NCBI GenBank assembly: GCA_017480485.1
Contig: JAFVAN010000028.1
Coordinates: 12,299 to 76,298 of the forward strand
Direction: 5' to 3'
DNA: 64,000 nucleotides
Source of the DNA: Ruminococcus sp.
GTDB taxonomy: Bacteria; Bacillota_A; Clostridia; Oscillospirales; Ruminococcaceae
The notes beneath the pieces are model-generated. The model saw nothing but the letters and a program-made list of their open reading frames with translations. It was not told the DNA's origin and did not search any database. Positions 1 to 64,000 of the stretch are shown here, one piece after another. The translations under genes and the position numbers were made by a program. Numbering within the stretch: the first letter of the stretch is position 1; each line of letters opens with the position of its first letter.

Positions 1-203
1 CTTGAATAGATCATACTGCACCAATCGGAATGGAATCTGCCGTTTGAATCGGTGTTCTTGAAAAGGCGGTTGCCGTCCTCGTCAAGCTGTCCGCTTTCCT
101 CTGCGTAATCGTTCGCAGACACGGCAAAATCATCACGGTAGATAAAGTCATTTCCCGTGTTGTAGGGCGGGTCTATAAAGACGCTGTCTTTGATACAAAC
201 AGA
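1..203 (-). pseudogene. Type III-like adenine methyltransferase (Mod) fragment, runs off the left edge
   Basis: Reading the minus strand from about 191 to 1 gives an open frame with the catalytic motif IV of amino-adenine methyltransferases, DPPYNTG (codons at about 153-173). It continues NDFIYRDDF and, further on, NGRFHSDW, a stretch characteristic of type III Mod subunits. Mod proteins of this kind normally have roughly 130-150 residues before DPPY. Here the sequence upstream of about position 191 does not look like a Mod N-terminus and runs into a hairpin, so the gene appears to lack its 5' end. It points the same way as the helicase and DUF4391 genes at 18563-22227, the usual partners of this Mod type. 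The rest lies outside the window. The family call is confident; the 5' truncation is inferred. Confidence 0.72.
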
Positions 204-246
204 AAAAGCCTTCTCTGGCACATAAGTGCTGAAAAAGGCTTGAAAT

Positions 247-301
247 AAAGGGCTTTCGAGGTTCCGCTGTGTTTATCAGCAGAGCTTCGGAAGCCCTTTT
301 C
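247..301. terminator. Hairpin, probable bidirectional terminator
   Basis: AAAGGGCTT pairs with AAGCCCTTT across a loop that contains a second short stem (CGCTG/CAGCAG). T-rich tracts follow on both strands. It lies downstream of the minus-strand defence operon, whose last gene ends at 409, and just before the methyltransferase fragment. Confidence 0.6.
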
Positions 302-369
302 TGTTTATTCGATTGTTGCTGGCCGGTTCTGTGGCCTTTGAAACTTACCCCTCAAAAACGGCTGCCGGA

Positions 370-405
370 GGAATAATTAAAAAGTGTGGAATAATTAAAA
401 GGTGT
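370..405. repeat. Two tandem copies of an 18-bp AT-rich unit
   Basis: Positions 370-387 and 388-405 are the same 18-bp unit beginning GGAATAATTAAAA and ending GTGT, with one mismatch. They sit directly after the stop codon of the last operon gene. Their role is unknown; they could mark the edge of the inserted block. Confidence 0.7.
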
Positions 406-408
406 TTT

Positions 409-1104
409 TCACACATTTATCTTTAGACTCGACCAAATGAGCGGTTCTCCGTCTTTAAGTTTAATGGCCACGCCTTTTACTACCATTCCTTTTTCTATAC
501 AGTTATGAAATGCATCTCGGTAAGTGATTAGTTCATTGTTAAGTGTCAATTGTTTCACCTTTGGGTTTAAAGAAACAAAAACATAGCAAGCCCGATATCC
601 TTTTTCTAATAAGTCCTCAATCTTCATCAACTGATCAACCGCTCTCTGCGAATAGACTGATGGAAACTCAGCTTCGCCACGAAAAGATAGAATACTTTTG
701 ATTTCTACAACTGTTTTTGTGTCTTCAATATACAAATCACTCTTATACCCAGCAATCGTACACTCTTTTTTGATACTACTCCTCTTACCTAAAATAGCAA
801 ATCGTCGGCTATGAATATTGTCTATCACTACCTTATTTGCTTTTGACATATTTAGCAAAACAAATTCATGCCCGACAGCCAATGCTTCTACCGAGTATTT
901 TGTTCTAGCATCAGTTGCTGCTACTGGTGAAAGCAAAACCGTTTTTCCTGCCATGCTTACAAAATTACTGAGACGGCATGAAGAAGGAATATAACAGAGA
1001 GTATCCTCCCCATCAACCTCAACAAGGCATAAAAACCTATTCTTTAATTCTTCCTTAAATATGCCTCGTTTAAATGACAGATTAGACACTCTCTGCTTCC
1101 TCAC
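409..1104 (-). CDS. SfsA-like PD-(D/E)XK nuclease, last gene of the defence operon
   Basis: A 231-aa protein with the layout of the SfsA family: an N-terminal beta-barrel-like part (residues 10-80; compare KNRFLCLVEVDGE and the later SVEALAVGHEFVLLN) and then a restriction-nuclease-like core. The core has D123, E134-x-K136 and a following helix that contains an SQRAVDQL segment. SfsA proteins are about 230 aa and are DNA-binding or nuclease-like; in E. coli SfsA is linked to sugar fermentation, but here the protein is the distal gene of a defence operon. The frame opens with GTG at 1104, 7 bp after the previous stop. A second GTG at 1089 has better spacing to an AGGA motif and may be the true start. 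Nuclease activity is inferred from the motif only. Confidence 0.7.
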   Translation of the reverse strand: MRKQRVSNLSFKRGIFKEELKNRFLCLVEVDGEDTLCYIPSSCRLSNFVSMAGKTVLLSPVAATDARTKYSVEALAVGHEFVLLNMSKANKVVIDNIHSRRFAILGKRSSIKKECTIAGYKSDLYIEDTKTVVEIKSILSFRGEAEFPSVYSQRAVDQLMKIEDLLEKGYRACYVFVSLNPKVKQLTLNNELITYRDAFHNCIEKGMVVKGVAIKLKDGEPLIWSSLKINV

Positions 1105-1111
1105 TTCAACA

Positions 1112-4100
1112 TTATGACTTTTTATTAATTACGTTACTCACAATTTCGTCCAGTTCCGGAATCTCGATAAGGTATCCTTGTGCCCTTTCAATAACATCAC
1201 CGTTTCTATAGATCATGTCGCCGTGCTTCTGAAGGTATTGCGCATCCGGAACCTCAATGATCATCCTTGATGAAATCCCGTCATTTACTCGGAGAGCAAC
1301 ACGACCATTCAACTGTGCTTTAGTTGTTGAAGGTACTAGTTTTGCTTCTGGCCTCTGTGTGCAGATGACTAAATGTATTCCTCTGCTTCTGCCAGTTTGA
1401 GCTATTCTCTGAACAGGTTTATAGAATGCATTCTGTTCTTTTTTAGTCTCAAGTTGATCTGCCAGATCAGCAAATTCATCAATTACGACAACTATAGGAG
1501 CCAACTTTTCCGATGCAACTTTGTTGTATTCTGCAATATTTGCAACTCTGGCTTCCGCTAACAGTTTACCTCGACGCTCAGATTCCTCGAAGATTACATC
1601 TTTAATCACGCGGGTGGCCTCTATAGCATCAGATATGATTCCTCCAGAATAAAGGTGGGGCAACCCCTCAAAGTGGATAAAATCCTCCAGCTTTGATGAG
1701 GAAAGAACCAATTGAAGCTCGTTCGGATTAGGATGGGTCATCAGCATAGCCGCAAGCATTGTGAACAGAAATACTGATTTTCCCGAACCTGTGCTGCCAC
1801 CGACGAGCATGTGTGGCATCTGACCGAGATCCTCAATCAAATCCTTCCCGTTCGGTGTTCTTCCCAGCGGGAAGTATAACTGCTCCGGTGAAGTCACATT
1901 AGGAAGATGAGCAATGACATCCTTAAAAAGGACCTTTTCTCTCTTTAGCCGAGGCACATCTAAGAGCAACTCATCAGAATTCGGCACCTGTTGGATAATT
2001 ACACCGGTACGTTTCATTTCTCTTCCGATATCCTCTAGATGACTCGACAATCCCTGAAGTGACTGGCCTCTTCCAAGTCTGAATTTGAGCCGTATTACGC
2101 TTGGCCCAACAACTGTATCCTCTGGATTACATTCCTTGAGAGACACATGATAATCCCCGCATGAACGCTTAAAATCCTTAACCAGCTGTTCAATCTCCTT
2201 GCGACTAACACCATTGTTGGTATCATCTTGAGCCGCAGGAGGCTCGCTAACTGATTGCTCTTTCTTTTGCCCATATTGGACAGTCTCTTCAGCAACCTTC
2301 GGCAATCCAGTGGAATTTACTGACGTGGAGGTTAAAACATCCGGTTTCTCCGGCTGGCGCACTCCAGTCGCATCAGAGGACGCATCCATATCTGTATCAA
2401 TTATCGCATCCTCTGAATCAGTCTCCCCTGATGCAGAATCCTCAGATTCATCGAAATCAGGCGTAAACGCTTCCTTAATGAGAGTACCCTCACCAAGAAT
2501 ATCACGTTGGATTTCCTTAGCAGTCAGCTTCCAATAATCAATTCTGCAGTCATCAAATTCCGGATTCTTACATGAGATATGCTCTCCACCAACCGCTTCG
2601 TTCAATTTGATGTGCAAGAGCAGACCGGTAACAACTATGTTCAAACCGCCTTCATTCTCACTGCTAAAGGCTTTTTTCAGTATCTGATACCATTTCTTCT
2701 GCCAGTCAGAGTCATGCACATTACGGAAGCATTCAGATACTATCTGGTACTTCAGGACTTCTCTGCGAGCAGAGGTGAACATATCCATCTGATTATCATC
2801 TGCAGTAAAGATTTCACGCAGGATTTCAATCATCGATGCGATCTGACCAGCTGCATGTCCTGTAATAAGGAAGGACTTCGAATCTGAATCATCCCTTGTT
2901 ATTGTTGCATCGGGTGACTCGTCCCTCGTTTTTACCTCAATCGGTTCAATGTGAAGAGTATTGGATGCCTCATCATAATACAAACCGACCAGATCAGCAC
3001 GTTCATTTCCGTATTTGCTATTCTGAAGCCATAAACGTGCTTTATCATCATCGAGAGATGCTACAAGCGCATCATCGTGCTGCTTCATATACCATGATGC
3101 AGCAAAGAGGGTTCCAATCAAGCCTTTCTTCTTGTTATCCACAGCCTGTGCATCAGCACCAAACTTCGGAATACTAATCAAACCGTTTGATGCAACGTGA
3201 CCAAACTGGCGTAGTATTTCAATAAGCGTTTCTGTTTTGGGATATAAATTGTAACCACGCAGTAAAGTCAAATACTGCGAAATGATCCTCGAATCATCAG
3301 CAGCCCAAGCATTAACCATCCGCTTGTCATACTGCATCTCGCCAATCGGGATTGATGCTACAGGCTGATAATTATTCGTATCCCTGTCAGCAACAACAAG
3401 CCACTGCGTTTGTCTGTCCTGAATCGTAGAAACAACCGCAGTCATATCAGCATTCCCATTATAGGTAGTCCGCGGATTCATATTGTTGCTTATGATATCC
3501 GCAGATCTCATGAGCTTATGATAGTCACCAATAAGACCGGAATCCATTTCTGAGGAAGGATAAATACTGCCTCTGTGCTGAATTTCGTCAAAATCATAAT
3601 CATAGGTTATGACCAACGGGTTAATATAAAGATTGTGGCTGTTCGGGCCAAATTCAATAGCATAAGAAGATTGGTCGAAGTAAAACGCAACGTGTACCGG
3701 CCTAAAATCAAGCGCCGCCTTAACATCTAAGGAAGATCGCACATTCCGAACACTTATAGAAATACGGTCATTCCGAATGTACTCACCAATCTCATAGTCC
3801 TTACCAGAATAATCCAACTTCGACAACTCGGTATTGCCGTTTTGATTACGTGTCAAATAAACATCATAGACGACTCTCTTGACCGAATTCTTGTCCATGA
3901 AGCTCTTTATCTGGCGTATGTTCCCTATCAAATCTGGCGCATCGACGGAGCACACCCTGACCTCGTTCCTTGTGTACGGAGCAAATCCTACCCACCGAGT
4001 CAATATTTCTTCAATCGATTCGGTCCCATCGTTGCCAAGATAACGGTTGGTCTTGTTTTCAAAGGTTGGCAGCATCTCGACACTACCGGAGCACGGTAAT

Positions 4101-5878
4101 AATCGGTCCTCTGTGGTGGCAGTAACGATGCTATTTGCAACGACAAAGCTCAAGACCTGTGGAAGTTGAGAAAGGACCTTGGACAGAGCTGCCTTATCTT
4201 CATCGCTGAGTGTTGCCTTCTTGTTTGGCAATGTCCGGAAAACTTCGTAGTATCTCCAAAGATACACTGGATGAAGCGGTAACAGTACAGCCTTCCACTC
4301 CTTAGGCGTTCTTATGTAAAGCACATCTAGAAGCAGAATGGCTCTGGCAATAAAACTTGTACCGCCAGCGCTGATCTGACGCATAGTAGGCTCATTAACA
4401 CAGAAGGCATGATATAACTGTTCCCATGCTTTTATATATTCGATAAGATTTGCTCTATTCTCTTCGGATGCTCCGAACAGAAGCACCGGATGATACATAA
4501 TCATATCAAGGTTCGAGAATAACTTTTTGCGCTTCTCTTTTAGATTGGTGATAATCGGTGAAAACCGTTCTGCAGTCTCCAGCCCCTTGCTATCAAACTG
4601 AGAATCAAACTGGATAATAAAATCGAACAATGGCTGACTACCGTCGATTCCTCCAGCAAACGCAACCACTGATTCCTTGTCATCAGGATCAAATACACGT
4701 ATTTCATTAATATCCGCGGAGATGGCATCCTTGAGCACAGTTTCGTCTGTCTCCATAATACCACCCCAGACAGTCGTGCTACAGAACTTACCAACGAGCT
4801 TACGAAGGTCCGTTTGATGTGATTCCAGCACTATACTGCGATCTCCAAAAACGCCTCCAATAGTCGGAATCGAGTCGTCATTCTCCTCGGTTTCTGTATC
4901 ATAGTGCTTTCTCAGTTCATCGAGAAGATCACGGATATTTTCCTGATCTTCCTCATCTCCAAATACTACAGCATCAGAAATGATTCGATCTAACTCCTTG
5001 GGCCGGATAGGAGTGGTATCAACTTCTTCAGGCGCATTCGGAGTTTCACCGTTTGGTGTTGGATCTTCTTTCTTTTTCTTTTTTTCAGTTTTTTGGGATG
5101 CAGAAAATAGTTCCTGAACGGTTTCAAGATCAAGAGCCTTTATTGTATCGCGATTTCCATACTTATAAAGGTTCTGAAGACTACGATACGCCTTCTGAAG
5201 ACGCTCCTTGTCCTTTGTCTTTGCTCTGACAAGGGCGCGGCTTAACTTCTTTCTGGAGTCCTCGCTCAGTTGGCCAATGGCGAAAATCAAATCCCGATTC
5301 TTTGCGAGACGCTCAACCGGATTGCTTTTCGATCCTAAGATTTCGCTATCCTCCAGCAGATTTAGCCTCCACATATTATGCGGAATAGCCTCTGCAGGTT
5401 TGTCACTTGCTACAACAGCAGATACAAAATCATACAGGGCATCGAAGGTGTAATAGTCGGAGGTATCCTGAAGTGCGGTCCAAAAATTATTCGTTGGGGT
5501 ATTGTTATCGTTATTAATTTGCGTTTCAACCAGATAACGAGCAGTATCTCTCGTGGTTATAACCTCAAATTCCGCCAGAGAATGCAACTTGTCGGTATCG
5601 TTTCTAATGAAAACGATAATGCTTCCTGCACATTCAGGCATACTGCGCCACAGGACGGCCTTCTCGATAGAACCGGTAATATCATACAACTCGTCGGAGT
5701 GTTCAATCACTTCATCATAGCCTATTGCTGCAGCATACAAATGCTTTTCCTCTGAAGCTATTGCTTTAATGATTTCTTCAGGGAGGATATCGTCTACACC
5801 CTTAACGATTATTCCGACTTTTATTTCAGAAAGATGCCTGCAAAGAAGAGCAGTAACCAACTCTTGCTTGTTCATCAT
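1112..5878 (-). CDS. DptH/DndH-like giant protein: internal PD-(D/E)XK-like site plus C-terminal FtsK/HerA ATPase
   Basis: A 1588-aa protein. The C-terminal 300 residues are an FtsK/HerA motor: Walker A GGSTGSGKS near residue 1360, Walker B PIVVVIDEFADL, and a following RGIHLVICTQRPE segment. The long N-terminal part has no recognised fold. It contains a lysine-rich linker (about residues 265-275) and, at about 955-980, RADLVGLYY...IEPIEVKTR, which fits the D...ExK site of PD-(D/E)XK nucleases. Size, C-terminal motor and position after two partner genes resemble DptH/DndH of the phosphorothioation-dependent restriction module DptFGH. The ATG at 5878 overlaps the preceding stop (ATGA) and has GGAGGTG upstream. 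A motor that couples DNA translocation to cleavage is inferred. Confidence 0.72.
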   Translation of the reverse strand: MMNKQELVTALLCRHLSEIKVGIIVKGVDDILPEEIIKAIASEEKHLYAAAIGYDEVIEHSDELYDITGSIEKAVLWRSMPECAGSIIVFIRNDTDKLHSLAEFEVITTRDTARYLVETQINNDNNTPTNNFWTALQDTSDYYTFDALYDFVSAVVASDKPAEAIPHNMWRLNLLEDSEILGSKSNPVERLAKNRDLIFAIGQLSEDSRKKLSRALVRAKTKDKERLQKAYRSLQNLYKYGNRDTIKALDLETVQELFSASQKTEKKKKKEDPTPNGETPNAPEEVDTTPIRPKELDRIISDAVVFGDEEDQENIRDLLDELRKHYDTETEENDDSIPTIGGVFGDRSIVLESHQTDLRKLVGKFCSTTVWGGIMETDETVLKDAISADINEIRVFDPDDKESVVAFAGGIDGSQPLFDFIIQFDSQFDSKGLETAERFSPIITNLKEKRKKLFSNLDMIMYHPVLLFGASEENRANLIEYIKAWEQLYHAFCVNEPTMRQISAGGTSFIARAILLLDVLYIRTPKEWKAVLLPLHPVYLWRYYEVFRTLPNKKATLSDEDKAALSKVLSQLPQVLSFVVANSIVTATTEDRLLPCSGSVEMLPTFENKTNRYLGNDGTESIEEILTRWVGFAPYTRNEVRVCSVDAPDLIGNIRQIKSFMDKNSVKRVVYDVYLTRNQNGNTELSKLDYSGKDYEIGEYIRNDRISISVRNVRSSLDVKAALDFRPVHVAFYFDQSSYAIEFGPNSHNLYINPLVITYDYDFDEIQHRGSIYPSSEMDSGLIGDYHKLMRSADIISNNMNPRTTYNGNADMTAVVSTIQDRQTQWLVVADRDTNNYQPVASIPIGEMQYDKRMVNAWAADDSRIISQYLTLLRGYNLYPKTETLIEILRQFGHVASNGLISIPKFGADAQAVDNKKKGLIGTLFAASWYMKQHDDALVASLDDDKARLWLQNSKYGNERADLVGLYYDEASNTLHIEPIEVKTRDESPDATITRDDSDSKSFLITGHAAGQIASMIEILREIFTADDNQMDMFTSARREVLKYQIVSECFRNVHDSDWQKKWYQILKKAFSSENEGGLNIVVTGLLLHIKLNEAVGGEHISCKNPEFDDCRIDYWKLTAKEIQRDILGEGTLIKEAFTPDFDESEDSASGETDSEDAIIDTDMDASSDATGVRQPEKPDVLTSTSVNSTGLPKVAEETVQYGQKKEQSVSEPPAAQDDTNNGVSRKEIEQLVKDFKRSCGDYHVSLKECNPEDTVVGPSVIRLKFRLGRGQSLQGLSSHLEDIGREMKRTGVIIQQVPNSDELLLDVPRLKREKVLFKDVIAHLPNVTSPEQLYFPLGRTPNGKDLIEDLGQMPHMLVGGSTGSGKSVFLFTMLAAMLMTHPNPNELQLVLSSSKLEDFIHFEGLPHLYSGGIISDAIEATRVIKDVIFEESERRGKLLAEARVANIAEYNKVASEKLAPIVVVIDEFADLADQLETKKEQNAFYKPVQRIAQTGRSRGIHLVICTQRPEAKLVPSTTKAQLNGRVALRVNDGISSRMIIEVPDAQYLQKHGDMIYRNGDVIERAQGYLIEIPELDEIVSNVINKKS

Positions 5879-7371
5879 TTTTCAGCACCTCCTAACCTAA
5901 TCTGCAAAATGCCATCTGCCATAAGCTCAGCGAAATCCATCGATTCGAGCATTGATGCAAATGATGAAAAATTCTCATCCAGAGCGTCCTCGTCAATCTG
6001 AAGAATCATGCCACTTTCCTGTAAGGTCTGCATTTCAAACTGGCTTCCTCCAACAATAATTCCGAATCTGTCCCATAGGCGTCGTCTGATATCCATCCCG
6101 CTAATCATTTCTCCCGGATTCACGCAGCACCTCAGGAGCATTTCGATAATATCCTGTGAAACAAAAAATCTTTTGTTTGGGTGGAGTTTGTCAGGCGGAT
6201 ATAGAATACCCGAAAGATTACCCAATGCTCGCAGGTAGGTGATCGGATGGGACGAAGCTTCCAACGCAAGCATATCGTACATGGTCTCTCCAAAGGTCAA
6301 ATACATCTCTTCGCCTTCAAGATCCGTTGCTCGCTCCTTGGCCAATAGCCATAGAGCATCCAATTCTTCTTTGCTTGCCTTCGAGACGGCCTTCCTTTCT
6401 TCATAAACGGGCGTTTCTGACTGAAGCAATTCTTTTTTACTGTATCCCTTCTCATCAAGCCATCTTGCGTAGCCCCATGCATAAAACCTGTTGATCGATT
6501 TGTAAATCTGCGTATACGACATCTCTGATGCACGAGCAACGCTACTAAAGCTTGGGCTGACTCCACTAAAGTCAAGAAGGATAGGCCGTATGCGTTCGCC
6601 ACAGTAAAACGCTTCAAGGAGTGTCATGTACCTCATCAAGCTAAAGACACAGAAGAAGTTAAACAGCCTCAATTGTGTTAACGGATTTGGATGATTTCGC
6701 AAGTTGTTCAGCAGGCAGGTGCCGCCATCCTTTATTCCGTTAAGAAACCACTGCGTACGTTCATTAATGTCCTTGAAGGCAGGAATGTCCTCATATTGAT
6801 TCTGATCGGAGAATACCTCCATATCAGCCTCAAGGACCGGTTCAAACAGCAAGGTAATAGGGTCACTGGCTTGCTCAAGAAGATCCCGGATATAGCTGGC
6901 CAATTCAGGACAATATCCTCTAATAATGCTGCCTATAAACTCCCCACCACGCTCATAAGGTGCTCCTGTACCGCTCGTCAGGAAGTACTTTGATCCAGCA
7001 GAATAAGAAATCATACTATCGTTCAAAGCGCTTACCACAAAGACGCCCTTGTCTACGGACAGGAGCCGCTGCATTACATTTCTCATTGACTCAACCGAGT
7101 TGAGAGTAATATTGTCCTCAATCACTTCATTCTCGGCAAGCTGGTCATAAATCGTTTCAGCTTCGTTACCCTTTGGGACATTTCCCTTTGAATCGGATAC
7201 AAGAGCCATTCTCTTTATGTTTTTACTCCGATTAAATGACCCGTAGATGCAACGCTGCGCACCAGATGCTATATGCACAGGTTTGACTGATCCGCTGTTC
7301 GGTTGGAAGCCGACATATTTTCTATCGACCTCCTGCCGTGCTGTTTTGAGAAAGATCTGTTCCATATACAT
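5875..7371 (-). CDS. Unrecognised 498-aa defence-operon protein in the DptG position
   Basis: I do not recognise a domain with confidence. The protein is soluble, with no signal peptide or membrane span. The C-terminal third is helical and charged and could hold winged-helix-like segments (around MSYTQIYKSINRFYAWG, residues 285-305, and PGEMISGMDIRRRLWDRFG, residues 420-440). It is translationally coupled on both sides: its ATG at 7371 shares a base with the upstream TGA, with AGGAGG four bases before the ATG, and its own stop overlaps the next start. The gene order ATPase, this gene, FtsK-like ATPase matches dptF-dptG-dptH, so it may be the DptG-like adaptor. That assignment rests on position and size only. 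Confidence 0.5.
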   Translation of the reverse strand: MYMEQIFLKTARQEVDRKYVGFQPNSGSVKPVHIASGAQRCIYGSFNRSKNIKRMALVSDSKGNVPKGNEAETIYDQLAENEVIEDNITLNSVESMRNVMQRLLSVDKGVFVVSALNDSMISYSAGSKYFLTSGTGAPYERGGEFIGSIIRGYCPELASYIRDLLEQASDPITLLFEPVLEADMEVFSDQNQYEDIPAFKDINERTQWFLNGIKDGGTCLLNNLRNHPNPLTQLRLFNFFCVFSLMRYMTLLEAFYCGERIRPILLDFSGVSPSFSSVARASEMSYTQIYKSINRFYAWGYARWLDEKGYSKKELLQSETPVYEERKAVSKASKEELDALWLLAKERATDLEGEEMYLTFGETMYDMLALEASSHPITYLRALGNLSGILYPPDKLHPNKRFFVSQDIIEMLLRCCVNPGEMISGMDIRRRLWDRFGIIVGGSQFEMQTLQESGMILQIDEDALDENFSSFASMLESMDFAELMADGILQIRLGGAEK

Positions 7372-10300
7372 CAAACCTCCTGCCCACGTTCACTCTCAAT
7401 TCCAGAATACTTTTTGTCCTCTCGATCCACAGAGACCATAACAGTCCTTTTATTCTGGACATCTAGCAATCCGACATCGACTGTATCCTCGTCGTCAATT
7501 TCCTCGAAGGATTGAAGCTGTTCGATAAAGCGCCACACCTTTTTCACCAGATCAGACTCCATGAAAAGAACTGGAACTCCTCGTTCGGCTTCGTTCATGA
7601 GAAGATACATTTCATAATCAACTTTGAGGAATATATCAGGTGCGTCCTTCTTCTCCAGCCTTATGTAGTTCGAGGTCATATCGATACCGGCCTGCATACT
7701 TTTCAGCAGGGACGGTCGTCCGACGCTGAATTCGCTCTTCTTTATTGTTCCGGCTGAAATGAGCACCTTTCTCGGCTCATTGTTATATCGATGCCCAGAC
7801 CAAATCTGCAGTTTGGTATTCGAGCCATTAACATTCCCGAAAAAGCTATTCAGTTTAGAAATAAGCTCCTTGATTATCTTGCCACTATCCTGATTCAGGA
7901 AATTCTGAAAGCGTGTTGCATCATCGTCTAAGATAGTCAGAAGTTCATCACCATTCAAATTAAAGAAGAAAAACTGGCGTTTCCGAAGATTAAACAAAGC
8001 TTCATTATCATACGCAATTGATTCAGCGGGCACCTCATAGCCTTCAACCCATGATGCTGGATCTATCGAGTTAAGAAGAATTCTCTCGTCCCAGATCGGA
8101 TGTGAAATGTTAACAGGATCAATGGCGCTATTGATTGCTGTAAACAAATTACCCGTTCCCGAATAAATGAGGTTTACCAAATCATACTCGCTGTTTCCGG
8201 CAGTTTGATTAAGTTGCTTGCAACTTCTGTTTCCAAATATCAGATATACAATAAAGCTCTGCAACTCACGAAGTGTAGCGTGATAGCCCTGCAAAGAAAC
8301 TCGCTGCAAAATTATGCCCAAGCGTTCCTGAAATAGAGCGTTGTTTAACATCCTTCGGTTTTTGTTCACAACGCAGGAGTCATATAGCGGGCATTTTTTG
8401 CACTCCTTGTAATGATCCTCAGCAGTCATCTTTGAAATGGCCTGCTTTAGTATCTCTCCGGTCAGAGCCTCTCTTTTGCTCAAATCAAACACAACCAGAT
8501 CCTTTGACTCATGAGCTTCTTCATGAAAAACAACCGCATGAAGCATCTGGGTGTACGCTTCCTTAATAGGTTCAAAGTCAGGGAAAGCATTGTACACCGA
8601 ATAAAGAACTGCGGCATTAATCGCTATAACAAATGGGGCGTTCTTTTTTCTCGCAGCAAGCCACGCTTGATAAATCTGATCGTTTGATAGTGTGCTGGCA
8701 TCCAATTCCACAACAGCTGGTGTAGATAAATGCTCAAGCTTTGATTTAAGCATTCTAATAATGTGTGTTTTTCCGTCGCCGGGATTCCCCGTCAACACAA
8801 TATCCTTTCCATCTTTAGCAGCCTTAATAATTGCCTCATCAAGCTTTGTTGTCAGATGGATATAGGACAGCAGTTCCTCGTCTACGTGGTCAGCATATGC
8901 GCTGGTACCGCGATAGAAATCTCGGATAAATTGCAATCCCACCTTCTTTTCATCGTTAACAGGCATATGTGATACCTCCTTTAACTTTATAAACGGTCTC
9001 GGTTCACTGTCTTTTATCTGGTTACCAACCATAAAACTTTCCTTGTCAAAGCCACGTATGCGCTCATATATCGGTGCATAATTTAGTCGACTTGAGAGCC
9101 ATCTTGTTGTCCAGTAGTCGATGATTTTTTTTGTGCCTTCTTGATAATGGTTAACATCCGTATAATATCGTGGTGATGTGTCCTTACCCATTAAATATTC
9201 CAGCGTATTTGTAGCAAGGCACGCTCCATAAACAATACGAGACATTGCATGCTTAGAGAAGTCTTTCGAATCTTCATTTGTTGATTCAAGTAGTTCCCTA
9301 ATGGACATCGTTAAAAGCCGCATCTTAGGACTTGCGCCTTCTCCGAAGACATGATTAATTCGGTTAAAACCATCGCTCGTCGCCTCAGTTAAACTAAGCG
9401 TGGTTGCTTTGCTAATATGCATGGTTCCAAATCCGATGGTCATTCCAAGTTTTTTCCACACAACATCAAAATCAGAACCAAAGACGCTACCGGGAATCTT
9501 CAAGCGATTGTATTGGCTAGAACCCACATAGTACAAGGATGTTGTTCCAACATATACCAAATCCGCTGGCCTAAACACATCTTGGCCCTTCAGTCGACTT
9601 GCAATCATGCTAGCTCTATTAGAGTATCTTTCCTTGTAATCATGGATAACTTGAGGTGAAGTTGCCAGCAAAGCTACCAACTTCCCTCCAAGAATTTCAT
9701 TGTATGGAGGTATTGCGCCACAGACATTCAATTCCATCAGGCTTGAACCAATATGCTGCGTTTTCTGAGCAACAAGGGCGCTTCTTATCGCGGAGTTTCC
9801 GTTTTCACTCCTGCAAAAGTCAGCCCAGATCTCGCCAAAGTTTGAAGAATTATATACTTCCAGAATTGCCTTTTTTGCCATAAGAAGACGGGCGAGTTGT
9901 TCAGCTCTTTTTCTCCTATAAAGAGCGTCTTCAGTTTCCTTGGAAATACTTCCAAGTTCACTTTTTTCATCTTCTTCGATGCCCTCCTCTAACGCCTCCT
10001 TGAGAAGTTCCTGCCGCCTTTGTTCAGCGCTATTAGCAAAATCGAGAAGTTGTTGCACATCTTCATCGCTTGGATTATGCACGGTTGCATCAGTACATAA
10101 TGCAGTGTAATCTATCCCGTTGATGCCAATTTCAAGATATTGAAGCAATTTTTCAAACTCTTTTCGGGCTTCAATGGCGCTAAGCATGGTTATCCTATCG
10201 ATAAACGCCTTTTGATTCCAGCCTATATAGTCATCTCTGCAAGTGATCTGAACTGCGCAGTTTTCTAGCGAAGCAATTCCCATCACAGCGTGCATCGGAT

Positions 10301-10961
10301 GTGCTGCGTCGCGGATTAGATATTGCATTGTTCTCCCCGGTGTCGTTTCCGCAGGAGTTGACCAAGTTAGCCGAAAGTATCTCCAAATCTCTGAGGTTTT
10401 TATACCGGTAAAATCATCCCGCTCGTTCTCTACAACGAGCTGCAGGTATGGGCGGACCGCCTCTGATAATTTTATTTCTCCATTATGTGCTCGCTCCAAG
10501 CGAATGGCTAATTCTTCTCCATCAGCAATCAGCTCGCTTATGTCATGATTGCTTGTGTTATTACGCTCCATACGTTGGATAAAATCGATATAAGATGTGA
10601 GCCTTTCATGCCTACTTTCGCTCATCCAACTTCTTAGTAGCTTCTTAACCTCTGGTGAGGATACATCGTGCAACTCCGCACCGTTTAAACTCGGCAAACT
10701 CATATACAAAACGCCATCACGGTAACAAGCCTTCCACGAAGCTCTTGTAAGATCACGAAAAAGCATCCAAACGGCTCTATACTTTTTTCGTTGGCCTAAA
10801 TTATAAGTGCATACTTCTTGTACCCAATTTATCTCATTCATACAGATCTGCTCGATCTGTAATGGCGAAGTTTCTTCATTTATACAGGATACTGCAGTAT
10901 AAAACCTGATTCTAAAATCTCCTTCTAGCTTCGGCCTAAAAGGAATCTCTCTATTTAACAT
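7371..10961 (-). CDS. DruA-like DUF4338 domain fused to a DptF/DndF-like P-loop ATPase
   Basis: A 1196-aa two-part protein. Residues about 130-600 resemble DUF4338 (DruA of the Druantia anti-phage system): the block PPYNEILGGKLVALLATSP, then RPADLVYVGTTSLY, VGSSQYNRLK and GFGTMHISK, in the order usual for the family. Residues about 640-1190 form an ATPase with Walker A GNPGDGKTH near 724-732, a cysteine cluster CKKCPLYDSC near 852-862, and a C-terminal beta-rich part. GNPGDGKTH plus a Cys cluster is the pattern of DptF/DndF-type restriction ATPases. The ATG is at 10961, after AGAGGT, 40 bp downstream of the XRE gene. Joining a DruA module to a DptF-type ATPase is the most unusual architecture of this window. 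Domain calls come from motif recognition, not a profile search. Confidence 0.72.
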   Translation of the reverse strand: MLNREIPFRPKLEGDFRIRFYTAVSCINEETSPLQIEQICMNEINWVQEVCTYNLGQRKKYRAVWMLFRDLTRASWKACYRDGVLYMSLPSLNGAELHDVSSPEVKKLLRSWMSESRHERLTSYIDFIQRMERNNTSNHDISELIADGEELAIRLERAHNGEIKLSEAVRPYLQLVVENERDDFTGIKTSEIWRYFRLTWSTPAETTPGRTMQYLIRDAAHPMHAVMGIASLENCAVQITCRDDYIGWNQKAFIDRITMLSAIEARKEFEKLLQYLEIGINGIDYTALCTDATVHNPSDEDVQQLLDFANSAEQRRQELLKEALEEGIEEDEKSELGSISKETEDALYRRKRAEQLARLLMAKKAILEVYNSSNFGEIWADFCRSENGNSAIRSALVAQKTQHIGSSLMELNVCGAIPPYNEILGGKLVALLATSPQVIHDYKERYSNRASMIASRLKGQDVFRPADLVYVGTTSLYYVGSSQYNRLKIPGSVFGSDFDVVWKKLGMTIGFGTMHISKATTLSLTEATSDGFNRINHVFGEGASPKMRLLTMSIRELLESTNEDSKDFSKHAMSRIVYGACLATNTLEYLMGKDTSPRYYTDVNHYQEGTKKIIDYWTTRWLSSRLNYAPIYERIRGFDKESFMVGNQIKDSEPRPFIKLKEVSHMPVNDEKKVGLQFIRDFYRGTSAYADHVDEELLSYIHLTTKLDEAIIKAAKDGKDIVLTGNPGDGKTHIIRMLKSKLEHLSTPAVVELDASTLSNDQIYQAWLAARKKNAPFVIAINAAVLYSVYNAFPDFEPIKEAYTQMLHAVVFHEEAHESKDLVVFDLSKREALTGEILKQAISKMTAEDHYKECKKCPLYDSCVVNKNRRMLNNALFQERLGIILQRVSLQGYHATLRELQSFIVYLIFGNRSCKQLNQTAGNSEYDLVNLIYSGTGNLFTAINSAIDPVNISHPIWDERILLNSIDPASWVEGYEVPAESIAYDNEALFNLRKRQFFFFNLNGDELLTILDDDATRFQNFLNQDSGKIIKELISKLNSFFGNVNGSNTKLQIWSGHRYNNEPRKVLISAGTIKKSEFSVGRPSLLKSMQAGIDMTSNYIRLEKKDAPDIFLKVDYEMYLLMNEAERGVPVLFMESDLVKKVWRFIEQLQSFEEIDDEDTVDVGLLDVQNKRTVMVSVDREDKKYSGIESERGQEV

Positions 10962-11001
10962 GGCAGGTTACCTCTTTTCATCTTTTCTTTAAAAGGCATC
11001 A

Positions 11002-11232
11002 TTAATTACCTGCCTTGTCATCTATTGCATCATCAGGGACTATTTCACAAATATCCGCGATATCGCACTTCAATTCTTCACATATTTTTACTAAAACGTC
11101 TGTGGTGACGTTGGCACCTTTGCCGAGTTTGGCAAGGGAAGCCGAACTAATCTTTGCATTCTTAGCAAACTCTGTTTTCTTCAAATCACGTTCAACAAGC
11201 ATTACCCATAGTTTTTTATAAGATAGTTTCAT
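11002..11232 (-). CDS. Small XRE-family helix-turn-helix regulator
   Basis: A 76-aa single-domain Cro/CI-type protein. The helix-turn-helix lies at residues 17-45 (KTEFAKNAKISSASLAKL) and the C-terminus ends in the usual CDIADICEIV segment. Regulators of this size and form often sit inside restriction or defence operons and control them. The ATG overlaps the stop of the ABC ATPase gene (ATGA), with AAGGAG upstream. It separates the ABC-3C genes from the Dpt-like genes within one transcription unit. A likely target is the palindrome at 14518-14536 in the operon leader; this is inferred. Confidence 0.85.
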   Translation of the reverse strand: MKLSYKKLWVMLVERDLKKTEFAKNAKISSASLAKLGKGANVTTDVLVKICEELKCDIADICEIVPDDAIDDKAGN

Positions 11233-13061
11233 AATGACTCCTTCGGGAGATCTTTTCTCCAGCTTGGCATAAAACCGTAAATGTGACCGTCCTTCTCGTC
11301 TTTGTGATATGTTACTACATTAATTCCCTTCGCCTTAAAATCTATATCTTCTGGGATGACATTCAGGTTATCAACGATGATAACCTGCCCATTGCCCTGA
11401 TGATTGATAAAGTACTGGTACAGGCCATTCTTTATCGTGTTGTCGCCAAATTCGTCTTCGTTTTCATCAAAACCGAGCAGCGGTGTATCGACCATAAGGA
11501 ATCCGGGCTTAATGAACACATCATCGCTGTTGAAATATTCATACAGCATCAGCGCGACAACAGAATTCAGGAAGGACCGATAACCCTTCCCTTGATCCTC
11601 TGATTTTGGCACGCCATCCATCAAAATATCGAAGGTACTAAAGTCCCAGCTGGCATAACCGGCATTCCGGTAGTTGCACTCTTTCAGAATCTTGTTTAAG
11701 AGTACGTTAAAGCCGGTGCCAACTTCCTCCTCAAATTCCTGCTTTGCATGGTAGAGAGGAGGATTTTTTTGTTTTTGCAGTTCTGCAACTTTTTTCTGGC
11801 CAAGGATGGCAAGCTGATCGTTCACGAAGTCAATGCCGGTCTGAAGCGTCGTATAATCCTTAAAGCGCTGCAGGCCGGACCTATAGTTCTGTATCTCACG
11901 ATTCTTATCATCGAGAGCTTTATTAACCTCAGCTCTGCGCAACTGCAATTCTTCGATATTTTTCCTGATCGACTCTTGTTCATCACGAACGCTGTTTTCT
12001 GTTGCAGCAATAACTGTTAGTTCGGAGGCTATTCTCTTGATCTCGGCATTAATTGCTTCCAAGTAGCTGTCATCGTCTTCCGGGTGCAACTCCCCACCGC
12101 AGAACGGACACACCCCGTTTTCCGGGAGTCCTTTTACGGCTTGCTCACCCTTTGAAATAAAATCAAGTCTCTGCAGGTCAGCTTTATACTGGCTGATTAG
12201 GGATTCATATCGATCCAAAAGTACACGACAATTAGCGTCCCCTTGCTGATACTCAGCCATCTGACGAACGATAGCGGCATTCTCTTCAATCAGCTCTTTG
12301 ATTTCCTGCTGGACCTCCTGAATATGGTCCGAAAGCTCCTGCATCTCTTTTTCTATATCTAACCCAGCCAGCTCCTCAAGCTGCATAATGTAGCTAACGC
12401 GTTTTTCCGTTAGAGAAGCAACCTGCTCCTCAATATAATCGATCACAGCTTTCTTCTTGGCAGTAGCCACTTCCGGTTTAGTGATCTCAGGAATTCCTTT
12501 TTTGTAATCCCCGGTGAGCAGAAAGTATAAAGACGCAATAAGCGGCGTCTCATATCTCTGATCCTTGATCACGATAGACTCCGACTTATCAATTTCGTTC
12601 TCATCGGCAAAGAAAACGCTGGCGATGTTAGTCCAAGACATGCGTTCCCTCGCATAGCGAGCAGTCTTAGGCACTTCAATCGTCTCATCAAGACCGATTA
12701 TTCGCAGCCACAGATCATTCAGGTAGTGAAGGCTGGTCTTTTTATAATTGGTATCATATTCACCATCTTCGACTTCATCGCTTTCAGCAACAACCGTAAC
12801 CTTCTCTTCGTCGAGTTTTCTGGAAATGGTTATCCTGCCATATCGCTTCGTCAGGAAAACTCCCTCAATATCCGTATAACCTGTCAGCGGAGAAAACGGT
12901 CTCGTGTCGGAGCTGAAAAGATAATAAATACACTTGAGTATCCACGTTTTTCCGGTGTTGGAGCGTCCTTGGATAATGTTCAGCCCATCGGTAAAGTTTA
13001 TAACACCGTCAATCTTTCCGGGTCCGGATACACGCAGTCTCTCGATCATAAAACTATGCAT
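11229..13061 (-). CDS. ABC-three-component system SMC/Rad50-like ABC ATPase
   Basis: A 610-aa ATPase of the SMC/RecN/Rad50 class. Walker A GRSNTGKT is at residues 32-39. Long coiled-coil arms (about 195-300 and 335-420) flank a zinc-hook-like CPFCGG near 319-324. A signature-like region (GKGYRSFLNSVVALML) precedes Walker B FLMVDTPL near 520, followed by QVIIVDN. This arrangement is typical of the ATPases of ABC-3C conflict systems, in which an ABC protein senses an invader structure and licenses an effector. It lies 2 bp after the middle-component gene, as expected for such a triad. Biological role in phage or plasmid defence is established only for the class. Confidence 0.82.
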   Translation of the reverse strand: MHSFMIERLRVSGPGKIDGVINFTDGLNIIQGRSNTGKTWILKCIYYLFSSDTRPFSPLTGYTDIEGVFLTKRYGRITISRKLDEEKVTVVAESDEVEDGEYDTNYKKTSLHYLNDLWLRIIGLDETIEVPKTARYARERMSWTNIASVFFADENEIDKSESIVIKDQRYETPLIASLYFLLTGDYKKGIPEITKPEVATAKKKAVIDYIEEQVASLTEKRVSYIMQLEELAGLDIEKEMQELSDHIQEVQQEIKELIEENAAIVRQMAEYQQGDANCRVLLDRYESLISQYKADLQRLDFISKGEQAVKGLPENGVCPFCGGELHPEDDDSYLEAINAEIKRIASELTVIAATENSVRDEQESIRKNIEELQLRRAEVNKALDDKNREIQNYRSGLQRFKDYTTLQTGIDFVNDQLAILGQKKVAELQKQKNPPLYHAKQEFEEEVGTGFNVLLNKILKECNYRNAGYASWDFSTFDILMDGVPKSEDQGKGYRSFLNSVVALMLYEYFNSDDVFIKPGFLMVDTPLLGFDENEDEFGDNTIKNGLYQYFINHQGNGQVIIVDNLNVIPEDIDFKAKGINVVTYHKDEKDGHIYGFMPSWRKDLPKESL

Positions 13062-13063
13062 CC

Positions 13064-13510
13064 TTACGCCTCCTTTGACTCCGTAGCCCTATCGCTTATG
13101 TACTGCAATACGCCTTCATCCGTGTAATTTGAAAAGCGCCTGCACACTATTTTTGCGCCGACAACATATGCTTTCGCGTAGGGCGACTGCACTCCTTGCA
13201 CTACTTGTCTGCCGCGATCATTAATGCTGTATAAGAAGCCCTGATCTGTATGCTCCACTTTGAAAAAATCATTTCTGACCGAGAGCTTAACGGCCTCGGT
13301 TATTTTTTCGCGCTTGTTTGTAAACTCAGCAAAACCGAACTCATTATCTCCATGAAGGTTTTTATCCAGCACCTTACACTTTTTCCCGTAGATACAGATA
13401 AAATCCAGAGCAGCAAGCCTATCCACGTTTGCAGGTGCATTTAAGGTATCCGCCAGTAGGAGAAGCCGCAGCATGTTCTCGAATGTTGTATTAAAAACCT
13501 TACTCCGCAT
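13064..13510 (-). CDS. ABC-three-component system middle component
   Basis: A 148-aa protein, translated from the ATG at 13510, resembling 'middle component 2' proteins of ABC-3C systems. It has an N-terminal helix with the pattern LLLADTLNAPANVDRLAALDF, then a positively charged centre and a winged-helix-like C-terminal part (GFLYSINDRGRQVVQ). Middle components link the ABC ATPase to the third component. The start overlaps the upstream gene by 11 bp; an in-frame TTG at 13519 is an alternative start. The position between the C-terminal component and the ATPase is the standard order. Confidence 0.75.
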   Translation of the reverse strand: MRSKVFNTTFENMLRLLLLADTLNAPANVDRLAALDFICIYGKKCKVLDKNLHGDNEFGFAEFTNKREKITEAVKLSVRNDFFKVEHTDQGFLYSINDRGRQVVQGVQSPYAKAYVVGAKIVCRRFSNYTDEGVLQYISDRATESKEA

Positions 13511-14501
13511 ACGGATCAACCCACGATGTCATCGTCTTGTCGTTCACCAGAATATGAACAATACCAAGCCTTTCCAAATTTCCTATTAGGTTCTTTATCA
13601 GAGACAACTTCGACTTTGTCAGTTGAACGTCCGAAATCTTCTTCAGGACCTCAAGCAGTCGTCTATATCCGTTATCGTAATCATCAAAGAATGTGGTCTT
13701 GATTCCATCGTATGCATCTGCCTTTAGGATATCAAACTGGTTCTCACCATCTTCGTATACTTCACTGATAGACCGCTGAATGCTCTCTGCGCTGAGATAC
13801 GCCTTGCGCTGATCATAAAAGTTCGTTTGATACTTCTTCGGAAGTGCAGGTATATCATCTACCGTTACCGAGTCACGAGATAAGGCTTCCGCATAGGCGT
13901 CACATAAAGCGGAAATGTAATCAGCTTCAAAATCATAAATCTGTGCATCGCTCAGTTTGATCGGTAGTTCAATAACATCTCCGTCGATATATAGCTTTCC
14001 ATCCTCGCAGTAGATTCGGTCTCCTGCGAGATTTTTTATGCTCGGCTTTGGATCGTGGATCGTGAGTTTGATGTCTACATCATGGATACCCTTGGCCAGA
14101 CCATGAAAAATCTGATCAAGAATGTCCTGAATGGCAGATCCCAATTCATCTAACTCCACGTCAATTCCCTTTGTGTAAAGGAATTTCTGTAAATGCTCCT
14201 TACTGCCGTCGAATAGCGCGTCAATTTGATCCGCAATATCCGCGCCGTCGTAAAGGCTACAAATCATTCTCGCACGAGCTTTTGAAATGTATTTATCCCG
14301 GCCCTCAAATATCTGGTCAAGCATGTTATCAGATATGTTCTTCTCCATCGGATTGTACTCGTGAAGGTACTGAGCCTGATCCTCTTCATCTGTCATAGGA
14401 GGGCGCAGCGAAAGACCAACTAACGTGCAGACAAATTTGCCTCCGCGTCCAGTTGGTTCCATAAGTGTTTTTAGTTCTCCAGCTATCTCATGGAAATACA
14501 C
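13500..14501 (-). CDS. ABC-three-component system C-terminal component (first gene of the defence operon)
   Basis: A 333-aa helical protein whose partner genes and sequence style (start of the type MYFHEIAGELKTLMEPTGRGGKFVCTLVGLSLRPP) fit the third component of ABC-3C systems. No catalytic motif is obvious, and the N-terminal 100 residues may hold the effector or DNA-contact part. The frame opens with GTG at 14501, with AAGGAG 11 bases before it. It is the promoter-proximal gene: the leader carries the palindrome at 14518-14536 and the promoter at 14624-14652. The family call is moderately sure; its effector type is unknown. Confidence 0.62.
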   Translation of the reverse strand: MYFHEIAGELKTLMEPTGRGGKFVCTLVGLSLRPPMTDEEDQAQYLHEYNPMEKNISDNMLDQIFEGRDKYISKARARMICSLYDGADIADQIDALFDGSKEHLQKFLYTKGIDVELDELGSAIQDILDQIFHGLAKGIHDVDIKLTIHDPKPSIKNLAGDRIYCEDGKLYIDGDVIELPIKLSDAQIYDFEADYISALCDAYAEALSRDSVTVDDIPALPKKYQTNFYDQRKAYLSAESIQRSISEVYEDGENQFDILKADAYDGIKTTFFDDYDNGYRRLLEVLKKISDVQLTKSKLSLIKNLIGNLERLGIVHILVNDKTMTSWVDPYAE

Positions 14502-14517
14502 TACTGCTCACACTCCT

Positions 14518-14547
14518 TTTGACCTTTTAGGTCAAAGCATGGTCAAA
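14518..14547. promoter_or_regulatory. Perfect palindrome plus extra half site, probable operator of the defence operon
   Basis: TTTGACCTTTTAGGTCAAA (14518-14536) is an 8-3-8 perfect palindrome. A third GGTCAAA half site follows at 14541-14547. It lies in the leader between the promoter and the first start codon, where a bound repressor would block transcription. The operon's own XRE protein is the natural candidate. Confidence 0.65.
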
Positions 14548-14623
14548 CGCATTTTCGACTGATCAGGCCCTTCTCAGTACAATAAAGACGATCAGTTCTT
14601 GCTGATGGAAAAGTTCCTTTGAA

Positions 14624-14652
14624 ATTATATCACAGATTTTAGCGTTTCGCAA
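14624..14652 (-). promoter_or_regulatory. Sigma-A promoter of the defence operon
   Basis: On the minus strand there is TTGCGA at 14652-14647, a 17-bp spacer and TATAAT at 14629-14624, preceded by TG in the extended -10 position (TGATATAAT). It leaves an untranslated leader of roughly 115 bases before the GTG at 14501. Confidence 0.7.
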
Positions 14653-14955
14653 TCTCTTTTGAACCTTCGCTAATAAAAATTTTGTGAACGCAAAGAAAAA
14701 TTTCCTAGACAAGATGCTGATTCAGTCCTGAGTACGACAAAAACTGCTCACCGTCAGGGGCTGCACCGACTGATCACCTGTGGCTCAACGGTTCCTGACG
14801 GCCACAAGTAAATATCATCAGCTGCCTTTTGAGCGGGAAGCTGCAGACCGGAACGGAGAAACCTCCGTCGGGACTGTGGTTGGATTTCTATACCCATTTG
14901 CAGCTGACCATGAAGGTTTCCTCCGTTCCAAGCAAATCGAACGGAGGAAATTTTC
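14653..14955. other. Intergenic boundary between defence operon and phage remnant, with an inverted repeat
   Basis: No gene is supported here. GGAACGGAGAAACC (14850-14863) is inverted at 14915-14929 with one extra base, so the leader of the sigma-like gene can fold into a hairpin. The GGAGG at 14943-14947 is the ribosome site for the ATG at 14956. Base composition shifts here from AT-rich on the operon side to GC-rich on the phage side. Confidence 0.55.
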
Positions 14956-15456
14956 ATGCAAAACAACGACAAGAAGTACTTTATCCCGGTCGACGGGACC
15001 CCTATCGAGGTCAGCGAGGAAGTTTACAGGGCATACTACCAGCCCATCTGGAACACCCGCTACCATGCCCAGAAGAACGGCGAGTGCCGCTGCACCAAGG
15101 CCCAACTTTGGAAGTGTGACGGTGTTTGCCCCGGCTGCCCGTTCTACGCTGCCGGTAAGAAGGTTTCCATCGATACGCCTATCGGCGGCGAGGAAGACGA
15201 GCTTACCCTTGGCGACACGCTGGCCGACGACGCACCTTCTGCGGAGTCCATCCTTATGGACAAGGAACTGCTCGGCGCTCTATACGACGAGCTGAACCGC
15301 CTTGACCCGGACGGCAGACGCATCTGCGAGCTTATCATGCAGGGCAAGACGGAGCGTGAAATCGCTGCCGACATGGGCAAACGCCAGTCGACCATCAACT
15401 ATCAGAAGAACAAGGTGTTCTCCATCCTGCGTGAAGCCCTGAAGGACTTCATCTAA
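14956..15456 (+). CDS. Sigma-70 region 4-like protein of phage or element origin
   Basis: A 166-aa protein. Residues 35-60 hold a cysteine cluster (CRC, then C-x3-C-x2-C) that could bind zinc. Residues 100-165 are a sigma region 4-type helix-turn-helix (LDPDGRRICELIMQGKTERE followed by IAADMGKRQSTINYQKNKVF). Proteins of this kind open the early gene block of many Clostridia siphophages and integrative elements, where they probably drive element promoters. It has a strong ribosome site 8 bases before its ATG and starts a plus-strand cluster of phage-type genes. Confidence 0.7.
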   Translation: MQNNDKKYFIPVDGTPIEVSEEVYRAYYQPIWNTRYHAQKNGECRCTKAQLWKCDGVCPGCPFYAAGKKVSIDTPIGGEEDELTLGDTLADDAPSAESILMDKELLGALYDELNRLDPDGRRICELIMQGKTEREIAADMGKRQSTINYQKNKVFSILREALKDFI

Positions 15457-15597
15457 TACCCAACAAAGGCCGCCGTGGAAGCAATTCTGCGGCGGTCAAA
15501 AATTTTTCAGATTTTTTTCGTTCAAAACACCGGTTTCCCTCCAGTGGGTACTGAGGACAGCAAAACAACACAGGTCCTCAGAAAGGAGGAACCGCCA

Positions 15598-15807
15598 ATG
15601 AGTGAGTCCAGACCCAACAAGGCCGTCACCGATGAAGAGCTCATCGGAGTGCTTACGGCAATCAGCGTAGTGTCAAGACGTCTGGCGAAGAAGCTGATTC
15701 AGCTGAACCAGACAAGCCAATCTCAGGAAGGAGGAAAACGTGATGAGCAAAACGAGCGAAATGGAAGCGACCATCAGGGAGTTGCGGGATATTGCATCTT
15801 CTATTAA
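15598..15807 (+). CDS. Small phage-type protein of unknown function
   Basis: A 69-aa protein from the ATG at 15598, preceded by AAAGGAGG. The first 40 residues (DEELIGVLTAISVVSRRLAKKL) form an amphipathic helix pair; the tail is polar. The end overlaps the next gene by 65 bp, as happens in compact phage genomes. Small proteins like this commonly sit just before the DUF2800/DUF2815 pair. Function unknown. Confidence 0.5.
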   Translation: MSESRPNKAVTDEELIGVLTAISVVSRRLAKKLIQLNQTSQSQEGGKRDEQNERNGSDHQGVAGYCIFY

Positions 15808-16051
15808 CGACATCGCCAACTGGCTGACCGGCGCATTCAGCGGCACCGAGGAAGCGGCCCCTTCTCCGGAACCGGAAAAGGCACTCACCCTCGAAGAGGT
15901 CAGAGCGATTCTGGCAGAAAAGTCCCGTGATGGCTTCACCGCTCAGATCCGTGACCTTCTCCTGAAGTACGGTGCCAAGAAGCTCTCTGAGGTTGACCCG
16001 GCAAGCTACAAGGCTCTGGTAGCGGATGCGGAGGTGCTCGGAAATGCCTAA
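15743..16051 (+). CDS. Phage-type protein often labelled 'rRNA biogenesis protein rrp5'-like
   Basis: A 102-aa acidic protein. An N-terminal helix (residues 5-32, ATIRELRDIASSINDIANWL) is followed by a proline/glutamate linker and a C-terminal segment LTLEEVRAILAEKSRDGFTA that resembles a small helical DNA-associated domain. Homologues precede DUF2800 genes in Clostridia phages and are often named after rrp5 without evidence. AAGGAGG lies 9 bases before the ATG at 15743; a GTG at 15740 is also possible. The stop overlaps the DUF2800 start. Confidence 0.6.
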   Translation: MSKTSEMEATIRELRDIASSINDIANWLTGAFSGTEEAAPSPEPEKALTLEEVRAILAEKSRDGFTAQIRDLLLKYGAKKLSEVDPASYKALVADAEVLGNA

Positions 16052-17168
16052 CCACGCACTTCTCTCTGCATCGTCTTCGCACAGGTGGCTCAACTGCCCA
16101 CCTTCGGCAAGGCTCTGTGAAGGCTACGACGACAAAGGCAGCGATTTCGCAGCCGAAGGTACCGACGCCCACGCTCTCTGTGAGTTCAAGCTCCGGACGG
16201 CTCTCGGTATGGAAGCAAAGGACCCGACCGAAGACCTCACTTGGTACAACTCCGAAATGGAGGAATGTGCCAACGGGTATGTGTCCTTCGTAATGGAGCT
16301 GGTCGAGGAGGCCAAGAAGACCTGCCCGGACCCTGTGGTCCTGATCGAACAGCGGCTCGACTACTCCAAGTATGTCGAAGAGGGCTTCGGCACCGGCGAC
16401 TGCGTCATCATTGCAGACGGGACGCTGCACATCGTGGACTACAAGCACGGCAGAGGCGTTCTGGTCGAGGCTGACGACAACCCGCAGATGAAGCTGTATG
16501 CCCTCGGTGCGCTGGAGCTGTTCGACTGCATCTACGACATCGACACCGTCAGCATGACCATCTACCAGCCCCGACGCTCCAACGTCAGCACCTTCACCAT
16601 TCCGAAGGAAGAACTCTATGAATGGGCCGATCAGGTTCTGGCCCCGACTGCAGAGCTTGCCTTCAACGGAGACGGCGAATACCACTGCGGCGAATGGTGC
16701 CAGTTCTGCAAGGCCAAAGCTGACTGCCGTGAAAGAGCCAACGCCAACATGGAGCTTGCCAAGTTCGAGTTCAGGCAGCCACCTCTGCTGACAGATGAAG
16801 AGGTCGAAGAAATCCTCGGTCGCATCGACGATCTGATCGCTTGGGCATCCGACATCAAGGACTATGCGCTTCAGGCAGCCATCAGTGGTAAACAGTGGTC
16901 CGGCTACAAGCTGGTCGAGGGCCGCTCCAACCGCAAGTACACAGACGAGAATGCCGTCATCGCAGCCGTAACAGCTGCCGGGTACGACCCCTACGAACAC
17001 AAGATTCTCGGCGTCACCGCCATGACCTCGCTTCTCGGAAAGAAACAGTTCAACGACATTCTTGGAGGCCTGATCACCAAGCCTCAAGGAAAACCCACGC
17101 TAGTGCCGGACAGCGATAAGAGACCGGCAATGACAACCATTATCGATGATTTCAAGGAGGACAACTAA
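16044..17168 (+). CDS. DUF2800 protein, RecB-like PD-(D/E)XK nuclease of phage origin
   Basis: A 374-aa protein. The N-terminus (HALLSASSSHRWLNCPPSARLC) is the family hallmark, the beginning of a RecB-like nuclease. The catalytic core is visible as GTGDCVIIADGTLHIVDYKHG near residues 115-140 (D, then D-x-K), followed by QMKLYALGAL. Near residues 215-235, CGEWCQFCKAKADC is a cysteine cluster like the iron-sulfur site of AddB-type nucleases. In phages it works with DUF2815 in recombination or replication. It overlaps the upstream gene by 8 bp and ends just before DUF2815. Confidence 0.88.
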   Translation: MPNHALLSASSSHRWLNCPPSARLCEGYDDKGSDFAAEGTDAHALCEFKLRTALGMEAKDPTEDLTWYNSEMEECANGYVSFVMELVEEAKKTCPDPVVLIEQRLDYSKYVEEGFGTGDCVIIADGTLHIVDYKHGRGVLVEADDNPQMKLYALGALELFDCIYDIDTVSMTIYQPRRSNVSTFTIPKEELYEWADQVLAPTAELAFNGDGEYHCGEWCQFCKAKADCRERANANMELAKFEFRQPPLLTDEEVEEILGRIDDLIAWASDIKDYALQAAISGKQWSGYKLVEGRSNRKYTDENAVIAAVTAAGYDPYEHKILGVTAMTSLLGKKQFNDILGGLITKPQGKPTLVPDSDKRPAMTTIIDDFKEDN

Positions 17169-17169
17169 T

Positions 17170-17742
17170 ATGTCAAATTCTACTAAACTCGCAAACCCCA
17201 TGAAGGTTATCACCGGCAAGGACACCCGCTGGTCCTACGCCAATGTCTGGGAGGCCAAGTCTATCAATGGCGGCACCCCGAAGTTCAGCGTCAGCCTCAT
17301 CATTCCGAAGACTGACACCGTGACCGTTCAGAAGATCAAGGCGGCAATTCAGGCGGCCTACGAGGAAGGTCAGGCCAAGCTCAAGGGCAACGGTCGTACC
17401 GTACCGCCTCTCACCACTATCAAGACGCCTCTTCGTGACGGCGACACCGAGCGTCCGGATGATCCGGCTTACGCTGGCAGCTACTTCATCAACGCCAACT
17501 CCGCTACGGCTCCCGGCATCGTGGACGCTGACTGCAATCCGATCCTGACCCGCTCCGAGGTTTACTCCGGCGTGTACGGTCGTGCCAGCATCAACTTCTA
17601 CGCTTTCAACTCCAACGGCAACAAGGGCATCGCCTGTGGGCTCAACAACCTGCAGAAGATCCGTGACGGCGAACCCCTCGGCGGCAAGTCCAGCGCAGCG
17701 TCTGACTTCTCCACCGATGCGGATGAAGATTTCCTGTCTTAA
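17170..17742 (+). CDS. DUF2815 protein, probable phage single-stranded DNA-binding protein
   Basis: A 190-aa protein with the DUF2815 pattern: VITGKDTRWSYANVWEAKS near residues 13-31, then GGTPKFSVSLIIPKTD and later the YFINANSA and GIACGLNNLQK blocks. The family is OB-fold-like and is thought to bind single-stranded DNA in phage replication/recombination modules. AAGGAGG lies shortly before the ATG at 17170. It is paired with DUF2800 and was followed by the DNA polymerase gene in the ancestor (see 18041). Confidence 0.88.
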   Translation: MSNSTKLANPMKVITGKDTRWSYANVWEAKSINGGTPKFSVSLIIPKTDTVTVQKIKAAIQAAYEEGQAKLKGNGRTVPPLTTIKTPLRDGDTERPDDPAYAGSYFINANSATAPGIVDADCNPILTRSEVYSGVYGRASINFYAFNSNGNKGIACGLNNLQKIRDGEPLGGKSSAASDFSTDADEDFLS

Positions 17743-17755
17743 GGAGGTACGCACC

Positions 17756-17974
17756 ATGAACGCTACTACGATTCTTTGCATCCTGCTTCTGTCCCTCTAT
17801 CTGGTTCTGGCCGTGTTCTGGATCGTCAGGTCCATCATCGACACCATCGACGACCGCAAGCGTGATAAACGCAATGCGGCATGGGAAGCCGAGCGTCAGC
17901 AGCTTGAGAAAGACCGTGCTATTCGTGAGGTCGAGTACCACGAAGCCCGAATGAAGGAGCTCGGCAGGAAGTAA
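17756..17974 (+). CDS. Small single-span membrane protein
   Basis: A 72-aa protein with one N-terminal membrane helix (residues 5-27, ILCILLLSLYLVLAVFWIV) and a charged helical tail (about residues 30-70). AAGGAGG lies before the ATG. It sits in the phage cluster between DUF2815 and the polymerase remnant. Function unknown. Confidence 0.55.
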   Translation: MNATTILCILLLSLYLVLAVFWIVRSIIDTIDDRKRDKRNAAWEAERQQLEKDRAIREVEYHEARMKELGRK

Positions 17975-18040
17975 TCTCTGGCCTGCGGGTGGTGGGAGCA
18001 ATCCTGCCACCCTGTCAGGCTTGGGAAAGGACCGGTGTGT

Positions 18041-18571
18041 ATGAAAACACTCAGTATTGATATTGAAACCTACAGCAGCGTGGACCTTGCTAAGGTGCTG
18101 AAAACAGTAGGTGTAGCAATGGGAGCCGTCGTTGTTGCTGCCGGTGCCGCTGCGGTCAAGCTCGGCAAAGAGGTAATCTCTGCCTATGCAGATTATGAGC
18201 AACTTGTCGGCGGTATTGACACTCTCTTCAAGGATTCGTCTCAGGCAATGCAGACTTATGCCGCAAATGCCTATAAGACCGCCGGTCTTTCTGCAAACGA
18301 ATACATGGAGACGGTCACGAGCTTTTCTGCGAGCCTGATCGCTTCCCTTGGCGGCGACACGGAAAAGGCCGTCAAGTATGCAGATATGGCCATTACAGAC
18401 ATGTCCGATAACGCCAACAAAATGGGCTCGGACATGTCCACGCTTCAGGCAGCTTATCAGGGCTTTGCCAAGCAGAACTACACGATGCTGGACAACCTGA
18501 AGCTCGGCTACGGTGGCACCAAGACCGAAATGGAACGCCTCCTTGCTGACGCAGAGGCAATCTCAGGCATA
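18041..18571 (+). pseudogene. Chimeric remnant: phage DNA polymerase start joined to tail tape-measure fragment
   Basis: The first 18 codons (MKTLSIDIETYSSVDLAK, 18041-18094) are the usual N-terminus of phage family A DNA polymerases, with the DIET exonuclease motif. From 18095 the frame continues, uninterrupted, as the N-terminal part of a tape-measure protein: hydrophobic GAVVVAAGAAAVKLG, then YEQLVGGIDTLFKDSS, ANEYMETVTSFSASL, MSDNANKMG and NLKLGYGGTKTEMERLLADA. These two genes lie many kilobases apart in an intact siphophage, so an internal deletion has fused early and late regions. The tape-measure part stops at about 18570, where the sequence becomes the antisense end of the DUF4391 gene. 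Beyond that point the open frame is not coding. Confidence 0.82.
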
Positions 18572-19000
18572 GACTGTATCCATGTTCAGACCGTCTATCT
18601 TCATAGCGAAAGTTTCTTCCGTCACCCAGTCGGTGTGATAATAATTCCCGACCTTGAAAGCGGTGTTTGTGCTTTCTTCCTTGTAGCCTGTCCATATCTG
18701 ATACTTCTCCTCAAATTCAAGAATGAATATCAGATGATAGTGGAGCTGCCTGTCCATCTGCCGCAGTACATTCAGGTCAAGCTCGCTCGTTTTCAGCTTT
18801 ATCAGAAATACCTCGACTTCCTCGACGATATTGCCTTTTTCCACATTCAGCGTATCGGCGGACAGCTTATGCGCCCAGCGTATCGAATTTATCTGATCTA
18901 TGAAACTGCGTTCCAGTTTCTTGTCGATAGTCAGCTTGTCATAAAACTTATTCTTCGGGACGAGTTTTCCAAAATAGGTTTTCTCGGGCAGTCCAAACAT
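18563..19000 (-). pseudogene. DUF4391 protein, 3' end lost at the phage junction
   Basis: A 145-aa frame starting MFGLPEKTYFGKLVPKNKFYDKL. The typical block LNVEKGNIVEEVEVFLIKLK leads to GLNMDTVYA, where it stops. Complete DUF4391 proteins are usually about 220 aa or more and continue after LNxDTVY, so roughly a third is missing. The last homologous codon lies within a few bases of the tape-measure fragment's end at about 18570. DUF4391 genes accompany a PLD-helicase and a type III-like Mod. The ATG overlaps the helicase stop by one base. Function unknown; probably non-functional here. Confidence 0.75.
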
Positions 19001-22000
19001 TATTTGTCACCGTCCTTTACCACAAGAAAACATATCAGTTCAAAGTCCGACAGTCCCGAAATATCCGACACAAGCGCACTTGTGCCGCCCGATCCAAACA
19101 AGCTGTCAATATCACTTTCGGCTTTCGTGTCGATGATAGAGTCGATAGCCATACTCAGCAGTTCGCTCATCTGCGACATATCCCTGCCGTCATCTGTCTC
19201 CTTGTTGAACACCGCACACAGGTCTTTTATCGGCTCAGACTTGCCCCTGCATAGCAGGCGCACATCGTCAAGCAGTTTCTTCGGATTGAGGTAGTCGCAG
19301 ATCACCTCGCCGTCTATCCCGATATAAACCATATAAAATGGGTGTATGCGGTTCTGATTGCCGATATTCACGCTGTCATTCACATTTTTCAGCACAAAGA
19401 TAACGCCCTCACCGAGTTCATCGGTCGCAGGAACAACAGCATGAAGTCCCTTTGGCTTCTTTTCTATATCCTTGTGTGTCTTCACATATTCCAGCAGATC
19501 AAGGCGGTATTCATTCAGACCCAAGTCCATGATAGAAATACCGTCATTCATGTCTTCCATGTCAACGACTTCATTCATCATCTTTTTAAGCTGAGAGCTT
19601 CTGTATTCGAGGTCGCCCTTTTCTTCCGCATTGATAAGATCATCATCCCCCGTGGAGGTCATGACGGATATTTTCATTCGAGTTTCAACTCTTGATTTCA
19701 GGTTCAGATAATCGTCCAAGTTCATATCAGGCCAGAAATTCACAAGCTGAATTACCTCATTCTTACTGCCGATACGGTCGATTCGTCCGAAACGCTGAGT
19801 GATACGAACAGGATTCCAGTGAATGTCATAATTCACGAGGTAGTCGCAGTCCTGCAAGTTCTGACCTTCGGAAATACAGTCTGTTGCGATAAGAATATCT
19901 ATCTCCTGTGTACTTCCGGGCATCAGAACATCTCTGCCTTTGGATATGGGAGAAAACAACGTCAGGACATTATTCAGATTTGCTCTTTTCAGCTTGACAG
20001 TTGTTCTGCCGTCCTCACTGCCTGTTATCATAGCAGTATCGAGCCCGAATTTCTGCTTAACATATACACTGACATTCTCATAGAGATACTCCGCGGTATC
20101 GGAGAATGCAGTGAAAATTATCATTTTCTTGTTGCCTGCGTTGATAGGGGCATTCTGCTTTTTTGCGATAAGCTCAAACAGCGCCTGCAATTTGGTATCA
20201 TGTTCAGGCGTTATATCCTTTATCATTAGGATAAGAAGTTCGAGGGAATCCTTATCCTTTTGCAGATCATCACGCCACGAACGATAATCCATATCGGCAA
20301 GGTCTATCTTGACTTTCTTGCCGACTGTAAAATCGGTGTTGCTGTCATCAATGTCGAGATCATCATCTGATATTTCATACATATCCACATCAGAAGTTCC
20401 ATTCTTTTCAAAAGCATTGATAGCATTTATTGTAGTAGTTATAAGATTATAGATACGCTGTAATGTAAGCGAGAACGAGTTGACCGAGCTTTCCAGTCTT
20501 TTCAGCAGATTGATAGCCATGAGCCTGCGGATACCAAGCTCACGGTTAGACTGTCTGAAATTATCGCTGATATCCATATACTTTGACAGCTTGCTCTCAA
20601 AGATATAATGCGAAGGCAAATAGATGCACAGTGAAAGCTCAACAAGCGTATTGTAAATATCATTATAATTTATAGCATCGCTCAAGTCTGTAAGTGACGG
20701 AGTGAGCGAAATAGGCTTGAGCCTTTCAGGGAACTTGCCGATCTTTTCGCTGTTATAATATTTCTGAATATGCTTTCTTGAACGTGCGATAGTTACGCTG
20801 TCAAGCAACTCAAAGAAATCAAAATCGAGCATACGAAGAAGAGTGTCGGTATTTCTTTGCTCTTTGGGATAATCGCTCCATTCGTTGAATACTCTCTGCG
20901 CCTGACGGAATATCTCCTCTATGGATTTCTGTGTATTCAACTTCTCACTTAGGGTTTCAGAACAGCCTTCATATGCAAGTGCAAGCTGATTTCGCAGATC
21001 GGTAAAACGGTTATTGACCGGGGTAGCCGACAGCATCAGCACTTTGGTCTTTACGCCTGCACGGATCACCTTATCCATAAGGCGCATATATCTGTTTTCC
21101 TGAGTATTTGAGTGAGTACCGATACCGTTTCTGAAATTGTGGGATTCATCTATAACGATAAGATCATAGTTACCCCAGTTCAATCTTTCAAGATCAAGAC
21201 CGTTGGAATAACCGCCGTCACGGGATAAGTCCGTATGGAACAGAACATCATAATTCAGACGATCGGAGGCGATAGGGTTATTTACATAATTATCCTTGTA
21301 TGTATTCCAGTTTTCTGCGAGCTTTTTCGGGCATAATACAAGCACAGTCTTGTTGCGGTTCTCATAATACTTGATGACCGCCAGTGCTGTGAACGTCTTA
21401 CCAAGGCCTACACTGTCCGCAAGGATACAACCGTTATATTTTTCGAGCTTGTTGATGATAGCAAGGACAGCATCACGCTGAAAGTCGTAGAGCATATCCC
21501 ATATCTTACTCTGCTTAAAGCCTGTTGCTTCGTTTGGCAGCTCATCTTCTGAAATATCTTCCAGAAATTCGCTGAAAACATGATACAGCGTCATGAAGTA
21601 TATGAATTCGGGAGCATTTTCATTATAGGCGGTACTGATGCTTTCAATTACTGTCTCGGTAACATCTTCGAGTTTGGATTTATCATTCCAAAGATTATTA
21701 AAAAGTGAAATATATTGTTGAGCAAATGGTGTATCAAGACATTGAACCATATTATAGGCATTATTACCACGATCACAGCCTATGTCAGTTGTAGTAAATC
21801 CAACAATAGGCGAATAAGCCGATGACTCAGTCTGATTATCGACAGTAACAAAACCAATCATTCCGTCACCGCTGACATTGGAGCGGAACTTTACCTTAGC
21901 TTTGATCCAGTCGGCGCACTCCTTAGCGATAGCCTTCTGTGTCATTTCATTGCGGAGCTTTATTTCAAATTCCGTACCGTATAGTCCCGACTCTCTGTCA

Positions 22001-22227
22001 AGTCGAGAAATATAAAACTCACGCTTTTCTTTCTTGGCAGATTCCTTTACAAAGGTGGGGGATGTAAATATAAAGCGAAGCTCATCTATACTATCAAGCT
22101 GTTTTTTCAGCTCCTTATATGCATACATAGAAAAGCAGGAGGCGGCTATTGTCAGCTTGCTCCCGGCCTTAATATTATCAATTAGTTCGTCTTTTAATAG
22201 TGTACTGATATTGTCTATGACTTTCAT
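19000..22227 (-). CDS. PLD-domain SNF2/DEAD-like helicase of a type III-like restriction locus
   Basis: A 1075-aa protein. The N-terminal 120 residues look like a phospholipase D-type nuclease fold (TIAASCFSMYAYKELKKQL...LRFIFTSPTF). The helicase core follows: Walker A LADSVGLGKTFTA near 270, DEAH-like VIDESHNFRNG near 360, motif III MLSATPVNN near 395, and the C-terminal IDILIATDCISEGQNLQ and QRFGRIDRIGS near 820. This type of helicase is found next to DUF4391 and a DPPYNTG methyltransferase, forming a restriction system that cuts or unwinds foreign DNA. The gene appears intact, with GGAGG before the ATG, but its partners are broken. Confidence 0.85.
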   Translation of the reverse strand: MKVIDNISTLLKDELIDNIKAGSKLTIAASCFSMYAYKELKKQLDSIDELRFIFTSPTFVKESAKKEKREFYISRLDRESGLYGTEFEIKLRNEMTQKAIAKECADWIKAKVKFRSNVSGDGMIGFVTVDNQTESSAYSPIVGFTTTDIGCDRGNNAYNMVQCLDTPFAQQYISLFNNLWNDKSKLEDVTETVIESISTAYNENAPEFIYFMTLYHVFSEFLEDISEDELPNEATGFKQSKIWDMLYDFQRDAVLAIINKLEKYNGCILADSVGLGKTFTALAVIKYYENRNKTVLVLCPKKLAENWNTYKDNYVNNPIASDRLNYDVLFHTDLSRDGGYSNGLDLERLNWGNYDLIVIDESHNFRNGIGTHSNTQENRYMRLMDKVIRAGVKTKVLMLSATPVNNRFTDLRNQLALAYEGCSETLSEKLNTQKSIEEIFRQAQRVFNEWSDYPKEQRNTDTLLRMLDFDFFELLDSVTIARSRKHIQKYYNSEKIGKFPERLKPISLTPSLTDLSDAINYNDIYNTLVELSLCIYLPSHYIFESKLSKYMDISDNFRQSNRELGIRRLMAINLLKRLESSVNSFSLTLQRIYNLITTTINAINAFEKNGTSDVDMYEISDDDLDIDDSNTDFTVGKKVKIDLADMDYRSWRDDLQKDKDSLELLILMIKDITPEHDTKLQALFELIAKKQNAPINAGNKKMIIFTAFSDTAEYLYENVSVYVKQKFGLDTAMITGSEDGRTTVKLKRANLNNVLTLFSPISKGRDVLMPGSTQEIDILIATDCISEGQNLQDCDYLVNYDIHWNPVRITQRFGRIDRIGSKNEVIQLVNFWPDMNLDDYLNLKSRVETRMKISVMTSTGDDDLINAEEKGDLEYRSSQLKKMMNEVVDMEDMNDGISIMDLGLNEYRLDLLEYVKTHKDIEKKPKGLHAVVPATDELGEGVIFVLKNVNDSVNIGNQNRIHPFYMVYIGIDGEVICDYLNPKKLLDDVRLLCRGKSEPIKDLCAVFNKETDDGRDMSQMSELLSMAIDSIIDTKAESDIDSLFGSGGTSALVSDISGLSDFELICFLVVKDGDK

Positions 22228-22277
22228 CTTATATCCTCCACAAATTCATGCTGAAAATATATAATAGTATTATTCTA

Positions 22278-22306
22278 ATTTTACCACATTTTGCACAAAT
22301 AGTCAA
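22278..22306 (-). promoter_or_regulatory. Promoter of the helicase gene
   Basis: On the minus strand TTGACT (22306-22301), a 17-bp spacer and TAAAAT (22283-22278) lie about 50 bp before the helicase ATG. The region from 22307 to 22571 between the two divergent promoters is AT-rich, and I see no gene in it. Confidence 0.6.
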
Positions 22307-22571
22307 TGATTTGCGAGCGGATTTTTCTTATTTTATACATAATTTGATATAAAACCACTTTCAAAATATTACGACTATTTGCAATCATTTTGAGCATATA
22401 TCCAACAGATGATAAATCGCTGGTAGATAAGTTTTAGCAATGCTGGCTTAAAGATAATAATTGTAGATGTTACATACAATATGAGAAAAAGCTTTTCAGA
22501 GTATTATCGCACTCGCTATTTTACTCCATACTCCGCTTTACCACATTTAAGAGGATTATCCCTTTCTCCTC

Positions 22572-22600
22572 TTGACTTTCCCCTTAAAACCTGCTATAAT
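22572..22600 (+). promoter_or_regulatory. Promoter of the fic gene
   Basis: TTGACT (22572-22577), a 17-bp spacer and TATAAT (22595-22600), with TGC directly before the -10 (extended -10). It is only about 28 bp upstream of the start codon. Confidence 0.75.
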
Positions 22601-22628
22601 TTAAGGGAAAGCGCAGGTGAATAAGGGC

Positions 22629-23675
22629 ATGAGAACTTTCAACTATTCAGCGATCAAAGATCAGAAATGGGATTCGGAGATTTTGGGGCTTGTTGCGGCA
22701 ATTTACAAGTATGCCGGAAAGCAGGAGCTTTATCTTAAGCAAAAGCCGCATGAGCTGGAAAAGCTTGTGGAGATCGCAAAAATACAAAGCACCGAAGCGT
22801 CCAATGCTATCGAGGGGATTGTTACTACCAATACGCGCATACGGCAGCTGGTCGAGGAGAAGACCGCACCCCGGAACCGTGATGAGCAGGAGATCGCAGG
22901 CTATCGTGATGTCCTGAACGTCATACACGAAAGCTTTGACGCTATCCCGATAACAAAAAATTATATCCTGCAGCTCCACAAGATGCTGTACAGCCATATG
23001 AATAATCCTCTTGCGGGGCAGACTAAGACAGTGCAGAATTATATCAGTGCGACCTATCCCGACGGTCATACGGAGACTGTTTTTACTCCGCTTGCGCCTT
23101 TTGAAACGCCCGATGCACTTGAAAAGATATGCGAGGAATATTCCCGTGTCATCGGCAATTTTGAGGTCGAGCCACTTATCATCATTCCGATATTTATCCA
23201 CGATTTTTTGTGCATACACCCATTTAATGACGGCAACGGCAGAATGAGCAGGCTGCTCACCACGCTGCTTTTGTACCGAAGCGGTTTCAATGTCGGGAAG
23301 TATATCTCCCTTGAAGCAAAGATCGCTAAAAACAAGGATCTGTATTACGATGCTCTTAGGCGTTCGCAGGACGGCTGGTATAAGGGCAGCGAAGATGTTG
23401 TTCCTTTCATCAAGTATCTGCTTGGGACGATCCTGGCGGCGTACAAGGATTTTGAGGACAGGTTCTCCATTGTCGAGGAAAAGCTGCCTGCTGTTGAAAT
23501 CGTCAGAAAAGCGACCCTGACTAAGATCGGAAAGTTCACGAAACGGGATATTATCGAGCTTTGCCCGTCTTTGAGCCTTAGTTCCGTTGAAGGCTCGCTG
23601 CGCAAGCTTGTTCAAGCCGGAGAGATCAAAAGAGAGGGCGCTGGCAAGGGGACGTTTTATTATCGGGTGAAATGA
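22629..23675 (+). CDS. Fic-family AMP-transferase with N-terminal inhibitory helix
   Basis: A 348-aa Fic protein. The catalytic motif HPFNDGNGR is near residues 195-203, in an intact HxFx(D/E)GNGR form. Near residue 60 SNAIEG matches the (S/T)xxxE(G/N) inhibitory motif that blocks the ATP site, so this is a class II, self-inhibited Fic protein. A winged-helix-like C-terminal part (about 290-348; FTKRDIIELCPSLSLSSVEG) is usual for stand-alone Fic proteins and may bind DNA. They transfer AMP to hydroxyl groups of target proteins. AGGTGA lies 8 bases before the ATG at 22629; a GTG at 22617 is an alternative. No antitoxin-like gene adjoins it. Confidence 0.9.
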   Translation: MRTFNYSAIKDQKWDSEILGLVAAIYKYAGKQELYLKQKPHELEKLVEIAKIQSTEASNAIEGIVTTNTRIRQLVEEKTAPRNRDEQEIAGYRDVLNVIHESFDAIPITKNYILQLHKMLYSHMNNPLAGQTKTVQNYISATYPDGHTETVFTPLAPFETPDALEKICEEYSRVIGNFEVEPLIIIPIFIHDFLCIHPFNDGNGRMSRLLTTLLLYRSGFNVGKYISLEAKIAKNKDLYYDALRRSQDGWYKGSEDVVPFIKYLLGTILAAYKDFEDRFSIVEEKLPAVEIVRKATLTKIGKFTKRDIIELCPSLSLSSVEGSLRKLVQAGEIKREGAGKGTFYYRVK

Positions 23676-23760
23676 TAACAAGTGACTATCATACACCATT
23701 CAAATCGAACTGTCGCATTTTTTGCAACAGTTGAGCTATCCAGTTATTGCAGACAAAACC

Positions 23761-23792
23761 GCCCCCTGCTGTCAAACTTGGCAGCAGGGGGC
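23761..23792 (+). terminator. Strong hairpin after fic
   Basis: GCCCCCTGCTG pairs with CAGCAGGGGGC around a 10-base loop. Only a weak T-rich tail follows (ATAATCTTTG). It lies 85 bp after the fic stop. Confidence 0.65.
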
Positions 23793-24048
23793 ATAATCTT
23801 TGTTCACTTACTTGATGATAATTATTGCCATAGGGCATCGGCAGTTCTGCCACGCAGGTTTTAACTGTCCGATAAATCGTACGCAAGTTCGGGTCATTTT
23901 TAATGGTAAATCGGTGGTAAAGTCCTATTTGAAACGCCTTGAAGCCCCGTAAATACGGCGTTTGAGAAGATTAACTCAAATGTTCCCGTGGCAGACGAAT
24001 AGTATCTTTACCATTCTGTTTTCTCCCTTCAACCCTCAAAGAACACAT
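23793..24048. other. Intergenic region without a recognised gene
   Basis: The stretch holds an imperfect hairpin (AAACGCC at 23932-23938 against GGCGTTT at about 23959-23965, with a short inner CCCGTA/TACGG stem). I see no convincing coding frame. Confidence 0.45.
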
Positions 24049-24600
24049 CTATTTGCCGGCCGAGAACAGGTCATAGAGCTCTTCATATGTCAAGGTGCGC
24101 TCAAGATGATCACGGCGATGATACTCGATATTCCCTTGATTAAGATGGAATTGCCCTTCGCCTTTGTTTCCTCGATGCTGCTTGTCGGAATAGCCGGGGC
24201 AGTCCAGGATCTCGTCGGACCGCATCTTGAATATCTCTATCCTGTCAGCGAAGAACAGACCGTAATATAATACGTCAAACTCTGTACGCTTTACCTGCTG
24301 GATATTGCAGTCAAAGCTCCCCGACTCATAAGAATTCATAGCTCGATTTGCCAGATTGGCTTTATAGCACTGCTCGATCACATTTTCCTCGCGAATTTTC
24401 GCTCCGTTTCTCTTCTTAACAGTAGAAAATTTAATTTCGATACGCTCGTTAGTGGTCCTTGCTCTTTTGTCAAAAGCCAGTGATCCGGATTCGTCAAGAT
24501 CATAAAGCCGCTTTATCATTATTTCAGCCACAGTGCCAAAACGCCGTGTCCTTAATGCAAAAATACCATCTCTGAATTCGTTAAGGTCTCTCTGTTCCAT
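24049..24600 (-). CDS. Orphan restriction-endonuclease-like protein
   Basis: A 183-aa protein. Near residues 38-58, SGSLAFDKRART...ERIEIKFS is compatible with a PD-(D/E)XK core (D, then E-x-K). It continues with FDCNIQQVKRTEFDVLYYGLFF and, near residue 138, GYSDKQHRGNKGEGQFH, a polar block that looks like a conserved functional site. I associate this pattern with small type II-like restriction endonucleases, but the family name is uncertain. No methyltransferase gene adjoins it. GGGAG precedes the ATG. It lies 56 bp downstream of the CotH gene on the same strand; whether they share a transcript is not clear. Confidence 0.5.
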   Translation of the reverse strand: MEQRDLNEFRDGIFALRTRRFGTVAEIMIKRLYDLDESGSLAFDKRARTTNERIEIKFSTVKKRNGAKIREENVIEQCYKANLANRAMNSYESGSFDCNIQQVKRTEFDVLYYGLFFADRIEIFKMRSDEILDCPGYSDKQHRGNKGEGQFHLNQGNIEYHRRDHLERTLTYEELYDLFSAGK

Positions 24601-24656
24601 ATGTACACTCCCTTATTTTTGACAGGTGATGGCTGATGATGCAGCTCCTTCTCTGT

Positions 24657-26735
24657 TTACTCAAATACTGCCTTTAGGTTCACATCCGCACCCATCTTGA
24701 AGCTGATGGTCTCGGCGGTGGGGTCGGGGAGCTCTATGCCCTCGGCCTCCCAGCCCTTAAAGGTGCTGCCGTCCTTGGCCTCGGCCCTCAGGGTCACCTC
24801 GCAGATCTCGGGATAAATGCCCTCAAAGCCGTTCCAAAGGGGCGACTTCGAGTTGTTGATCTTCACCTCTCCCTTGTCCCTGTTCTCTATATCCAGAGTG
24901 AGGATATGCTTCTCGCCGACGCCCACCGTAGAGGGCACGGTGTAGGCAAAAAAGTCGTAGCGCCCGCCCAGAAAGCTTTTGAGCTCCCCTATCTTCTGCT
25001 GGGTGTAGCCCTCGCCCAGCACATACTGGGGGCCAAAGCGACCGTAGGTGTCGGGCACCAGCTTCTTGTAATACAGACCCATGGCGTCCGCCGCGTCGCG
25101 GGCGCGTTCCTTCTCAAAGTTCACATTCCGCAGGTCGAAGATTGCCGTTGTGAACATTTCAAGAAACTCCTCGTTCTCGCAGAGAGAGGCGAAGGCCTTG
25201 GCGGGGGTGCCGTCCTTGGCGCCCGTGCCCTTTATGGCCGAGGAGACATTGGCCTCCTTATAGCCGTCACCGCCCCGATAGATGCCCGTTGAATAGTCCA
25301 CGTCGTAGACCGCCATGCGCCAGCGGCCATCCCCCTCGGGCACGCCCTCCACGGGGTTCCTTGTCCGCCACATCCGCCAGTTGTTGTCCTTGAAAATACT
25401 GTCCTCGTTGAAGATATAGAGATTGAAGGCGCAGTAGTCCGCGAAGCTCTGCATATCCATGAGCTCGCAGGCCTGCTTGTAGTTCTCGGGGTCCGACATA
25501 TCGTTCTCTGTGATAAAGCTTATCATGTCGGTGTAGAGGTCAAGGTCGCCCTCCAGTCCCTCTTCAAGCTCGCCCCGCTTTATCAACACCACGTTCTCCT
25601 TTTCGATCTCGTAGTTGTTCCGGAAGTAGTTGTCGCTGTAGTCCTCGGTGATGGTGTACATCCCCCAATACTCGCCGTTTATAAAGGCCACGCAGGGTGT
25701 GGACTGAAGGGTCTCAAAGTCCCTGTCCCAGACGAGGCTCTGCAGCAGGGGGTCGCGTATCTTTGCAAAGTTGCAGTCGTTGCCGCCGTTGCGCAGCACG
25801 AAGGACTTGTACTTGTCCACATTGCCCTTCCCGTCCGAGCGCTCGTTATCGGGGATGACCTCAAACTTCACGTTCTTTTTGCCGTACTCCTCACGGGCGG
25901 TGAGGCGCAGGCTCTTCTGCATCTCGTTTCTCGAGGCGGCGCCCATTATGCGCACGCCCATATCCTGTGCAAAGGCAATGCTGCCGTCGGCGCAGATATA
26001 CTCCACCGAGGCCTCACGCTCCCACTCGCGGCCCCGCTGGGTGTAGTTGGCCTCGTGCTGCCAGCCGTCGAGGCTTGCGTTCTTTTTATCCTCCTTCAGC
26101 CAGTCGTCGTGGGCCTTGCCGAGGGTGTATATTCCCGTGTCGTAGTCAAAGAGAGAGTCCTCGTCGATAGCGATGGAGATGATGGGAACATCCAGATAGT
26201 CGGCCTCCCGGTCGATGTTAACGAAGTAGCTTCCCGTCAGGACGTCGCCGCGCTTGGTGCCGTCCTTAAAGGCTGCGGCGCGTATGACCGTGCCCTTGGG
26301 CAGCCTGTAGGAGGGGACATAGTCTCCCCCTGCGCTGACGCTTCTGTGAGAGGCCAGCACGTTCTCCTCCCAGGAGCGGTCGGAGATATGGATGGGGTCG
26401 GAATATTTGAGCGAAGCGGGGGTGGGCTCGCTGCCGTCGGTGGTATAGTAGATCTCGGCAGCGGGGTCGGAGGCTGTGAGAGACAGCTCGAACTCCCTGT
26501 CATAGAAGCCGCTCTGTACGTCGGCGCTGACGGTAAGGCTGCCTGCCTCCAGCTCCGTGAACTCCACGGGGGCGGTGTCGCCTTCGCTGTTATCGGGACT
26601 GTCGGTATCTGCGGTGCTCTCGGTGCTTTCCGCAGAGGACTGCTCTCCCGAGCTGTCGCTGCTGCTGCAGCCCGCGAAGACATTCGCGCAAAGCAGTGCG
26701 GCCACCGCCGCCGCAAGGAACCGTGTATTTTTCAT
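24657..26735 (-). CDS. CotH-family lipoprotein with chitobiase-like and beta-rich domains
   Basis: A 692-aa exported lipoprotein. The signal peptide ends in a lipobox (VFAGC, Cys about residue 22) and is followed by a Ser/Glu/Asp-rich linker. Residues about 65-115 match a chitobiase C-terminal-like domain (IYYTTDGSEPTPASLKYSDP). The centre is a CotH kinase-like domain (RIMGAASRNEMQKSLRL, KYKSFVLRNGGNDCN, INGEYWGMYTITEDYSDN). The C-terminus carries an InlB-type beta-repeat (TFKGWE...NLKAVFE). CotH proteins are atypical protein kinases of spores or secreted proteins. I chose the ATG at 26735 because GGAGGTG lies 7 bases before it and the signal peptide begins there. Confidence 0.85.
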   Translation of the reverse strand: MKNTRFLAAAVAALLCANVFAGCSSSDSSGEQSSAESTESTADTDSPDNSEGDTAPVEFTELEAGSLTVSADVQSGFYDREFELSLTASDPAAEIYYTTDGSEPTPASLKYSDPIHISDRSWEENVLASHRSVSAGGDYVPSYRLPKGTVIRAAAFKDGTKRGDVLTGSYFVNIDREADYLDVPIISIAIDEDSLFDYDTGIYTLGKAHDDWLKEDKKNASLDGWQHEANYTQRGREWEREASVEYICADGSIAFAQDMGVRIMGAASRNEMQKSLRLTAREEYGKKNVKFEVIPDNERSDGKGNVDKYKSFVLRNGGNDCNFAKIRDPLLQSLVWDRDFETLQSTPCVAFINGEYWGMYTITEDYSDNYFRNNYEIEKENVVLIKRGELEEGLEGDLDLYTDMISFITENDMSDPENYKQACELMDMQSFADYCAFNLYIFNEDSIFKDNNWRMWRTRNPVEGVPEGDGRWRMAVYDVDYSTGIYRGGDGYKEANVSSAIKGTGAKDGTPAKAFASLCENEEFLEMFTTAIFDLRNVNFEKERARDAADAMGLYYKKLVPDTYGRFGPQYVLGEGYTQQKIGELKSFLGGRYDFFAYTVPSTVGVGEKHILTLDIENRDKGEVKINNSKSPLWNGFEGIYPEICEVTLRAEAKDGSTFKGWEAEGIELPDPTAETISFKMGADVNLKAVFE

Positions 26736-26772
26736 ATCGCACCTCCGTAATATAGCTGGATGTATTTGGTAC

Positions 26773-26801
26773 ATTATAGCATAATTTATAAGAAATGTAA
26801 A
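26773..26801 (-). promoter_or_regulatory. Promoter of the CotH gene
   Basis: On the minus strand TTTACA (26801-26796), 17-bp spacer, TATAAT (26778-26773), with TGC before the -10. Confidence 0.7.
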
Positions 26802-26809
26802 GCTCTTTT

Positions 26810-27110
26810 TTAATTCCCCCACCTCTTTTAATCCCCCCACCAAGGCCTCACCTGTGCTCCTGCCATAAGTCTCAGCGCCTCCCCGGAGGGGAGGTGGGTG
26901 CCCTTGTGGATGAGGCGGCGGTGCAGCCATTCGGAGGGCTTCGTGCGGGAGCTTTCCCGCTAGCTGCTGATTCGCGAGGGAGCACTCCCACATTACATGC
27001 GAGTGCTCACGTGACTTGCCCCGTCGGGGCACCGACCGGGCTTGTACGGGATTTGTTCGCCACCGGTGGGCCGGTGCATACGCCCAATAAGGACCCCCGC
27101 CGAACCGACC
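26810..27110. repeat. Intergenic repeat region with a copy of repeat family R2
   Basis: No gene is seen. GCCTCCCCGGAGGGGAGG (about 26878-26895) is a hairpin found again in a related form at about 58230-58250. The part at 26970-27020 (TTCGCGAGGGAGC, CACATTACA, then GTGACTTG) is a diverged copy of the R2 element found at 41042, 61389, 62484 and 63636. Confidence 0.6.
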
Positions 27111-27111
27111 G

Positions 27112-27142
27112 AAGCCTGACTAATAAAAAGTCAGGCTTTTTT
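27112..27142 (+). terminator. Hairpin terminator
   Basis: AAGCCTGACT and AGTCAGGCTT pair around a 7-base loop and are followed by a run of T residues. It lies upstream of the two-component operon and insulates it from the left. Confidence 0.75.
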
Positions 27143-27193
27143 GTGATAGATGAAGCTTGATTTCTGTTAAGTAGATCTTGCTCTCTCCCGCAC

Positions 27194-27222
27194 TTGAATT
27201 GCGCGGCGGTTTATGGTATAAT
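27194..27222 (+). promoter_or_regulatory. Promoter of the two-component/ABC operon
   Basis: TTGAAT (27194-27199), 17-bp spacer, TATAAT (27217-27222), about 55 bp before the first start codon. TGG precedes the -10. Confidence 0.7.
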
Positions 27223-27278
27223 TATCCCAAAGCCGTTGAGAGCTTTTAATTAGTTTACATAGTGTCAAAGGAGTCGAT

Positions 27279-28007
27279 ATGCTCAGGATCGGTGTTTGTG
27301 ACGATGACAAGGCCTTTCTCGGCCGCTTTGGGAAGGCTGTGACCGGGGCTTTGGAGCGCAGGGGGCTGACGGCGGATATCAGCTGCTTTTCTGACAGCGC
27401 CATGCTGCTGGAGATACACAGGGCGGAGCCCTTCGGGGCCGTGTTTCTTGATATCGATATGCCGACCGTAAACGGCTTTGCGGCGGCAAGGGCCATAGCT
27501 GAGGCGGCGCCCGATTGCTGCATTATTTTTGTGACCTGCCATAACGAGCTGGTATATGACAGCTTCGATTTCCGGCCGCTGAATTTTATTGTCAAGCAGG
27601 AGCAGACCCTTATGCTGCCGAAGCTTGAAAGGGTCGTGGACCAGCTTTGCTCTGTACTCTCTGACAACGAGCGCATAGTGCTGGAGGACAGGGAGCAGGG
27701 AAGGTTCTCGGTAAGGCTTTCGGATATTGTTTACATTGAGAGCGCCGATCACGATGTGCTGTTTCACACCCGGGACACCGCCAGCCCTGTCAGGGCTCGG
27801 GGCAAGTTATCCGCCTTCGAGGAGGAGTATTCCTCCAGGGGCTTTGTGCGGGTCCACAAGAAATATCTTGTGAATTTAAGGGCTGTGTTCAATATCGAGC
27901 TGACGCAGGAGCGCGTGCTTCTAAAAACGGGCGGCAGCCTGCCGATGGGGCGGCACTACAAGGCCGAGACCGACAGGCGCCTGACGGAGTTTTTAAGAAA
28001 GGGTTAG
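27279..28007 (+). CDS. LytTR-family response regulator
   Basis: A 242-aa regulator. The receiver domain (1-120) has the acidic pair CDDD near residues 7-10, the phospho-acceptor Asp near 58 (VFLDIDMP) and Lys near 105 (NFIVK). The C-terminal LytTR DNA-binding domain (about 140-240) contains YIESADHDVLFHT, the SRGFVRVHKKYLVNL block and ending LPMGRHY. Such regulators act with GHKL kinases to control bacteriocin, peptide-response or cell-envelope genes. AAGGAG precedes the ATG. The next gene is its kinase, 2 bp downstream, and the ABC genes beyond are likely targets. Confidence 0.93.
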   Translation: MLRIGVCDDDKAFLGRFGKAVTGALERRGLTADISCFSDSAMLLEIHRAEPFGAVFLDIDMPTVNGFAAARAIAEAAPDCCIIFVTCHNELVYDSFDFRPLNFIVKQEQTLMLPKLERVVDQLCSVLSDNERIVLEDREQGRFSVRLSDIVYIESADHDVLFHTRDTASPVRARGKLSAFEEEYSSRGFVRVHKKYLVNLRAVFNIELTQERVLLKTGGSLPMGRHYKAETDRRLTEFLRKG

Positions 28008-28009
28008 AA

Positions 28010-29335
28010 ATGTATCCCGATCTTTACTATTATCTGATAATCGTTTTTCAGGCGCTGCTTTGCGCCTTCTACATCGGGTCGCTGAGGACCCTCAGCCACG
28101 CCGCAGGCAGGGAGCTTATCTGCATTCTTATAGGCGGGCTGCTGTCTGTAGGCATAATAGCTGCCGAGCTGCTGACGGGGGTAATAGGCTTTGCGACCCT
28201 CATCTGTCCAGCGGTGATGCTTGTTTTTTCCGTGACGAGCAAGGGCGGCGTCTGGGCTAAGCTGCTTTCAAGTGCTGCGCCTCTCGGAGCAGGGACGGCG
28301 ATATGCTATCATATTATAGAGCACGTCTACTTTGACAAGGGCTTGCTCTTTCATATGAAGTTCATACATGAGCCTGAGCTGTTTTCGGGCTGCGCGGTGA
28401 TCTATGAGCTTTTGTTTGTCTGCTTTATGATACTCTCGGGGCTGATCGTCAACAGGAAAAGCATAGGCATATACAATATGCGGACACTGCTTGCGCTGAC
28501 GCTGTCCTCCTCTGCCGCCGACTGTTTGCTGTTTTATTATTCCGTCAATGAGGTCTCGCATATTTACCTGCTGCCCCTGCACTGCTTCTTCGGGGTGCTC
28601 ACCGCGGCGCTGTGTCTGCACGTTTACAATATGTCCCTGCAGCAGAGCATACAGGGCAGGCTCGAAAACGAGCTGCGGCTCTCCAGGCTGAGCGAGCACT
28701 ACAGCCGCCAGTATATCGAGAGCATAAAGCAGCAGTACAGCTCTGTCAGAAAAATGAAGCACGATATGCAAAACAGCTTCCTGACCCTTACGGAGCTGCT
28801 GCGGGACGGAGAGTACGAAAGAGCCTACCGCTTTGCAAAGGAGAACTCCGATGAGCTGGAGGCCCTGCAGACCTTTGCCGACACGGAAAACAGCGCTGCA
28901 AATGCCGTGATAAACTCAAAGCTTTCCTATGCGGCGGGGCTGGGCATCAGCACCCGGTGCCTATCGGTCAGCGATATATCCGGGATAAGCGACGGCGAGC
29001 TCTGCAGCCTGCTGGGCAATGCCCTCGATAACGCCATAACCGCCTGCGCCGCCCTGCCTGAGGACGCGGAAAGGGAGATAGACCTTGACATAAGCTGTGA
29101 AAACGAAAGGTATTATACGATACTGGTCCGGAACACCGTTAGCGGCCCGGTGCTCCTGCGGGACCCCTCCCTTGGCACCACCAAAGAGGATAAGTCCGCC
29201 CACGGCTTAGGGACAAAAATAATCCGGGACATCGCCCGGAGCCGAGGAGGCCGGGCGGACTTCTACGAGGAGGACGGAATGTTCTGCTGCCGCATAGCGC
29301 TGATAGCCGACAAGGCTGCGGCTTGCGACAAATAA
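28010..29335 (+). CDS. GHKL-domain sensor histidine kinase
   Basis: A 441-aa kinase with six to seven N-terminal membrane helices (about residues 5-210). A linker coiled coil leads to the phospho-acceptor helix with His near 250 (RKMKHDMQNSFLTL). The GHKL ATPase domain carries the N box LLGNALDNAITAC near 340 and the G box HGLGTKIIRDIARSRGG near 405-420. This is the AgrC-like type that responds to peptides or to membrane stress and phosphorylates the LytTR regulator. It starts 2 bp after that gene. Confidence 0.92.
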   Translation: MYPDLYYYLIIVFQALLCAFYIGSLRTLSHAAGRELICILIGGLLSVGIIAAELLTGVIGFATLICPAVMLVFSVTSKGGVWAKLLSSAAPLGAGTAICYHIIEHVYFDKGLLFHMKFIHEPELFSGCAVIYELLFVCFMILSGLIVNRKSIGIYNMRTLLALTLSSSAADCLLFYYSVNEVSHIYLLPLHCFFGVLTAALCLHVYNMSLQQSIQGRLENELRLSRLSEHYSRQYIESIKQQYSSVRKMKHDMQNSFLTLTELLRDGEYERAYRFAKENSDELEALQTFADTENSAANAVINSKLSYAAGLGISTRCLSVSDISGISDGELCSLLGNALDNAITACAALPEDAEREIDLDISCENERYYTILVRNTVSGPVLLRDPSLGTTKEDKSAHGLGTKIIRDIARSRGGRADFYEEDGMFCCRIALIADKAAACDK

Positions 29336-29422
29336 CTGCACCTTGCGCAGAAAAGCTTGACTGCCTGCTCCAACAGCATTATAATGTTGGCACAGTCCTG
29401 CTTTGAGCGGAGGTGTATTTTT

Positions 29423-30289
29423 TTGCGCACACTAAGAGCACAGCTTTGGCTCATGCTGCACAAGCGCGGCTTTCAGGTGAGCTTCACCGTTATGCTGCTG
29501 TTTGCGGTCGGGTGCTTTATCGAAGGCTGTCTCAGGAGCTCCCACGATGCTTCTGCGTATTACGAGATGGCTGGTATGCAGGCCGTCCACCGCAGCTTTC
29601 TGAACGAGACCAACGAGCAGCGCCTTCAGACCTTTGAGTTCTTCTTCCCCTTCATAGTCGTCCTGCCCTTTTCCTTTTCGCTTTTTGTTGACAGGAGCAC
29701 CCGCATAAGCGAGATAGTGCTTAGCCGCTGCGGCAGGGGGAGGTATTATCTTTCAAAGCTCTGTGCGGCGTTCATCGGCGGCTTTATCTTGATTTTTATC
29801 CCGCTGCTTATAAGCTGTGCGCTGACTCACGGCTTCTGTTCGATCTCCGTTATCGAGCTGTTCGACCCGAATTACAGCACCCTTACTGCAGGCGGCAAGG
29901 ATTTTCTGACGATGCGCGATCTTTTACTGGAGCTGCTTGTGTTCTCGCCCGTCCTGGGGGAGCTGTTCGCGGCAGCTCTGCTTTCGGTGTATGCGGGGGC
30001 CTGTGCGGTGCTGGCACTTGCGATGTCCTGCTTTGTCAACAGGTTTTCCGTGCTGATATTCCTGCCAGTCTTCCTGCTGACGAAGCTCTTTGCGCTGGGG
30101 CAGTCGATGATAATTGCAAAATACGGCTACACCTATTTCAATATCGACCCGATGAAATATGTTATCATTTCCTCCGACGGCCCCTTCTACGGCAGGCCCT
30201 ACTGGCTGTTTGCACTTGAAATGGCGGCTGTTATGAGCTTATCGGCAGTGATGATGCTGCTTGCCTCAAGGCGCGACAGCCTTGGATAG
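29423..30289 (+). CDS. ABC-2-type membrane protein, permease subunit 1
   Basis: A membrane protein of 288 aa from the TTG at 29423, which has GGAGG 9 bases upstream; an ATG at 29357 would add 22 residues but lacks a good ribosome site. Membrane helices lie near residues 18-35, 85-105, 120-140, 180-215, 222-245 and 262-282. A large outside loop follows helix 1, as in ABC-2 permeases. It is the first of two consecutive membrane proteins before the ATPase, so the transporter is probably a heterodimer. The substrate is unknown; a peptide or lipid is likely given the regulator type. Confidence 0.72.
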   Translation: MRTLRAQLWLMLHKRGFQVSFTVMLLFAVGCFIEGCLRSSHDASAYYEMAGMQAVHRSFLNETNEQRLQTFEFFFPFIVVLPFSFSLFVDRSTRISEIVLSRCGRGRYYLSKLCAAFIGGFILIFIPLLISCALTHGFCSISVIELFDPNYSTLTAGGKDFLTMRDLLLELLVFSPVLGELFAAALLSVYAGACAVLALAMSCFVNRFSVLIFLPVFLLTKLFALGQSMIIAKYGYTYFNIDPMKYVIISSDGPFYGRPYWLFALEMAAVMSLSAVMMLLASRRDSLG

Positions 30290-30297
30290 GAGGAGCT

Positions 30298-31053
30298 ATG
30301 ATAAGAAGAGACCTTGCAAGGCTCGCCGCCGCGCTGCTGATAATATTCGTCCTCAACATAGGGGACCTTGTGGAGCTGCGAAGAAATGTGCTGGACCTGG
30401 AGCTTGAGCTTGAAAATGATATTGATGCTTTTGACAAGGCGTTCTCAGAGCTGCTGTTCGGCTTTCACCGGGTGGATACGGGTCTTAACGCAGCGGACCT
30501 TTCGCAGCTGACGTTCCTGGCGGTGCCGCCGCTGTTCTTCGGCCAGAGCATCTCCGCCGATCTCAGCATCAGCGGGACATATTATTTCACAAGACAGAAT
30601 AACAGGACAGCCTGGTATTTTAAGCGTTCCCTTTCGCTGCTTCTGCTGAGCCTTATCACGGCCCTTTTTACCTGCGGCCTGAATACGGCACTGACCCTGC
30701 AGCTTGATGTCGGGAGGGTGCCTGTGCCGAGGGTGCTGCTGGTGGCCTGCTCGGTGACGCTTTGTATCTTCACCCTTGTAATGCTCTCAAACCTTGCGGG
30801 CATATATTTTGGCAGCGTGATCGGGCTGGCGGCCGCGGTGGTGTTTGCGGCTGTGAATATCCTGCTGACCGCCACCCCTGCAAGATCAGCGAGCATCGTG
30901 TTCAGCTGCACCTTCCTGCCTGATGAAGCATACAGGGAAATGGCCGCCAAGCTTGCAGTGAACGGAGCCTATGCAGCGGCGGCTTTTGCTGTCGGCCACG
31001 TGGTGATAAAGAAAAGGGAGCTGGGCCTTGTCAACGCGGAGCATTTGTTTTAG
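30298..31053 (+). CDS. ABC transporter membrane protein, permease subunit 2
   Basis: A 251-aa protein with an N-terminal membrane helix (residues 8-24), an outside region of about 80 residues, and five further helices from about residue 110 to 240. It follows the first permease by 8 bp, with AGGAGG before the ATG, and precedes the ATPase by 9 bp. Probable second half of an ABC-2-like exporter. No substrate can be read from the sequence. Confidence 0.7.
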   Translation: MIRRDLARLAAALLIIFVLNIGDLVELRRNVLDLELELENDIDAFDKAFSELLFGFHRVDTGLNAADLSQLTFLAVPPLFFGQSISADLSISGTYYFTRQNNRTAWYFKRSLSLLLLSLITALFTCGLNTALTLQLDVGRVPVPRVLLVACSVTLCIFTLVMLSNLAGIYFGSVIGLAAAVVFAAVNILLTATPARSASIVFSCTFLPDEAYREMAAKLAVNGAYAAAAFAVGHVVIKKRELGLVNAEHLF

Positions 31054-31062
31054 GAGGACGGA

Positions 31063-31713
31063 ATGAACAGGATAGAGCTGCAAAATATCAGCAAGACGAT
31101 CAAAGGAAACGAGGTGCTGAAAAACATCTCCCTGCAATTCGAGAGCGGCAGCATCTACGGCTTTGTGGGAAGGAACGGCTCGGGAAAGACCATGCTGTTC
31201 CGCATGATAGCAGGGCTCATAAGACCCACGGCAGGCACCGTTAAGTACAACGGCAAGGCCCTTGGAGCAGAGCTCGACATTATCCCGAGGCTGGGGCTGG
31301 TCATTGAAAACGTCGGGCTGTATCCCGAGTTTACGGGGCTTGAAAACCTCCGGCTCCTGGCTGGGATAAACTCGCTTATCGGAGAAGAGGAGATCAGGGC
31401 GGCGATAGCAAGGATGGGCCTCGACCCCGATGACAGGCGCAGGGTCAGGAAATACTCCCTCGGAATGAAGCAGAGGATAGTCCTGGCTCAGGCGATAATG
31501 GAGCACCCCGATGTGCTGATACTTGACGAGCCCACAAACGCCCTTGACGAGGAGGGTGTCAGTATGATAAGAGCTGTCATTCGGGAAGAGAAGGAGCGCG
31601 GCGCCCTTGTGCTCATTGCCAGCCACAACAAAGAGGATATATCTTCCCTTTGCGATAAGATCTACCTGATGAGGTCAGGAGTATGCACAGAGCTGAAGGA
31701 GAGCGAAGAATGA
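31063..31713 (+). CDS. ABC transporter ATP-binding protein
   Basis: A 216-aa ATPase: Walker A GRNGSGKT near residues 37-44, signature YSLGMKQR near 132-139, Walker B VLILDEPTNALDE near 150-162, H-loop ASHN near 187. It matches the ATPases of bacteriocin-immunity or peptide-export systems. AGGAGG precedes the ATG. The stop overlaps the next start (ATGA), so the four exporter genes form one unit with the two-component system. Confidence 0.93.
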   Translation: MNRIELQNISKTIKGNEVLKNISLQFESGSIYGFVGRNGSGKTMLFRMIAGLIRPTAGTVKYNGKALGAELDIIPRLGLVIENVGLYPEFTGLENLRLLAGINSLIGEEEIRAAIARMGLDPDDRRRVRKYSLGMKQRIVLAQAIMEHPDVLILDEPTNALDEEGVSMIRAVIREEKERGALVLIASHNKEDISSLCDKIYLMRSGVCTELKESEE

Positions 31714-32429
31714 AAATATTTATTTCCCTGCAGCTGCTGATCGTGACCGCGGCGGTCATAGCGGGATGCATTATAAGCCCGGCTGCGCCTGAGATCCCCG
31801 CCGAAAGCATAAAACACTTTGATGATATCCTGCAAACCGACTTTGAAGTTATTACAACCGCAGATGCCGCAGGCACCAAGCATTTCAGGGCCTTTGAGGG
31901 AGGCGGCTGGCTCTACGACAGCAGCTACAGCCAGGCCATATTCGTGTGCCGCGCCGAGGACAGCTTTGCCTGCTCCAACGAAGCCTTCCGCCAAAGGGTG
32001 ACTGTCGAAAAGCAGATAAGCGGTATATGCCCCGAGGTCGGCGAGACGGTAGAGCTTACCGTCAGGGGCGGAGCCTGCCGATACCCAAAGGAGAGGTATT
32101 TCTACAACGAATACCTTCCCGACAGTATGCCGGTCAGCACGCTGCTGACGGTGCTTTACCTTGAGGGCCTGAATTTTATGAAGCCCGGGCACAGCTATCT
32201 TGTGGCCTGCCAGACCACCATGCTCGGCCCAGCAAGGTACTACGGGATGCCCTACGGCGAGACCTGCTGGCTGGACCTCGCCGAGAACCAGGATATTATA
32301 GTCACCGAACCCTACAATGAAGCCGACTATGCAAAATATGCCGATAACGAGTTTTTCTGCACCAGCGAGGAGACTCTTGCTTCTCTTCTGAGCTACAAAA
32401 AGCGGGTATTTGAGAGATTTGGGATATAG
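31710..32429 (+). CDS. Exported or membrane-anchored protein of the ABC operon
   Basis: A 239-aa protein with an N-terminal hydrophobic segment (residues 4-20, ending IAGCI), which could be a lipobox or a signal anchor. The remainder is a soluble outside domain rich in aromatic residues and Asp/Glu. I do not recognise a family. The start overlaps the ATPase stop by 4 bp, so it is translationally coupled. It may act as the substrate-binding, immunity or sensing part of the system. Confidence 0.62.
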   Translation: MKIFISLQLLIVTAAVIAGCIISPAAPEIPAESIKHFDDILQTDFEVITTADAAGTKHFRAFEGGGWLYDSSYSQAIFVCRAEDSFACSNEAFRQRVTVEKQISGICPEVGETVELTVRGGACRYPKERYFYNEYLPDSMPVSTLLTVLYLEGLNFMKPGHSYLVACQTTMLGPARYYGMPYGETCWLDLAENQDIIVTEPYNEADYAKYADNEFFCTSEETLASLLSYKKRVFERFGI

Positions 32430-32701
32430 ATATTTTTGCCTGCCCGCCTATGCCGTGGTGAGCATTCAGAGCCGATGCGCTGCGATCAAAGCCTGCCTTT
32501 GGGCGGGCTCTGTCGCTTTATGCTGCATTGAAAATGCAATGTAAAGGGACAGCTCGAGTTTGTGTTCAAGGGTATTGGGAAGGTTGATTTAGGAGAGTTG
32601 GGGGGCAGATAGAAAACATCCCCTCACGTGATGTGGGGGGATAGGGTGAAGAATTTTTTGAGAAAAATGGATCGGGGTCCTTATGAGGGTGATCGGGGGT
32701 C
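32430..32701. other. Intergenic region without a recognised gene
   Basis: GC-rich stretch after the ABC operon. It includes GCCTGCC/GGGCGGGC-type complementary runs near 32490-32505 that could act as a terminator, and the T-poor downstream part (32580-32700) shows repeated GGGG runs. No coding frame is convincing. Confidence 0.4.
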
Positions 32702-32730
32702 TTTACTTTTCGGCCCGGGTGTGCTAAAAT
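32702..32730 (+). promoter_or_regulatory. Promoter of pepT
   Basis: TTTACT (32702-32707), 17-bp spacer, TAAAAT (32725-32730), with TGC before the -10. Confidence 0.65.
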
Positions 32731-32767
32731 ATCCTTGGGGCCTCCGCCCCGTAGAAAGGTGATAAAA

Positions 32768-34003
32768 ATGAACTCCGAAACCGTCATCGACAAATTTTTA
32801 AGATACGTCTCCTTCGACACCCAATCCTCCGAGGAGTCCTCGGACTTCCCCTCTACCCCCGAACAGGCCGTCCTCGCCGCTCAGCTCGTCTCCGAGCTCA
32901 AAGATATGGGTCTCGAGGCCGACTACGACCCCCAAAGCGGCTGCGTCTATTCCCATATCGAGGCCAACTGTCAGGGCCGCCCCGCCTTGGGCTTCATCTC
33001 CCACTTGGACACCTCCCCCGAGACCTCGGGCAAAAACGTCCGCCCCCGCTTCGTCCGTGACTACGACGGCGGCGACATCACCTTGAACGAGGAGCAGGGC
33101 ATAATCCTCAGCCCCTCTGTATTCCCCGAGCTTCGGCGCTATGTGGGCAAAACGCTCATCGTCACCGACGGCACCACCCTGCTGGGCGCCGATGACAAGG
33201 CGGGCATCGCAGAGATAATGGCAATGGCCCGGGAGCTGGTGCAGCACCCCGAGATAAGCCACGGCAGGATCTGCATTGCCTTCACCCCCGACGAGGAGAT
33301 CGGCGGCGGGATAGGGCGGTTCGACCTTGAGCGCTTCGGGGCGGACTACGCCTACACCGTTGACGGCGGCGCCCTGGGCGAGCTGGAATACGAGTGCTTC
33401 AACGCGGCCTCGGCGCAGGTGGTGATACACGGCGTAAACGTCCACACGGGGGAGGCCAAGGGCAAGATGAAAAACGCCTCCCGCATCGCACTGGAATTCG
33501 ACGCCATGCTGCCGCCCCACGAGCGCCCCGAGCTCACCGAGGGCTACGAGGGCTTTTTCCACCTTGAAGCCATCACCGGCAGTGTGGAGCGGGCGGAGCT
33601 GGAATATCTTATCCGAGACCACGACCGCGAGCGCTTTGACGAAAAGAAGCGCCTTATGGAGCAAGCCGCGGCGGCTCTCAACGGGCGTTACGGGGCGGGG
33701 ACCGTAGAGCTTGAGCTTTCGGACACCTACCGCAACATGAAAGAGAAGATCTATCCCGAGAATATGTTTCTTATTGACGGGGCAGCGGCTGCCATGCGGG
33801 AGCTTGGCATCGAGCCGATGATACAGCCCATCCGAGGCGGGACAGACGGCGCAAATCTTTCTTGGCGGGGGCTGCCCTGTCCAAACCTTTGTGCAGGAGG
33901 CCACAACTTCCACGGCCGCTACGAATACATCTGCGCGGAGTCGATGGAGGCGATAGTCAAGCTGCTGATAAGGATAGCCGAGAGCATAGGCGAAGACTGT
34001 TGA
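32768..34003 (+). CDS. pepT: Peptidase T (tripeptide aminopeptidase)
   Basis: A 411-aa M20-family metallopeptidase that removes the N-terminal residue from tripeptides. It has the PepT zinc sites: H79-L-D81 (FISHLDTSPETSG), GADDKAGIAEI near 140, TPDEEIGGG near 174, and the C-terminal GGHNFHGRYEY near 380. The length equals that of characterised PepT enzymes. The start is the ATG at 32768, preceded by AAGGTGAT; upstream in-frame ATGs lack a site. Cytoplasmic; it works in peptide recycling. It stands as a single gene, followed by a repeat. Confidence 0.95.
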   Translation: MNSETVIDKFLRYVSFDTQSSEESSDFPSTPEQAVLAAQLVSELKDMGLEADYDPQSGCVYSHIEANCQGRPALGFISHLDTSPETSGKNVRPRFVRDYDGGDITLNEEQGIILSPSVFPELRRYVGKTLIVTDGTTLLGADDKAGIAEIMAMARELVQHPEISHGRICIAFTPDEEIGGGIGRFDLERFGADYAYTVDGGALGELEYECFNAASAQVVIHGVNVHTGEAKGKMKNASRIALEFDAMLPPHERPELTEGYEGFFHLEAITGSVERAELEYLIRDHDRERFDEKKRLMEQAAAALNGRYGAGTVELELSDTYRNMKEKIYPENMFLIDGAAAAMRELGIEPMIQPIRGGTDGANLSWRGLPCPNLCAGGHNFHGRYEYICAESMEAIVKLLIRIAESIGEDC

Positions 34004-34166
34004 TAATTATTTAGGAGCAGAGGCCATAGATCCAACGCGGAGCGCTTTAAAAAACGCGCGCGGGGGCCTCGCGTCAGAGGCTTGTCGCGGACCCGCGAAA
34101 CAGGCGCAAACTTAGCGCCTTACCCAAGATCGAGCGAGGCTTGCACTTTGAGGCTCCCTTATAGCG

Positions 34167-34311
34167 TTGCGCTGCGCCGCGGTTTAACGGTAGTTTTGTG
34201 CGTGTTTCGCCGGGTCGGCGACTTAGGGCTCTGCCCGATTTTCGTCCGAGTTTATGCGAGGACAAAATATACCTGCCAAGGGGCTAAGGCCGCCCCTTGG
34301 ATTCCGGCCAA
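34167..34311. repeat. Interspersed repeat family R1, copy 1
   Basis: Two modules are recognisable. 34167-34221 (CTGCGCCGCGGTTTAACGG, then TTTTGTGCGTGTTTCG) recurs at 57988-58042 (inverted) and 58455-58510. 34245-34311 is present, inverted and nearly identical over 67 bp, at 63933-64000; its core CCAAGGGGCTAAGGCCGCC can fold on CCCCTTGG. The rest of 34004-34362 holds no gene. Confidence 0.8.
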
Positions 34312-34362
34312 CGTGCCGCAGTCGTTCTGACTTTTTCAATTTTTCTTTACCGGAGGTATATA

Positions 34363-35112
34363 ATGAAACTCATTTCTTGGAACGTCAATGGCTTCCGCGC
34401 TTGCCTTAAAAAAGGCTTCGCCGACTTCTTCTCCTCAGTGGACGCCGATGTCTTCTGCCTACAGGAGACTAAGCTCCAGCCCGAACAGGCCGACTTTGCC
34501 CCCGAGGGCTATTTCAAGTACTTCAACAGCGCCCTCAAAAAAGGCTACTCCGGTACCGCCGTCTATACCAAGCGCGAACCCCTATCCGTCACCTTCGGCC
34601 TCGACGGCGAACACAACGACGAGGGCCGCGTGATAACCTGCGAGTTCGAGGACTTCTTCTTCGTCTGCTGCTATGTCCCCAACGCTCAGGACGGCCTCCG
34701 CCGCATCGACTATCGAATGGAGTTCGAGGACGCCATCCGCGCTTACTTAATGAAGCTGGACCAGTCCAAGCCTGTCATCTACACGGGAGATCTGAACGTC
34801 GCCCACGAGGAGATAGACATCAAGAACGCCAAGGCAAATGTGGGCAAGGCAGGCTTCTCCGATCAGGAGCGGGGCAAGATGACAGAGCTGCTCTCCTCGG
34901 GCTTTTCGGATTCCTTCCGCAGGCTCTATCCCGACCGCACAGGGGCCTATTCATGGTGGTCTTACCGCTTCCACGCCCGAGAGAACAACGCGGGCTGGCG
35001 CATAGATTACTTCATCGTCTCCGACAGGCTCATGGAGCGGGTGAAGGACTCCCTTATCTACAGCGACGTCTACGGCAGCGACCACTGCCCCGTAGGCCTG
35101 CTGCTGGACTGA
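34363..35112 (+). CDS. exoA: Exonuclease III family AP endonuclease
   Basis: A 249-aa DNA-repair nuclease of the ExoIII/APE1 family. It cuts at abasic sites and removes 3' blocks. Motifs: KLISWNVNGFRA at the start, LQETKLQ near 36-42 (catalytic Glu), VYTGDLNVAH near 150 and the ending DYFIVSDRL...GSDHCPVGL with the catalytic Asp-His pair. The ATG at 34363 has GGAGG 7 bases upstream. The family's usual length is matched. It is followed one base after its stop by a HAD phosphatase. Confidence 0.94.
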   Translation: MKLISWNVNGFRACLKKGFADFFSSVDADVFCLQETKLQPEQADFAPEGYFKYFNSALKKGYSGTAVYTKREPLSVTFGLDGEHNDEGRVITCEFEDFFFVCCYVPNAQDGLRRIDYRMEFEDAIRAYLMKLDQSKPVIYTGDLNVAHEEIDIKNAKANVGKAGFSDQERGKMTELLSSGFSDSFRRLYPDRTGAYSWWSYRFHARENNAGWRIDYFIVSDRLMERVKDSLIYSDVYGSDHCPVGLLLD

Positions 35113-35113
35113 G

Positions 35114-35965
35114 ATGAACGGGACGGCCGCCATGAACAGCAAAAAGACCCTCTATCTCTCCGACTTGGACGGCACCCTGCTGCGCCGCGACGAGACCGTT
35201 TCGGCCTACACGGCCTCGGTGATAAACTCGCTGCCTGCACGGGGCGTCTGCTTTTCCTATGCCACCGCCCGCTCCCGCACCACAGCCCTGAAGGCCACCC
35301 GTGGGATAACCGTGCCCCTGCCGCTGGTGGTTTACAACGGAGCCTTTGTCTGCCGCAGCGATGACGGCGGGCTGCTTTACAAGCACGCCTTCTCCGCCGA
35401 GGCCGCCAGAGAGATACTCCGCTGCTTTCGGGGCTGCGGGCTGTCGCCTGTGGTCTACTCGCTGCAGGGCGGAGAGGAGAAGTTTTCCTACCTTCGGGAC
35501 GAGATAGGCCCCCGCACCCGCGCCTTTCTTGACACCCGCGCAGGGGACCCGAGGGACACCCCCTTGACGGCCCCCGACAGGCTGCTGGCGGGCGAGGTGT
35601 TCTACTTCAACTGCATCGGCGGGGAGCGGGAGCTTCTGAGCTGCTATGAGGCCCTGCGGGAGCGCCACGAGTGTTTATATTACAACGACCCCGCCACAGG
35701 CGACTGCTGGCTGGAGCTGATGCCTGCGGGCACCTCGAAGGCGGCAGCGGCGCTGGCGCTGAAAAAGCTGCTGGGGGCGGAGCGGCTGGTGGTCTTTGGG
35801 GACTCGGTGAACGACCTGTCGCTTTTTGAGGCCGCGGACGAGGCCTACGCGGTAGCTAACGCCTCGGAGGAGGTAAAGGCCCGCGCAACGGCGGTGATCG
35901 CCTCCAACGAGGAGGACGCGGTGGCCCACTGGCTCGAGGAGAACGTTCCCCTTTTCGGCCTTTAA
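35114..35965 (+). CDS. Cof-type HAD-family phosphatase
   Basis: A 283-aa haloacid dehalogenase-family hydrolase. Motif I is DLDGTLL near residues 16-22, motif II a Thr/Ser in FSYATARS near 48-55, and motif III/IV GDSVNDLSLFEAAD near 235-248. The long cap domain in the middle is of the Cof type, which acts on sugar phosphates, nucleotides or cofactors; the substrate is unknown. It starts one base after exoA, with no clear ribosome site. An in-frame ATG at 35132 is an alternative start. Confidence 0.88.
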   Translation: MNGTAAMNSKKTLYLSDLDGTLLRRDETVSAYTASVINSLPARGVCFSYATARSRTTALKATRGITVPLPLVVYNGAFVCRSDDGGLLYKHAFSAEAAREILRCFRGCGLSPVVYSLQGGEEKFSYLRDEIGPRTRAFLDTRAGDPRDTPLTAPDRLLAGEVFYFNCIGGERELLSCYEALRERHECLYYNDPATGDCWLELMPAGTSKAAAALALKKLLGAERLVVFGDSVNDLSLFEAADEAYAVANASEEVKARATAVIASNEEDAVAHWLEENVPLFGL

Positions 35966-35991
35966 CTTTTGATCTTCGGAAGGTGCTGACT

Positions 35992-37176
35992 ATGATCTTT
36001 CTCTTTCTTCTTCCCGGCTACCTCCTGATAAACCTTTACGTCGGGGGACGGCTGATGCGCTGGCTCGGCAGTGTCAGTCCTGTGCTCAAAAAGCCCTTTG
36101 TGGCTGTCCCCGCCTGGCTCTGCTTTGGGCTGCTGGTCTATTCTCCCATGCTTGCCCTAATTCTTCCGCGCTCTGCTGCCGCCATTTTCATCCGCCGCCT
36201 CTCCTCCTACTGGATGGGCATCATCCTCTACTCCCTGCTGGCAATGCTCTCGGCGGAGCTGCTGCGCTTTATCGCTCTTCACACCCGCCTTCGCAGCTCC
36301 CGCATCTTTACCCGCGCAGGCGCTATCATTGCGGGCCTCGGGGTCATTGCCGCCACGGCGCTCTGCGTCGTCATTGGCTCTGTCCACGCGCGGGATATAA
36401 AGGTCACTCACTATGACCTCACTCTGGACAAGCAGGCAGGCGGCCTCAAGGAGCTAAAGATCGTCCTGATTGCCGACACCCACATGGGCTACGCCATCGG
36501 CCGCGACCACATCAGCAGGATGGTAGAAAAAATTAACGCCTGCGACCCCGACATCGTCATCTTTGCGGGAGACATCTTTGACAACAGCCTCGACGGCCTT
36601 GACTACCCCGAGGAGCTGAAGGAGCAGTTTTCCTCCATTCGCTCCCGCTACGGAACCTGGGCGGTCTACGGCAACCACGACATCAACGAGAAGATACTTA
36701 TGGGCTTCACCTTCAACTACGACGCCCACCCCGCCCCCGACGCCGCCATGACAGAGTTTGTTAAGGACTGCGGGATAAACATCCTTTCGGACGAGGCCGT
36801 GCTGATCGACAACAGCTTTTACCTTGTTGGCAGGCGGGATGGCGAGAAGCCCGGCACCGCCGACGGCGGCAGGCTCTCTCCCGCAGAGCTGACCGCAGGT
36901 CTTGACAGCAGCAAGCCCATATTTTTCATTGCCCACGAGCCGAACGAGCTGCAAGTGACCGCCGACGCAGGGGCGGACATCGACTTTTCGGGCCACACCC
37001 ATGACGGCCAGACCTTCCCCGGGAACATAGTTACGTCCTTGATCTGGGAGAACTCCTGCGGGGTGATAAAAAAGGGAGATATGTACTCTGTTGTGACCTC
37101 GGGCGTTGGGGTGTTCGGCCCCTTCATGCGTCTCGGCACAGATGCGGAGATCTGCGAAATAACAGTCAGGTTTTAG
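35992..37176 (+). CDS. Membrane-anchored metallophosphoesterase
   Basis: A 394-aa protein with four N-terminal membrane helices (about residues 1-18, 35-60, 70-95 and 112-135), then a cytoplasm- or surface-facing calcineurin-like phosphoesterase. The metal motifs are IADTHMG, FAGDIFDN, VYGNHD, AHEPN and SGHTHDGQ in order. This layout is that of YkuE/YaeI-like enzymes, which act on phosphodiesters of lipids or nucleotides. AAGG lies before the ATG at 35992; a GTG three codons upstream is possible. It is in the same direction as exoA and the HAD gene, 26 bp downstream. Confidence 0.88.
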   Translation: MIFLFLLPGYLLINLYVGGRLMRWLGSVSPVLKKPFVAVPAWLCFGLLVYSPMLALILPRSAAAIFIRRLSSYWMGIILYSLLAMLSAELLRFIALHTRLRSSRIFTRAGAIIAGLGVIAATALCVVIGSVHARDIKVTHYDLTLDKQAGGLKELKIVLIADTHMGYAIGRDHISRMVEKINACDPDIVIFAGDIFDNSLDGLDYPEELKEQFSSIRSRYGTWAVYGNHDINEKILMGFTFNYDAHPAPDAAMTEFVKDCGINILSDEAVLIDNSFYLVGRRDGEKPGTADGGRLSPAELTAGLDSSKPIFFIAHEPNELQVTADAGADIDFSGHTHDGQTFPGNIVTSLIWENSCGVIKKGDMYSVVTSGVGVFGPFMRLGTDAEICEITVRF

Positions 37177-37240
37177 CGCACACCGCGAAGCGCCTTCCGT
37201 CCCAAGAAGAACAAGACCGCCCACAACAGGGCGATAGCTC

Positions 37241-37269
37241 TTGACGGGGCCACCCCTTTGTGCTATAAT
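37241..37269 (+). promoter_or_regulatory. Promoter of thrH
   Basis: TTGACG (37241-37246), 17-bp spacer, TATAAT (37264-37269), with TGC before the -10. Confidence 0.75.
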
Positions 37270-37303
37270 AATCTTGTATTCTAATACCTATGGAGGGATA
37301 ATT

Positions 37304-37915
37304 ATGTCAAAAATGTATATCACTTGCCTCGACCTTGAGGGCGTGCTCGTCCCCGAGATCTGGATAGCCTTTGCCGAAGCCAGCGGCATCCCCGAGCTTC
37401 GCCGCACCACCCGCGACGAGCCCGATTACGATAAGCTCATGAAGTACCGCCTTGCCATCCTCAAGGAGCACGGCCTCGGCCTTAAAGAGATCCAGGACAC
37501 CATCGCCAAGATCGACCCCATGCCCGGCGCAAAGGAGTTCCTCGACGAGCTCCGCTCCCTCTGCCAGGTCATCATCATAAGCGACACCTTCACCCAGTTC
37601 GCAGGCCCCCTTATGAAGAAGCTGGGTATGCCCACTATCTTCTGCAACACCCTCGAGGTGGCCCCCGACGGCGAGATCACAGGCTACAGGATGCGTGTTG
37701 AAAAGTCCAAGTACACCACCGTCAAGGCCCTGCAATCCATCGGCTTCGAGACCATTGCCTCCGGCGACAGCCATAACGACCTTGGCATGATCCGCGCCAG
37801 CAAGGCAGGCTTCCTCTTCAAGAGCACCGACGCCATCAAGGCCGAGAACCCCGACCTTCCCGCCTTCGAGAGCTATGACGACCTGCTGGCGGCCATCAAG
37901 GGCGCAATGGACTGA
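37304..37915 (+). CDS. thrH: Bifunctional phosphoserine phosphatase/homoserine phosphotransferase (ThrH)
   Basis: A 203-aa HAD-family enzyme. It has the ThrH form CLDLEGVLVPEIWI near the N-terminus (motif I DLEGVL), SDTFTQF near 96-102, and GDSHNDLGM near 153-161. ThrH releases phosphate from phosphoserine and can pass it to homoserine, linking serine and threonine synthesis. GGAGG precedes the ATG at 37304. Length matches known ThrH proteins. It stands alone between its own promoter and a terminator. Confidence 0.92.
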   Translation: MSKMYITCLDLEGVLVPEIWIAFAEASGIPELRRTTRDEPDYDKLMKYRLAILKEHGLGLKEIQDTIAKIDPMPGAKEFLDELRSLCQVIIISDTFTQFAGPLMKKLGMPTIFCNTLEVAPDGEITGYRMRVEKSKYTTVKALQSIGFETIASGDSHNDLGMIRASKAGFLFKSTDAIKAENPDLPAFESYDDLLAAIKGAMD

Positions 37916-37940
37916 GCCTCTGAGATCATTAAATTGTGTT

Positions 37941-37982
37941 AAAAATGGTATCTCACTCCCTTGGGGGTGAGATACCATTTTT
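37941..37982. terminator. Bidirectional hairpin terminator after thrH
   Basis: AAAATGGTATCTCAC pairs with GTGAGATACCATTTT around a short loop. It is flanked by A residues on the left and T residues on the right, so it can stop transcription both ways. Confidence 0.88.
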
Positions 37983-38060
37983 AGCAAGAAAAACTTTTTC
38001 CGTCAGATTTTTGTTTTCCTCGGTATAGTATTAGATGAAACGTTTCAGGGAGGTGAGGGC

Positions 38061-38594
38061 ATGAGAGACGAGAATCTGCTGAGGCTTTTTGACAGCGACC
38101 CCGAGGCCGCACTGCGCCAAGCCATTGCCGAGTACGGCGCGATGGTGGAGCGGGTGGTGCGGCAGCGGCTGGGGCAGCATCGGGCAGAGCAGGATATTGA
38201 GGAGATAGTCAGCGACGTGTTCGCCTCCCTCTGCCGCAGCCACCGACGCATCGACCCGAAGCTTGGCAGCCTTCGGTCGTACCTTGCGGTCTCGGCCAGA
38301 AACGCGGCCCTGCGGCGGGCGCGGCAGCTCTCGGAAAGGCTCAGCACCGAGCAGGAGCTCTCGGAGGACATCCCCATCTCCGAGGGGCCCGCCCTGCGGC
38401 AGGAGCAGCGAGAGCTCTGGGAGGCAGTGCTCTCCCTTGGAAAGCCCGACAGCGACATTTTGATACTGAGATATTTTTACGGCCTAAAAAGCCGCGAGAT
38501 AGCCAAGGCCCTTGGCTTCAGGCACAACACCGTTGACAAGCGGGCCTCTCGGGCTCTTGAAAGGCTTCGGCGGCTGCTGAAAGAGGAGGAATGA
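38061..38594 (+). CDS. ECF-like RNA polymerase sigma factor
   Basis: A 177-aa sigma-70-family protein. Region 2 is at residues about 12-85 (DIEEIVSDVFASLCRSHRRID and SLRSYLAVSARNAALRRAR). Region 4 is at about 120-175 (DSDILILRYFYGLKSREIAK). It is followed after 3 bp by a membrane protein, as in sigma/anti-sigma pairs. Ribosome site GGAGG precedes the ATG. Its likely promoter lies in the GTTTTCCTCGGTATAG stretch at about 38013-38028, which may be self-recognised; I am not certain of this. Confidence 0.88.
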   Translation: MRDENLLRLFDSDPEAALRQAIAEYGAMVERVVRQRLGQHRAEQDIEEIVSDVFASLCRSHRRIDPKLGSLRSYLAVSARNAALRRARQLSERLSTEQELSEDIPISEGPALRQEQRELWEAVLSLGKPDSDILILRYFYGLKSREIAKALGFRHNTVDKRASRALERLRRLLKEEE

Positions 38595-38597
38595 TCT

Positions 38598-39875
38598 ATG
38601 GATATGGAGATAAGACTTGAAGCTATGCTTGACGCCCTTACGCCCCGAGAGCTGGAACGGGCGGCCTGCCCCGCAGGAGAGCTTTGCCAAGGCAGGCGGC
38701 GGCAGAAAAAAATATACTCCCTGACCGCCAAAAAGCTTGGCCTCGGGGCAGGAAGAGCGTCTCGGAGGCTGCGGCTCGGGGGACTTGCGGCGGCTGTGGC
38801 TGCGACGGTGTTCACGGTGGGGGCTCTTGGGGTCTACGCCGCCTCGGGCAGCAGGCTCTGGAACGGGATGCGGACCTTCTTCGGGACCGATGGCGGTGAC
38901 GATAGCCTGACGGCCCTTCAGGAGGGCACCCTCGAAAACAACACCACCCACAGCCTCGAGGTGCTGGAAAACACCTTCCGTGGCCTGAATATTGAGTACG
39001 AGGGCACCGTCAGCGCCGCCGACGGCAGCCGCGACGGCTCGGTCTACAGCGTCTTCACCGTGAAGCGGAAAAACGGCAGGCCCTTCACCGAGGACGCCGA
39101 ACACAGGTGGATCGCGGGCTACAGCTGCTGGGCCCCGCAGATGCGCGGCGGCCAGCCCTACAGACTTGGCGACGAGGCCGCGGTCCGCTGCAACAGCGAC
39201 GGCTCACTGAGCGTGACCATTGAGGCCTCTGTCTTCCCCTCAGCCCTCGGCGAGCATAAGATGCTGTTCGGGTTCACGGGCCTCTACAGGATAGAGGAGC
39301 ACGGTGAGGGCGCCGAGGACATCCTGCTGGCCCGGGAGGAGCTGATTCAGCTGACCCAAGAGCAGTTCGTCTCCTCGCCGCTGGCGGTGTTTGAGGAGAG
39401 CACGGATATCTATCCCATCTGGCAGGGGGATATGTACGAGGATGACCCCGCCTTCGCCGCCGAGTTCGCGACCCGAGAGGCGGAGGTCCTCGAGGGCCTT
39501 GAGCGCCTGTCTGACGGGGAATACTACACAGGCAGCCTGCGCTGCGGAATAAGCACCGAAGACATCCGGCCCTCTGCCAGAGCCGAGGCCCGCGCCGACG
39601 GCATGATGGCAGAGGTCACCATGTTCGCCCTGCGGATAGAGGTAAGCGAGGAGGTCTACAGGCTCTACCACCGGGAGCCCTATCAGGAGGCGGCGGACAT
39701 CCCCGAGGCGGTGGTGTATTACACCGACGGCAGCGAGATATCCCTGCAATGCACGGCCCAGGAGACCGCAGCCGCCAGCCGACACTATCTTATCTTCCCC
39801 GCTGACGCCCTCCTCGCCCCGGACAGCGTTGAAAGGGTAGTTTTCGGCGAGACGGAATTTCGGTTTGGAGATTAG
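38598..39875 (+). CDS. Membrane protein paired with the sigma factor, probable anti-sigma/DUF4179-like
   Basis: A 425-aa protein with a short cytoplasmic N-terminal part (about 55 residues, CPAGELCQGRRRQKK), one membrane helix (residues about 57-78, GGLAAAVAATVFTVGALGVYA) and a large outside region with no recognised enzyme. This layout is shared by DUF4179 proteins that neighbour ECF-like sigma factors. It probably anchors or inhibits the sigma factor. The start follows the sigma stop by 3 bp. Confidence 0.7.
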   Translation: MDMEIRLEAMLDALTPRELERAACPAGELCQGRRRQKKIYSLTAKKLGLGAGRASRRLRLGGLAAAVAATVFTVGALGVYAASGSRLWNGMRTFFGTDGGDDSLTALQEGTLENNTTHSLEVLENTFRGLNIEYEGTVSAADGSRDGSVYSVFTVKRKNGRPFTEDAEHRWIAGYSCWAPQMRGGQPYRLGDEAAVRCNSDGSLSVTIEASVFPSALGEHKMLFGFTGLYRIEEHGEGAEDILLAREELIQLTQEQFVSSPLAVFEESTDIYPIWQGDMYEDDPAFAAEFATREAEVLEGLERLSDGEYYTGSLRCGISTEDIRPSARAEARADGMMAEVTMFALRIEVSEEVYRLYHREPYQEAADIPEAVVYYTDGSEISLQCTAQETAAASRHYLIFPADALLAPDSVERVVFGETEFRFGD

Positions 39876-39896
39876 GTCCAGCGAAAAAAAATAGTC

Positions 39897-39991
39897 AAAA
39901 ATGAATAATGAAGGTGTCCTCTGCGCGGACGATCTAAAAATTCTTAAATCATCGCCGCAGGCGATACCTTCATTATTCATTATTCATTTCT
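39897..39991. repeat. Palindromic, MITE-like element
   Basis: AATGAATAATGAAGGT at the left end is inverted at the right (ACCTTCATTATTCATT), and the inner part pairs less well (CTCTGCGCGGACGAT against ATCGCCGCAGGCGAT). The whole 95 bp can fold into one long hairpin. Its right arm contains the last codons and the stop of the XRE gene on the minus strand. Confidence 0.75.
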
Positions 39992-40218
39992 TCCTTCTCT
40001 ATCTCCGCGATGATGCTGCTCATTTTTACATCAAGGGCCAGCGCTATGCGGTAGAGGGTCTCGAGGGAGGGCTTTCGTTCGCCCCGCTCGATGGCGCTCA
40101 GGTGCGTCCTGCCAATGTCGGCAAGGCCGCTGAGGACCTCCTGAGACAGGCCCTTTTTTCTTCTGAATTCCGCTATTACAGCGCCAACAGTCTTTGCATC
40201 GAGCATGGGAGCAGACAT
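39973..40218 (-). CDS. XRE-family helix-turn-helix regulator
   Basis: An 81-aa single-domain regulator; the helix-turn-helix covers residues about 18-65 (KGLSQEVLSGLADIGRTHLS, then SLETLYRIALALDV). It has no sensor domain. The last codons (EMNNE) lie inside the palindromic element at 39897-39991, so the natural C-terminus may have been changed by that insertion. It is divergent from the DUF3592-like gene and its promoter region contains dyads, so it may repress both genes. An ATG at 40206 is an alternative start. Confidence 0.85.
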   Translation of the reverse strand: MSAPMLDAKTVGAVIAEFRRKKGLSQEVLSGLADIGRTHLSAIERGERKPSLETLYRIALALDVKMSSIIAEIEKEEMNNE

Positions 40219-40270
40219 AAGATCACCTCTGTCTATATCCTACACTTTTTACGATGTATATATGAATACA

Positions 40271-40303
40271 TATGTTGACATTTGAACACTTATGTGTTAT
40301 AAT
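40271..40303 (+). promoter_or_regulatory. Consensus promoter with overlapping dyads, in the divergent XRE/DUF3592 region
   Basis: TTGACA (40275-40280), 17-bp spacer, TATAAT (40298-40303), an almost perfect sigma-A promoter. The dyad ACATATGT (40268-40275) touches the -35 and ACACTTATGTGT (about 40287-40298) fills the spacer up to the -10. A bound XRE protein would block this promoter. Confidence 0.72.
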
Positions 40304-40347
40304 ATTTCTACGGGCGCGGCTCGGATAATTATAACGGAGTGCTGGAT

Positions 40348-40986
40348 ATGAAAAAATTTATCGCGGTGATACTGCTGGTGGGGATATTCGGCTTCGGGTG
40401 TGTGTTCATACCCTACGCAGTCTATCAGGAATACAAGACCTACAAGGACTACACGGAGAACGGCTACACGGTGGAATGCACTGCCACAGCTGTCGAGGGG
40501 CGGAAGAAGAACAGGGAGATAACTGCGGAGTACAAGGACCGGGACGGCGTCGCTCACACCTACACCCTGCGCAGGGCCTACGCTGTGATAAACACAGGAG
40601 ACAAATTCACAGCCTACGTTCTGCCCGACAAGCCCGAGGAGTTCTGGATACGCTACGACCTTGGGGACATCACGGGGCGGCTGGTGATCTACGGCATAGC
40701 CTTCCTTGTGGGGCTGATGGTGCCCATCTTCGCCATCGGCAGCATGAAGGAGTCGAAGATACTAAAGGAGCGGGGCAAGACCACAACGGGAACGATAGCG
40801 CGCTCCTATGTCAACCGCAACAATTTCAGGTACGGGGTAATAGTTTTCGAGACCGAGCGGGGCCGCGAGGTCACGGACGAGGTCCAGCTGGAGAGATACC
40901 AGCGGGACGGCGAGTCCGTGACCATCACCTACGCCTACAACGACAAAGGCAAGCTCTATTGGCGGGTCGGTGCCCCGACTGGGTAG
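40348..40986 (+). CDS. DUF3592-like membrane protein
   Basis: A 212-aa protein with an N-terminal membrane helix (residues 4-24), an outside beta-rich region (about 35-110; TVECTATAVEGRKKNREITA, then an RDGVAHTYTLRR turn), a second helix (about 118-140) and a C-terminal cytoplasmic beta-rich part. This is the DUF3592 layout. No enzyme motif is seen. Start at ATG 40348 with GGAG 8 bases upstream. It is expressed from a strong promoter that overlaps probable operator dyads. Confidence 0.7.
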   Translation: MKKFIAVILLVGIFGFGCVFIPYAVYQEYKTYKDYTENGYTVECTATAVEGRKKNREITAEYKDRDGVAHTYTLRRAYAVINTGDKFTAYVLPDKPEEFWIRYDLGDITGRLVIYGIAFLVGLMVPIFAIGSMKESKILKERGKTTTGTIARSYVNRNNFRYGVIVFETERGREVTDEVQLERYQRDGESVTITYAYNDKGKLYWRVGAPTG

Positions 40987-41041
40987 GTCGCGGGCGGTGC
41001 CCCGCCAGGGCAAGTCGCGTGAGCGGCGGCGGAGCCGCCTA

Positions 41042-41080
41042 ACAACTGTGTCGTACACAAAGGCTCCCTCGCGTCACGGC
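41042..41080. repeat. Interspersed repeat family R2, inverted copy
   Basis: Read on the minus strand this gives CGTGACGCGAGGGAGCC, then ACAGTTGT, matching the element at 61389-61430 read on the plus strand. Confidence 0.65.
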
Positions 41081-41153
41081 AGCGGGCAGCCGGATGGAGC
41101 AGCGCAGGAAAACAATATCGGCCCGAATGGAGCGTTGCGCTTTCGTTTCGGAG

Positions 41154-41182
41154 TTGATAATCCTGTGCCGATGGGGTATAAT
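41154..41182 (+). promoter_or_regulatory. Promoter of the flavodoxin gene
   Basis: TTGATA (41154-41159), 17-bp spacer, TATAAT (41177-41182). The transcript has a leader of about 70 bases. Confidence 0.7.
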
Positions 41183-41259
41183 AATCTTGCGTGGGTGCCG
41201 CATGGCACCCATAATTACAACTGTTTGGTTAGCGCAGGCTAACGGAAAGGACGATCAAT

Positions 41260-41682
41260 ATGAGCAAGATAGCAGTAGTTTATTGGAGCGCAACAGGCAA
41301 CACCGAGGCAATGGCTAACGAGGTAGCCGAGGGCGCAAAGGCAGCAGGCGCCGAGGTCGAGCTCAAGACCGCAGGCGAGTTCACCGCAGACGACGTGGCT
41401 AATTACGACGCCATCGCTTTTGGCTGCCCCGCAATGGGCGCCGAGGAGCTGGAGGACGGCGAGGTACAGCCCATGTGGGATGCCGTTAAGGGCAGCCTCA
41501 GCGGCAAGAAGATAGGCCTCTTCGGTTCCTACGACTGGGGCGACGGCGAGTGGCTCAGGCTCTGGGCAGAGGATGCTAACGCCGCAGGCGTTGTAATGGC
41601 AGCAGAGCCCGTAAAGGCCAACCTCGAGCCCGACGACGAGGCAAAGGCCGCCTGCAAGGCTCTTGGCGCAGCCCTTGCATAA
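41260..41682 (+). CDS. Flavodoxin
   Basis: A 140-aa short-chain flavodoxin that carries electrons with FMN, often in place of ferredoxin. The phosphate-binding loop WSATGNTEAMA is at residues 7-17; the second loop GCPAMGAEELED near 52-63 and GLFGSYDWGDGEW near 86-98 hold the flavin. GGAAAGGA precedes the ATG. It is a single gene with its own promoter and terminator. Confidence 0.95.
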   Translation: MSKIAVVYWSATGNTEAMANEVAEGAKAAGAEVELKTAGEFTADDVANYDAIAFGCPAMGAEELEDGEVQPMWDAVKGSLSGKKIGLFGSYDWGDGEWLRLWAEDANAAGVVMAAEPVKANLEPDDEAKAACKALGAALA

Positions 41683-41703
41683 ATTCTAAATTTGCGAGAA
41701 ACT

Positions 41704-41733
41704 GAAAAGCCTCCCCTTTGGGGTGGCTTTTTT
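41704..41733 (+). terminator. Terminator of the flavodoxin gene
   Basis: GAAAAGCCTCCCC pairs with GGGGTGGCTTTTTT around TTT and ends in a run of six T residues. Confidence 0.85.
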
Positions 41734-41750
41734 CGTCCGTCTCTCAAAAT

Positions 41751-41782
41751 AAAAAGCCCACGGAAGCTCCGTGGGCTTTTTG
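41751..41782. terminator. Terminator of the sugar-transport operon
   Basis: AAAAAGCCCACGGA and TCCGTGGGCTTTTT pair around AGC. On the minus strand it ends in a T run and lies 25 bp after the last permease stop; it also works on the plus strand. Confidence 0.88.
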
Positions 41783-41807
41783 GTTCTTTGTTTTCGGCAG
41801 CGCCGGA

Positions 41808-42839
41808 TCACATACCTGTGATACCCGAACGCTCGATACCTTCGATGAAGTATCTCTGAAGGAAGATGTACATTATCAGCAGAGGTGCTATGGAAATGAT
41901 ACATCCAGCCTCGAGCCATACTATCATCTGGCGGATAGAGGGTGCAGTACCCTTGAACAGATCCTGCACGAGCTGTGCATCCAGATTCTTCAGGGACAGC
42001 GCGATGGTGTCGGCGTGGGTGAAGAACGAGCTGGCTACATAGAAGTCGTTCCAGTACCAAACGATGGAGAACAGGAAAACTGTCAGGAACGAGGTCTTTG
42101 CGTTGGGGCACATAACTATCAGGAAGGTCTTCAGAGGGCCGCAGCCGTCAAGATAGGCGGCGTCCTCAAGCTCCTTCGGCAGTCCGCGGAAGAACTGACG
42201 GAAGATGAAGATGAACAGGCCTGCGCGTAGTCCGTTTGCGAACAGCGCGGGCAGATACATTGTCCAGCCTGTGTCGATAAGGCTTGTTGTCAGAACGCCG
42301 GGGATACCGAAGTTTCTGAACTGCATGAACAGCGGGATGGTAATGATCTGCGGAGGAACGATGATCATCAGGATAACGATGGCGAAGAGAAGGCTCTTGC
42401 CCCTGAACTTAAATCTTGCAAAGCCGTAGCCTGTGATAGCACAGGTTATTACCTGCAGCACCGAAGAGATGATGTTATATCTCAGGGTGGTGAGCAGCGT
42501 TGTCTCAAACCTCATGGAGGTCAGCACCTGATTGATGTTGTCAAGGGTAAAGCTCTTTGGCAGCCATACGACTGACGGGTCGTTCATCTGCTCGTTGGGC
42601 CTGAATGCTGTTGATACCATGAATATCAGCGGGTAAAGGATTATAAAGCAGAGTCCGAAGAGGATCAGGAACCTGAATACAGGCCAAACCGCGCCGATTA
42701 TCGCCTTGTTGCGGTTATATCTGATCTGTTCGGGAGTCAGGTACTTTTCAATGCCTTCCTCCTTCATTCTCTTCTTGCGGGCCTTCATAGCGGCCTTTCG
42801 CTCTTTTTCAAACTGTTTTTCTTCTTTTTTGGTTGCCAC
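41808..42839 (-). CDS. Carbohydrate ABC transporter permease, MalG type (second pair)
   Basis: A 343-aa inner-membrane permease with six membrane helices after a charged N-terminal extension of about 60 residues (KKEEKQFEKERKAAMKARK). The EAA loop, where the ATPase docks, is EDAAYLDGCGPLKTFLIVMCP near residue 240. MalG-type subunits pair with a MalF-type partner, here the upstream gene, to carry oligosaccharides. It is the last gene of the operon, 12 bp after its partner. Confidence 0.9.
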   Translation of the reverse strand: MATKKEEKQFEKERKAAMKARKKRMKEEGIEKYLTPEQIRYNRNKAIIGAVWPVFRFLILFGLCFIILYPLIFMVSTAFRPNEQMNDPSVVWLPKSFTLDNINQVLTSMRFETTLLTTLRYNIISSVLQVITCAITGYGFARFKFRGKSLLFAIVILMIIVPPQIITIPLFMQFRNFGIPGVLTTSLIDTGWTMYLPALFANGLRAGLFIFIFRQFFRGLPKELEDAAYLDGCGPLKTFLIVMCPNAKTSFLTVFLFSIVWYWNDFYVASSFFTHADTIALSLKNLDAQLVQDLFKGTAPSIRQMIVWLEAGCIISIAPLLIMYIFLQRYFIEGIERSGITGM

Positions 42840-42851
42840 TATTATCCCCCC

Positions 42852-43997
42852 TTACTCTACTTCATAGTAAATGAATCTGTTGATTATCGCGACAACTATT
42901 GCAAGGACAACAGCTATGATCATGAAGTATGCCCACGCCATAGCCGCAGAGTAGCCGTGGTTCCAGCTCTTTGCCTTGTTAAGAACGATCTTCATTACCT
43001 GGTTGCCGGGGTCAACGAACGAGTCAACGATGGTATAAACAAGGCTCGTAAGTATCTGCGGGCTTATGTAGGGGATAGTGATCTTCCAGAAATATTCCCA
43101 AGCCGTGGCGCCCTCCATCTGGGCAGCCTCCTTGGCCGAGAAGGGTATTCCCTGCAGCGCCGAGAGGAACAGCAGGATCTGGATACCCGAGTTCCACACC
43201 AGATTGAAGATATCCGATGTAAGGGTGTTCAGTGTTTGTGTAAGTCTGTCGCTTATGTTGTAGATGCCCAGGAAGTTGAGCAGCTGGTCAACAAGGTTAG
43301 TCTCAAACATGGTCGAGAACTGCTCCGAGCCGCCTGCGTAGCCGCCGGTGCTCATGTTACCGTTGATGATGTCGATAACAGGTCCCGTTGCGATGATAAC
43401 GGGGAGGAAGAATACTGCTCTTGCAAAGGTCCTGCCTCTGAACTTCTGGTTGAGTATTACCGCGATGAAGATCGAGAATACAAGGATCAGAGGAGTTTTA
43501 AGTGCGGTGCTCGAGAGGGTCTCAACAAGGGCCTTCGAGTAATCCTGGTCCTGACGGAAGGCGTTAACGTAGTTCTGGAAGCCGCGGTTGTTCAGCTCCA
43601 TGCCGCCGTCGGTTACCTTTGTGTCGTGCAGCGAGTAGATAAAGGATACGATCAGCGGATAGATGAAGAAGTAAAGTGTACCGATTATCCAGAGGGCTAT
43701 AAAGCCGTAGCCGTACAGTCCCTTCTTTCTTTCATAGGAGAGCCTGGGCTTTTTCTGGCTGCCGCGGTTAACGGCAACGGGCTCGGTGTATTCCTCGGCT
43801 TCGATCTCCTCAAGCTCTTCGATCTCGGAGACGCTGACCTCTTCGGCATCCTCCACCGCGTCCTCGGCGGCTTCTGCTGCCTCTTCGGCGGCCTCCTCGG
43901 CGGTGTCCTCAGCCTCGGATATCTCTTCGGTCAATTCCTGCTGCGCTTCGTCAAGCTCCTGTTCGAGCTCACTGCGCTCCATTTCGAGTTCATTCAT
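42852..43997 (-). CDS. Sugar ABC transporter permease, MalF type, with a long acidic N-terminal extension
   Basis: A 381-aa permease. Residues 1-80 are an extreme Glu/Ala-rich, predicted helical stretch (ELEQELDEAQQELTEE, then runs of EEAAEE). Normal MalF-type permeases of this group are near 300 aa. The six-helix core follows, with the EAA loop EAAQMEGATAWEYFWKITIP near residue 285. It pairs with the MalG-type gene downstream. The ATG overlaps the DUF5696 stop by one base. The acidic part resembles the C-terminal tail of the propeller protein of the same operon. Confidence 0.9.
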   Translation of the reverse strand: MNELEMERSELEQELDEAQQELTEEISEAEDTAEEAAEEAAEAAEDAVEDAEEVSVSEIEELEEIEAEEYTEPVAVNRGSQKKPRLSYERKKGLYGYGFIALWIIGTLYFFIYPLIVSFIYSLHDTKVTDGGMELNNRGFQNYVNAFRQDQDYSKALVETLSSTALKTPLILVFSIFIAVILNQKFRGRTFARAVFFLPVIIATGPVIDIINGNMSTGGYAGGSEQFSTMFETNLVDQLLNFLGIYNISDRLTQTLNTLTSDIFNLVWNSGIQILLFLSALQGIPFSAKEAAQMEGATAWEYFWKITIPYISPQILTSLVYTIVDSFVDPGNQVMKIVLNKAKSWNHGYSAAMAWAYFMIIAVVLAIVVAIINRFIYYEVE

Positions 43998-46429
43998 CAG
44001 CCCTCAGCACCTCCTTCCAAAGCGTTTGCAAGGTCAATGGTCTGGCCATCTACCTTAGCGGTCTGCGCTTCCTTGTTGATCTCTATTACAACGTCCTTGC
44101 CATCCTTCGAGTAGGTGGTGGTGATGACGTTTCCGTCCTCGCTCACCTCATACTTGCTGATGGTCATATCACTTACGCCCTTGAGGACCTTGTCGGCCAC
44201 CTTGTACTGCTCGACGGCCATGTCGATCCAGCCCTCGTAGTTGGTGTAGTAGAGATCGTCGTAATCGGTATCCTTGAGCACCGAAGCATCCTCGTAGATG
44301 AAATCGTAGTGGATGCCCGAGCCGCCCGCCAGCGCCATCATAAAGGTCTCGCTGGTGTTAGAGCTCTGGTTGATGCCCTTGGTGGAATAAGGAACGTAGC
44401 CGTGGATCACCATCTGATAGAAGGGGATATCCATGTCGGTAACATTGAAGCCGCTGGAGTATACAGGAACGTCGGTGATCTGGGAGGCGTAGGGGATAAC
44501 GTAGGCATTAGCGCCTGCGCAGAGAACATCTCCCACCTCTTCATCAGCCTTCTTGAAGCCATCCGCGATGGTGTTTGCGGTGGCGTATCTCGAGGAGGCG
44601 TTCTTCTTGGAGAAGTCGCTCACCAGCTTGGTGGAGTAATCTCCGAAGGCTATCCTCGTGAGGCCCTTGTCCTTGTAGCTTTCTATCATCTGGTCGAATA
44701 TCCTTACGTAGCTGTTGGGAGCTATCAGCGCGGGAGAAACTCCTGTTACTGCAACGCCGTAGGCGGGGCTGTATTCGGACTGTCTCGAGTAAGCGTTGGA
44801 TATTCTTATCGCTGTGTTATTGAAGGTGGAGTAGCCCCAGCTGCCGCTCTTCATCGTGAAGTTGTTCATGGAGGGGAATACTTCCAGACCCGAGGTGTCA
44901 ACAAGCTTCTTGAAGTCGCTGTTGCCGCCCAGAGTTCCCGAGGCCTTAGCCTTGGTGGAGACCTTCTGCTTGATGGACTTGTTGGTCCAGTCGTTGTAGT
45001 TTACAACGGTATCGGAAACGCCCATATCCTGCATCTTGGAGATTATCTCCGCAGCCTGGTCAAAGCCCGTGATCTCGGTCTTGAGGTCGAAGGGCAGGCC
45101 AAGGATAGAGGTCTGCTTCATAACGCCGCCGAAGAAGTCAACGTACATATCGTTGGTGTCCGCTGTGGCCCTCTTCTCAAGCTTTGTGCGAACGGAGTCG
45201 GAGCTTGTCAGGTAGTTCCTGTAGACCTCCGCGCAGTCCGCGTAGTTGATGTCCTCATCCTTGGCGATGGGGTAGTACCTGATGCCGAAGCGAGGGGTCT
45301 TGATGCCGTTCTTCTCAAAAACGGTTATCTTGTTGGAGTTATCGCCCGACATGAAGAAGGAGTCCATGCTGCGGGTCTCAAACTCGTAGTAGATGTTGTT
45401 GTACACCTGCTTATCCTGCAGGCTCACCTTTGCCTTTGCGTAAACATTGGTGTCGCCGTCGGTAACGATGGCCACGAAGCCTCTGTTTCCGTTTACCGAT
45501 GCCATAACGGGCAGGTAGGCCTGCTCGGTGACACGGGGAGCAGTAAGGGGAACTGCGGTGTAGTCTCTGCCGTATACCAGCTGAGAATACTCGGCGTAGT
45601 CGCCCTTGCCGTTGTTGTAGTTGATGACAGCGCCGCTGCCGTCGGGAACTATCATGTAGCCCTCGGTCTCGTTGCCCTCATCGTCATACTGCGGTACTGC
45701 GCCGAAGGCGGGGCAGAGCTGAAGCTTTGTGAGCACCTTGCCGTCAACGTTGTCGGTGTTCTTCTCTGTGATCTCGTCGGTATCGCAGTAAACATACAGA
45801 CAGTCTTTCTCCAGCTGGTAATGTACCACCAGCTTAACGCCCTGAGAGCTGTAGTCGTAGGTGACCTTGAGGCCGCCCTTTTCCTTTGCGTACTTGACTG
45901 ATCTTGCCTTGCTGGAATATACGGGAGCGGGGGACTCGGTCCTCTTTTCCAGCTCGCCCACCTTAATGGCGGCGCTGGAGCCGATGTAGTCGCGCTTAGC
46001 GCTCTGCATCATGGAGTCCTTGTCAACGTCCACCACGGTCTTGTCGGCGTGAACGTTTATAGGAGAGGTCCAGAGGTAGTAGTCCGCGTCCTTATAGTAG
46101 ATGCAGATCCTGTCGTTATCCTGATCTCCGTAGAGGACGAACTGATCGTTGGAGGCATATTCCTCGCAGCTCTCAAGCTCAACAGCCTGCTTGTCGGTGA
46201 TAGGATCTACCAGCTCCTGCTTCTTCTTGGACTTCTTGCTTCCGCCTTCCTCCTCGTCCTCGGCCGCGGCGTCGCCCTCTTCGGCGGCTTCGCCATCGGC
46301 TGTCTCGGTATCGGCGGCAGCTGTATCCGCTTCGTCATCGGTAGAATAAGCGGACATCGAACCCAGAGGCACCAGCATTGTAAGCACCAACGCAAATACT
46401 AAGATCTTTTTATACTTTTTGCTATGCAT
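43997..46429 (-). CDS. DUF5696 secreted protein of the sugar-transport operon
   Basis: An 810-aa exported protein. A signal peptide (residues 1-30, ending in AYS) leads to an acidic Ala/Glu/Asp-rich linker (about 32-75). The remainder matches the DUF5696 family, found with carbohydrate ABC transporters of Clostridia: SGAVINYNNGKGDYAEYSQL near 255, then RFGIRYYPI near 395 and YEGWIDMAVEQYK near 740. The family may contain a glycosidase-like barrel, but no catalytic pair can be named. GGTGG precedes the ATG. It follows the YIP1 gene by 19 bp in the operon. Confidence 0.82.
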   Translation of the reverse strand: MHSKKYKKILVFALVLTMLVPLGSMSAYSTDDEADTAAADTETADGEAAEEGDAAAEDEEEGGSKKSKKKQELVDPITDKQAVELESCEEYASNDQFVLYGDQDNDRICIYYKDADYYLWTSPINVHADKTVVDVDKDSMMQSAKRDYIGSSAAIKVGELEKRTESPAPVYSSKARSVKYAKEKGGLKVTYDYSSQGVKLVVHYQLEKDCLYVYCDTDEITEKNTDNVDGKVLTKLQLCPAFGAVPQYDDEGNETEGYMIVPDGSGAVINYNNGKGDYAEYSQLVYGRDYTAVPLTAPRVTEQAYLPVMASVNGNRGFVAIVTDGDTNVYAKAKVSLQDKQVYNNIYYEFETRSMDSFFMSGDNSNKITVFEKNGIKTPRFGIRYYPIAKDEDINYADCAEVYRNYLTSSDSVRTKLEKRATADTNDMYVDFFGGVMKQTSILGLPFDLKTEITGFDQAAEIISKMQDMGVSDTVVNYNDWTNKSIKQKVSTKAKASGTLGGNSDFKKLVDTSGLEVFPSMNNFTMKSGSWGYSTFNNTAIRISNAYSRQSEYSPAYGVAVTGVSPALIAPNSYVRIFDQMIESYKDKGLTRIAFGDYSTKLVSDFSKKNASSRYATANTIADGFKKADEEVGDVLCAGANAYVIPYASQITDVPVYSSGFNVTDMDIPFYQMVIHGYVPYSTKGINQSSNTSETFMMALAGGSGIHYDFIYEDASVLKDTDYDDLYYTNYEGWIDMAVEQYKVADKVLKGVSDMTISKYEVSEDGNVITTTYSKDGKDVVIEINKEAQTAKVDGQTIDLANALEGGAEG

Positions 46430-46448
46430 TTTTACACCACCGTTTCCT

Positions 46449-47078
46449 TTAGCCTCTGATTCGATATGCGATCTCTGTGTAGATCGAGTATCCGAAAACG
46501 TATACCTGCTGGAAAAGTGAGAGCAGCAGGATCGCCAGGAACAGGATCAGCAGCATCGCAACAACTGTGAATACCATTGAAACTATAGTTTTGCCGAAGC
46601 TGTACTGGTGAGCGGCCTTCATGGCCTGTATCATCAGCACTAAGGACCAGATAAGTCCCAGATAGTGAACGGAGGTCATCCAGATGCGCTCGTCCTGAAC
46701 GATGAAGTTCGAGATGAGGATGGAGATGAACTCGCACACTATGTAGGGCACCAGAGCGTAGGCCGAATAGATGCAGATCTTTTTCAGCGTGCCCTCGCCG
46801 TCGAACAGCGTACACAGCGCCCAGTTGCCTATTACCCATGTAAAGAAGTATACCACCGACTGCACCAGCAGGGGAACAACGTTGAACACCTTTACATAGG
46901 CGGTGTTGAACTGGAAGCCCATCAGCTGCCTGTTCGCCACCATTGCAACAAACAGAAGGAATACTATTATCAGAGCGGCCTTCATAGAGCCCTGCTTCTT
47001 CCAGCGCAGGTCCTCAAAGCCCTCAACGGGATGGAAAACAACATGCTTTATCCAACCCATCGTTGAAAATTCATACAT
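46449..47078 (-). CDS. YIP1-family membrane protein
   Basis: A 209-aa protein with five membrane helices between residues 30 and 195; the N-terminus (HPVEGFEDLRWKKQGS) is the usual cytoplasmic approach of the YIP1 family. Function in bacteria is unknown. The ATG at 47078 has GGAGG before it; longer in-frame starts reach into the propeller gene and lack a site. It starts one base after the propeller stop, so the genes are coupled. Its regular place next to DUF5696 genes hints at a role in transport or assembly. Confidence 0.82.
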   Translation of the reverse strand: MYEFSTMGWIKHVVFHPVEGFEDLRWKKQGSMKAALIIVFLLFVAMVANRQLMGFQFNTAYVKVFNVVPLLVQSVVYFFTWVIGNWALCTLFDGEGTLKKICIYSAYALVPYIVCEFISILISNFIVQDERIWMTSVHYLGLIWSLVLMIQAMKAAHQYSFGKTIVSMVFTVVAMLLILFLAILLLSLFQQVYVFGYSIYTEIAYRIRG

Positions 47079-47079
47079 A

Positions 47080-48846
47080 TTATTCTCCCTCCTTCTCTTC
47101 GTCTTCACTGGCCTCGTCTGCCTCGGTCTCCTCAGCATCCTCGGCTTCGATCTCGGAGCTGCTCACCTCTGCGGCAGCCTCCTCGACCTCTTCAGCGACT
47201 TCCTCGGTATCCTCGGCGGCCTTTTCCTCGGCGCTGCTGAGTATCCCGAAGCCATCGTCGATGTTCAGCTTCTTGGGCTTGCGCTTAAAGAGGCGTATGC
47301 CCTTCTTTTTCATCACGCTTCTCGCTATCAGCAGGGCTATGATAAGCACTATCACGATAACGATGGCCGTGAAGTTGTCTCTCAGGAAGGCCTCTCTGGT
47401 GTACTTGAAGGCCTTGTCGTAGTCGTCCTGATCGTAGGCTGTCTTGAAGTATTTGAGAGCCTTGGAATACTCCTCGTTTTTCAGGGCTGCCTTACCGAGG
47501 CCGATGTAGGCTGTGGTATAGCCGCCGTCTCTCTTGATAACTTCCTCCCAGTCGCCCTTGGCCTCGGTGTAGAGGCCCTGATCGTAGAGAGCAAAGGCAT
47601 TGTGGACGTACTTTCCGAACTGAGTTTCAACGAAAACCGTTATATCGTTCTTGGAGCCGTCAAGGATGAACACCTTGTCGCCGTAGGATTCAACGGCGTT
47701 GGGGTTCGACAGGCTTCCTCTCTGGTCCGAGGTCGAGTTCTTCGTTCCGAAGATGGCAATAAGGTTGCACTCCTCGTCGTACTGGAAGACACGGCCTGTC
47801 TCGTAGTCGAGCACGTTTATAAGCTTTGTGGAGCTTACGTCAACGTCGGTAAGTCTTGTGTTGTGGCTCTTCTTGGTGAGGGCGTCGTACTGTCCGCCCG
47901 CCAGATCGCCGAACTTATACTCGTTGCCGACGGTGTTGTTCCAGATGTTGTAGCCTGCGGCGTTGAGCTTCTTTACCGCATCGGTATCGGTCGTTACCTC
48001 CGTTACGGTGTAGATAAAGCCGTCCTTATCGATATCGAAGTTGGCATACTCAACAGGAACGTTTCTCTGCATACCCTCCAGCTGCTCGTCGGAGGCGATA
48101 GCTCTCCAGAGCCTCTGGGCGATGACCGCTGCTGTTACCTGCACGCGGTTCGCGCCGTAGTAGCTGGTGAAGCTGCCGTCCTTGGCGAACTGCACAGAGC
48201 CCGTGCTGATGGAGCTTACTACCGAGTAAACATTCTCGGCGCCGTCCGCCAGCACCTTTCTGGGCAGGAAGGTCTGTATCGTGTAGAGCGAGCTGTCGGG
48301 CTTGGTGTAGTCCTGAATGAACTCAAGCTTTGTGTTGCTGACCACCTTGGCCTTAACTATCCTCGAGTTCTCGGTGTCGGCTATGTAAGCCACCTGACAG
48401 CCCAGCGAGGGGCTTGTGTTTACGAAGATGCCTCCGGGGGCGGCAAAGCCGTCGATGCCCGAGCCCTCAACGGTATAATATCTGGCCTTGAGCTTCAGGT
48501 TCTCGTCCAGAACGATGATCCTGTTGTTCTTGGTGTCGGCGATCCAGAGCTCAAGTCTGTCGTCGTCCCAGGACATATCGGTGGCATCGTCCAGTGTGAG
48601 CTCGGCCTTCTCGTCATAGAAGAGGGGGTCCGAGGGGTCTCTCAGCCGCTCGAGCTCCATTTCGGCGCCCGTGATGGTGGCCTCTACGCGGTAGACGCTC
48701 TGGGAGGGCACGGGGTCATCCCAGGTGTCGTAGTTATAAGAATTGTAGGGTTCGTCCGCAAAGGCGGTAGTCGTCATCGAAAGCGCGGTGACAGCTGCCA
48801 TTGCAAGACCGAGGATTTTTTTCATCGGATTTTTATAATCATTCAC
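47080..48846 (-). CDS. NHL-type beta-propeller protein with TPR repeats, one membrane helix and an acidic tail
   Basis: A 588-aa protein. A signal peptide (1-30, ending TAFA) leads to an outside beta-propeller (about 50-370; DDRLELWIADTKNNRIIVLD, SLGCQVAYIADTENSRIVKA). TPR-like helices follow (about 390-470; ALYDQGLYTEAKGDWEEVI). Then come a membrane helix (about 485-508, AIVIVIVLIIALLIARSVM), a basic segment KKKGIRLFKRKPKK and an inside tail of about 60 residues made almost wholly of Glu, Ala, Asp and Ser. The protein probably senses or organises the transporter complex. It is conserved beside the DUF5696 and YIP1 genes in this locus type. Confidence 0.8.
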   Translation of the reverse strand: MNDYKNPMKKILGLAMAAVTALSMTTTAFADEPYNSYNYDTWDDPVPSQSVYRVEATITGAEMELERLRDPSDPLFYDEKAELTLDDATDMSWDDDRLELWIADTKNNRIIVLDENLKLKARYYTVEGSGIDGFAAPGGIFVNTSPSLGCQVAYIADTENSRIVKAKVVSNTKLEFIQDYTKPDSSLYTIQTFLPRKVLADGAENVYSVVSSISTGSVQFAKDGSFTSYYGANRVQVTAAVIAQRLWRAIASDEQLEGMQRNVPVEYANFDIDKDGFIYTVTEVTTDTDAVKKLNAAGYNIWNNTVGNEYKFGDLAGGQYDALTKKSHNTRLTDVDVSSTKLINVLDYETGRVFQYDEECNLIAIFGTKNSTSDQRGSLSNPNAVESYGDKVFILDGSKNDITVFVETQFGKYVHNAFALYDQGLYTEAKGDWEEVIKRDGGYTTAYIGLGKAALKNEEYSKALKYFKTAYDQDDYDKAFKYTREAFLRDNFTAIVIVIVLIIALLIARSVMKKKGIRLFKRKPKKLNIDDGFGILSSAEEKAAEDTEEVAEEVEEAAAEVSSSEIEAEDAEETEADEASEDEEKEGE

Positions 48847-48894
48847 TGCTAATCACCTGTTTCCTTTCCGAGTTTTCATTAACTTAGCTTGTCA

Positions 48895-49794
48895 TCAATC
48901 CTTGATGCCCGAGTTTGCCATGGTCTCCATGACGTTGCTCTGTGCGATAAGGAAAACGACCAGCGGCGGAATAAGAAGCAGTACGGCCGAGGCGTAGGTA
49001 ACGCCCTGTCTTGCAAGGCCGACAGCAGATATCTGCTGAACAACAGTAGGAAGGGTCTTGAGCTCCTCAGAGTAGATGAGGGCGCCGCCCTGCATATTCC
49101 AGGCTCCCTGGAAGGCGAAGATGATAAGTGTCATCAGTGCGGGCTTGGAGTTGGGAACTACTATCTGCCAGCATATCCTGAACAATCCGGCGCCGTCCAC
49201 CTTTGCGGCCTCTATCATAGAGTCGTGGATGGTGGACATGGACTGCCTCATAAGGAACAGTCCGAGGGGCGTTGCGATGCTCGGGAGGATAAGTACCCAG
49301 TAGGTATCTATGATATGCAGCTTGGAGTATACCATGAACTGCATGATCCATGTTGCGTTGGAAGCGAACAGCAGGGCTGTTACGATGAGCTTGTTGATGA
49401 AGACGTTTCCGGGGAAGCGGCACTTTGCCAGCGCAAAGCCTGCACAGCAGCAAACAAACAGGTTGCAGATGCAGATGACCACGGTGATGAACACGCTGTT
49501 GAAGATATATCTTGACAGCGGCACCCACAGGCTGGCTGCTACGATGAACATATCCGAGAAGTTCTTGGTGGTCGGATTGAGAACGTAGAGCTTCGGCGGG
49601 AACACGAACAGCTCTTCAACAGGCTTGAAGGACTGGACGAAGGAATAATAGATGGGGAATATCATGAACAGTCCAAGGAGGATGAGGAAAACGAAGATCG
49701 CGATATCTCCTCCGAGAGAACGGTTTATGCGCTTTTTCTTTTCCGAGACCTTCAGCTTGTCTATAGAGACTTGCTTTTTCTTTCTTCTTGCCAT
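48895..49794 (-). CDS. Carbohydrate ABC transporter permease, MalG type (first pair)
   Basis: A 299-aa permease with six membrane helices and a basic N-terminus (MARRKKKQVSIDKLKVSEKK). The EAA loop is EAAKVDGAGLFRICWQIVVP near residue 195. It follows its MalF-type partner by 17 bp, and the propeller gene follows after 48 bp. With that partner and the large solute-binding protein it makes the first permease pair. Confidence 0.93.
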   Translation of the reverse strand: MARRKKKQVSIDKLKVSEKKKRINRSLGGDIAIFVFLILLGLFMIFPIYYSFVQSFKPVEELFVFPPKLYVLNPTTKNFSDMFIVAASLWVPLSRYIFNSVFITVVICICNLFVCCCAGFALAKCRFPGNVFINKLIVTALLFASNATWIMQFMVYSKLHIIDTYWVLILPSIATPLGLFLMRQSMSTIHDSMIEAAKVDGAGLFRICWQIVVPNSKPALMTLIIFAFQGAWNMQGGALIYSEELKTLPTVVQQISAVGLARQGVTYASAVLLLIPPLVVFLIAQSNVMETMANSGIKD

Positions 49795-49811
49795 TATTCG
49801 TTCTCCCTCCT

Positions 49812-50762
49812 TTAATCAAGATATTTTCCAAGCAGCCAGTTAACGGCCTTGTTAGCGAGCAGCATCGCCATGAAGAGCACGAAGCATATCGCCGAGGCGT
49901 AGCCCATCTCGTAACGAATGGAGCCGTAGTCTGTTGCGTGGTTCATTATGGTGTGTGCGGCGTAGTCCGTAGAGGGCAGACCCACCAGCGCCTGTCCTAC
50001 AGCACCAACGGTGAAGGAGGACGAGATCTGCATTACGGCGGCGAACAGCAGCTGGGGTCCCATGGAAGGGATGGTGATGGTGAAGAGCTCCTGCCATCTG
50101 TTCTTGATGCCCTCGATAGCGCCCGCCTCATACATCGACTTGTCGATGTTCTGGAAGCCTGCGCGGATCGCAAGGAAGCCTGCGCCCATGGAGATCCACA
50201 GCTGAACGATGATAACAACGGGAAGTATGTAGTTGGTATCGGTCAGGAACTGCTTGGGCGAGGTAAAGAGGCCGATGTCCATCATTATGGCGTTGAGGTA
50301 TCCGTAGGAGTCGCCCGAAAGGATGAGCTGCCAGGTAACATATACCGAGGTAGTCATCGAGGGAGCGTAGAAAACGAAGGTGAACAGCGTTTTCAGGAAC
50401 GGATGCATCTCGTTTATCAGCCACGCGATAACGAAGCTGAGCACATAAGAGAAGGGGCCTGTGAAGATCGCGAAGATCAGGGTGTTCCTTACAGCGATGA
50501 GGAATACCTCATCGTTGAGGAACAGGGTGTAGAAGTTTGAGAAGCCTACCAGCTTCGGGGTCTGGATCATGTTGAAGTTAGTGAAGCCTATAGGCAGCGA
50601 CATAACTACAGGGATGACCGTAAAGAGTATGAACAGGATCATAAAAGGAGCGAGCAGTCCGTAGCAGCCTTTATTGACCTTGACCATATGCCAGGTGTAT
50701 TTCCACTTGCCCTGTTTGTTTATCGGGGTATTGGAATCAACGTTTGAATTAGCGTTTGCCAT
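49812..50762 (-). CDS. Sugar ABC transporter permease, MalF type (first pair)
   Basis: A 316-aa permease with six membrane helices after a short polar N-terminus. The EAA loop is YEAGAIEGIKNRWQELFTIT near residue 215, with the Gly that docks the ATPase. AGGAGG precedes the ATG. It lies 18 bp after the solute-binding protein gene, the normal order for family 1 carbohydrate importers. Confidence 0.93.
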   Translation of the reverse strand: MANANSNVDSNTPINKQGKWKYTWHMVKVNKGCYGLLAPFMILFILFTVIPVVMSLPIGFTNFNMIQTPKLVGFSNFYTLFLNDEVFLIAVRNTLIFAIFTGPFSYVLSFVIAWLINEMHPFLKTLFTFVFYAPSMTTSVYVTWQLILSGDSYGYLNAIMMDIGLFTSPKQFLTDTNYILPVVIIVQLWISMGAGFLAIRAGFQNIDKSMYEAGAIEGIKNRWQELFTITIPSMGPQLLFAAVMQISSSFTVGAVGQALVGLPSTDYAAHTIMNHATDYGSIRYEMGYASAICFVLFMAMLLANKAVNWLLGKYLD

Positions 50763-50780
50763 CAGGTTACTCCTCCTTTC

Positions 50781-53672
50781 TTAGTCAAGTCCGAGGTCCT
50801 CACGCTTACGCGTGATCTCATCGTTAATGTCCTTGTTGTACCAGAACAGGGTGTCTCTTGCGTTCTCGTAGTTGTTGACTACCTCTCTGAAGGCGTTCAT
50901 GATGTTTCTTGTAACACCGTAGGAGGCGGGGATGATGGGTATCTCTACCTGAGCATCCAGCTGCTCTCTGAGGACAGCAAGCTCGCTGTTGGACCAGGAG
51001 AGCTGGCCCAGAGCCTCGATGTTGGCGGTATCGAAGCGTCCCATTGTTCCAAGGATGGCCTCGATGTCGTTTCCGTAGGCTCTCTGAGTCTCGGCGGAGG
51101 TGAACCACTTGATGAACTCCCATGCGTCCTTCTGCTTATCCTCGCTGAGCTTGGAGAAGATAACTGCTCCGGAGCCTGTTGAGCAGGAGGCGTGGTTGAT
51201 GGTGCCGTCGGCCTGCTTGGTGCCGGGCATCGGGCGGAAGTTCCAGCAGCCCTTGATCTCGGGCGCCGCAACTGTCAGCTGGTTGAAGAACGTGTAGTTC
51301 TGGATGAGAACAGGCATATCGCCCTGTCTGAATCTTGTGAATGCGTCGTAGGTCTGCTCGAAGCTGTAGGTGGTATAGAACTTCGTCCAGGCGTCGAAGG
51401 CGTCGATTGCCTCCTGAGTGTCGAAGTTGGTCCTTGTCTGCTCCTCGTTATAGTAGTTGATGCCATGCTGGAGCAGCATCGAAGCGAAGGTGTTGCCCGC
51501 CTCGGTAACAGGCGAGATGATGGAGCCTACGGGAAGCACAAGGCCTATCTCCATGTAATTTCTCTGGAGCGTGGGCAGCACGTCGAGCAGGCCGTCCCAG
51601 GTCGCCAGGTCGGTGTTGGGGTCGATGCCGTACTCAGAGAGAACGTCCGAGCGGTAGAAGAGCATCGGGAAGGTCTGGGAAACAGGAAGTCCGTAGCAGC
51701 CTCCGTTATACTCGTAGAGCACTCCCGCATCGTCGGCGAACCGCGACATGACCTCGTCGAAGTCATTAAACTTCTTCAAGTCTACGAGCACGTCTCGTGC
51801 GGCCAGCTGTATCGGGAAGTCGCCGCCCAGGAAGAGGGCAAGGTCGGGGCCCTTTCCTGCGAAGGTCGCCTCAACATATCCGCCCTGTACCAGCTTCATG
51901 TTTACCTTTGTATTAGCTGTGGGGTTATAGTCGTTGTTGATAAGGGTCTGGATAACGGTGGCGTTATCACGTCCGAGGGAGGTCCAGCAGATAAGTGCTG
52001 TCTCGTCGTCCTCGGCCAGGGAGTTATAATCCTCGAAGAAGGAGCCTATGAAGGACTTGAAGCCAAAGGCCAGGCTCTTGAGGAACTTCTCCTCGCAGGG
52101 ATCGAAGTCCTTGTCGGGAGAGGCGATCTGGATCATATCTACCTCCAGGGGCTGCTCTCTGTACTGAGATACCCACGCGGAAACGGAGGTAACATTATCC
52201 TTGATCTGGCTCATAAGAGAAGGAACGCGGTCCGGCTTGTCAACGCACTTGTCAAGCACGATAGCCAGCTTGTCGAGGGTAACGGCCTCAGTACCGCCGC
52301 TGCCTGCCAGCGCCTCGATCTTGCCCATCTCCTCGCGGAGCTGAGAGGAATACTTGTCGAAGTCATCAATGATGCCGGGGATGGCGGCCTTAACGTCGTA
52401 GTTGGTGTAGATATCGGGGTTAGGGCCTGTGTAGGCGCGTATCTTTCTGTAGTAGTTGTTTACGTTGTAGACGATCTCGTCTATCTCGCCCATGATCTCG
52501 CCAATGGCTCCGGGAACCGCCTCAAGGGTGAGCTCGTGCTCGCCTGCGGTGAGGTAGTAATAGATGGGCTTGCCGCCCAGAGAGGGAACGGTGAGCTGCC
52601 ACTTGGTCTCATAGTAGAACTTTATCTGGTCGCTCTCCTTGTTGGGAACGACGCCGTCGATAAGGAGCCTTCTGTTGGAGAACATTCCGCGCATGGTTTC
52701 CTGCTTGGCGCGGATGCCGACCTTGTAGTAGCCGTCGGAAGGAACGGAGAACTTCCAGGTGGCTGCCTGGGTCGCCTTGTTCCAGTTGTCCTTGCCGATG
52801 GTGTTGTACCTGGTCTTGGTGGGGCTGGTGCCGTTTACGGATGAAGTAATATAGGAGTTGTTATCCGATGTCGGGAAGAGAGTTCTGTCGGACTTGTAGT
52901 CGGCAGACTCGCCCTCCAGCGTAACGATATACGAAGGGGTGGAATTTACTGCGCCGCTGTCGGGCTCCACGTAGGGCTCGGCCACAGGCGCCTGACAGAT
53001 CTTGATGTAGTCGATAGCGAACTGAGCCTTTGTAGACTGCAGTGTCAGCTCGTAGGTCTTTGCCTCGGGGAAATAGAACTGCAGCGGCTCGTTGAACAGG
53101 CCGTCGGTGTCTTTAAGGAAGGTCTCCTGCCAGCACACCTGCTCGATCTGTCCGGGACGGATATCGTTGCCTCTCTCGTCCTGCTCGATGTCGGTCTTGC
53201 TGACCCAACGCTTGGGCAGGGTTATTCTGGAGGCTGTGGAATAAGGGCATACGCCGTCAATGAGCAGCGCGAACTCGACGGAGGTCGTGCCTCCCTCAAG
53301 AGCCTCGTAGCCCATCTGGATGTTATAGACGCCTGCCTCGGGGATCTTCACCTCATAGGTGAGGGTACCCTCCTGGTTAGCCCACTTGGCAACATTGTCC
53401 TTGCCGTCAACGCTGGCGATAGACACGCTGGCGCCGTTGGAGGCGCTCACATAGTCCTTGCCCGCTACCGTTACCTCTGCCTGAGGTCTCGGCTCTTCGG
53501 CGTACTTTTTAACATAATTGGAGTACGCTTTTTCGCGGTTGCTCGCGTCGATGAGCTCGGCGTTGAGATTTTTTCCATCGCTGTCCGCTGCCAGCGCTGT
53601 CAGGCCGCAGGAAGCCGTGAGCGCCAAAGCGAGAGCCGATGAAACAACACGCTTGAAAACTGTGCTTTTCAC
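50781..53672 (-). CDS. Very large extracellular solute-binding protein with two carbohydrate-binding-like modules
   Basis: A 963-aa exported protein, more than twice the usual 420-500 aa of sugar-binding proteins. Signal peptide at 1-29; TASC at about 19-22 may be a lipobox, or cleavage may follow ALAA. Two beta-sandwich modules of the CBM6/35 type follow: about 65-215 (GTLTYEVKIPEAGVYNIQMG) and about 245-410 (ATWKFSVPSDGYYKVGIRA). From about 500 a family 1 solute-binding fold follows (FAGKGPDLALFLGGDF, VLSEYGIDPNTDLATWDGLL, ending NDIEAILGTMGRFDTANI). It probably captures a plant polysaccharide fragment. It is the first gene of the operon. Confidence 0.88.
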   Translation of the reverse strand: MKSTVFKRVVSSALALALTASCGLTALAADSDGKNLNAELIDASNREKAYSNYVKKYAEEPRPQAEVTVAGKDYVSASNGASVSIASVDGKDNVAKWANQEGTLTYEVKIPEAGVYNIQMGYEALEGGTTSVEFALLIDGVCPYSTASRITLPKRWVSKTDIEQDERGNDIRPGQIEQVCWQETFLKDTDGLFNEPLQFYFPEAKTYELTLQSTKAQFAIDYIKICQAPVAEPYVEPDSGAVNSTPSYIVTLEGESADYKSDRTLFPTSDNNSYITSSVNGTSPTKTRYNTIGKDNWNKATQAATWKFSVPSDGYYKVGIRAKQETMRGMFSNRRLLIDGVVPNKESDQIKFYYETKWQLTVPSLGGKPIYYYLTAGEHELTLEAVPGAIGEIMGEIDEIVYNVNNYYRKIRAYTGPNPDIYTNYDVKAAIPGIIDDFDKYSSQLREEMGKIEALAGSGGTEAVTLDKLAIVLDKCVDKPDRVPSLMSQIKDNVTSVSAWVSQYREQPLEVDMIQIASPDKDFDPCEEKFLKSLAFGFKSFIGSFFEDYNSLAEDDETALICWTSLGRDNATVIQTLINNDYNPTANTKVNMKLVQGGYVEATFAGKGPDLALFLGGDFPIQLAARDVLVDLKKFNDFDEVMSRFADDAGVLYEYNGGCYGLPVSQTFPMLFYRSDVLSEYGIDPNTDLATWDGLLDVLPTLQRNYMEIGLVLPVGSIISPVTEAGNTFASMLLQHGINYYNEEQTRTNFDTQEAIDAFDAWTKFYTTYSFEQTYDAFTRFRQGDMPVLIQNYTFFNQLTVAAPEIKGCWNFRPMPGTKQADGTINHASCSTGSGAVIFSKLSEDKQKDAWEFIKWFTSAETQRAYGNDIEAILGTMGRFDTANIEALGQLSWSNSELAVLREQLDAQVEIPIIPASYGVTRNIMNAFREVVNNYENARDTLFWYNKDINDEITRKREDLGLD

Positions 53673-53771
53673 ATTTTTTCCACCTTTCGTTTTAGTTTGC
53701 CGATAAAACCCTATATTACTATAATATTTTAAATAGTATACCTATTTTTATCCGGCTGTATATCAGCCCTC

Positions 53772-53905
53772 GGAGGTCGGGACGACCTCCAGAAGCAAGA
53801 AATTAGAGGCAAGAAGCAAGATAAGGTGCGCCTTCGGCGCGATTTTTTCTGCTTTGCAGGCGCCTTTATCGGCCTCTGGCTTCTGATCTCTGCCCCTCGG
53901 GCGGA
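53772..53905. repeat. Palindromic repeat between ATPase and transporter genes
   Basis: GGAGGTCGGGACGACCTCC (53772-53790) is a perfect hairpin. Beyond it, AGAGGCAAGAAGCAAGATAA is inverted as a diverged arm ending near 53890, with an inner GCGCCTTCGGCGC hairpin (53828-53840). No gene is seen. The minus-strand fold, followed by T-rich sequence, could end the ATPase transcript. Confidence 0.6.
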
Positions 53906-53910
53906 TCGCT

Positions 53911-54879
53911 TTAATTATCCGACTTGAAGAGGTACATCCTCTTCCCGTCCTCGTCGAGCTCGACCTTGACCTTGTCGCCGCCCTTAATCTCAAGGCTTTC
54001 CATATAATCCTTAGGCAGCTGGAGACGTCCCGAACGGTCCAGCACCACAAGCTCCTCGTGGGTCTCCTCGATGCTGTCGTCCATGTCCTCTTCTCCGCCC
54101 AGACTGCCGACCTCGCCAAGCTCCTGCGCGTAGGAGCGCTTTCTCACGATCTCGGAGCTGGTGCGGCCGTCTCTTATGGCCACGACTCTGTCTATCTTGT
54201 GGGCCAGCTTCACGTCGTGGGTAACGATGACCACCGTAATCCCCTCGGTCCTGTTCAGCTCCTTGAAGATATCCAGTATCATGGCGGAGGTCTTTGTGTC
54301 CACGGAGCCCGTGGGCTCGTCCGCCAGCAGGAGCTTCGGGTCGTTGGCCAGTGCTATCGCTATGGCCACTCTCTGCTGCTCGCCGCCCGACATCTGATCC
54401 AGTCGGCTGTTTTTTCTCTTTGAAAGCCCCACCTTGTCCAGCAGCTCCTCGGCCTTTTTCCGCCGCTGCCTGCTGCCCTTCAAGAGCATCGGCAGCTCAA
54501 CGTTCTGCACGGCCGTAAGATAGGGGATAAGGTTTCGGGCGTTGTTCTGCCACACAAAGCCGACGGTGTCGCGCTTATACTGCATATAGTCCTTGTCGTT
54601 GAATTTCAGCAGGTTCTTTCCGTCAACGGTAAGGCTGCCCGCCGAGGGCTTGTCGAGGCCTCCCAGCATATTCAGCAGCGTGCTCTTGCCGCTTCCCGAA
54701 TTGCCGACGATTGCCATCAGTTCGCCCCGCTTCACATCAAGGTCCAGACCCTGAAGAGCCACCACCTCGATCTCGTCGGTCTTATAGATCTTAACAAGGT
54801 TCTCGCAACGGATCATCAGGTCCTCATCGGGCCCCTTCTCTTCCTCCGCAGCGGCAGGAACGGTCTTTTCGTCACTCAA
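53911..54879 (-). CDS. MacB/LolD-like ABC ATPase with C-terminal AbrB-like domain
   Basis: A 322-aa protein. The ATPase (about 25-250) has Walker A VGNSGSGKST, signature MSGGEQQRVAIA and Walker B LLLADEPTGSVDT, in the form of MacB/LolD exporters. The last 50 residues (about 270-322; LDRSGRLQLPKDYMESLEIK, then GGDKVKVELDEDG) have the pattern of SpoVT/AbrB swapped-hairpin domains, which usually bind DNA or mediate dimers. This addition is unusual for a transporter ATPase. It overlaps the upstream ATPase by 8 bp. No FtsX-type permease gene is beside it; its partners could be the sugar permeases or lie elsewhere. Confidence 0.85.
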   Translation of the reverse strand: MSDEKTVPAAAEEEKGPDEDLMIRCENLVKIYKTDEIEVVALQGLDLDVKRGELMAIVGNSGSGKSTLLNMLGGLDKPSAGSLTVDGKNLLKFNDKDYMQYKRDTVGFVWQNNARNLIPYLTAVQNVELPMLLKGSRQRRKKAEELLDKVGLSKRKNSRLDQMSGGEQQRVAIAIALANDPKLLLADEPTGSVDTKTSAMILDIFKELNRTEGITVVIVTHDVKLAHKIDRVVAIRDGRTSSEIVRKRSYAQELGEVGSLGGEEDMDDSIEETHEELVVLDRSGRLQLPKDYMESLEIKGGDKVKVELDEDGKRMYLFKSDN

Positions 54880-55549
54880 CTATCTCACCGTCCTCCAGAG
54901 TATACACCTTGTCGGCGATATCTATCATGCTGGGGTCGTGGGTGGTCATGACGATGGTCATGCCCTGCTCGGCCACCAGCTGCTTGAAAAGCTTTACTAC
55001 CTTGAGGCCCGTGGCTGTGTCCAGCTCTGCGGTGGGCTCGTCGGCAAAGACGACCTTGGGCTCGTGGGCTATCGCTCTTGCAATGGCCACTCGCTGCTGC
55101 TCGCCGCCCGACATCTCGCCGGGCCTGTGGAACATTCTTTTTTCAAGTCCCACGCTCCGCATCACGTCCCGCACCCGCTTGTCGCGCTCGCCGTAGGGGG
55201 TCTTCGAGAGCCTCAGCCCGAACTCCACGTTCTCAAAGGCGTTCATGCCGCTCATCAGCGCCACGGACTGGAACACGAAGCTCATCTCATACCGCCGCAG
55301 CTCGTCTCTCTTTCTTTCAGAGAGGGCCGTGATGTCGCGGCCGTCAAAGAGCACCTTGCCCTTGGTGGGCTTGTCGAGGGCTCCGAGGATGTTTATCAGC
55401 GTGGTCTTGCCGCTTCCCGAACGTCCCCTGAGGATCGTGAGCTTGCCCTGTTCGATCTCGATATTAACATTTTTCAGGGCCGAGACTATACTGCCGTCGC
55501 CAATCTTAAAATCGCAGCAGAGGTCCTCGGTCGAAATAATTGCACCCAT
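54872..55549 (-). CDS. MacB/LolD-like ABC ATPase
   Basis: A 225-aa ATPase: Walker A LRGRSGSGKTTL near 38-49, signature MSGGEQQRVAIA near 140, Walker B VVFADEPTAELDT near 160-172. This is the LolD/MacB type, which usually works with FtsX-like permeases. The ATG at 55549 has AGGAATT before it; upstream in-frame starts lack a ribosome site. It overlaps the second ATPase by 8 bp, so both form one unit and may act as a heterodimer. It lies upstream of the sugar operon on the same strand. Confidence 0.9.
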   Translation of the reverse strand: MGAIISTEDLCCDFKIGDGSIVSALKNVNIEIEQGKLTILRGRSGSGKTTLINILGALDKPTKGKVLFDGRDITALSERKRDELRRYEMSFVFQSVALMSGMNAFENVEFGLRLSKTPYGERDKRVRDVMRSVGLEKRMFHRPGEMSGGEQQRVAIARAIAHEPKVVFADEPTAELDTATGLKVVKLFKQLVAEQGMTIVMTTHDPSMIDIADKVYTLEDGEIVE

Positions 55550-56033
55550 AAAGAATTCCTCGCGGGCCGAAGGGTCGTGACATCGTATTAGTGATTTTGC
55601 ATAATCGGCGGGTCTTTTATCACAAAACTGCCACAAAAACCTCACCGTGCTGTTTTTTGGAAACGCAAATCAAACATCTTGTGGTCAAGGCAAAAGGATG
55701 CTACAAGATGTAGTTAATTTCACCAAAAATTGCATAAAATCGCGCATTATTTGGTGTTATTTGATAGCAAAATCGCCAAAAGGGCTCAATTTGCTAATCT
55801 TAATTATACCATTGATAAGGCGGTTTGTCAAGAAGCCTTAAACGTTTGCGGTAAATGTTTTTTGTGCAGAATGACGGTTTGTGCATATTGCTGTATAAAT
55901 CGTTTTCAGTTTTGTACACGATTACCTGTAGTTTCTTTTTTTCATATATCCCCGCCGCCCCCTGCCCCTTGGCACTGTTCTTGCCGCAATATTGTTTACA
56001 TTCAGTTAATCAAAAATTTACCTTTACCGATAA
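55550..56033. other. Intergenic region without a recognised gene
   Basis: An AT-rich stretch between the ATPase pair and cobO. Short frames here have no ribosome site or recognisable product. The promoter of the ATPase pair probably lies at about 55575-55630, but I cannot fix its boxes. Confidence 0.4.
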
Positions 56034-56070
56034 AAAGAAAAGCCCCCGCGGCCTTTGCGCGGGGGCAAAA
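56034..56070 (-). terminator. Terminator of the ddh-cobO operon
   Basis: On the minus strand GCCCCCGCG pairs with CGCGGGGGC around CAAAGGC and is followed by TTTTCTTTTT. It lies about 70 bp after the cobO stop. Confidence 0.88.
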
Positions 56071-56137
56071 GTATTCTTTCTCACGGGCATCGGCCCGAAA
56101 ACGTTTTCTGATGGAGCTTGCAGCAGCAGACCGCCTT

Positions 56138-56647
56138 TCAGCACTCGACGCCTCTGCGGGCCTTAACGCCCCGCTCGAAGGGGTGTCTGAGGGCGCGTAT
56201 CTCGCTGATGTAGTCCGCCTCTGCGGTAAAGAGCTCCGAGGGCTCGCGGCCAGTGAAGACCAGCTCGTGGTCGTCATCGGACAGGGCCTTCAGCCGCTCG
56301 ATGAGTCCGGTTTCGCAGAGGCCGTCGGCGATGTAGGTCACCTCGTCCAGCACCAGCAGCCGTCGGCCGCTCCGAGAGAAAAACTCCAGGGCCCTTTGCA
56401 GCATACTGTCATTGGCCTCTCGGCAGCGCCTGCGCTCCTCATCACCCATCTCCCAGGTGAAGCCGAACTGCTCGGGCTCGCAGAGGACCGCGGCCCCGAG
56501 GCGCTCCAGAGCGTCGTACTCGGCGCTTTGTCTTGTTTTGAGGAAGGCGCAGAGCATCACCTCTCCGCCCGAGCCCGCGAACCGCGCCGCCAGGCCCGTT
56601 GCAGCGGTGGTCTTGCCCTTGCCGTCCCCGCAGTAAACGTGTATCAT
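56138..56647 (-). CDS. cobO: Cob(I)yrinic acid a,c-diamide adenosyltransferase
   Basis: A 169-aa CobO/BtuR-type enzyme that attaches the adenosyl group to corrinoids in coenzyme B12 synthesis or salvage. The ATP-binding start VYCGDGKGKTTAATGLA (residues 4-20) is typical, and VLDEVTYIADGL near 98-109 and FTGREPSELF near 132-141 follow. It is near the family's usual length. It starts 7 bp after ddh with a weak ribosome site, so the two share a transcript. A CbiB-like gene lies 6 kb to the right. Confidence 0.93.
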   Translation of the reverse strand: MIHVYCGDGKGKTTAATGLAARFAGSGGEVMLCAFLKTRQSAEYDALERLGAAVLCEPEQFGFTWEMGDEERRRCREANDSMLQRALEFFSRSGRRLLVLDEVTYIADGLCETGLIERLKALSDDDHELVFTGREPSELFTAEADYISEIRALRHPFERGVKARRGVEC

Positions 56648-56654
56648 CCCGTTA

Positions 56655-57644
56655 TCAGAGCATCTTGGCCCGCAGCTCCTCGCCGGAAAGGGGCGAGAGA
56701 TATGCGGGGGCGATGTCGAAGGCGGTGCGGCAGCCCGTCTGGCCCTCGGCCTTGAGCCTTGCGAGGGCTCTTGCGTAGCACACCAGCACGCTGGCGGTGA
56801 ACTCGGGGTTGGATTCCAGCTTGAGGGAATACTCGATCATCTGGTGGGTCTGGCCGTTTGCGCCTGTCTTGCCGCTGCGCATTACAAATCCGCCGTGGGG
56901 CATGGTGGTGTGGTCGCGGTCAAACTCCTCCTCGGTGATAAAATTAACGGTGGTGTCGTACTCGTCGAAGTAGTTCTTCATGCCCTTGATGGCCTGCTCG
57001 ATAGCGGCCTTGTCGGCGCCCTCCTCGGCAACGACGTAGCAGAGCCTTGTGTGCTTCTCGCGGGTGGTGAGCTCGGGCTGGGAGCCGCTTCTTACGGCGT
57101 CCATAGCGGCCTCGACGGGGCAGGTATACTGGATGCCTCTCTTAACGCCGGGCACGCGCCTGATGGCGTCGGAATGTCCCTGACTTACGCCCCTGCCCCA
57201 GAAGGTATAGCTCTTGCCGTCGGGCAGGATGGACTCGGCATAAAGTCTGTTCAGGGAGAACAGGCCGGGGTCCCAGCCAAGGGAGATCATAGCCAGATGG
57301 CCGCTCTCGCGGGCTGCCTTGTCAACGTTTGCAAAGTGCTCGGGGATGCGGGCGTGGGTATCGAAGCTGTCGATGACGTTGAAATGCTTTGCGAGGGCGG
57401 GGGTCTGCTGGGGCAGGTCGGTGGCACTGCCGCCGCAGATTATCATAACGTCGATCTGGTCAGCCATTTTCTCGGCGTCGGCGATATTATAGGCCTTAAC
57501 GCCCTCGGTGGCGAGCTTGACGCTTGCGGGGTCACGTCTTGTGAAGACGCCTACCAGCTCCATATCCTCATTTTGTCTTATCGCGAGCTCGACGCCCTTT
57601 CCGAGGTTGCCGTAGCCTGTGATAGCTATTCTTGTTTTGCTCAT
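56655..57644 (-). CDS. ddh: meso-Diaminopimelate D-dehydrogenase
   Basis: A 329-aa NADP-dependent enzyme that makes meso-diaminopimelate in one step for lysine and peptidoglycan. The Rossmann start is AITGYGNLGKGVE (7-19). VIDSFDTHARIPEH near 92-105, SLGWDPGLFSLNR near 123-135 and WGRGVSQGHSDAIR near 150 are hallmarks of the family. Length is as expected. It is the first gene of a two-gene unit with cobO. Its promoter lies at 57681-57709. Confidence 0.96.
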   Translation of the reverse strand: MSKTRIAITGYGNLGKGVELAIRQNEDMELVGVFTRRDPASVKLATEGVKAYNIADAEKMADQIDVMIICGGSATDLPQQTPALAKHFNVIDSFDTHARIPEHFANVDKAARESGHLAMISLGWDPGLFSLNRLYAESILPDGKSYTFWGRGVSQGHSDAIRRVPGVKRGIQYTCPVEAAMDAVRSGSQPELTTREKHTRLCYVVAEEGADKAAIEQAIKGMKNYFDEYDTTVNFITEEEFDRDHTTMPHGGFVMRSGKTGANGQTHQMIEYSLKLESNPEFTASVLVCYARALARLKAEGQTGCRTAFDIAPAYLSPLSGEELRAKML

Positions 57645-57680
57645 AGAAGATCTCCTCCGATTCTAAAAATTCCAAGTTTA

Positions 57681-57709
57681 ATTATAGCACAGATCATCCG
57701 AGATGTAAA
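57681..57709 (-). promoter_or_regulatory. Promoter of ddh-cobO
   Basis: On the minus strand TTTACA (57709-57704), 17-bp spacer, TATAAT (57686-57681), with TGC before the -10. Confidence 0.75.
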
Positions 57710-57937
57710 GTAGTTTTATGAATTTTTTTGCCGTCGGCTTTTCATTTTTTGATCGGGCAGAAAAAGGGTCATCCTGCATAAATCCTGATTTCTCGTAGCA
57801 AAGACGACAACACGTTCACAAAGCGGCGTGCAAATTTGCAGGAAGAAAAATTTTTCCTGCACACGGAAGGCCCGCGAAAAAAGGACCCGCCGAGCAGACA
57901 AAGTGATCAAGTCCGCACCACTTCGGCACATTGGCCA

Positions 57938-58560
57938 GTTCCAAGGGCGGCCTTAGCCCTTGGCAGAGTCCAGGGACAGAGTCCCTGGTCGCCGACCCGG
58001 CGAAACACGCACAAAACTTTCGTTAAACCAACGGCGCAGCGCGCCCAAAAAGCCGACAACGTCGGCCCAAATCCGGAGGGCGCTCCGCACGGGGGTGAAT
58101 TCCAAAACGGTCCTGTGGACCGTTTTGGAAGAGGGGCGTGCCCTGCAAGGGAGGGCCGCCCCTGCCTGCGGTTAGCAGAACTGAAACCTCGGGCCGCCTG
58201 CGGCCCGACTACACAAGTCCGGCGGCTACATAAGCCTCCCCTAACAGGGGAGGTGCCCGATAGGGCGGAGGGGTTTCAAGACAGCCGCCGACAGCGGCGA
58301 GGGAGGGGGATTTGTAGCAGAGGCTTTGCCGCTCGCCGCACGGAAAAATCGCTTCGCTCTTTCCTTATGGAGAAAGAGGACGGCTTTTGCGGCGCAGCAT
58401 AGCGCCCCGCTTAGGGATGGAGTTTAACGGGAAAATGGGTGCTCCCTTGTTTGTTGTGCTGCGCCGCGGTTTAACGATAGTTTTGTGCGTGTTTCGCGGG
58501 GTCCGCGACCAAAGGCTCTGCCTTTGGAATCCGCCAAGGGCTAACGCCGCCCTTGGAACC
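57938..58560. repeat. 1-kb intergenic region filled with repeat family R1 and other repeats
   Basis: The gap 57710-58692 has no supported gene. An inverted R1 module lies at 57988-58042 and a direct one at 58455-58510 (GCTGCGCCGCGGTTTAACG, then TTTTGTGCGTGTTTCG), so the pair bounds about 520 bp. Hairpins of the CCAAGGGCGG...CCCTTGG type lie at about 57940-57965 and 58535-58556. CCGCACGGAAAAATCGCTTC at about 58336-58355 recurs at about 62418. Confidence 0.72.
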
Positions 58561-58692
58561 GGCGAATGCGCTTGCGCGGGTGATGTTAAGGCTTCTGGGT
58601 GCCGCCGACTTTGCTCTATGCTCGGTCTGCTCCTATACCACCCTTATCCTCCCCTTTTCTTTTGTTTTCTCTCAAATCCTGTCCCTCCCTCC

Positions 58693-58721
58693 TTGACAAT
58701 AAATCCTACTTATTATATAAT
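58693..58721 (+). promoter_or_regulatory. Promoter of the P-type ATPase gene
   Basis: TTGACA (58693-58698), 17-bp spacer, TATAAT (58716-58721), a full consensus promoter about 48 bp before the start codon. Confidence 0.8.
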
Positions 58722-58768
58722 GTATATCGGATGCTATCCTATTATTATCCGAAAGGAATGTTGGCTCA

Positions 58769-61366
58769 ATGACCGATCAGTATCGCCGCAGCCCCGAGGA
58801 GCTTTTTAAAGAGCTCTCTTCGAGCGAAAACGGACTTACCTCAGCCCAGGCACAGCAAAATGCCGAGAAGTATGGAAGGAATATTATCTCCGAAGGTAAA
58901 AAGAAAAGCCCCTTCGTTATCTTCCTCGAGCAGTATAAGGACTTCCTCGTTATAATCCTCATAATCGCCGCTATAATCTCTGCCTTTATGAAGGACGTCG
59001 AGAGCACCATCGTTATACTCGTAGTTATCACTATGAACGCCATCCTCGGCACCATCCAGACCCTTAAAGCCGAGAAGAGCCTCTCAAATCTCAAAAAGCT
59101 CTCCTCCCCTAACGCCAAAGCCCTCAGAAACGGCGAGGCCGCTGTCATCCCCTCCGAGGATGTGGTGGTGGGCGATGTGCTGCTGATCGAGGCGGGCGAC
59201 CAGATCCCCGCCGACGGCCTGCTCCTTGAAAGCGCCTCCGTTCAGGTAAACGAGAGCGCCCTCACGGGAGAGAGCATCAATATCGACAAGGATACCACCC
59301 CCATCACCGCCGAGTGCCCTCTGGCCGAGCGGCATAATATGGTATACTCCGGCAGCTTCGTGACCTACGGCCGCGGCCGCTTCATCGTCACCGAAACAGG
59401 CATGAATACCGAGGTCGGCAAGATCGCATCCCTGATACAGAACGCCGAGGAGCGCCAGACCCCCCTCCAGCGCACCCTCGATTCCTTCGGGCGCAAGCTC
59501 TCTATCGGCATACTTATCGTCTGTGCTCTGGTGTTCGGCCTCAGCCTCATCCGCGCCGACGAGATAAACAAGGACGTTATGATGGACTCCCTCATGTTTG
59601 CCATTGCTCTGGCAGTTGCGGCCATCCCCGAGGCCCTCAGCTCCATCGTTACCATCGTGCTCTCCTTCGGTACGCAGAAGATGTCCAAGGAGAACGCCAT
59701 CATCCGCAAGCTGCAGGCCGTTGAGGGTCTGGGCTCTGTTTCCATAATCTGCTCCGATAAAACGGGCACCCTCACCCAGAACAAGATGACCGTCCGCAAG
59801 GTAGTTGTGGGCGGACACATGATAGCCGCCGCCGACAGCGACATGGGCAACAGCGACGAGAAGCAGCTGGTCATTGCTTCCGTCCTCTGCAACGACTCAC
59901 AGGTCAAGGACGGCACCGAGATAGGCGACCCCACAGAGACCGCCCTTATAAACTTTGCCACAGACCGGGGCCTTGACAGCGACCAGATACGCATCGACTG
60001 CAAGCGGATAAGCGAGATACCCTTCGACTCCGACAGAAAGCTCATGTCCACCCTTAACATCGTGAACGGCGAGAACATAATGTTCACCAAGGGCGCCGCC
60101 GACGTGCTGGTGGACCGCATGACCTGCCCCAACGAGACAAAGGCCCAGATACGCGCTCAGGTTGAGGAGCTGTCCTCTCAGGGCCTGCGCATCCTCTGCT
60201 TTGCCTCCAAGAAATACAACGCCACAGAGATAGGCATCGAGGACGAGTACGACCTTGACTACATGGGCCTCATCGCCATGATGGACCCCCCGAGGGTAGA
60301 GAGCAAGCAGGCCGTTACCGAGTGTAAGGCTGCGGGAATAAAGCCTGTTATGATAACGGGCGACCACGTTGTAACAGCCTCGGCCATCGCCAAGGAGATC
60401 GGCATTTTGCAGGATTTCTCGGAGGCCGTTGAGGGCGCCGAGCTTGACAAGTATACCGACGAGGAGCTTGTGACCTACGTTCGGGACAAGAGCGTTTACG
60501 CCCGCGTTACTCCCGAGCACAAGATAAGGATAGTAAAGGCTTGGCAGGCCAATGACATGATAGTTTCCATGACAGGCGACGGCGTTAACGACGCTCCCGC
60601 CCTGAAGCAGGCCGATGTGGGCGTTGCAATGGGCATCACGGGAACCGAGGTCTCCAAGGACGCCGCAGCCATGGTGCTGGCGGACGACAACTTTGCCACC
60701 ATCGTAAAGGCCGTAAAGAACGGCAGAAACATCTACGACAACATCAAGAAGAGCATACTCTTCCTGCTCTCGGGCAATCTGGCGGGCATCATAACCGTAC
60801 TGTTCTGCTCGCTGCTGGCGCTGCCTGTGCCCTTTGCGGCTATACACCTGCTGTTCATCAACCTGCTGACGGACTCCCTGCCCGCCATCGGCCTTGGGCT
60901 GGAGCCCCACTCTGACAGTGTTATGAAGCGCAAGCCCCGCCCCGCCAACGAGTCCATACTGACAGGCAGCTTCCTTGGCAAGATCGGCTGGAGCGGCCTT
61001 GTGATAGCGGCGGCGACCATCACAGCCTTCCTGCTTGGCAACCACTACTGCGGCGAAGAGGCAGCGATGACCATGGCCTTTGCGACCCTGTGCTTATCAA
61101 GGCTTTTCCACGGCTTCAGCTGCAAGGCAGATGAGCCTGTGATGTTCACTAAGAAGATGTTTGACAACAGCTTTGGCCTGCTGGCCTTTGGTGCAGGCTT
61201 TGTGCTGATAAGCGCCGTACTGTTCATCAAGCCGATACACAGCTTCTTCAAGGTAGTATCTCTGTCTGCGGGCCTGTACGCGGCCATCTATCTGCTGGCC
61301 TTCGGCTCGATGATCGTGGTACAGATAATCAAGTTTATAATTTCGGCAGCGAAAAAGGAGCAGTAA
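58769..61366 (+). CDS. P-type calcium-transporting ATPase
   Basis: An 865-aa P2-type cation pump. TGES near 170, the phosphorylation site SDKTGTLT near 330, MITGDH near 530 and GDGVNDAP near 610 are all present. Membrane helix 4 has AVAAIPEALSSIVTI and helix 6 NLLTDSLPAIGLG, the form of bacterial Ca2+-type (PMCA/SERCA-like) pumps; 10 membrane helices are expected. It exports Ca2+ or a similar divalent ion. AAGGAATG precedes the ATG at 58769. Single gene with a consensus promoter. Confidence 0.92.
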   Translation: MTDQYRRSPEELFKELSSSENGLTSAQAQQNAEKYGRNIISEGKKKSPFVIFLEQYKDFLVIILIIAAIISAFMKDVESTIVILVVITMNAILGTIQTLKAEKSLSNLKKLSSPNAKALRNGEAAVIPSEDVVVGDVLLIEAGDQIPADGLLLESASVQVNESALTGESINIDKDTTPITAECPLAERHNMVYSGSFVTYGRGRFIVTETGMNTEVGKIASLIQNAEERQTPLQRTLDSFGRKLSIGILIVCALVFGLSLIRADEINKDVMMDSLMFAIALAVAAIPEALSSIVTIVLSFGTQKMSKENAIIRKLQAVEGLGSVSIICSDKTGTLTQNKMTVRKVVVGGHMIAAADSDMGNSDEKQLVIASVLCNDSQVKDGTEIGDPTETALINFATDRGLDSDQIRIDCKRISEIPFDSDRKLMSTLNIVNGENIMFTKGAADVLVDRMTCPNETKAQIRAQVEELSSQGLRILCFASKKYNATEIGIEDEYDLDYMGLIAMMDPPRVESKQAVTECKAAGIKPVMITGDHVVTASAIAKEIGILQDFSEAVEGAELDKYTDEELVTYVRDKSVYARVTPEHKIRIVKAWQANDMIVSMTGDGVNDAPALKQADVGVAMGITGTEVSKDAAAMVLADDNFATIVKAVKNGRNIYDNIKKSILFLLSGNLAGIITVLFCSLLALPVPFAAIHLLFINLLTDSLPAIGLGLEPHSDSVMKRKPRPANESILTGSFLGKIGWSGLVIAAATITAFLLGNHYCGEEAAMTMAFATLCLSRLFHGFSCKADEPVMFTKKMFDNSFGLLAFGAGFVLISAVLFIKPIHSFFKVVSLSAGLYAAIYLLAFGSMIVVQIIKFIISAAKKEQ

Positions 61367-61388
61367 AAAGCGCAGAAGCCCTCTGAGG

Positions 61389-61460
61389 CCCACCGTATCG
61401 CGAGGGAGCCCCCGCACATTACACAGTTGTAAGCTGGCGGAGCCAGCGGCACGCGACGTA
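61389..61460. repeat. Interspersed repeat family R2, copy
   Basis: CCACCGTATCGCGAGGGAGC, then CCGCACATTACACAGTTGT (to 61430), followed by GCTGGCGGAGCCAGC, a small hairpin. It matches 62484-62530 and the inverted copies at 41042 and 63636. Confidence 0.72.
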
Positions 61461-61478
61461 AAAAAGGAGGATGTTATT

Positions 61479-62000
61479 ATGAAAGAATTTCTGGAGCTCA
61501 CACATGAGCGCTATTCCGTCCGTAAGTTCTCGGACAAGGCCGTGGAGGAGGAAAAGCTTGATAAGATCATCGAGGCCGCCCTCGCGGCGCCTACTGCCGT
61601 GAATTATCAGCCCGTCCGCCTCTGGCTCCTCAGGAGCGAGGAGGCTATAGCCAAGTTCCTCTCCTGCACAAAATTCGAGTTTTTTAAGAACGTAGAAGCG
61701 ATAATAGTCGTTGGCGGCAAGCTGAGCGAGGCTTGGGTTCGTCCTGCCGACAAGCGCAACTTCGCCGACGTAGACGCCTCCATCGTCGCCACTCAGATAA
61801 TGCTGGAGATCGCCGATCTGGGCCTCGGGACAACGTGGATAGGCCACTTCGACGCCCCCAAGCTGGCGGGGCTCTTCCCCGACATGGGCGGCTGCGAGCT
61901 CATCGCTGCCTTCCCCATAGGCTACCCCGCCGAGGATTGCGAGCCCTCGCCGCGCCACACCCAGAGGCGCAGCCGCGAGGAGCTTGTCAAGGAGCTCTGA
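61479..62000 (+). CDS. Nitroreductase-family flavoprotein
   Basis: A 173-aa FMN-dependent oxidoreductase. The N-terminus ERYSVRKFSDKAVEEEKLDK binds the flavin (Arg-Ser/Tyr-Arg pattern), AALAAPTAVNYQPVR near 32-46 continues the site, and DLGLGTTWIGHF near 110-121 completes it. Substrates of this short type are unknown. AAGGAGG precedes the ATG. The next gene follows at once. Confidence 0.93.
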   Translation: MKEFLELTHERYSVRKFSDKAVEEEKLDKIIEAALAAPTAVNYQPVRLWLLRSEEAIAKFLSCTKFEFFKNVEAIIVVGGKLSEAWVRPADKRNFADVDASIVATQIMLEIADLGLGTTWIGHFDAPKLAGLFPDMGGCELIAAFPIGYPAEDCEPSPRHTQRRSREELVKEL

Positions 62001-62001
62001 C

Positions 62002-62373
62002 ATGAAGCGGCTGGGCCTGCTGCTGGCAGCGGTGCTGTGCCTCTTCTGCCTTGCGGGCTGCGCCAAAAAGCCCGAGGGCAAGTGGGAGACCGTGCGCTAC
62101 GAGTTCGATGGCACCGTGATGACCGAGGCCGACAACGCCGCTGTCCGGGAGCTTATGCAGTTTGAGTTCGAGAAGGACGGCAAGGGCAAGGCTCGGGTCG
62201 GCAGCGAGGAATTTGATCTCTCCTGGACCAGATACAAGGACGGAGACATGACCCTTGAATTCGGCGGCCGCCGTGCCGACGGCACCATCAACGACGAGGC
62301 GACATCCATGGATCTGACCATCGTTTCCGGCGAGGGGCTTGGGGTCAAGATCGTGATCGAGAAGGTGAGCTGA
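62002..62373 (+). CDS. Small lipoprotein
   Basis: A 123-aa protein from the ATG at 62002. The signal peptide ends with the lipobox LAGC near residue 18. The mature part is beta-rich with the pattern GKWETVRYEFDGTVM, typical of small cell-surface lipoproteins of Clostridia that carry a lipocalin-like 'GxW' start. Function unknown. It lies one base after the nitroreductase stop, so it is co-transcribed. Confidence 0.75.
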   Translation: MKRLGLLLAAVLCLFCLAGCAKKPEGKWETVRYEFDGTVMTEADNAAVRELMQFEFEKDGKGKARVGSEEFDLSWTRYKDGDMTLEFGGRRADGTINDEATSMDLTIVSGEGLGVKIVIEKVS

Positions 62374-62483
62374 GGTGGAAACCCCTCCACCACCGCCTAA
62401 CGGAGGGTTTCCTCCTCCGCACGGAAAAATCGCTCCGCAGGTGGTGACTGGGCCTCTGCTCCTCTTACTCAATTTCTCTGAGT

Positions 62484-62557
62484 GCCACCGTATCGCGAGG
62501 GAACCGCCTCACATTTCACCGTTGTGAACGAGCTTGCGAGTGATCACGCGACTTGCG
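62484..62557. repeat. Interspersed repeat family R2, copy
   Basis: GCCACCGTATCGCGAGGGAA, then CCGCCTCACATTTCACCG and further GTGATCACGCGACTTGCG. The element at 63636-63695 is the same sequence inverted, so the two R2 copies bracket the CbiB-like gene. Confidence 0.75.
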
Positions 62558-62577
62558 TGGTACACGCTGTGTACCGC

Positions 62578-62606
62578 TTTACAAATTACTTTTTTTATGC
62601 TATAAT
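62578..62606 (+). promoter_or_regulatory. Promoter of the CbiB-like gene
   Basis: TTTACA (62578-62583), 17-bp spacer, TATAAT (62601-62606), with TGC before the -10. Confidence 0.72.
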
Positions 62607-62644
62607 ATTTGAGTTACTAATTAACGAAAGGACTCTTGTCTTAA

Positions 62645-63625
62645 ATGCTGGAAATTCTTCGGTATTCCCTCGCCGCTATGTGCGCGGGCTTTGCCCTAAA
62701 TGTAGTAATATCTACCCCCAGAGGCATCTTTGACCCCGCTGTCGCCGTGCCAAAGTTCGCCGCTTGGTTCGAGAAGCGCCTGCGAAAGCTTTACCTCAAC
62801 TCCCACGACGCCCACAAGATCGCCGGGATATTGCTCATGCTCTCCTCGCTGCTAATTTTCGCGGGCATCCCCGCCGCACTGCTCATCATCCTCTACAGGC
62901 CCGCGCCGATGCTGGCCTTCCTGCTGGACTGCTACCTCTGCTGGGCCGCCTTTTCTGTGGTCGGCACTAAGTTCGCCCTCCAAAAGATCACCCGCGCCTT
63001 GAATATCGGCAGGCTCGATTTGGCTCAGGCGGGGCTCTCAAAGCTGACGGGCATGGACTGCTCCGGGATGCTGGAGGACGAGCTGATAAAAAGAAGCATC
63101 GAGTGCGCTGCCGACTGCGGCGCAGACAACGGCGTGGGGACCTTGTTTTATATGGCTCTCGGCGGCGGCTCTGCCGCAATGGCCTACAGGACCCTTTCGC
63201 TCCTGCGGCGGCGGTACATCATCGAGGCCGAGGACAGAGACAGCTTTGGGCGGGCGGCCTACAAGCTCTGGAGGATATTTGACATCATCCCCGCCTTCAT
63301 CTGTGCGGAACTGATGAAGCCCACAGCGGCGCTGCTGCGGTTCGAGACCGAGGAGTGCTTTGACTACTACAATCGGGACCGCAAGGCTGTTGACCTTGTA
63401 AATCTGGCGCCCTGCCGCTGCTTTATGGCCTGTTTTCTTGGGGTCAGGCTGACCTCACGGGCGGTGCAGGTCGGGAACAGTATACGTTTTCTGACCGTGG
63501 GGGATGACACCCGCCCCTGCGAGCCGGACGACATACTTTGGGCGACGATCATTATGTACGGCGCAGTGTTCACAGCGCTGGTGGTCTTCGCAGCATTGAA
63601 GTTCGGCCTGATAATGTTGTGCTAG
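62645..63625 (+). CDS. Divergent CbiB/CobD-like membrane protein
   Basis: A 326-aa protein with membrane helices near residues 5-22, 58-80, 85-105, 165-180 and 298-322. The stretch GRLDLAQAGLSKLTGMDCSG, then ELIKRSIECAADCGADNGVG and FYMALGGGSAAMAYRTLSLL follows the layout of adenosylcobinamide-phosphate synthase (CbiB), which links aminopropanol to the corrinoid. The CbiB block N-T-L-D-S-M-x-G is replaced by RTLSLLRRRYI, so the active-site region is altered. It may be a paralogue with a changed role, or a non-enzymatic relative. Start at the ATG at 62645, with a GAAAGGA 12 bases upstream. R2 repeats lie on both sides. Confidence 0.7.
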   Translation: MLEILRYSLAAMCAGFALNVVISTPRGIFDPAVAVPKFAAWFEKRLRKLYLNSHDAHKIAGILLMLSSLLIFAGIPAALLIILYRPAPMLAFLLDCYLCWAAFSVVGTKFALQKITRALNIGRLDLAQAGLSKLTGMDCSGMLEDELIKRSIECAADCGADNGVGTLFYMALGGGSAAMAYRTLSLLRRRYIIEAEDRDSFGRAAYKLWRIFDIIPAFICAELMKPTAALLRFETEECFDYYNRDRKAVDLVNLAPCRCFMACFLGVRLTSRAVQVGNSIRFLTVGDDTRPCEPDDILWATIIMYGAVFTALVVFAALKFGLIMLC

Positions 63626-63635
63626 CGCGCACGGC

Positions 63636-63695
63636 GCAATTCGCGTGATCACTCAACGGTGTAATGTGAGGCGGTTCCCTCGCGGTACGGTGGTC
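63636..63695. repeat. Interspersed repeat family R2, inverted copy
   Basis: On the minus strand it reads CCACCGTACCGCGAGGGAA, then CCGCCTCACATTACACCG and GTGATCACGCGAATTGCG, matching 62484-62557. Confidence 0.75.
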
Positions 63696-63749
63696 CTCAA
63701 AAGGCTTGTCGAGCAAATAAAGTGAAAAATCCAGCACGACAGCGATACG

Positions 63750-64000
63750 TTGGCCGGAATCCAAGGGCGGGTGCTAACGGCGCACGGCCGAATTTCGCGC
63801 CCAAAATAGTGCAGGCCAATAAATAGTCCCGCGGAGCGCATTGGCCGGAATCCAAGGGCCGGGTGCTAACGGCGCACGGCCGAATTTCGCGTCCAAAATA
63901 GTGCAGGCCAATAAATAGTCCCGCGGAGCGCATTGGCCGGAATCCAAGGGGCGGCCTTAGCCCCTTGGCAGGGTATATTTTGTCCTCGCATAAACTCGGA
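63750..64000. repeat. 91/92-bp tandem repeat, two copies plus a partial third, ending in an R1 element
   Basis: Units at 63750-63840 (91 bp) and 63841-63932 (92 bp) differ by one extra C and one C/T change. Each begins TTGGCCGGAATCCAAGGG and ends CCCGCGGAGCGCA. A third begins at 63933 and then switches to the R1 module, which is inverted relative to 34245-34311 and nearly identical over 67 bp. No gene is supported; short frames that cross the units are repeats of one another. Confidence 0.88.

Follow-up and report, generated by a model that had tools for sequence, protein, structure and literature searches.

The closest described relatives of the locus analyzed here are the DndFGH/SspFGH restriction systems, Lamassu/ABC-3C/DdmABC, Druantia type I, MADS, and the SfsA proteins. 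A fusion of DUF4338 (GNAT) to DndF and the decoupling of DndFGH from the dndABCDE modification genes have already been published, as set out in passages of Rakesh et al., 2024 (PMC10853773); the main text of that article contains neither 'SfsA', 'Lamassu', or 'ABC-3C' nor any word beginning with 'Dru'. PMC12458937 has no whole-word occurrence of DruA, DndF, DndH, or SfsA. According to passages of PMC8092258, SspFGH damages DNA that lacks phosphorothioate and harms cells that do not carry this mark.

The window, a stretch of 64,000 nt from the gut bacterium Ruminococcus sp. (GCA_017480485.1, contig JAFVAN010000028.1, positions 12,299–76,298 of the forward strand), contains eight contiguous minus-strand genes that overlap by 4–20 bp or are separated by 2–40 bp; these coordinates confirm the tight layout described in the initial annotation. 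lmuA (13500..14501) encodes an LmuA/CTD6 protein of 333 aa, with an all-helical N-terminal domain (residues 1 to about 140 in the predicted model) followed by CTD6. lmuC (13064..13519) encodes the 151-aa middle component MC2 (Pfam 5.7e-35; PADLOC LmuC 9.8e-47), and lmuB (11229..13061) a 610-aa Rad50/SMC-like ABC ATPase (PADLOC LmuB 5.5e-190 over residues 1–602). The gene for a 76-aa Xre-type regulator (11002..11232) begins at the lmuB stop, with a 4-bp overlap. The following 1196-aa DruA-DndF fusion (7371..10961; PADLOC DruA 3.7e-117, and SspF 2.8e-18 in the C-terminal part) comprises a putatively GNAT-like DruA domain (residues 1–650) and a DndF/SspF P-loop core (about 655–1196) with a Walker A motif near 724–732. 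The DndG/SspG homologue (5875..7374, 499 aa) was assigned through its orthologues, and the 1588-aa DndH/SspH homologue (1112..5878; PADLOC SspH 1.2e-66, Pfam FtsK 8.2e-32) ends in an FtsK/HerA motor. The last gene (409..1104) encodes a 231-aa SfsA-like PD-(D/E)XK protein with D123 and E134-x-K136 (Pfam SfsA 4.8e-15). The profile matches agree with the families named from the sequence at the outset (an ABC-3C triad, a DruA/DptF fusion, a DptH-like and an SfsA-like protein). Literature term searches retrieved no system with exactly this eight-gene set, as had been supposed.

DndFGH/SspFGH and the window operon have three homologous, identically ordered subunits in common, with PD-(D/E)XK and FtsK/HerA in DndH and a P-loop in DndF, but the window module adds DruA, SfsA, and often Xre, and at some loci ABC-3C genes stand in front. 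Neither the phosphorothioate modification genes (dndBCDE or sspBCD) nor a methyltransferase nor DruE was recognized among the eight operon proteins, which upholds another of the initial claims. In common with Lamassu/ABC-3C/DdmABC are the LmuB ATPase, the MC2 middle component, and CTD6; the window differs in that the N-terminal domain of LmuA is modeled as all-helical and that Xre and a restriction-type system follow. With Druantia type I the operon shares DruA (DUF4338), whereas DndFGH takes the place of DruB–E. None of DruB, C, D, and E was matched when seven operon proteins were scanned with PADLOC (for LmuB, among its best 25 matches), and the same library finds DruE1 at E 0 in two loci (L049 and L052). 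As for MADS, three of 43 DndG orthologues match mad7 and DndH matches mad8 (1.8e-20), but no methyltransferase is recognized in the window operon, whose proteins were also scanned for the other mad genes with PADLOC. The SfsA-like protein shares both Pfam SfsA domains and the PD-(D/E)XK residues with SfsA; however, at 74.8 bits, the operon-bound relative falls below the NCBIfam SfsA equivalog cut-off (126.45). A gene of the SfsA-like kind is likewise found after the DruC-DruD-DruE-DruA genes of L049.

The genes from Xre onward, (Xre-)DruA/DndF-DndG-DndH(-SfsA), are one recurrent restriction-type module. Among related loci collected by DruA peptides, with DruA either separate or fused to DndF, all of DndF, DndG, and DndH are present in 41 of the 44 with enough sequence, from Clostridia to Halobacteria, and SfsA in 26 of the 38 with room for it; a 1472-aa DruA/DndF-DndH chimaera (L014) was excluded from profiles and counts. 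The putative active sites are invariant: D962, E981-x-K983, and Q1012 of DndH are kept in 43/43 aligned rows (restricted to rows >1300 aa), and the D, E, and K of the SfsA-like protein in 32/32 (rows >180 aa). PADLOC's SspG model (PDLC02799) is matched by 20 of 43 aligned DndG orthologues (E up to 0.1, best 2.7e-13), and the window's own DndG sequence matched no model. The DruA domain appears to adopt a GNAT-like fold, judging from a second look at its model with VIA; Foldseek alone gave no match to this model at E 0.001 or better. PDB profile searches returned nothing for DndG and weak, unrelated rows only for DruA, and DruA-DndF had no match among 50,697 phage records.

LmuA-LmuC-LmuB is a Lamassu/ABC-3C triad and a cassette separate from the DruA-DndFGH module. 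LmuA retains the C-terminal docking domain, CTD6, with a fold as in solved LmuA C-termini. Its N-terminal 140 residues, as modeled, differ from the restriction-endonuclease-like LmuAs. No nuclease or other effector is among the Foldseek and VIA matches listed for the N-terminal domain; Foldseek alone gave no match of any kind at E 0.001 or better, and a PDB profile search with LmuA found no match. The helical domain may nonetheless be toxic. LmuABC-Xre occurs by itself in three loci (L092, L093, and L132), and the DruA-DndFGH half likewise occurs alone.

The slot in front of DruA-DndFGH was judged in 40 DruA/DndF genome loci with >3.6 kb of upstream sequence. Neither ABC-3C type is found there in 32 of these, so the restriction half can do without ABC-3C. 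The LmuABC type precedes it in a single locus, L020, from the window's sister species, and a different type (CTD11/MC7/DUF2326) occupies that slot in a further seven, of which two are near-identical. This different type has become coupled to DruA-DndFGH more than once. In the ATPase tree, built without L007 and L065, which look near-identical to L002, the CTD11 ATPases coupled to DruA-DndFGH do not form a single clade (p-AU 7.9e-7; a six-row test with labels set by gene order, alongside which an L002+L006 clade test was picked after the tree was seen). L005 and L006 have sister DruA/DndF proteins, yet their ATPases come from different clades. In the coupled loci Xre starts inside the ATPase gene or shortly behind it, about 40–120 bp before DruA. 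A fixed eight-gene system is thereby rejected, as LmuABC and DruA-DndFGH meet in only one of the 40 loci and the halves recur apart. The initial annotation's proposal that three defence systems had merged into a single unit does not hold: DruA-DndFGH(-SfsA) is one module and ABC-3C another. The annotation had regarded the usual separation of the two halves as counterevidence, and this is in part what we find, because the triad is a separate cassette and its LmuABC type precedes the module in L020 only; a chance neighborhood is opposed by the repeated coupling and by the fact that both ABC-3C types front restriction-type systems.

Upstream of lmuA lies a promoter-like site (14624..14652, minus strand; TTGCGA-17-TATAAT with TG). 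The region as a whole, however, holds six such sites against a shuffle mean of 6.9, that is, no excess. By eye, similar sequence lies upstream of lmuA in L020 and L092. A leader palindrome, TTTGACCTaaaAGGTCAAA / TTTGACCTAAAAGGTCAAA (14518..14536, minus strand), adjoins the lmuA ribosome site, its first base lying 35 bp ahead of LmuA. The palindrome pattern is found in seven of 138 fetched loci; apart from the window, these represent four distinct places (L020/L072, L092/L073, L131/L133, and L134). Because every occurrence sits shortly upstream of LmuA, the palindrome belongs with the ABC-3C part; it tracks LmuABC irrespective of the genes downstream, and its assignment to the operon as a whole was rejected.

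ABC-3C was reportedly introduced in a survey of ABC ATPases by Krishnan and colleagues in 2020. At 29 ABC-3C loci elsewhere (30 places were found and that in G020 was excluded; L125 and L126, with identical ATPases, both count), restriction-modification genes follow directly in 12 of 18 with Xre and in 0 of 11 without Xre. The HsdR/M/S, Mod, Res, and SNF2 labels denote similarity to proteins of those same loci, and Pfam searches with ten proteins, drawn from six loci, supported the labels in six of the 12. Given 12/18 versus 0/11, DruA-DndFGH-SfsA therefore sits in a slot otherwise occupied by restriction systems. This association is new to us, the founding ABC-3C survey aside. Cassettes of one or the other ABC-3C type stand in front of type I, type III, and HKD/SNF2 systems; Xre also adjoins ABC-3C cassettes without DruA, and its assignment to the DruA half only was rejected. 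Of the 26 rows of CTD11 type, four have a complete HNH-like signature, and these four lack both Xre and restriction-modification genes; the signature is complete in 0 of 19 CTD11 partners with Xre (this count omits the broken CTD gene of L106 and labels L109 Xre-less, yet L109 has Xre). All four proteins with an intact signature fall in one clade, so a single event may underlie the association of motif and coupling. The motif is also absent from L109 and L121, which have no restriction-modification neighbor, and from L096, which has no Xre. In phage phiStag1, CTD11-MC-DUF2326-Xre likewise occurs by itself and is followed by an IS66 element.

The window's cassette looks like cargo on a phage-derived element. 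A phage-derived stretch (14956..18550, plus strand) encodes sigma-like, exonuclease (DUF2800), and ssDNA-binding proteins and a tape-measure fragment, as identified with Pfam and PHROGs. Beyond it lies a second, minus-strand restriction-type cluster (18563..22227) with a truncated DUF4391 gene (18563–19000; model positions 1–158 of 232) and an HKD+SNF2 helicase gene (19000–22227; PADLOC C3a139 3.9e-123). The SNF2 protein is 76% identical to that found directly after LmuABC-Xre in two prophage-type contigs, L131 and L134, where the cassette directly precedes HKD/SNF2. Cargo of several kinds is found in the slot adjoining the phage replication genes.

We read the locus, with about equal chances of being right or wrong, as a composite defence operon carried by a phage-type element, in which an ABC-3C sensor is coupled to a swappable restriction machine. 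LmuA-LmuC-LmuB-Xre would be a Lamassu-type sensor cassette with its own promoter, palindrome, and regulator, in which a helical, adaptor-like N-domain of LmuA replaces the usual enzyme. DruA/DndF-DndG-DndH-SfsA would be a mark-free restriction machine: DndG may recognize DNA, DndH may translocate and cut it, and DndF could serve as a nucleotide switch, with DruA as a GNAT-fold, acyltransferase-like domain and SfsA as an accessory nuclease. Xre would keep the operon repressed. On meeting abnormal DNA, such as the ends or stem-loops suggested for Lamassu, the ABC-3C complex would release or recruit the restriction machine rather than fire a nuclease of its own; we infer that LmuA has no executioner and that the signal runs from sensor to machine. 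Because type I, type III, and HKD/SNF2 systems elsewhere have the same or a different ABC-3C cassette in front of them, bacteria appear to swap sensor and weapon independently of each other. Only tentatively would we extend this to a sensor-only class of Lamassu/ABC-3C that gave up its own nuclease and commands whichever restriction machine stands behind it (type I, type III, HKD/SNF2, or DruA-DndFGH-SfsA), with temperate phages shuffling sensors and weapons independently and ABC-3C licensing letting a DndFGH-type machine work mark-free. If the tie is functional, Lamassu would serve both as a self-contained suicide system and as a modular alarm, and the plug-in of sensing to restriction could be tested within one operon.

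LmuABC-Xre and DruA-DndFGH-SfsA might instead be independent neighbors in a defence island, sharing a cargo slot and a transcript with no functional link. Compact cargo slots could bring unrelated defence genes side by side, and the occurrence of each half alone and the mixed cargo next to the phage replication genes fit such an arrangement. Three findings speak against this arrangement: different ABC-3C types have been coupled repeatedly in this one position, with the Xre placement given above; Xre is associated with restriction-modification genes (12/18 versus 0/11); and the HNH-like signature is missing. We regard it as possible but doubtful. It is quite improbable that LmuABC is a back-up or guard, that is, an abortive-infection layer that fires on an inhibited restriction machine or on accumulating DNA breaks, with the helical domain as the toxin. 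Cassettes preceding several unrelated restriction systems would suit a guard; the all-helical model of the LmuA N-domain, unlike the restriction-endonuclease-like LmuAs, and the incomplete HNH-like signature in Xre-linked CTD11 proteins argue against it, although the helical domain might represent a new toxin fold.

The composite-operon reading also bears on the way in which a DndFGH-type machine could avoid attacking self DNA that has no phosphorothioate: the DruA-DndFGH machine is found repeatedly in both bacteria and archaea, for the most part with no genes for this mark. Alternatively, DruA-DndFGH-SfsA may be an ordinary SspFGH/DndFGH system that uses a chromosomal mark (phosphorothioate or methyl) supplied by an unlinked modification partner, and the harm done by SspFGH to unmarked cells speaks for such a partner. 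DndC was sought in genomes representing 49 of the 63 loci (the omitted loci mostly had short contigs or no DndFGH); four of the 49 carry it over the cut-off, and two of the 20 of these searched for the Ssp-linked DUF4007 carry that domain. The remaining 45/49 and 18/20 lack DndC over the cut-off and DUF4007, respectively, many assemblies being incomplete, and the sister species (G020) has neither, save for a weak DndC-like match (3e-5). We consider an unlinked mark unlikely.

Near related DruA loci, similarity to a few restriction-modification proteins and a motif scan revealed a methyltransferase only as a fragment in L020; in L056, a DPPY-bearing frame adjoins DruA at the point where the contig ends. 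The window holds a methyltransferase gene remnant outside the module (about 1..240, minus strand, with the motif FIDPPYNTGND) and just outside the 409..14652 interval of the initial annotation. This remnant is joined just before its IDPPYNTG motif and had no match in the fetched loci by tblastn at 1e-5. It is not the gene of L020, where a different fragment (IDPPFNTG) is joined after SfsA at the same junction and the same motif.

Eight consecutive minus-strand genes occupy positions 409 to 14501, as the initial annotation had observed, and neighboring genes overlap by 4–20 bp or are separated by gaps of 2–40 bp. In order, they encode LmuA/CTD6, LmuC/MC2 and the LmuB ATPase, which form a Lamassu/ABC-3C triad (LmuABC), a 76-aa Xre regulator, a DruA-DndF(SspF) fusion (1196 aa), a DndG/SspG homologue (499 aa), a DndH/SspH homologue with an FtsK/HerA motor (1588 aa), and an SfsA-like nuclease (231 aa). 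The reading that best fits this set is a front cassette, ABC-3C/Xre, that can be exchanged and is coupled to DruA-DndFGH-SfsA, a restriction machine that would work without a DNA mark. The coupling is a recurrent gene order; we infer that the two halves also depend on each other functionally. Term searches returned no description of an ABC-3C/DruA-DndFGH coupling; the comparison covered parts of PMC10853773, PMC12904381, PMC12839542, PMC10586767, and PMC8092258, with the original ABC-3C survey outside it.

The operon has a G+C content of 42–45%, compared with 52–61% in the window from 24 kb on. Its closest relative with genomic context, L020, comes from a Clostridia MAG with the isolate name Lapin (presumably rabbit) and encodes a DruA-DndF 98% identical to that of the window. 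At least 1,133 proteins in the collection searched are related to the fusion, but among 397 genomes of a single family, to which locus L005 belongs, a match to it turned up in just 4. In another locus, L023, the DndF part of the fusion is split by a gene (13509–14900) that looks transposase-like by eye. LmuA of the window (13500–14501) and of L020 (449–1447) share 64% identity over residues 1–130 (83/130) and 97% beyond (197/203); the sequences suggest fast evolution or recombination of the N-terminal domain.

Searches for the ATPases of the two triad types, LmuB and DUF2326, in 391 genomes of the class of L020 (run twice) and 398 genomes of its phylum yielded, with the sister species itself left out, 29 ABC-3C loci with context. 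An Xre gene adjoins the triad in 18 of these. The next same-strand gene belongs to a restriction-modification (R-M) system in 12 of the 18, and an R-M gene lies downstream in none of the 11 loci without Xre (Fisher p 0.0004, uncorrected for kinship). The genes that follow are type I R-M (L094, L101, L106), Mod, mostly with Res (L103, L110, L123–L128, with Xre upstream of the triad in L123–L128), or a cytosine-methylase/SNF2/Mod/Res cluster (L102); Pfam backs the R-M labels for ten proteins from six loci. Among the six Xre-bearing loci lacking R-M, L100 and L104 stop close to the end of a contig, L122 continues with a 378-aa gene, and L092, L093, and L109 have none. By gene order, the position behind the ABC-3C/Xre cassette is a restriction slot. 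L099, a Lamassu locus without Xre, has a restriction-endonuclease-like LmuA with an HsdM-labelled gene and two neighbors immediately upstream. In L019 (9734–9949) the place of Xre behind the ABC-3C ATPase is held by an HTH_17 gene, and in L121 by a similar one, where the sequence that follows resembles an insertion element.

Within the locus set compared, LmuABC precedes DruA-DndFGH only in the window and L020. Its position is taken by another triad type, CTD11 with MC7 and a DUF2326 ATPase, in L002, L007, L065, L003, L005, L006, L013, and L019; by scores and coordinates, L002, L007, and the viral contig L065 are near-identical. Of the 63 genome loci, 40 have DndF together with an upstream stretch longer than 3.6 kb, and 8 of these 40 carry one of the two ABC-3C types. 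Neither type occurs in any of the 19 loci whose DruA and DndF genes are truly separate. A single clade is rejected for the six DruA-DndFGH-linked CTD11 ATPases (p-AU 7.9e-7) and also for L002 plus L006 alone (p-AU 5.1e-6, a test picked after the tree was seen). The L006 ATPase is sister (100/100) to that of L102, which precedes the cytosine-methylase/SNF2/Mod/Res cluster. The DruA-DndF tree pairs L006 with L005 as sisters (100/100), and the ATPase of L005 sits in a different clade. The front cassettes have thus been exchanged. The LmuABC-Xre front half is a cassette separate from DruA-DndFGH.

Methyltransferases were sought by comparison with a small number of R-M proteins and by motif, an approach that would miss remote families. 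The examined DruA-DndFGH operons and their immediate flanks yielded none apart from two cases: in L020, as in the window, a fragment lies behind SfsA, and in L056 a DPPY-bearing frame adjoins DruA on a contig that stops before any DndFGH. Among 49 carrier genomes, DndC scores above its cut-off in 4 and gives some match at E 0.001 in 15; DUF4007, which is linked to Ssp, scores above its own in 2 of the 20 searched. These absences are only indicative because many carrier genomes are incomplete MAGs. The scarcity of mark genes matters because SspFGH, according to PMC8092258, damages phosphorothioate-free DNA and harms cells without the mark.

Downstream of SfsA, the window (1–240) and L020 (14720–16312) share a junction just ahead of the methyltransferase motif IDPP(Y/F)NTG, beyond which their methyltransferases differ; that of L020 is split over two frames and followed by Res. 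The junction looks as if recombination had taken place at this conserved motif. The window SNF2 protein (19000–22227), followed by a truncated DUF4391 gene (18563–19000), is 76% identical to the protein directly behind LmuABC-Xre in the prophage-type contigs L131 and L134. On the simplest reading, the LmuABC-Xre-DruA/DndF-DndG-DndH-SfsA segment would have joined restriction clusters by insertion or recombination. At 18.5 kb there may be a metagenome assembly error. Positions 14956–18550 hold pieces of sigma-like, exonuclease, ssDNA-binding, and tape-measure genes, and DNA resembling this stretch is present upstream in L013, L003, L064, L002/L065, and L019. At 18035–18560, what by eye is the beginning of a phage DNA polymerase frame passes straight into a tail tape-measure fragment (PHROGs), a recombination or assembly junction within a decayed phage segment.

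A promoter-like site and a palindrome, the latter 35 bp upstream of LmuA, precede the operon. The palindrome is found in 7 of 138 loci, which represent four separate places other than the window, and always with an LmuABC cassette; what follows the cassette is DruA-DndFGH, HKD/SNF2, or nothing. The gap between Xre and DruA-DndF is only 40 bp, which favors a predicted single transcript.

Behind LmuABC-Xre, prophage-type contigs carry an HKD/SNF2 gene (L131, on a contig shared with L133, and L134) or a 555-aa gene (L135); in another, a complete LmuABC-Xre adjoining phage replication genes (L132, 3510–7018) has no same-strand gene close behind it, restriction gene or other. Streptococcus phage phiStag1_20280_6_181 encodes DUF2800, DUF2815, a polymerase, a sigma factor, CTD11, a small protein, DUF2326, and Xre; an IS66 element comes next, with no restriction gene annotated in the stretch covered. 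In phage IMGVR 15682261 (Ca. Heliusvirales) the ATPase gene is immediately followed by one annotated as methyltransferase, and Christensenellales phage NatCom_6392 has a LmuB-like gene with further genes behind. The layout in these phage records is comparable to that of the window.

The DndG family matches MADS mad7 in 3 of 43 rows and DndH matches mad8 at 1.8e-20, hinting that MADS may carry a DndGH-like pair. Type I Druantia is, as in the window operon, accompanied by the SfsA-like nuclease family: in L049 (1313–12572), DruC-DruD-DruE-DruA is followed by an SfsA-like gene.
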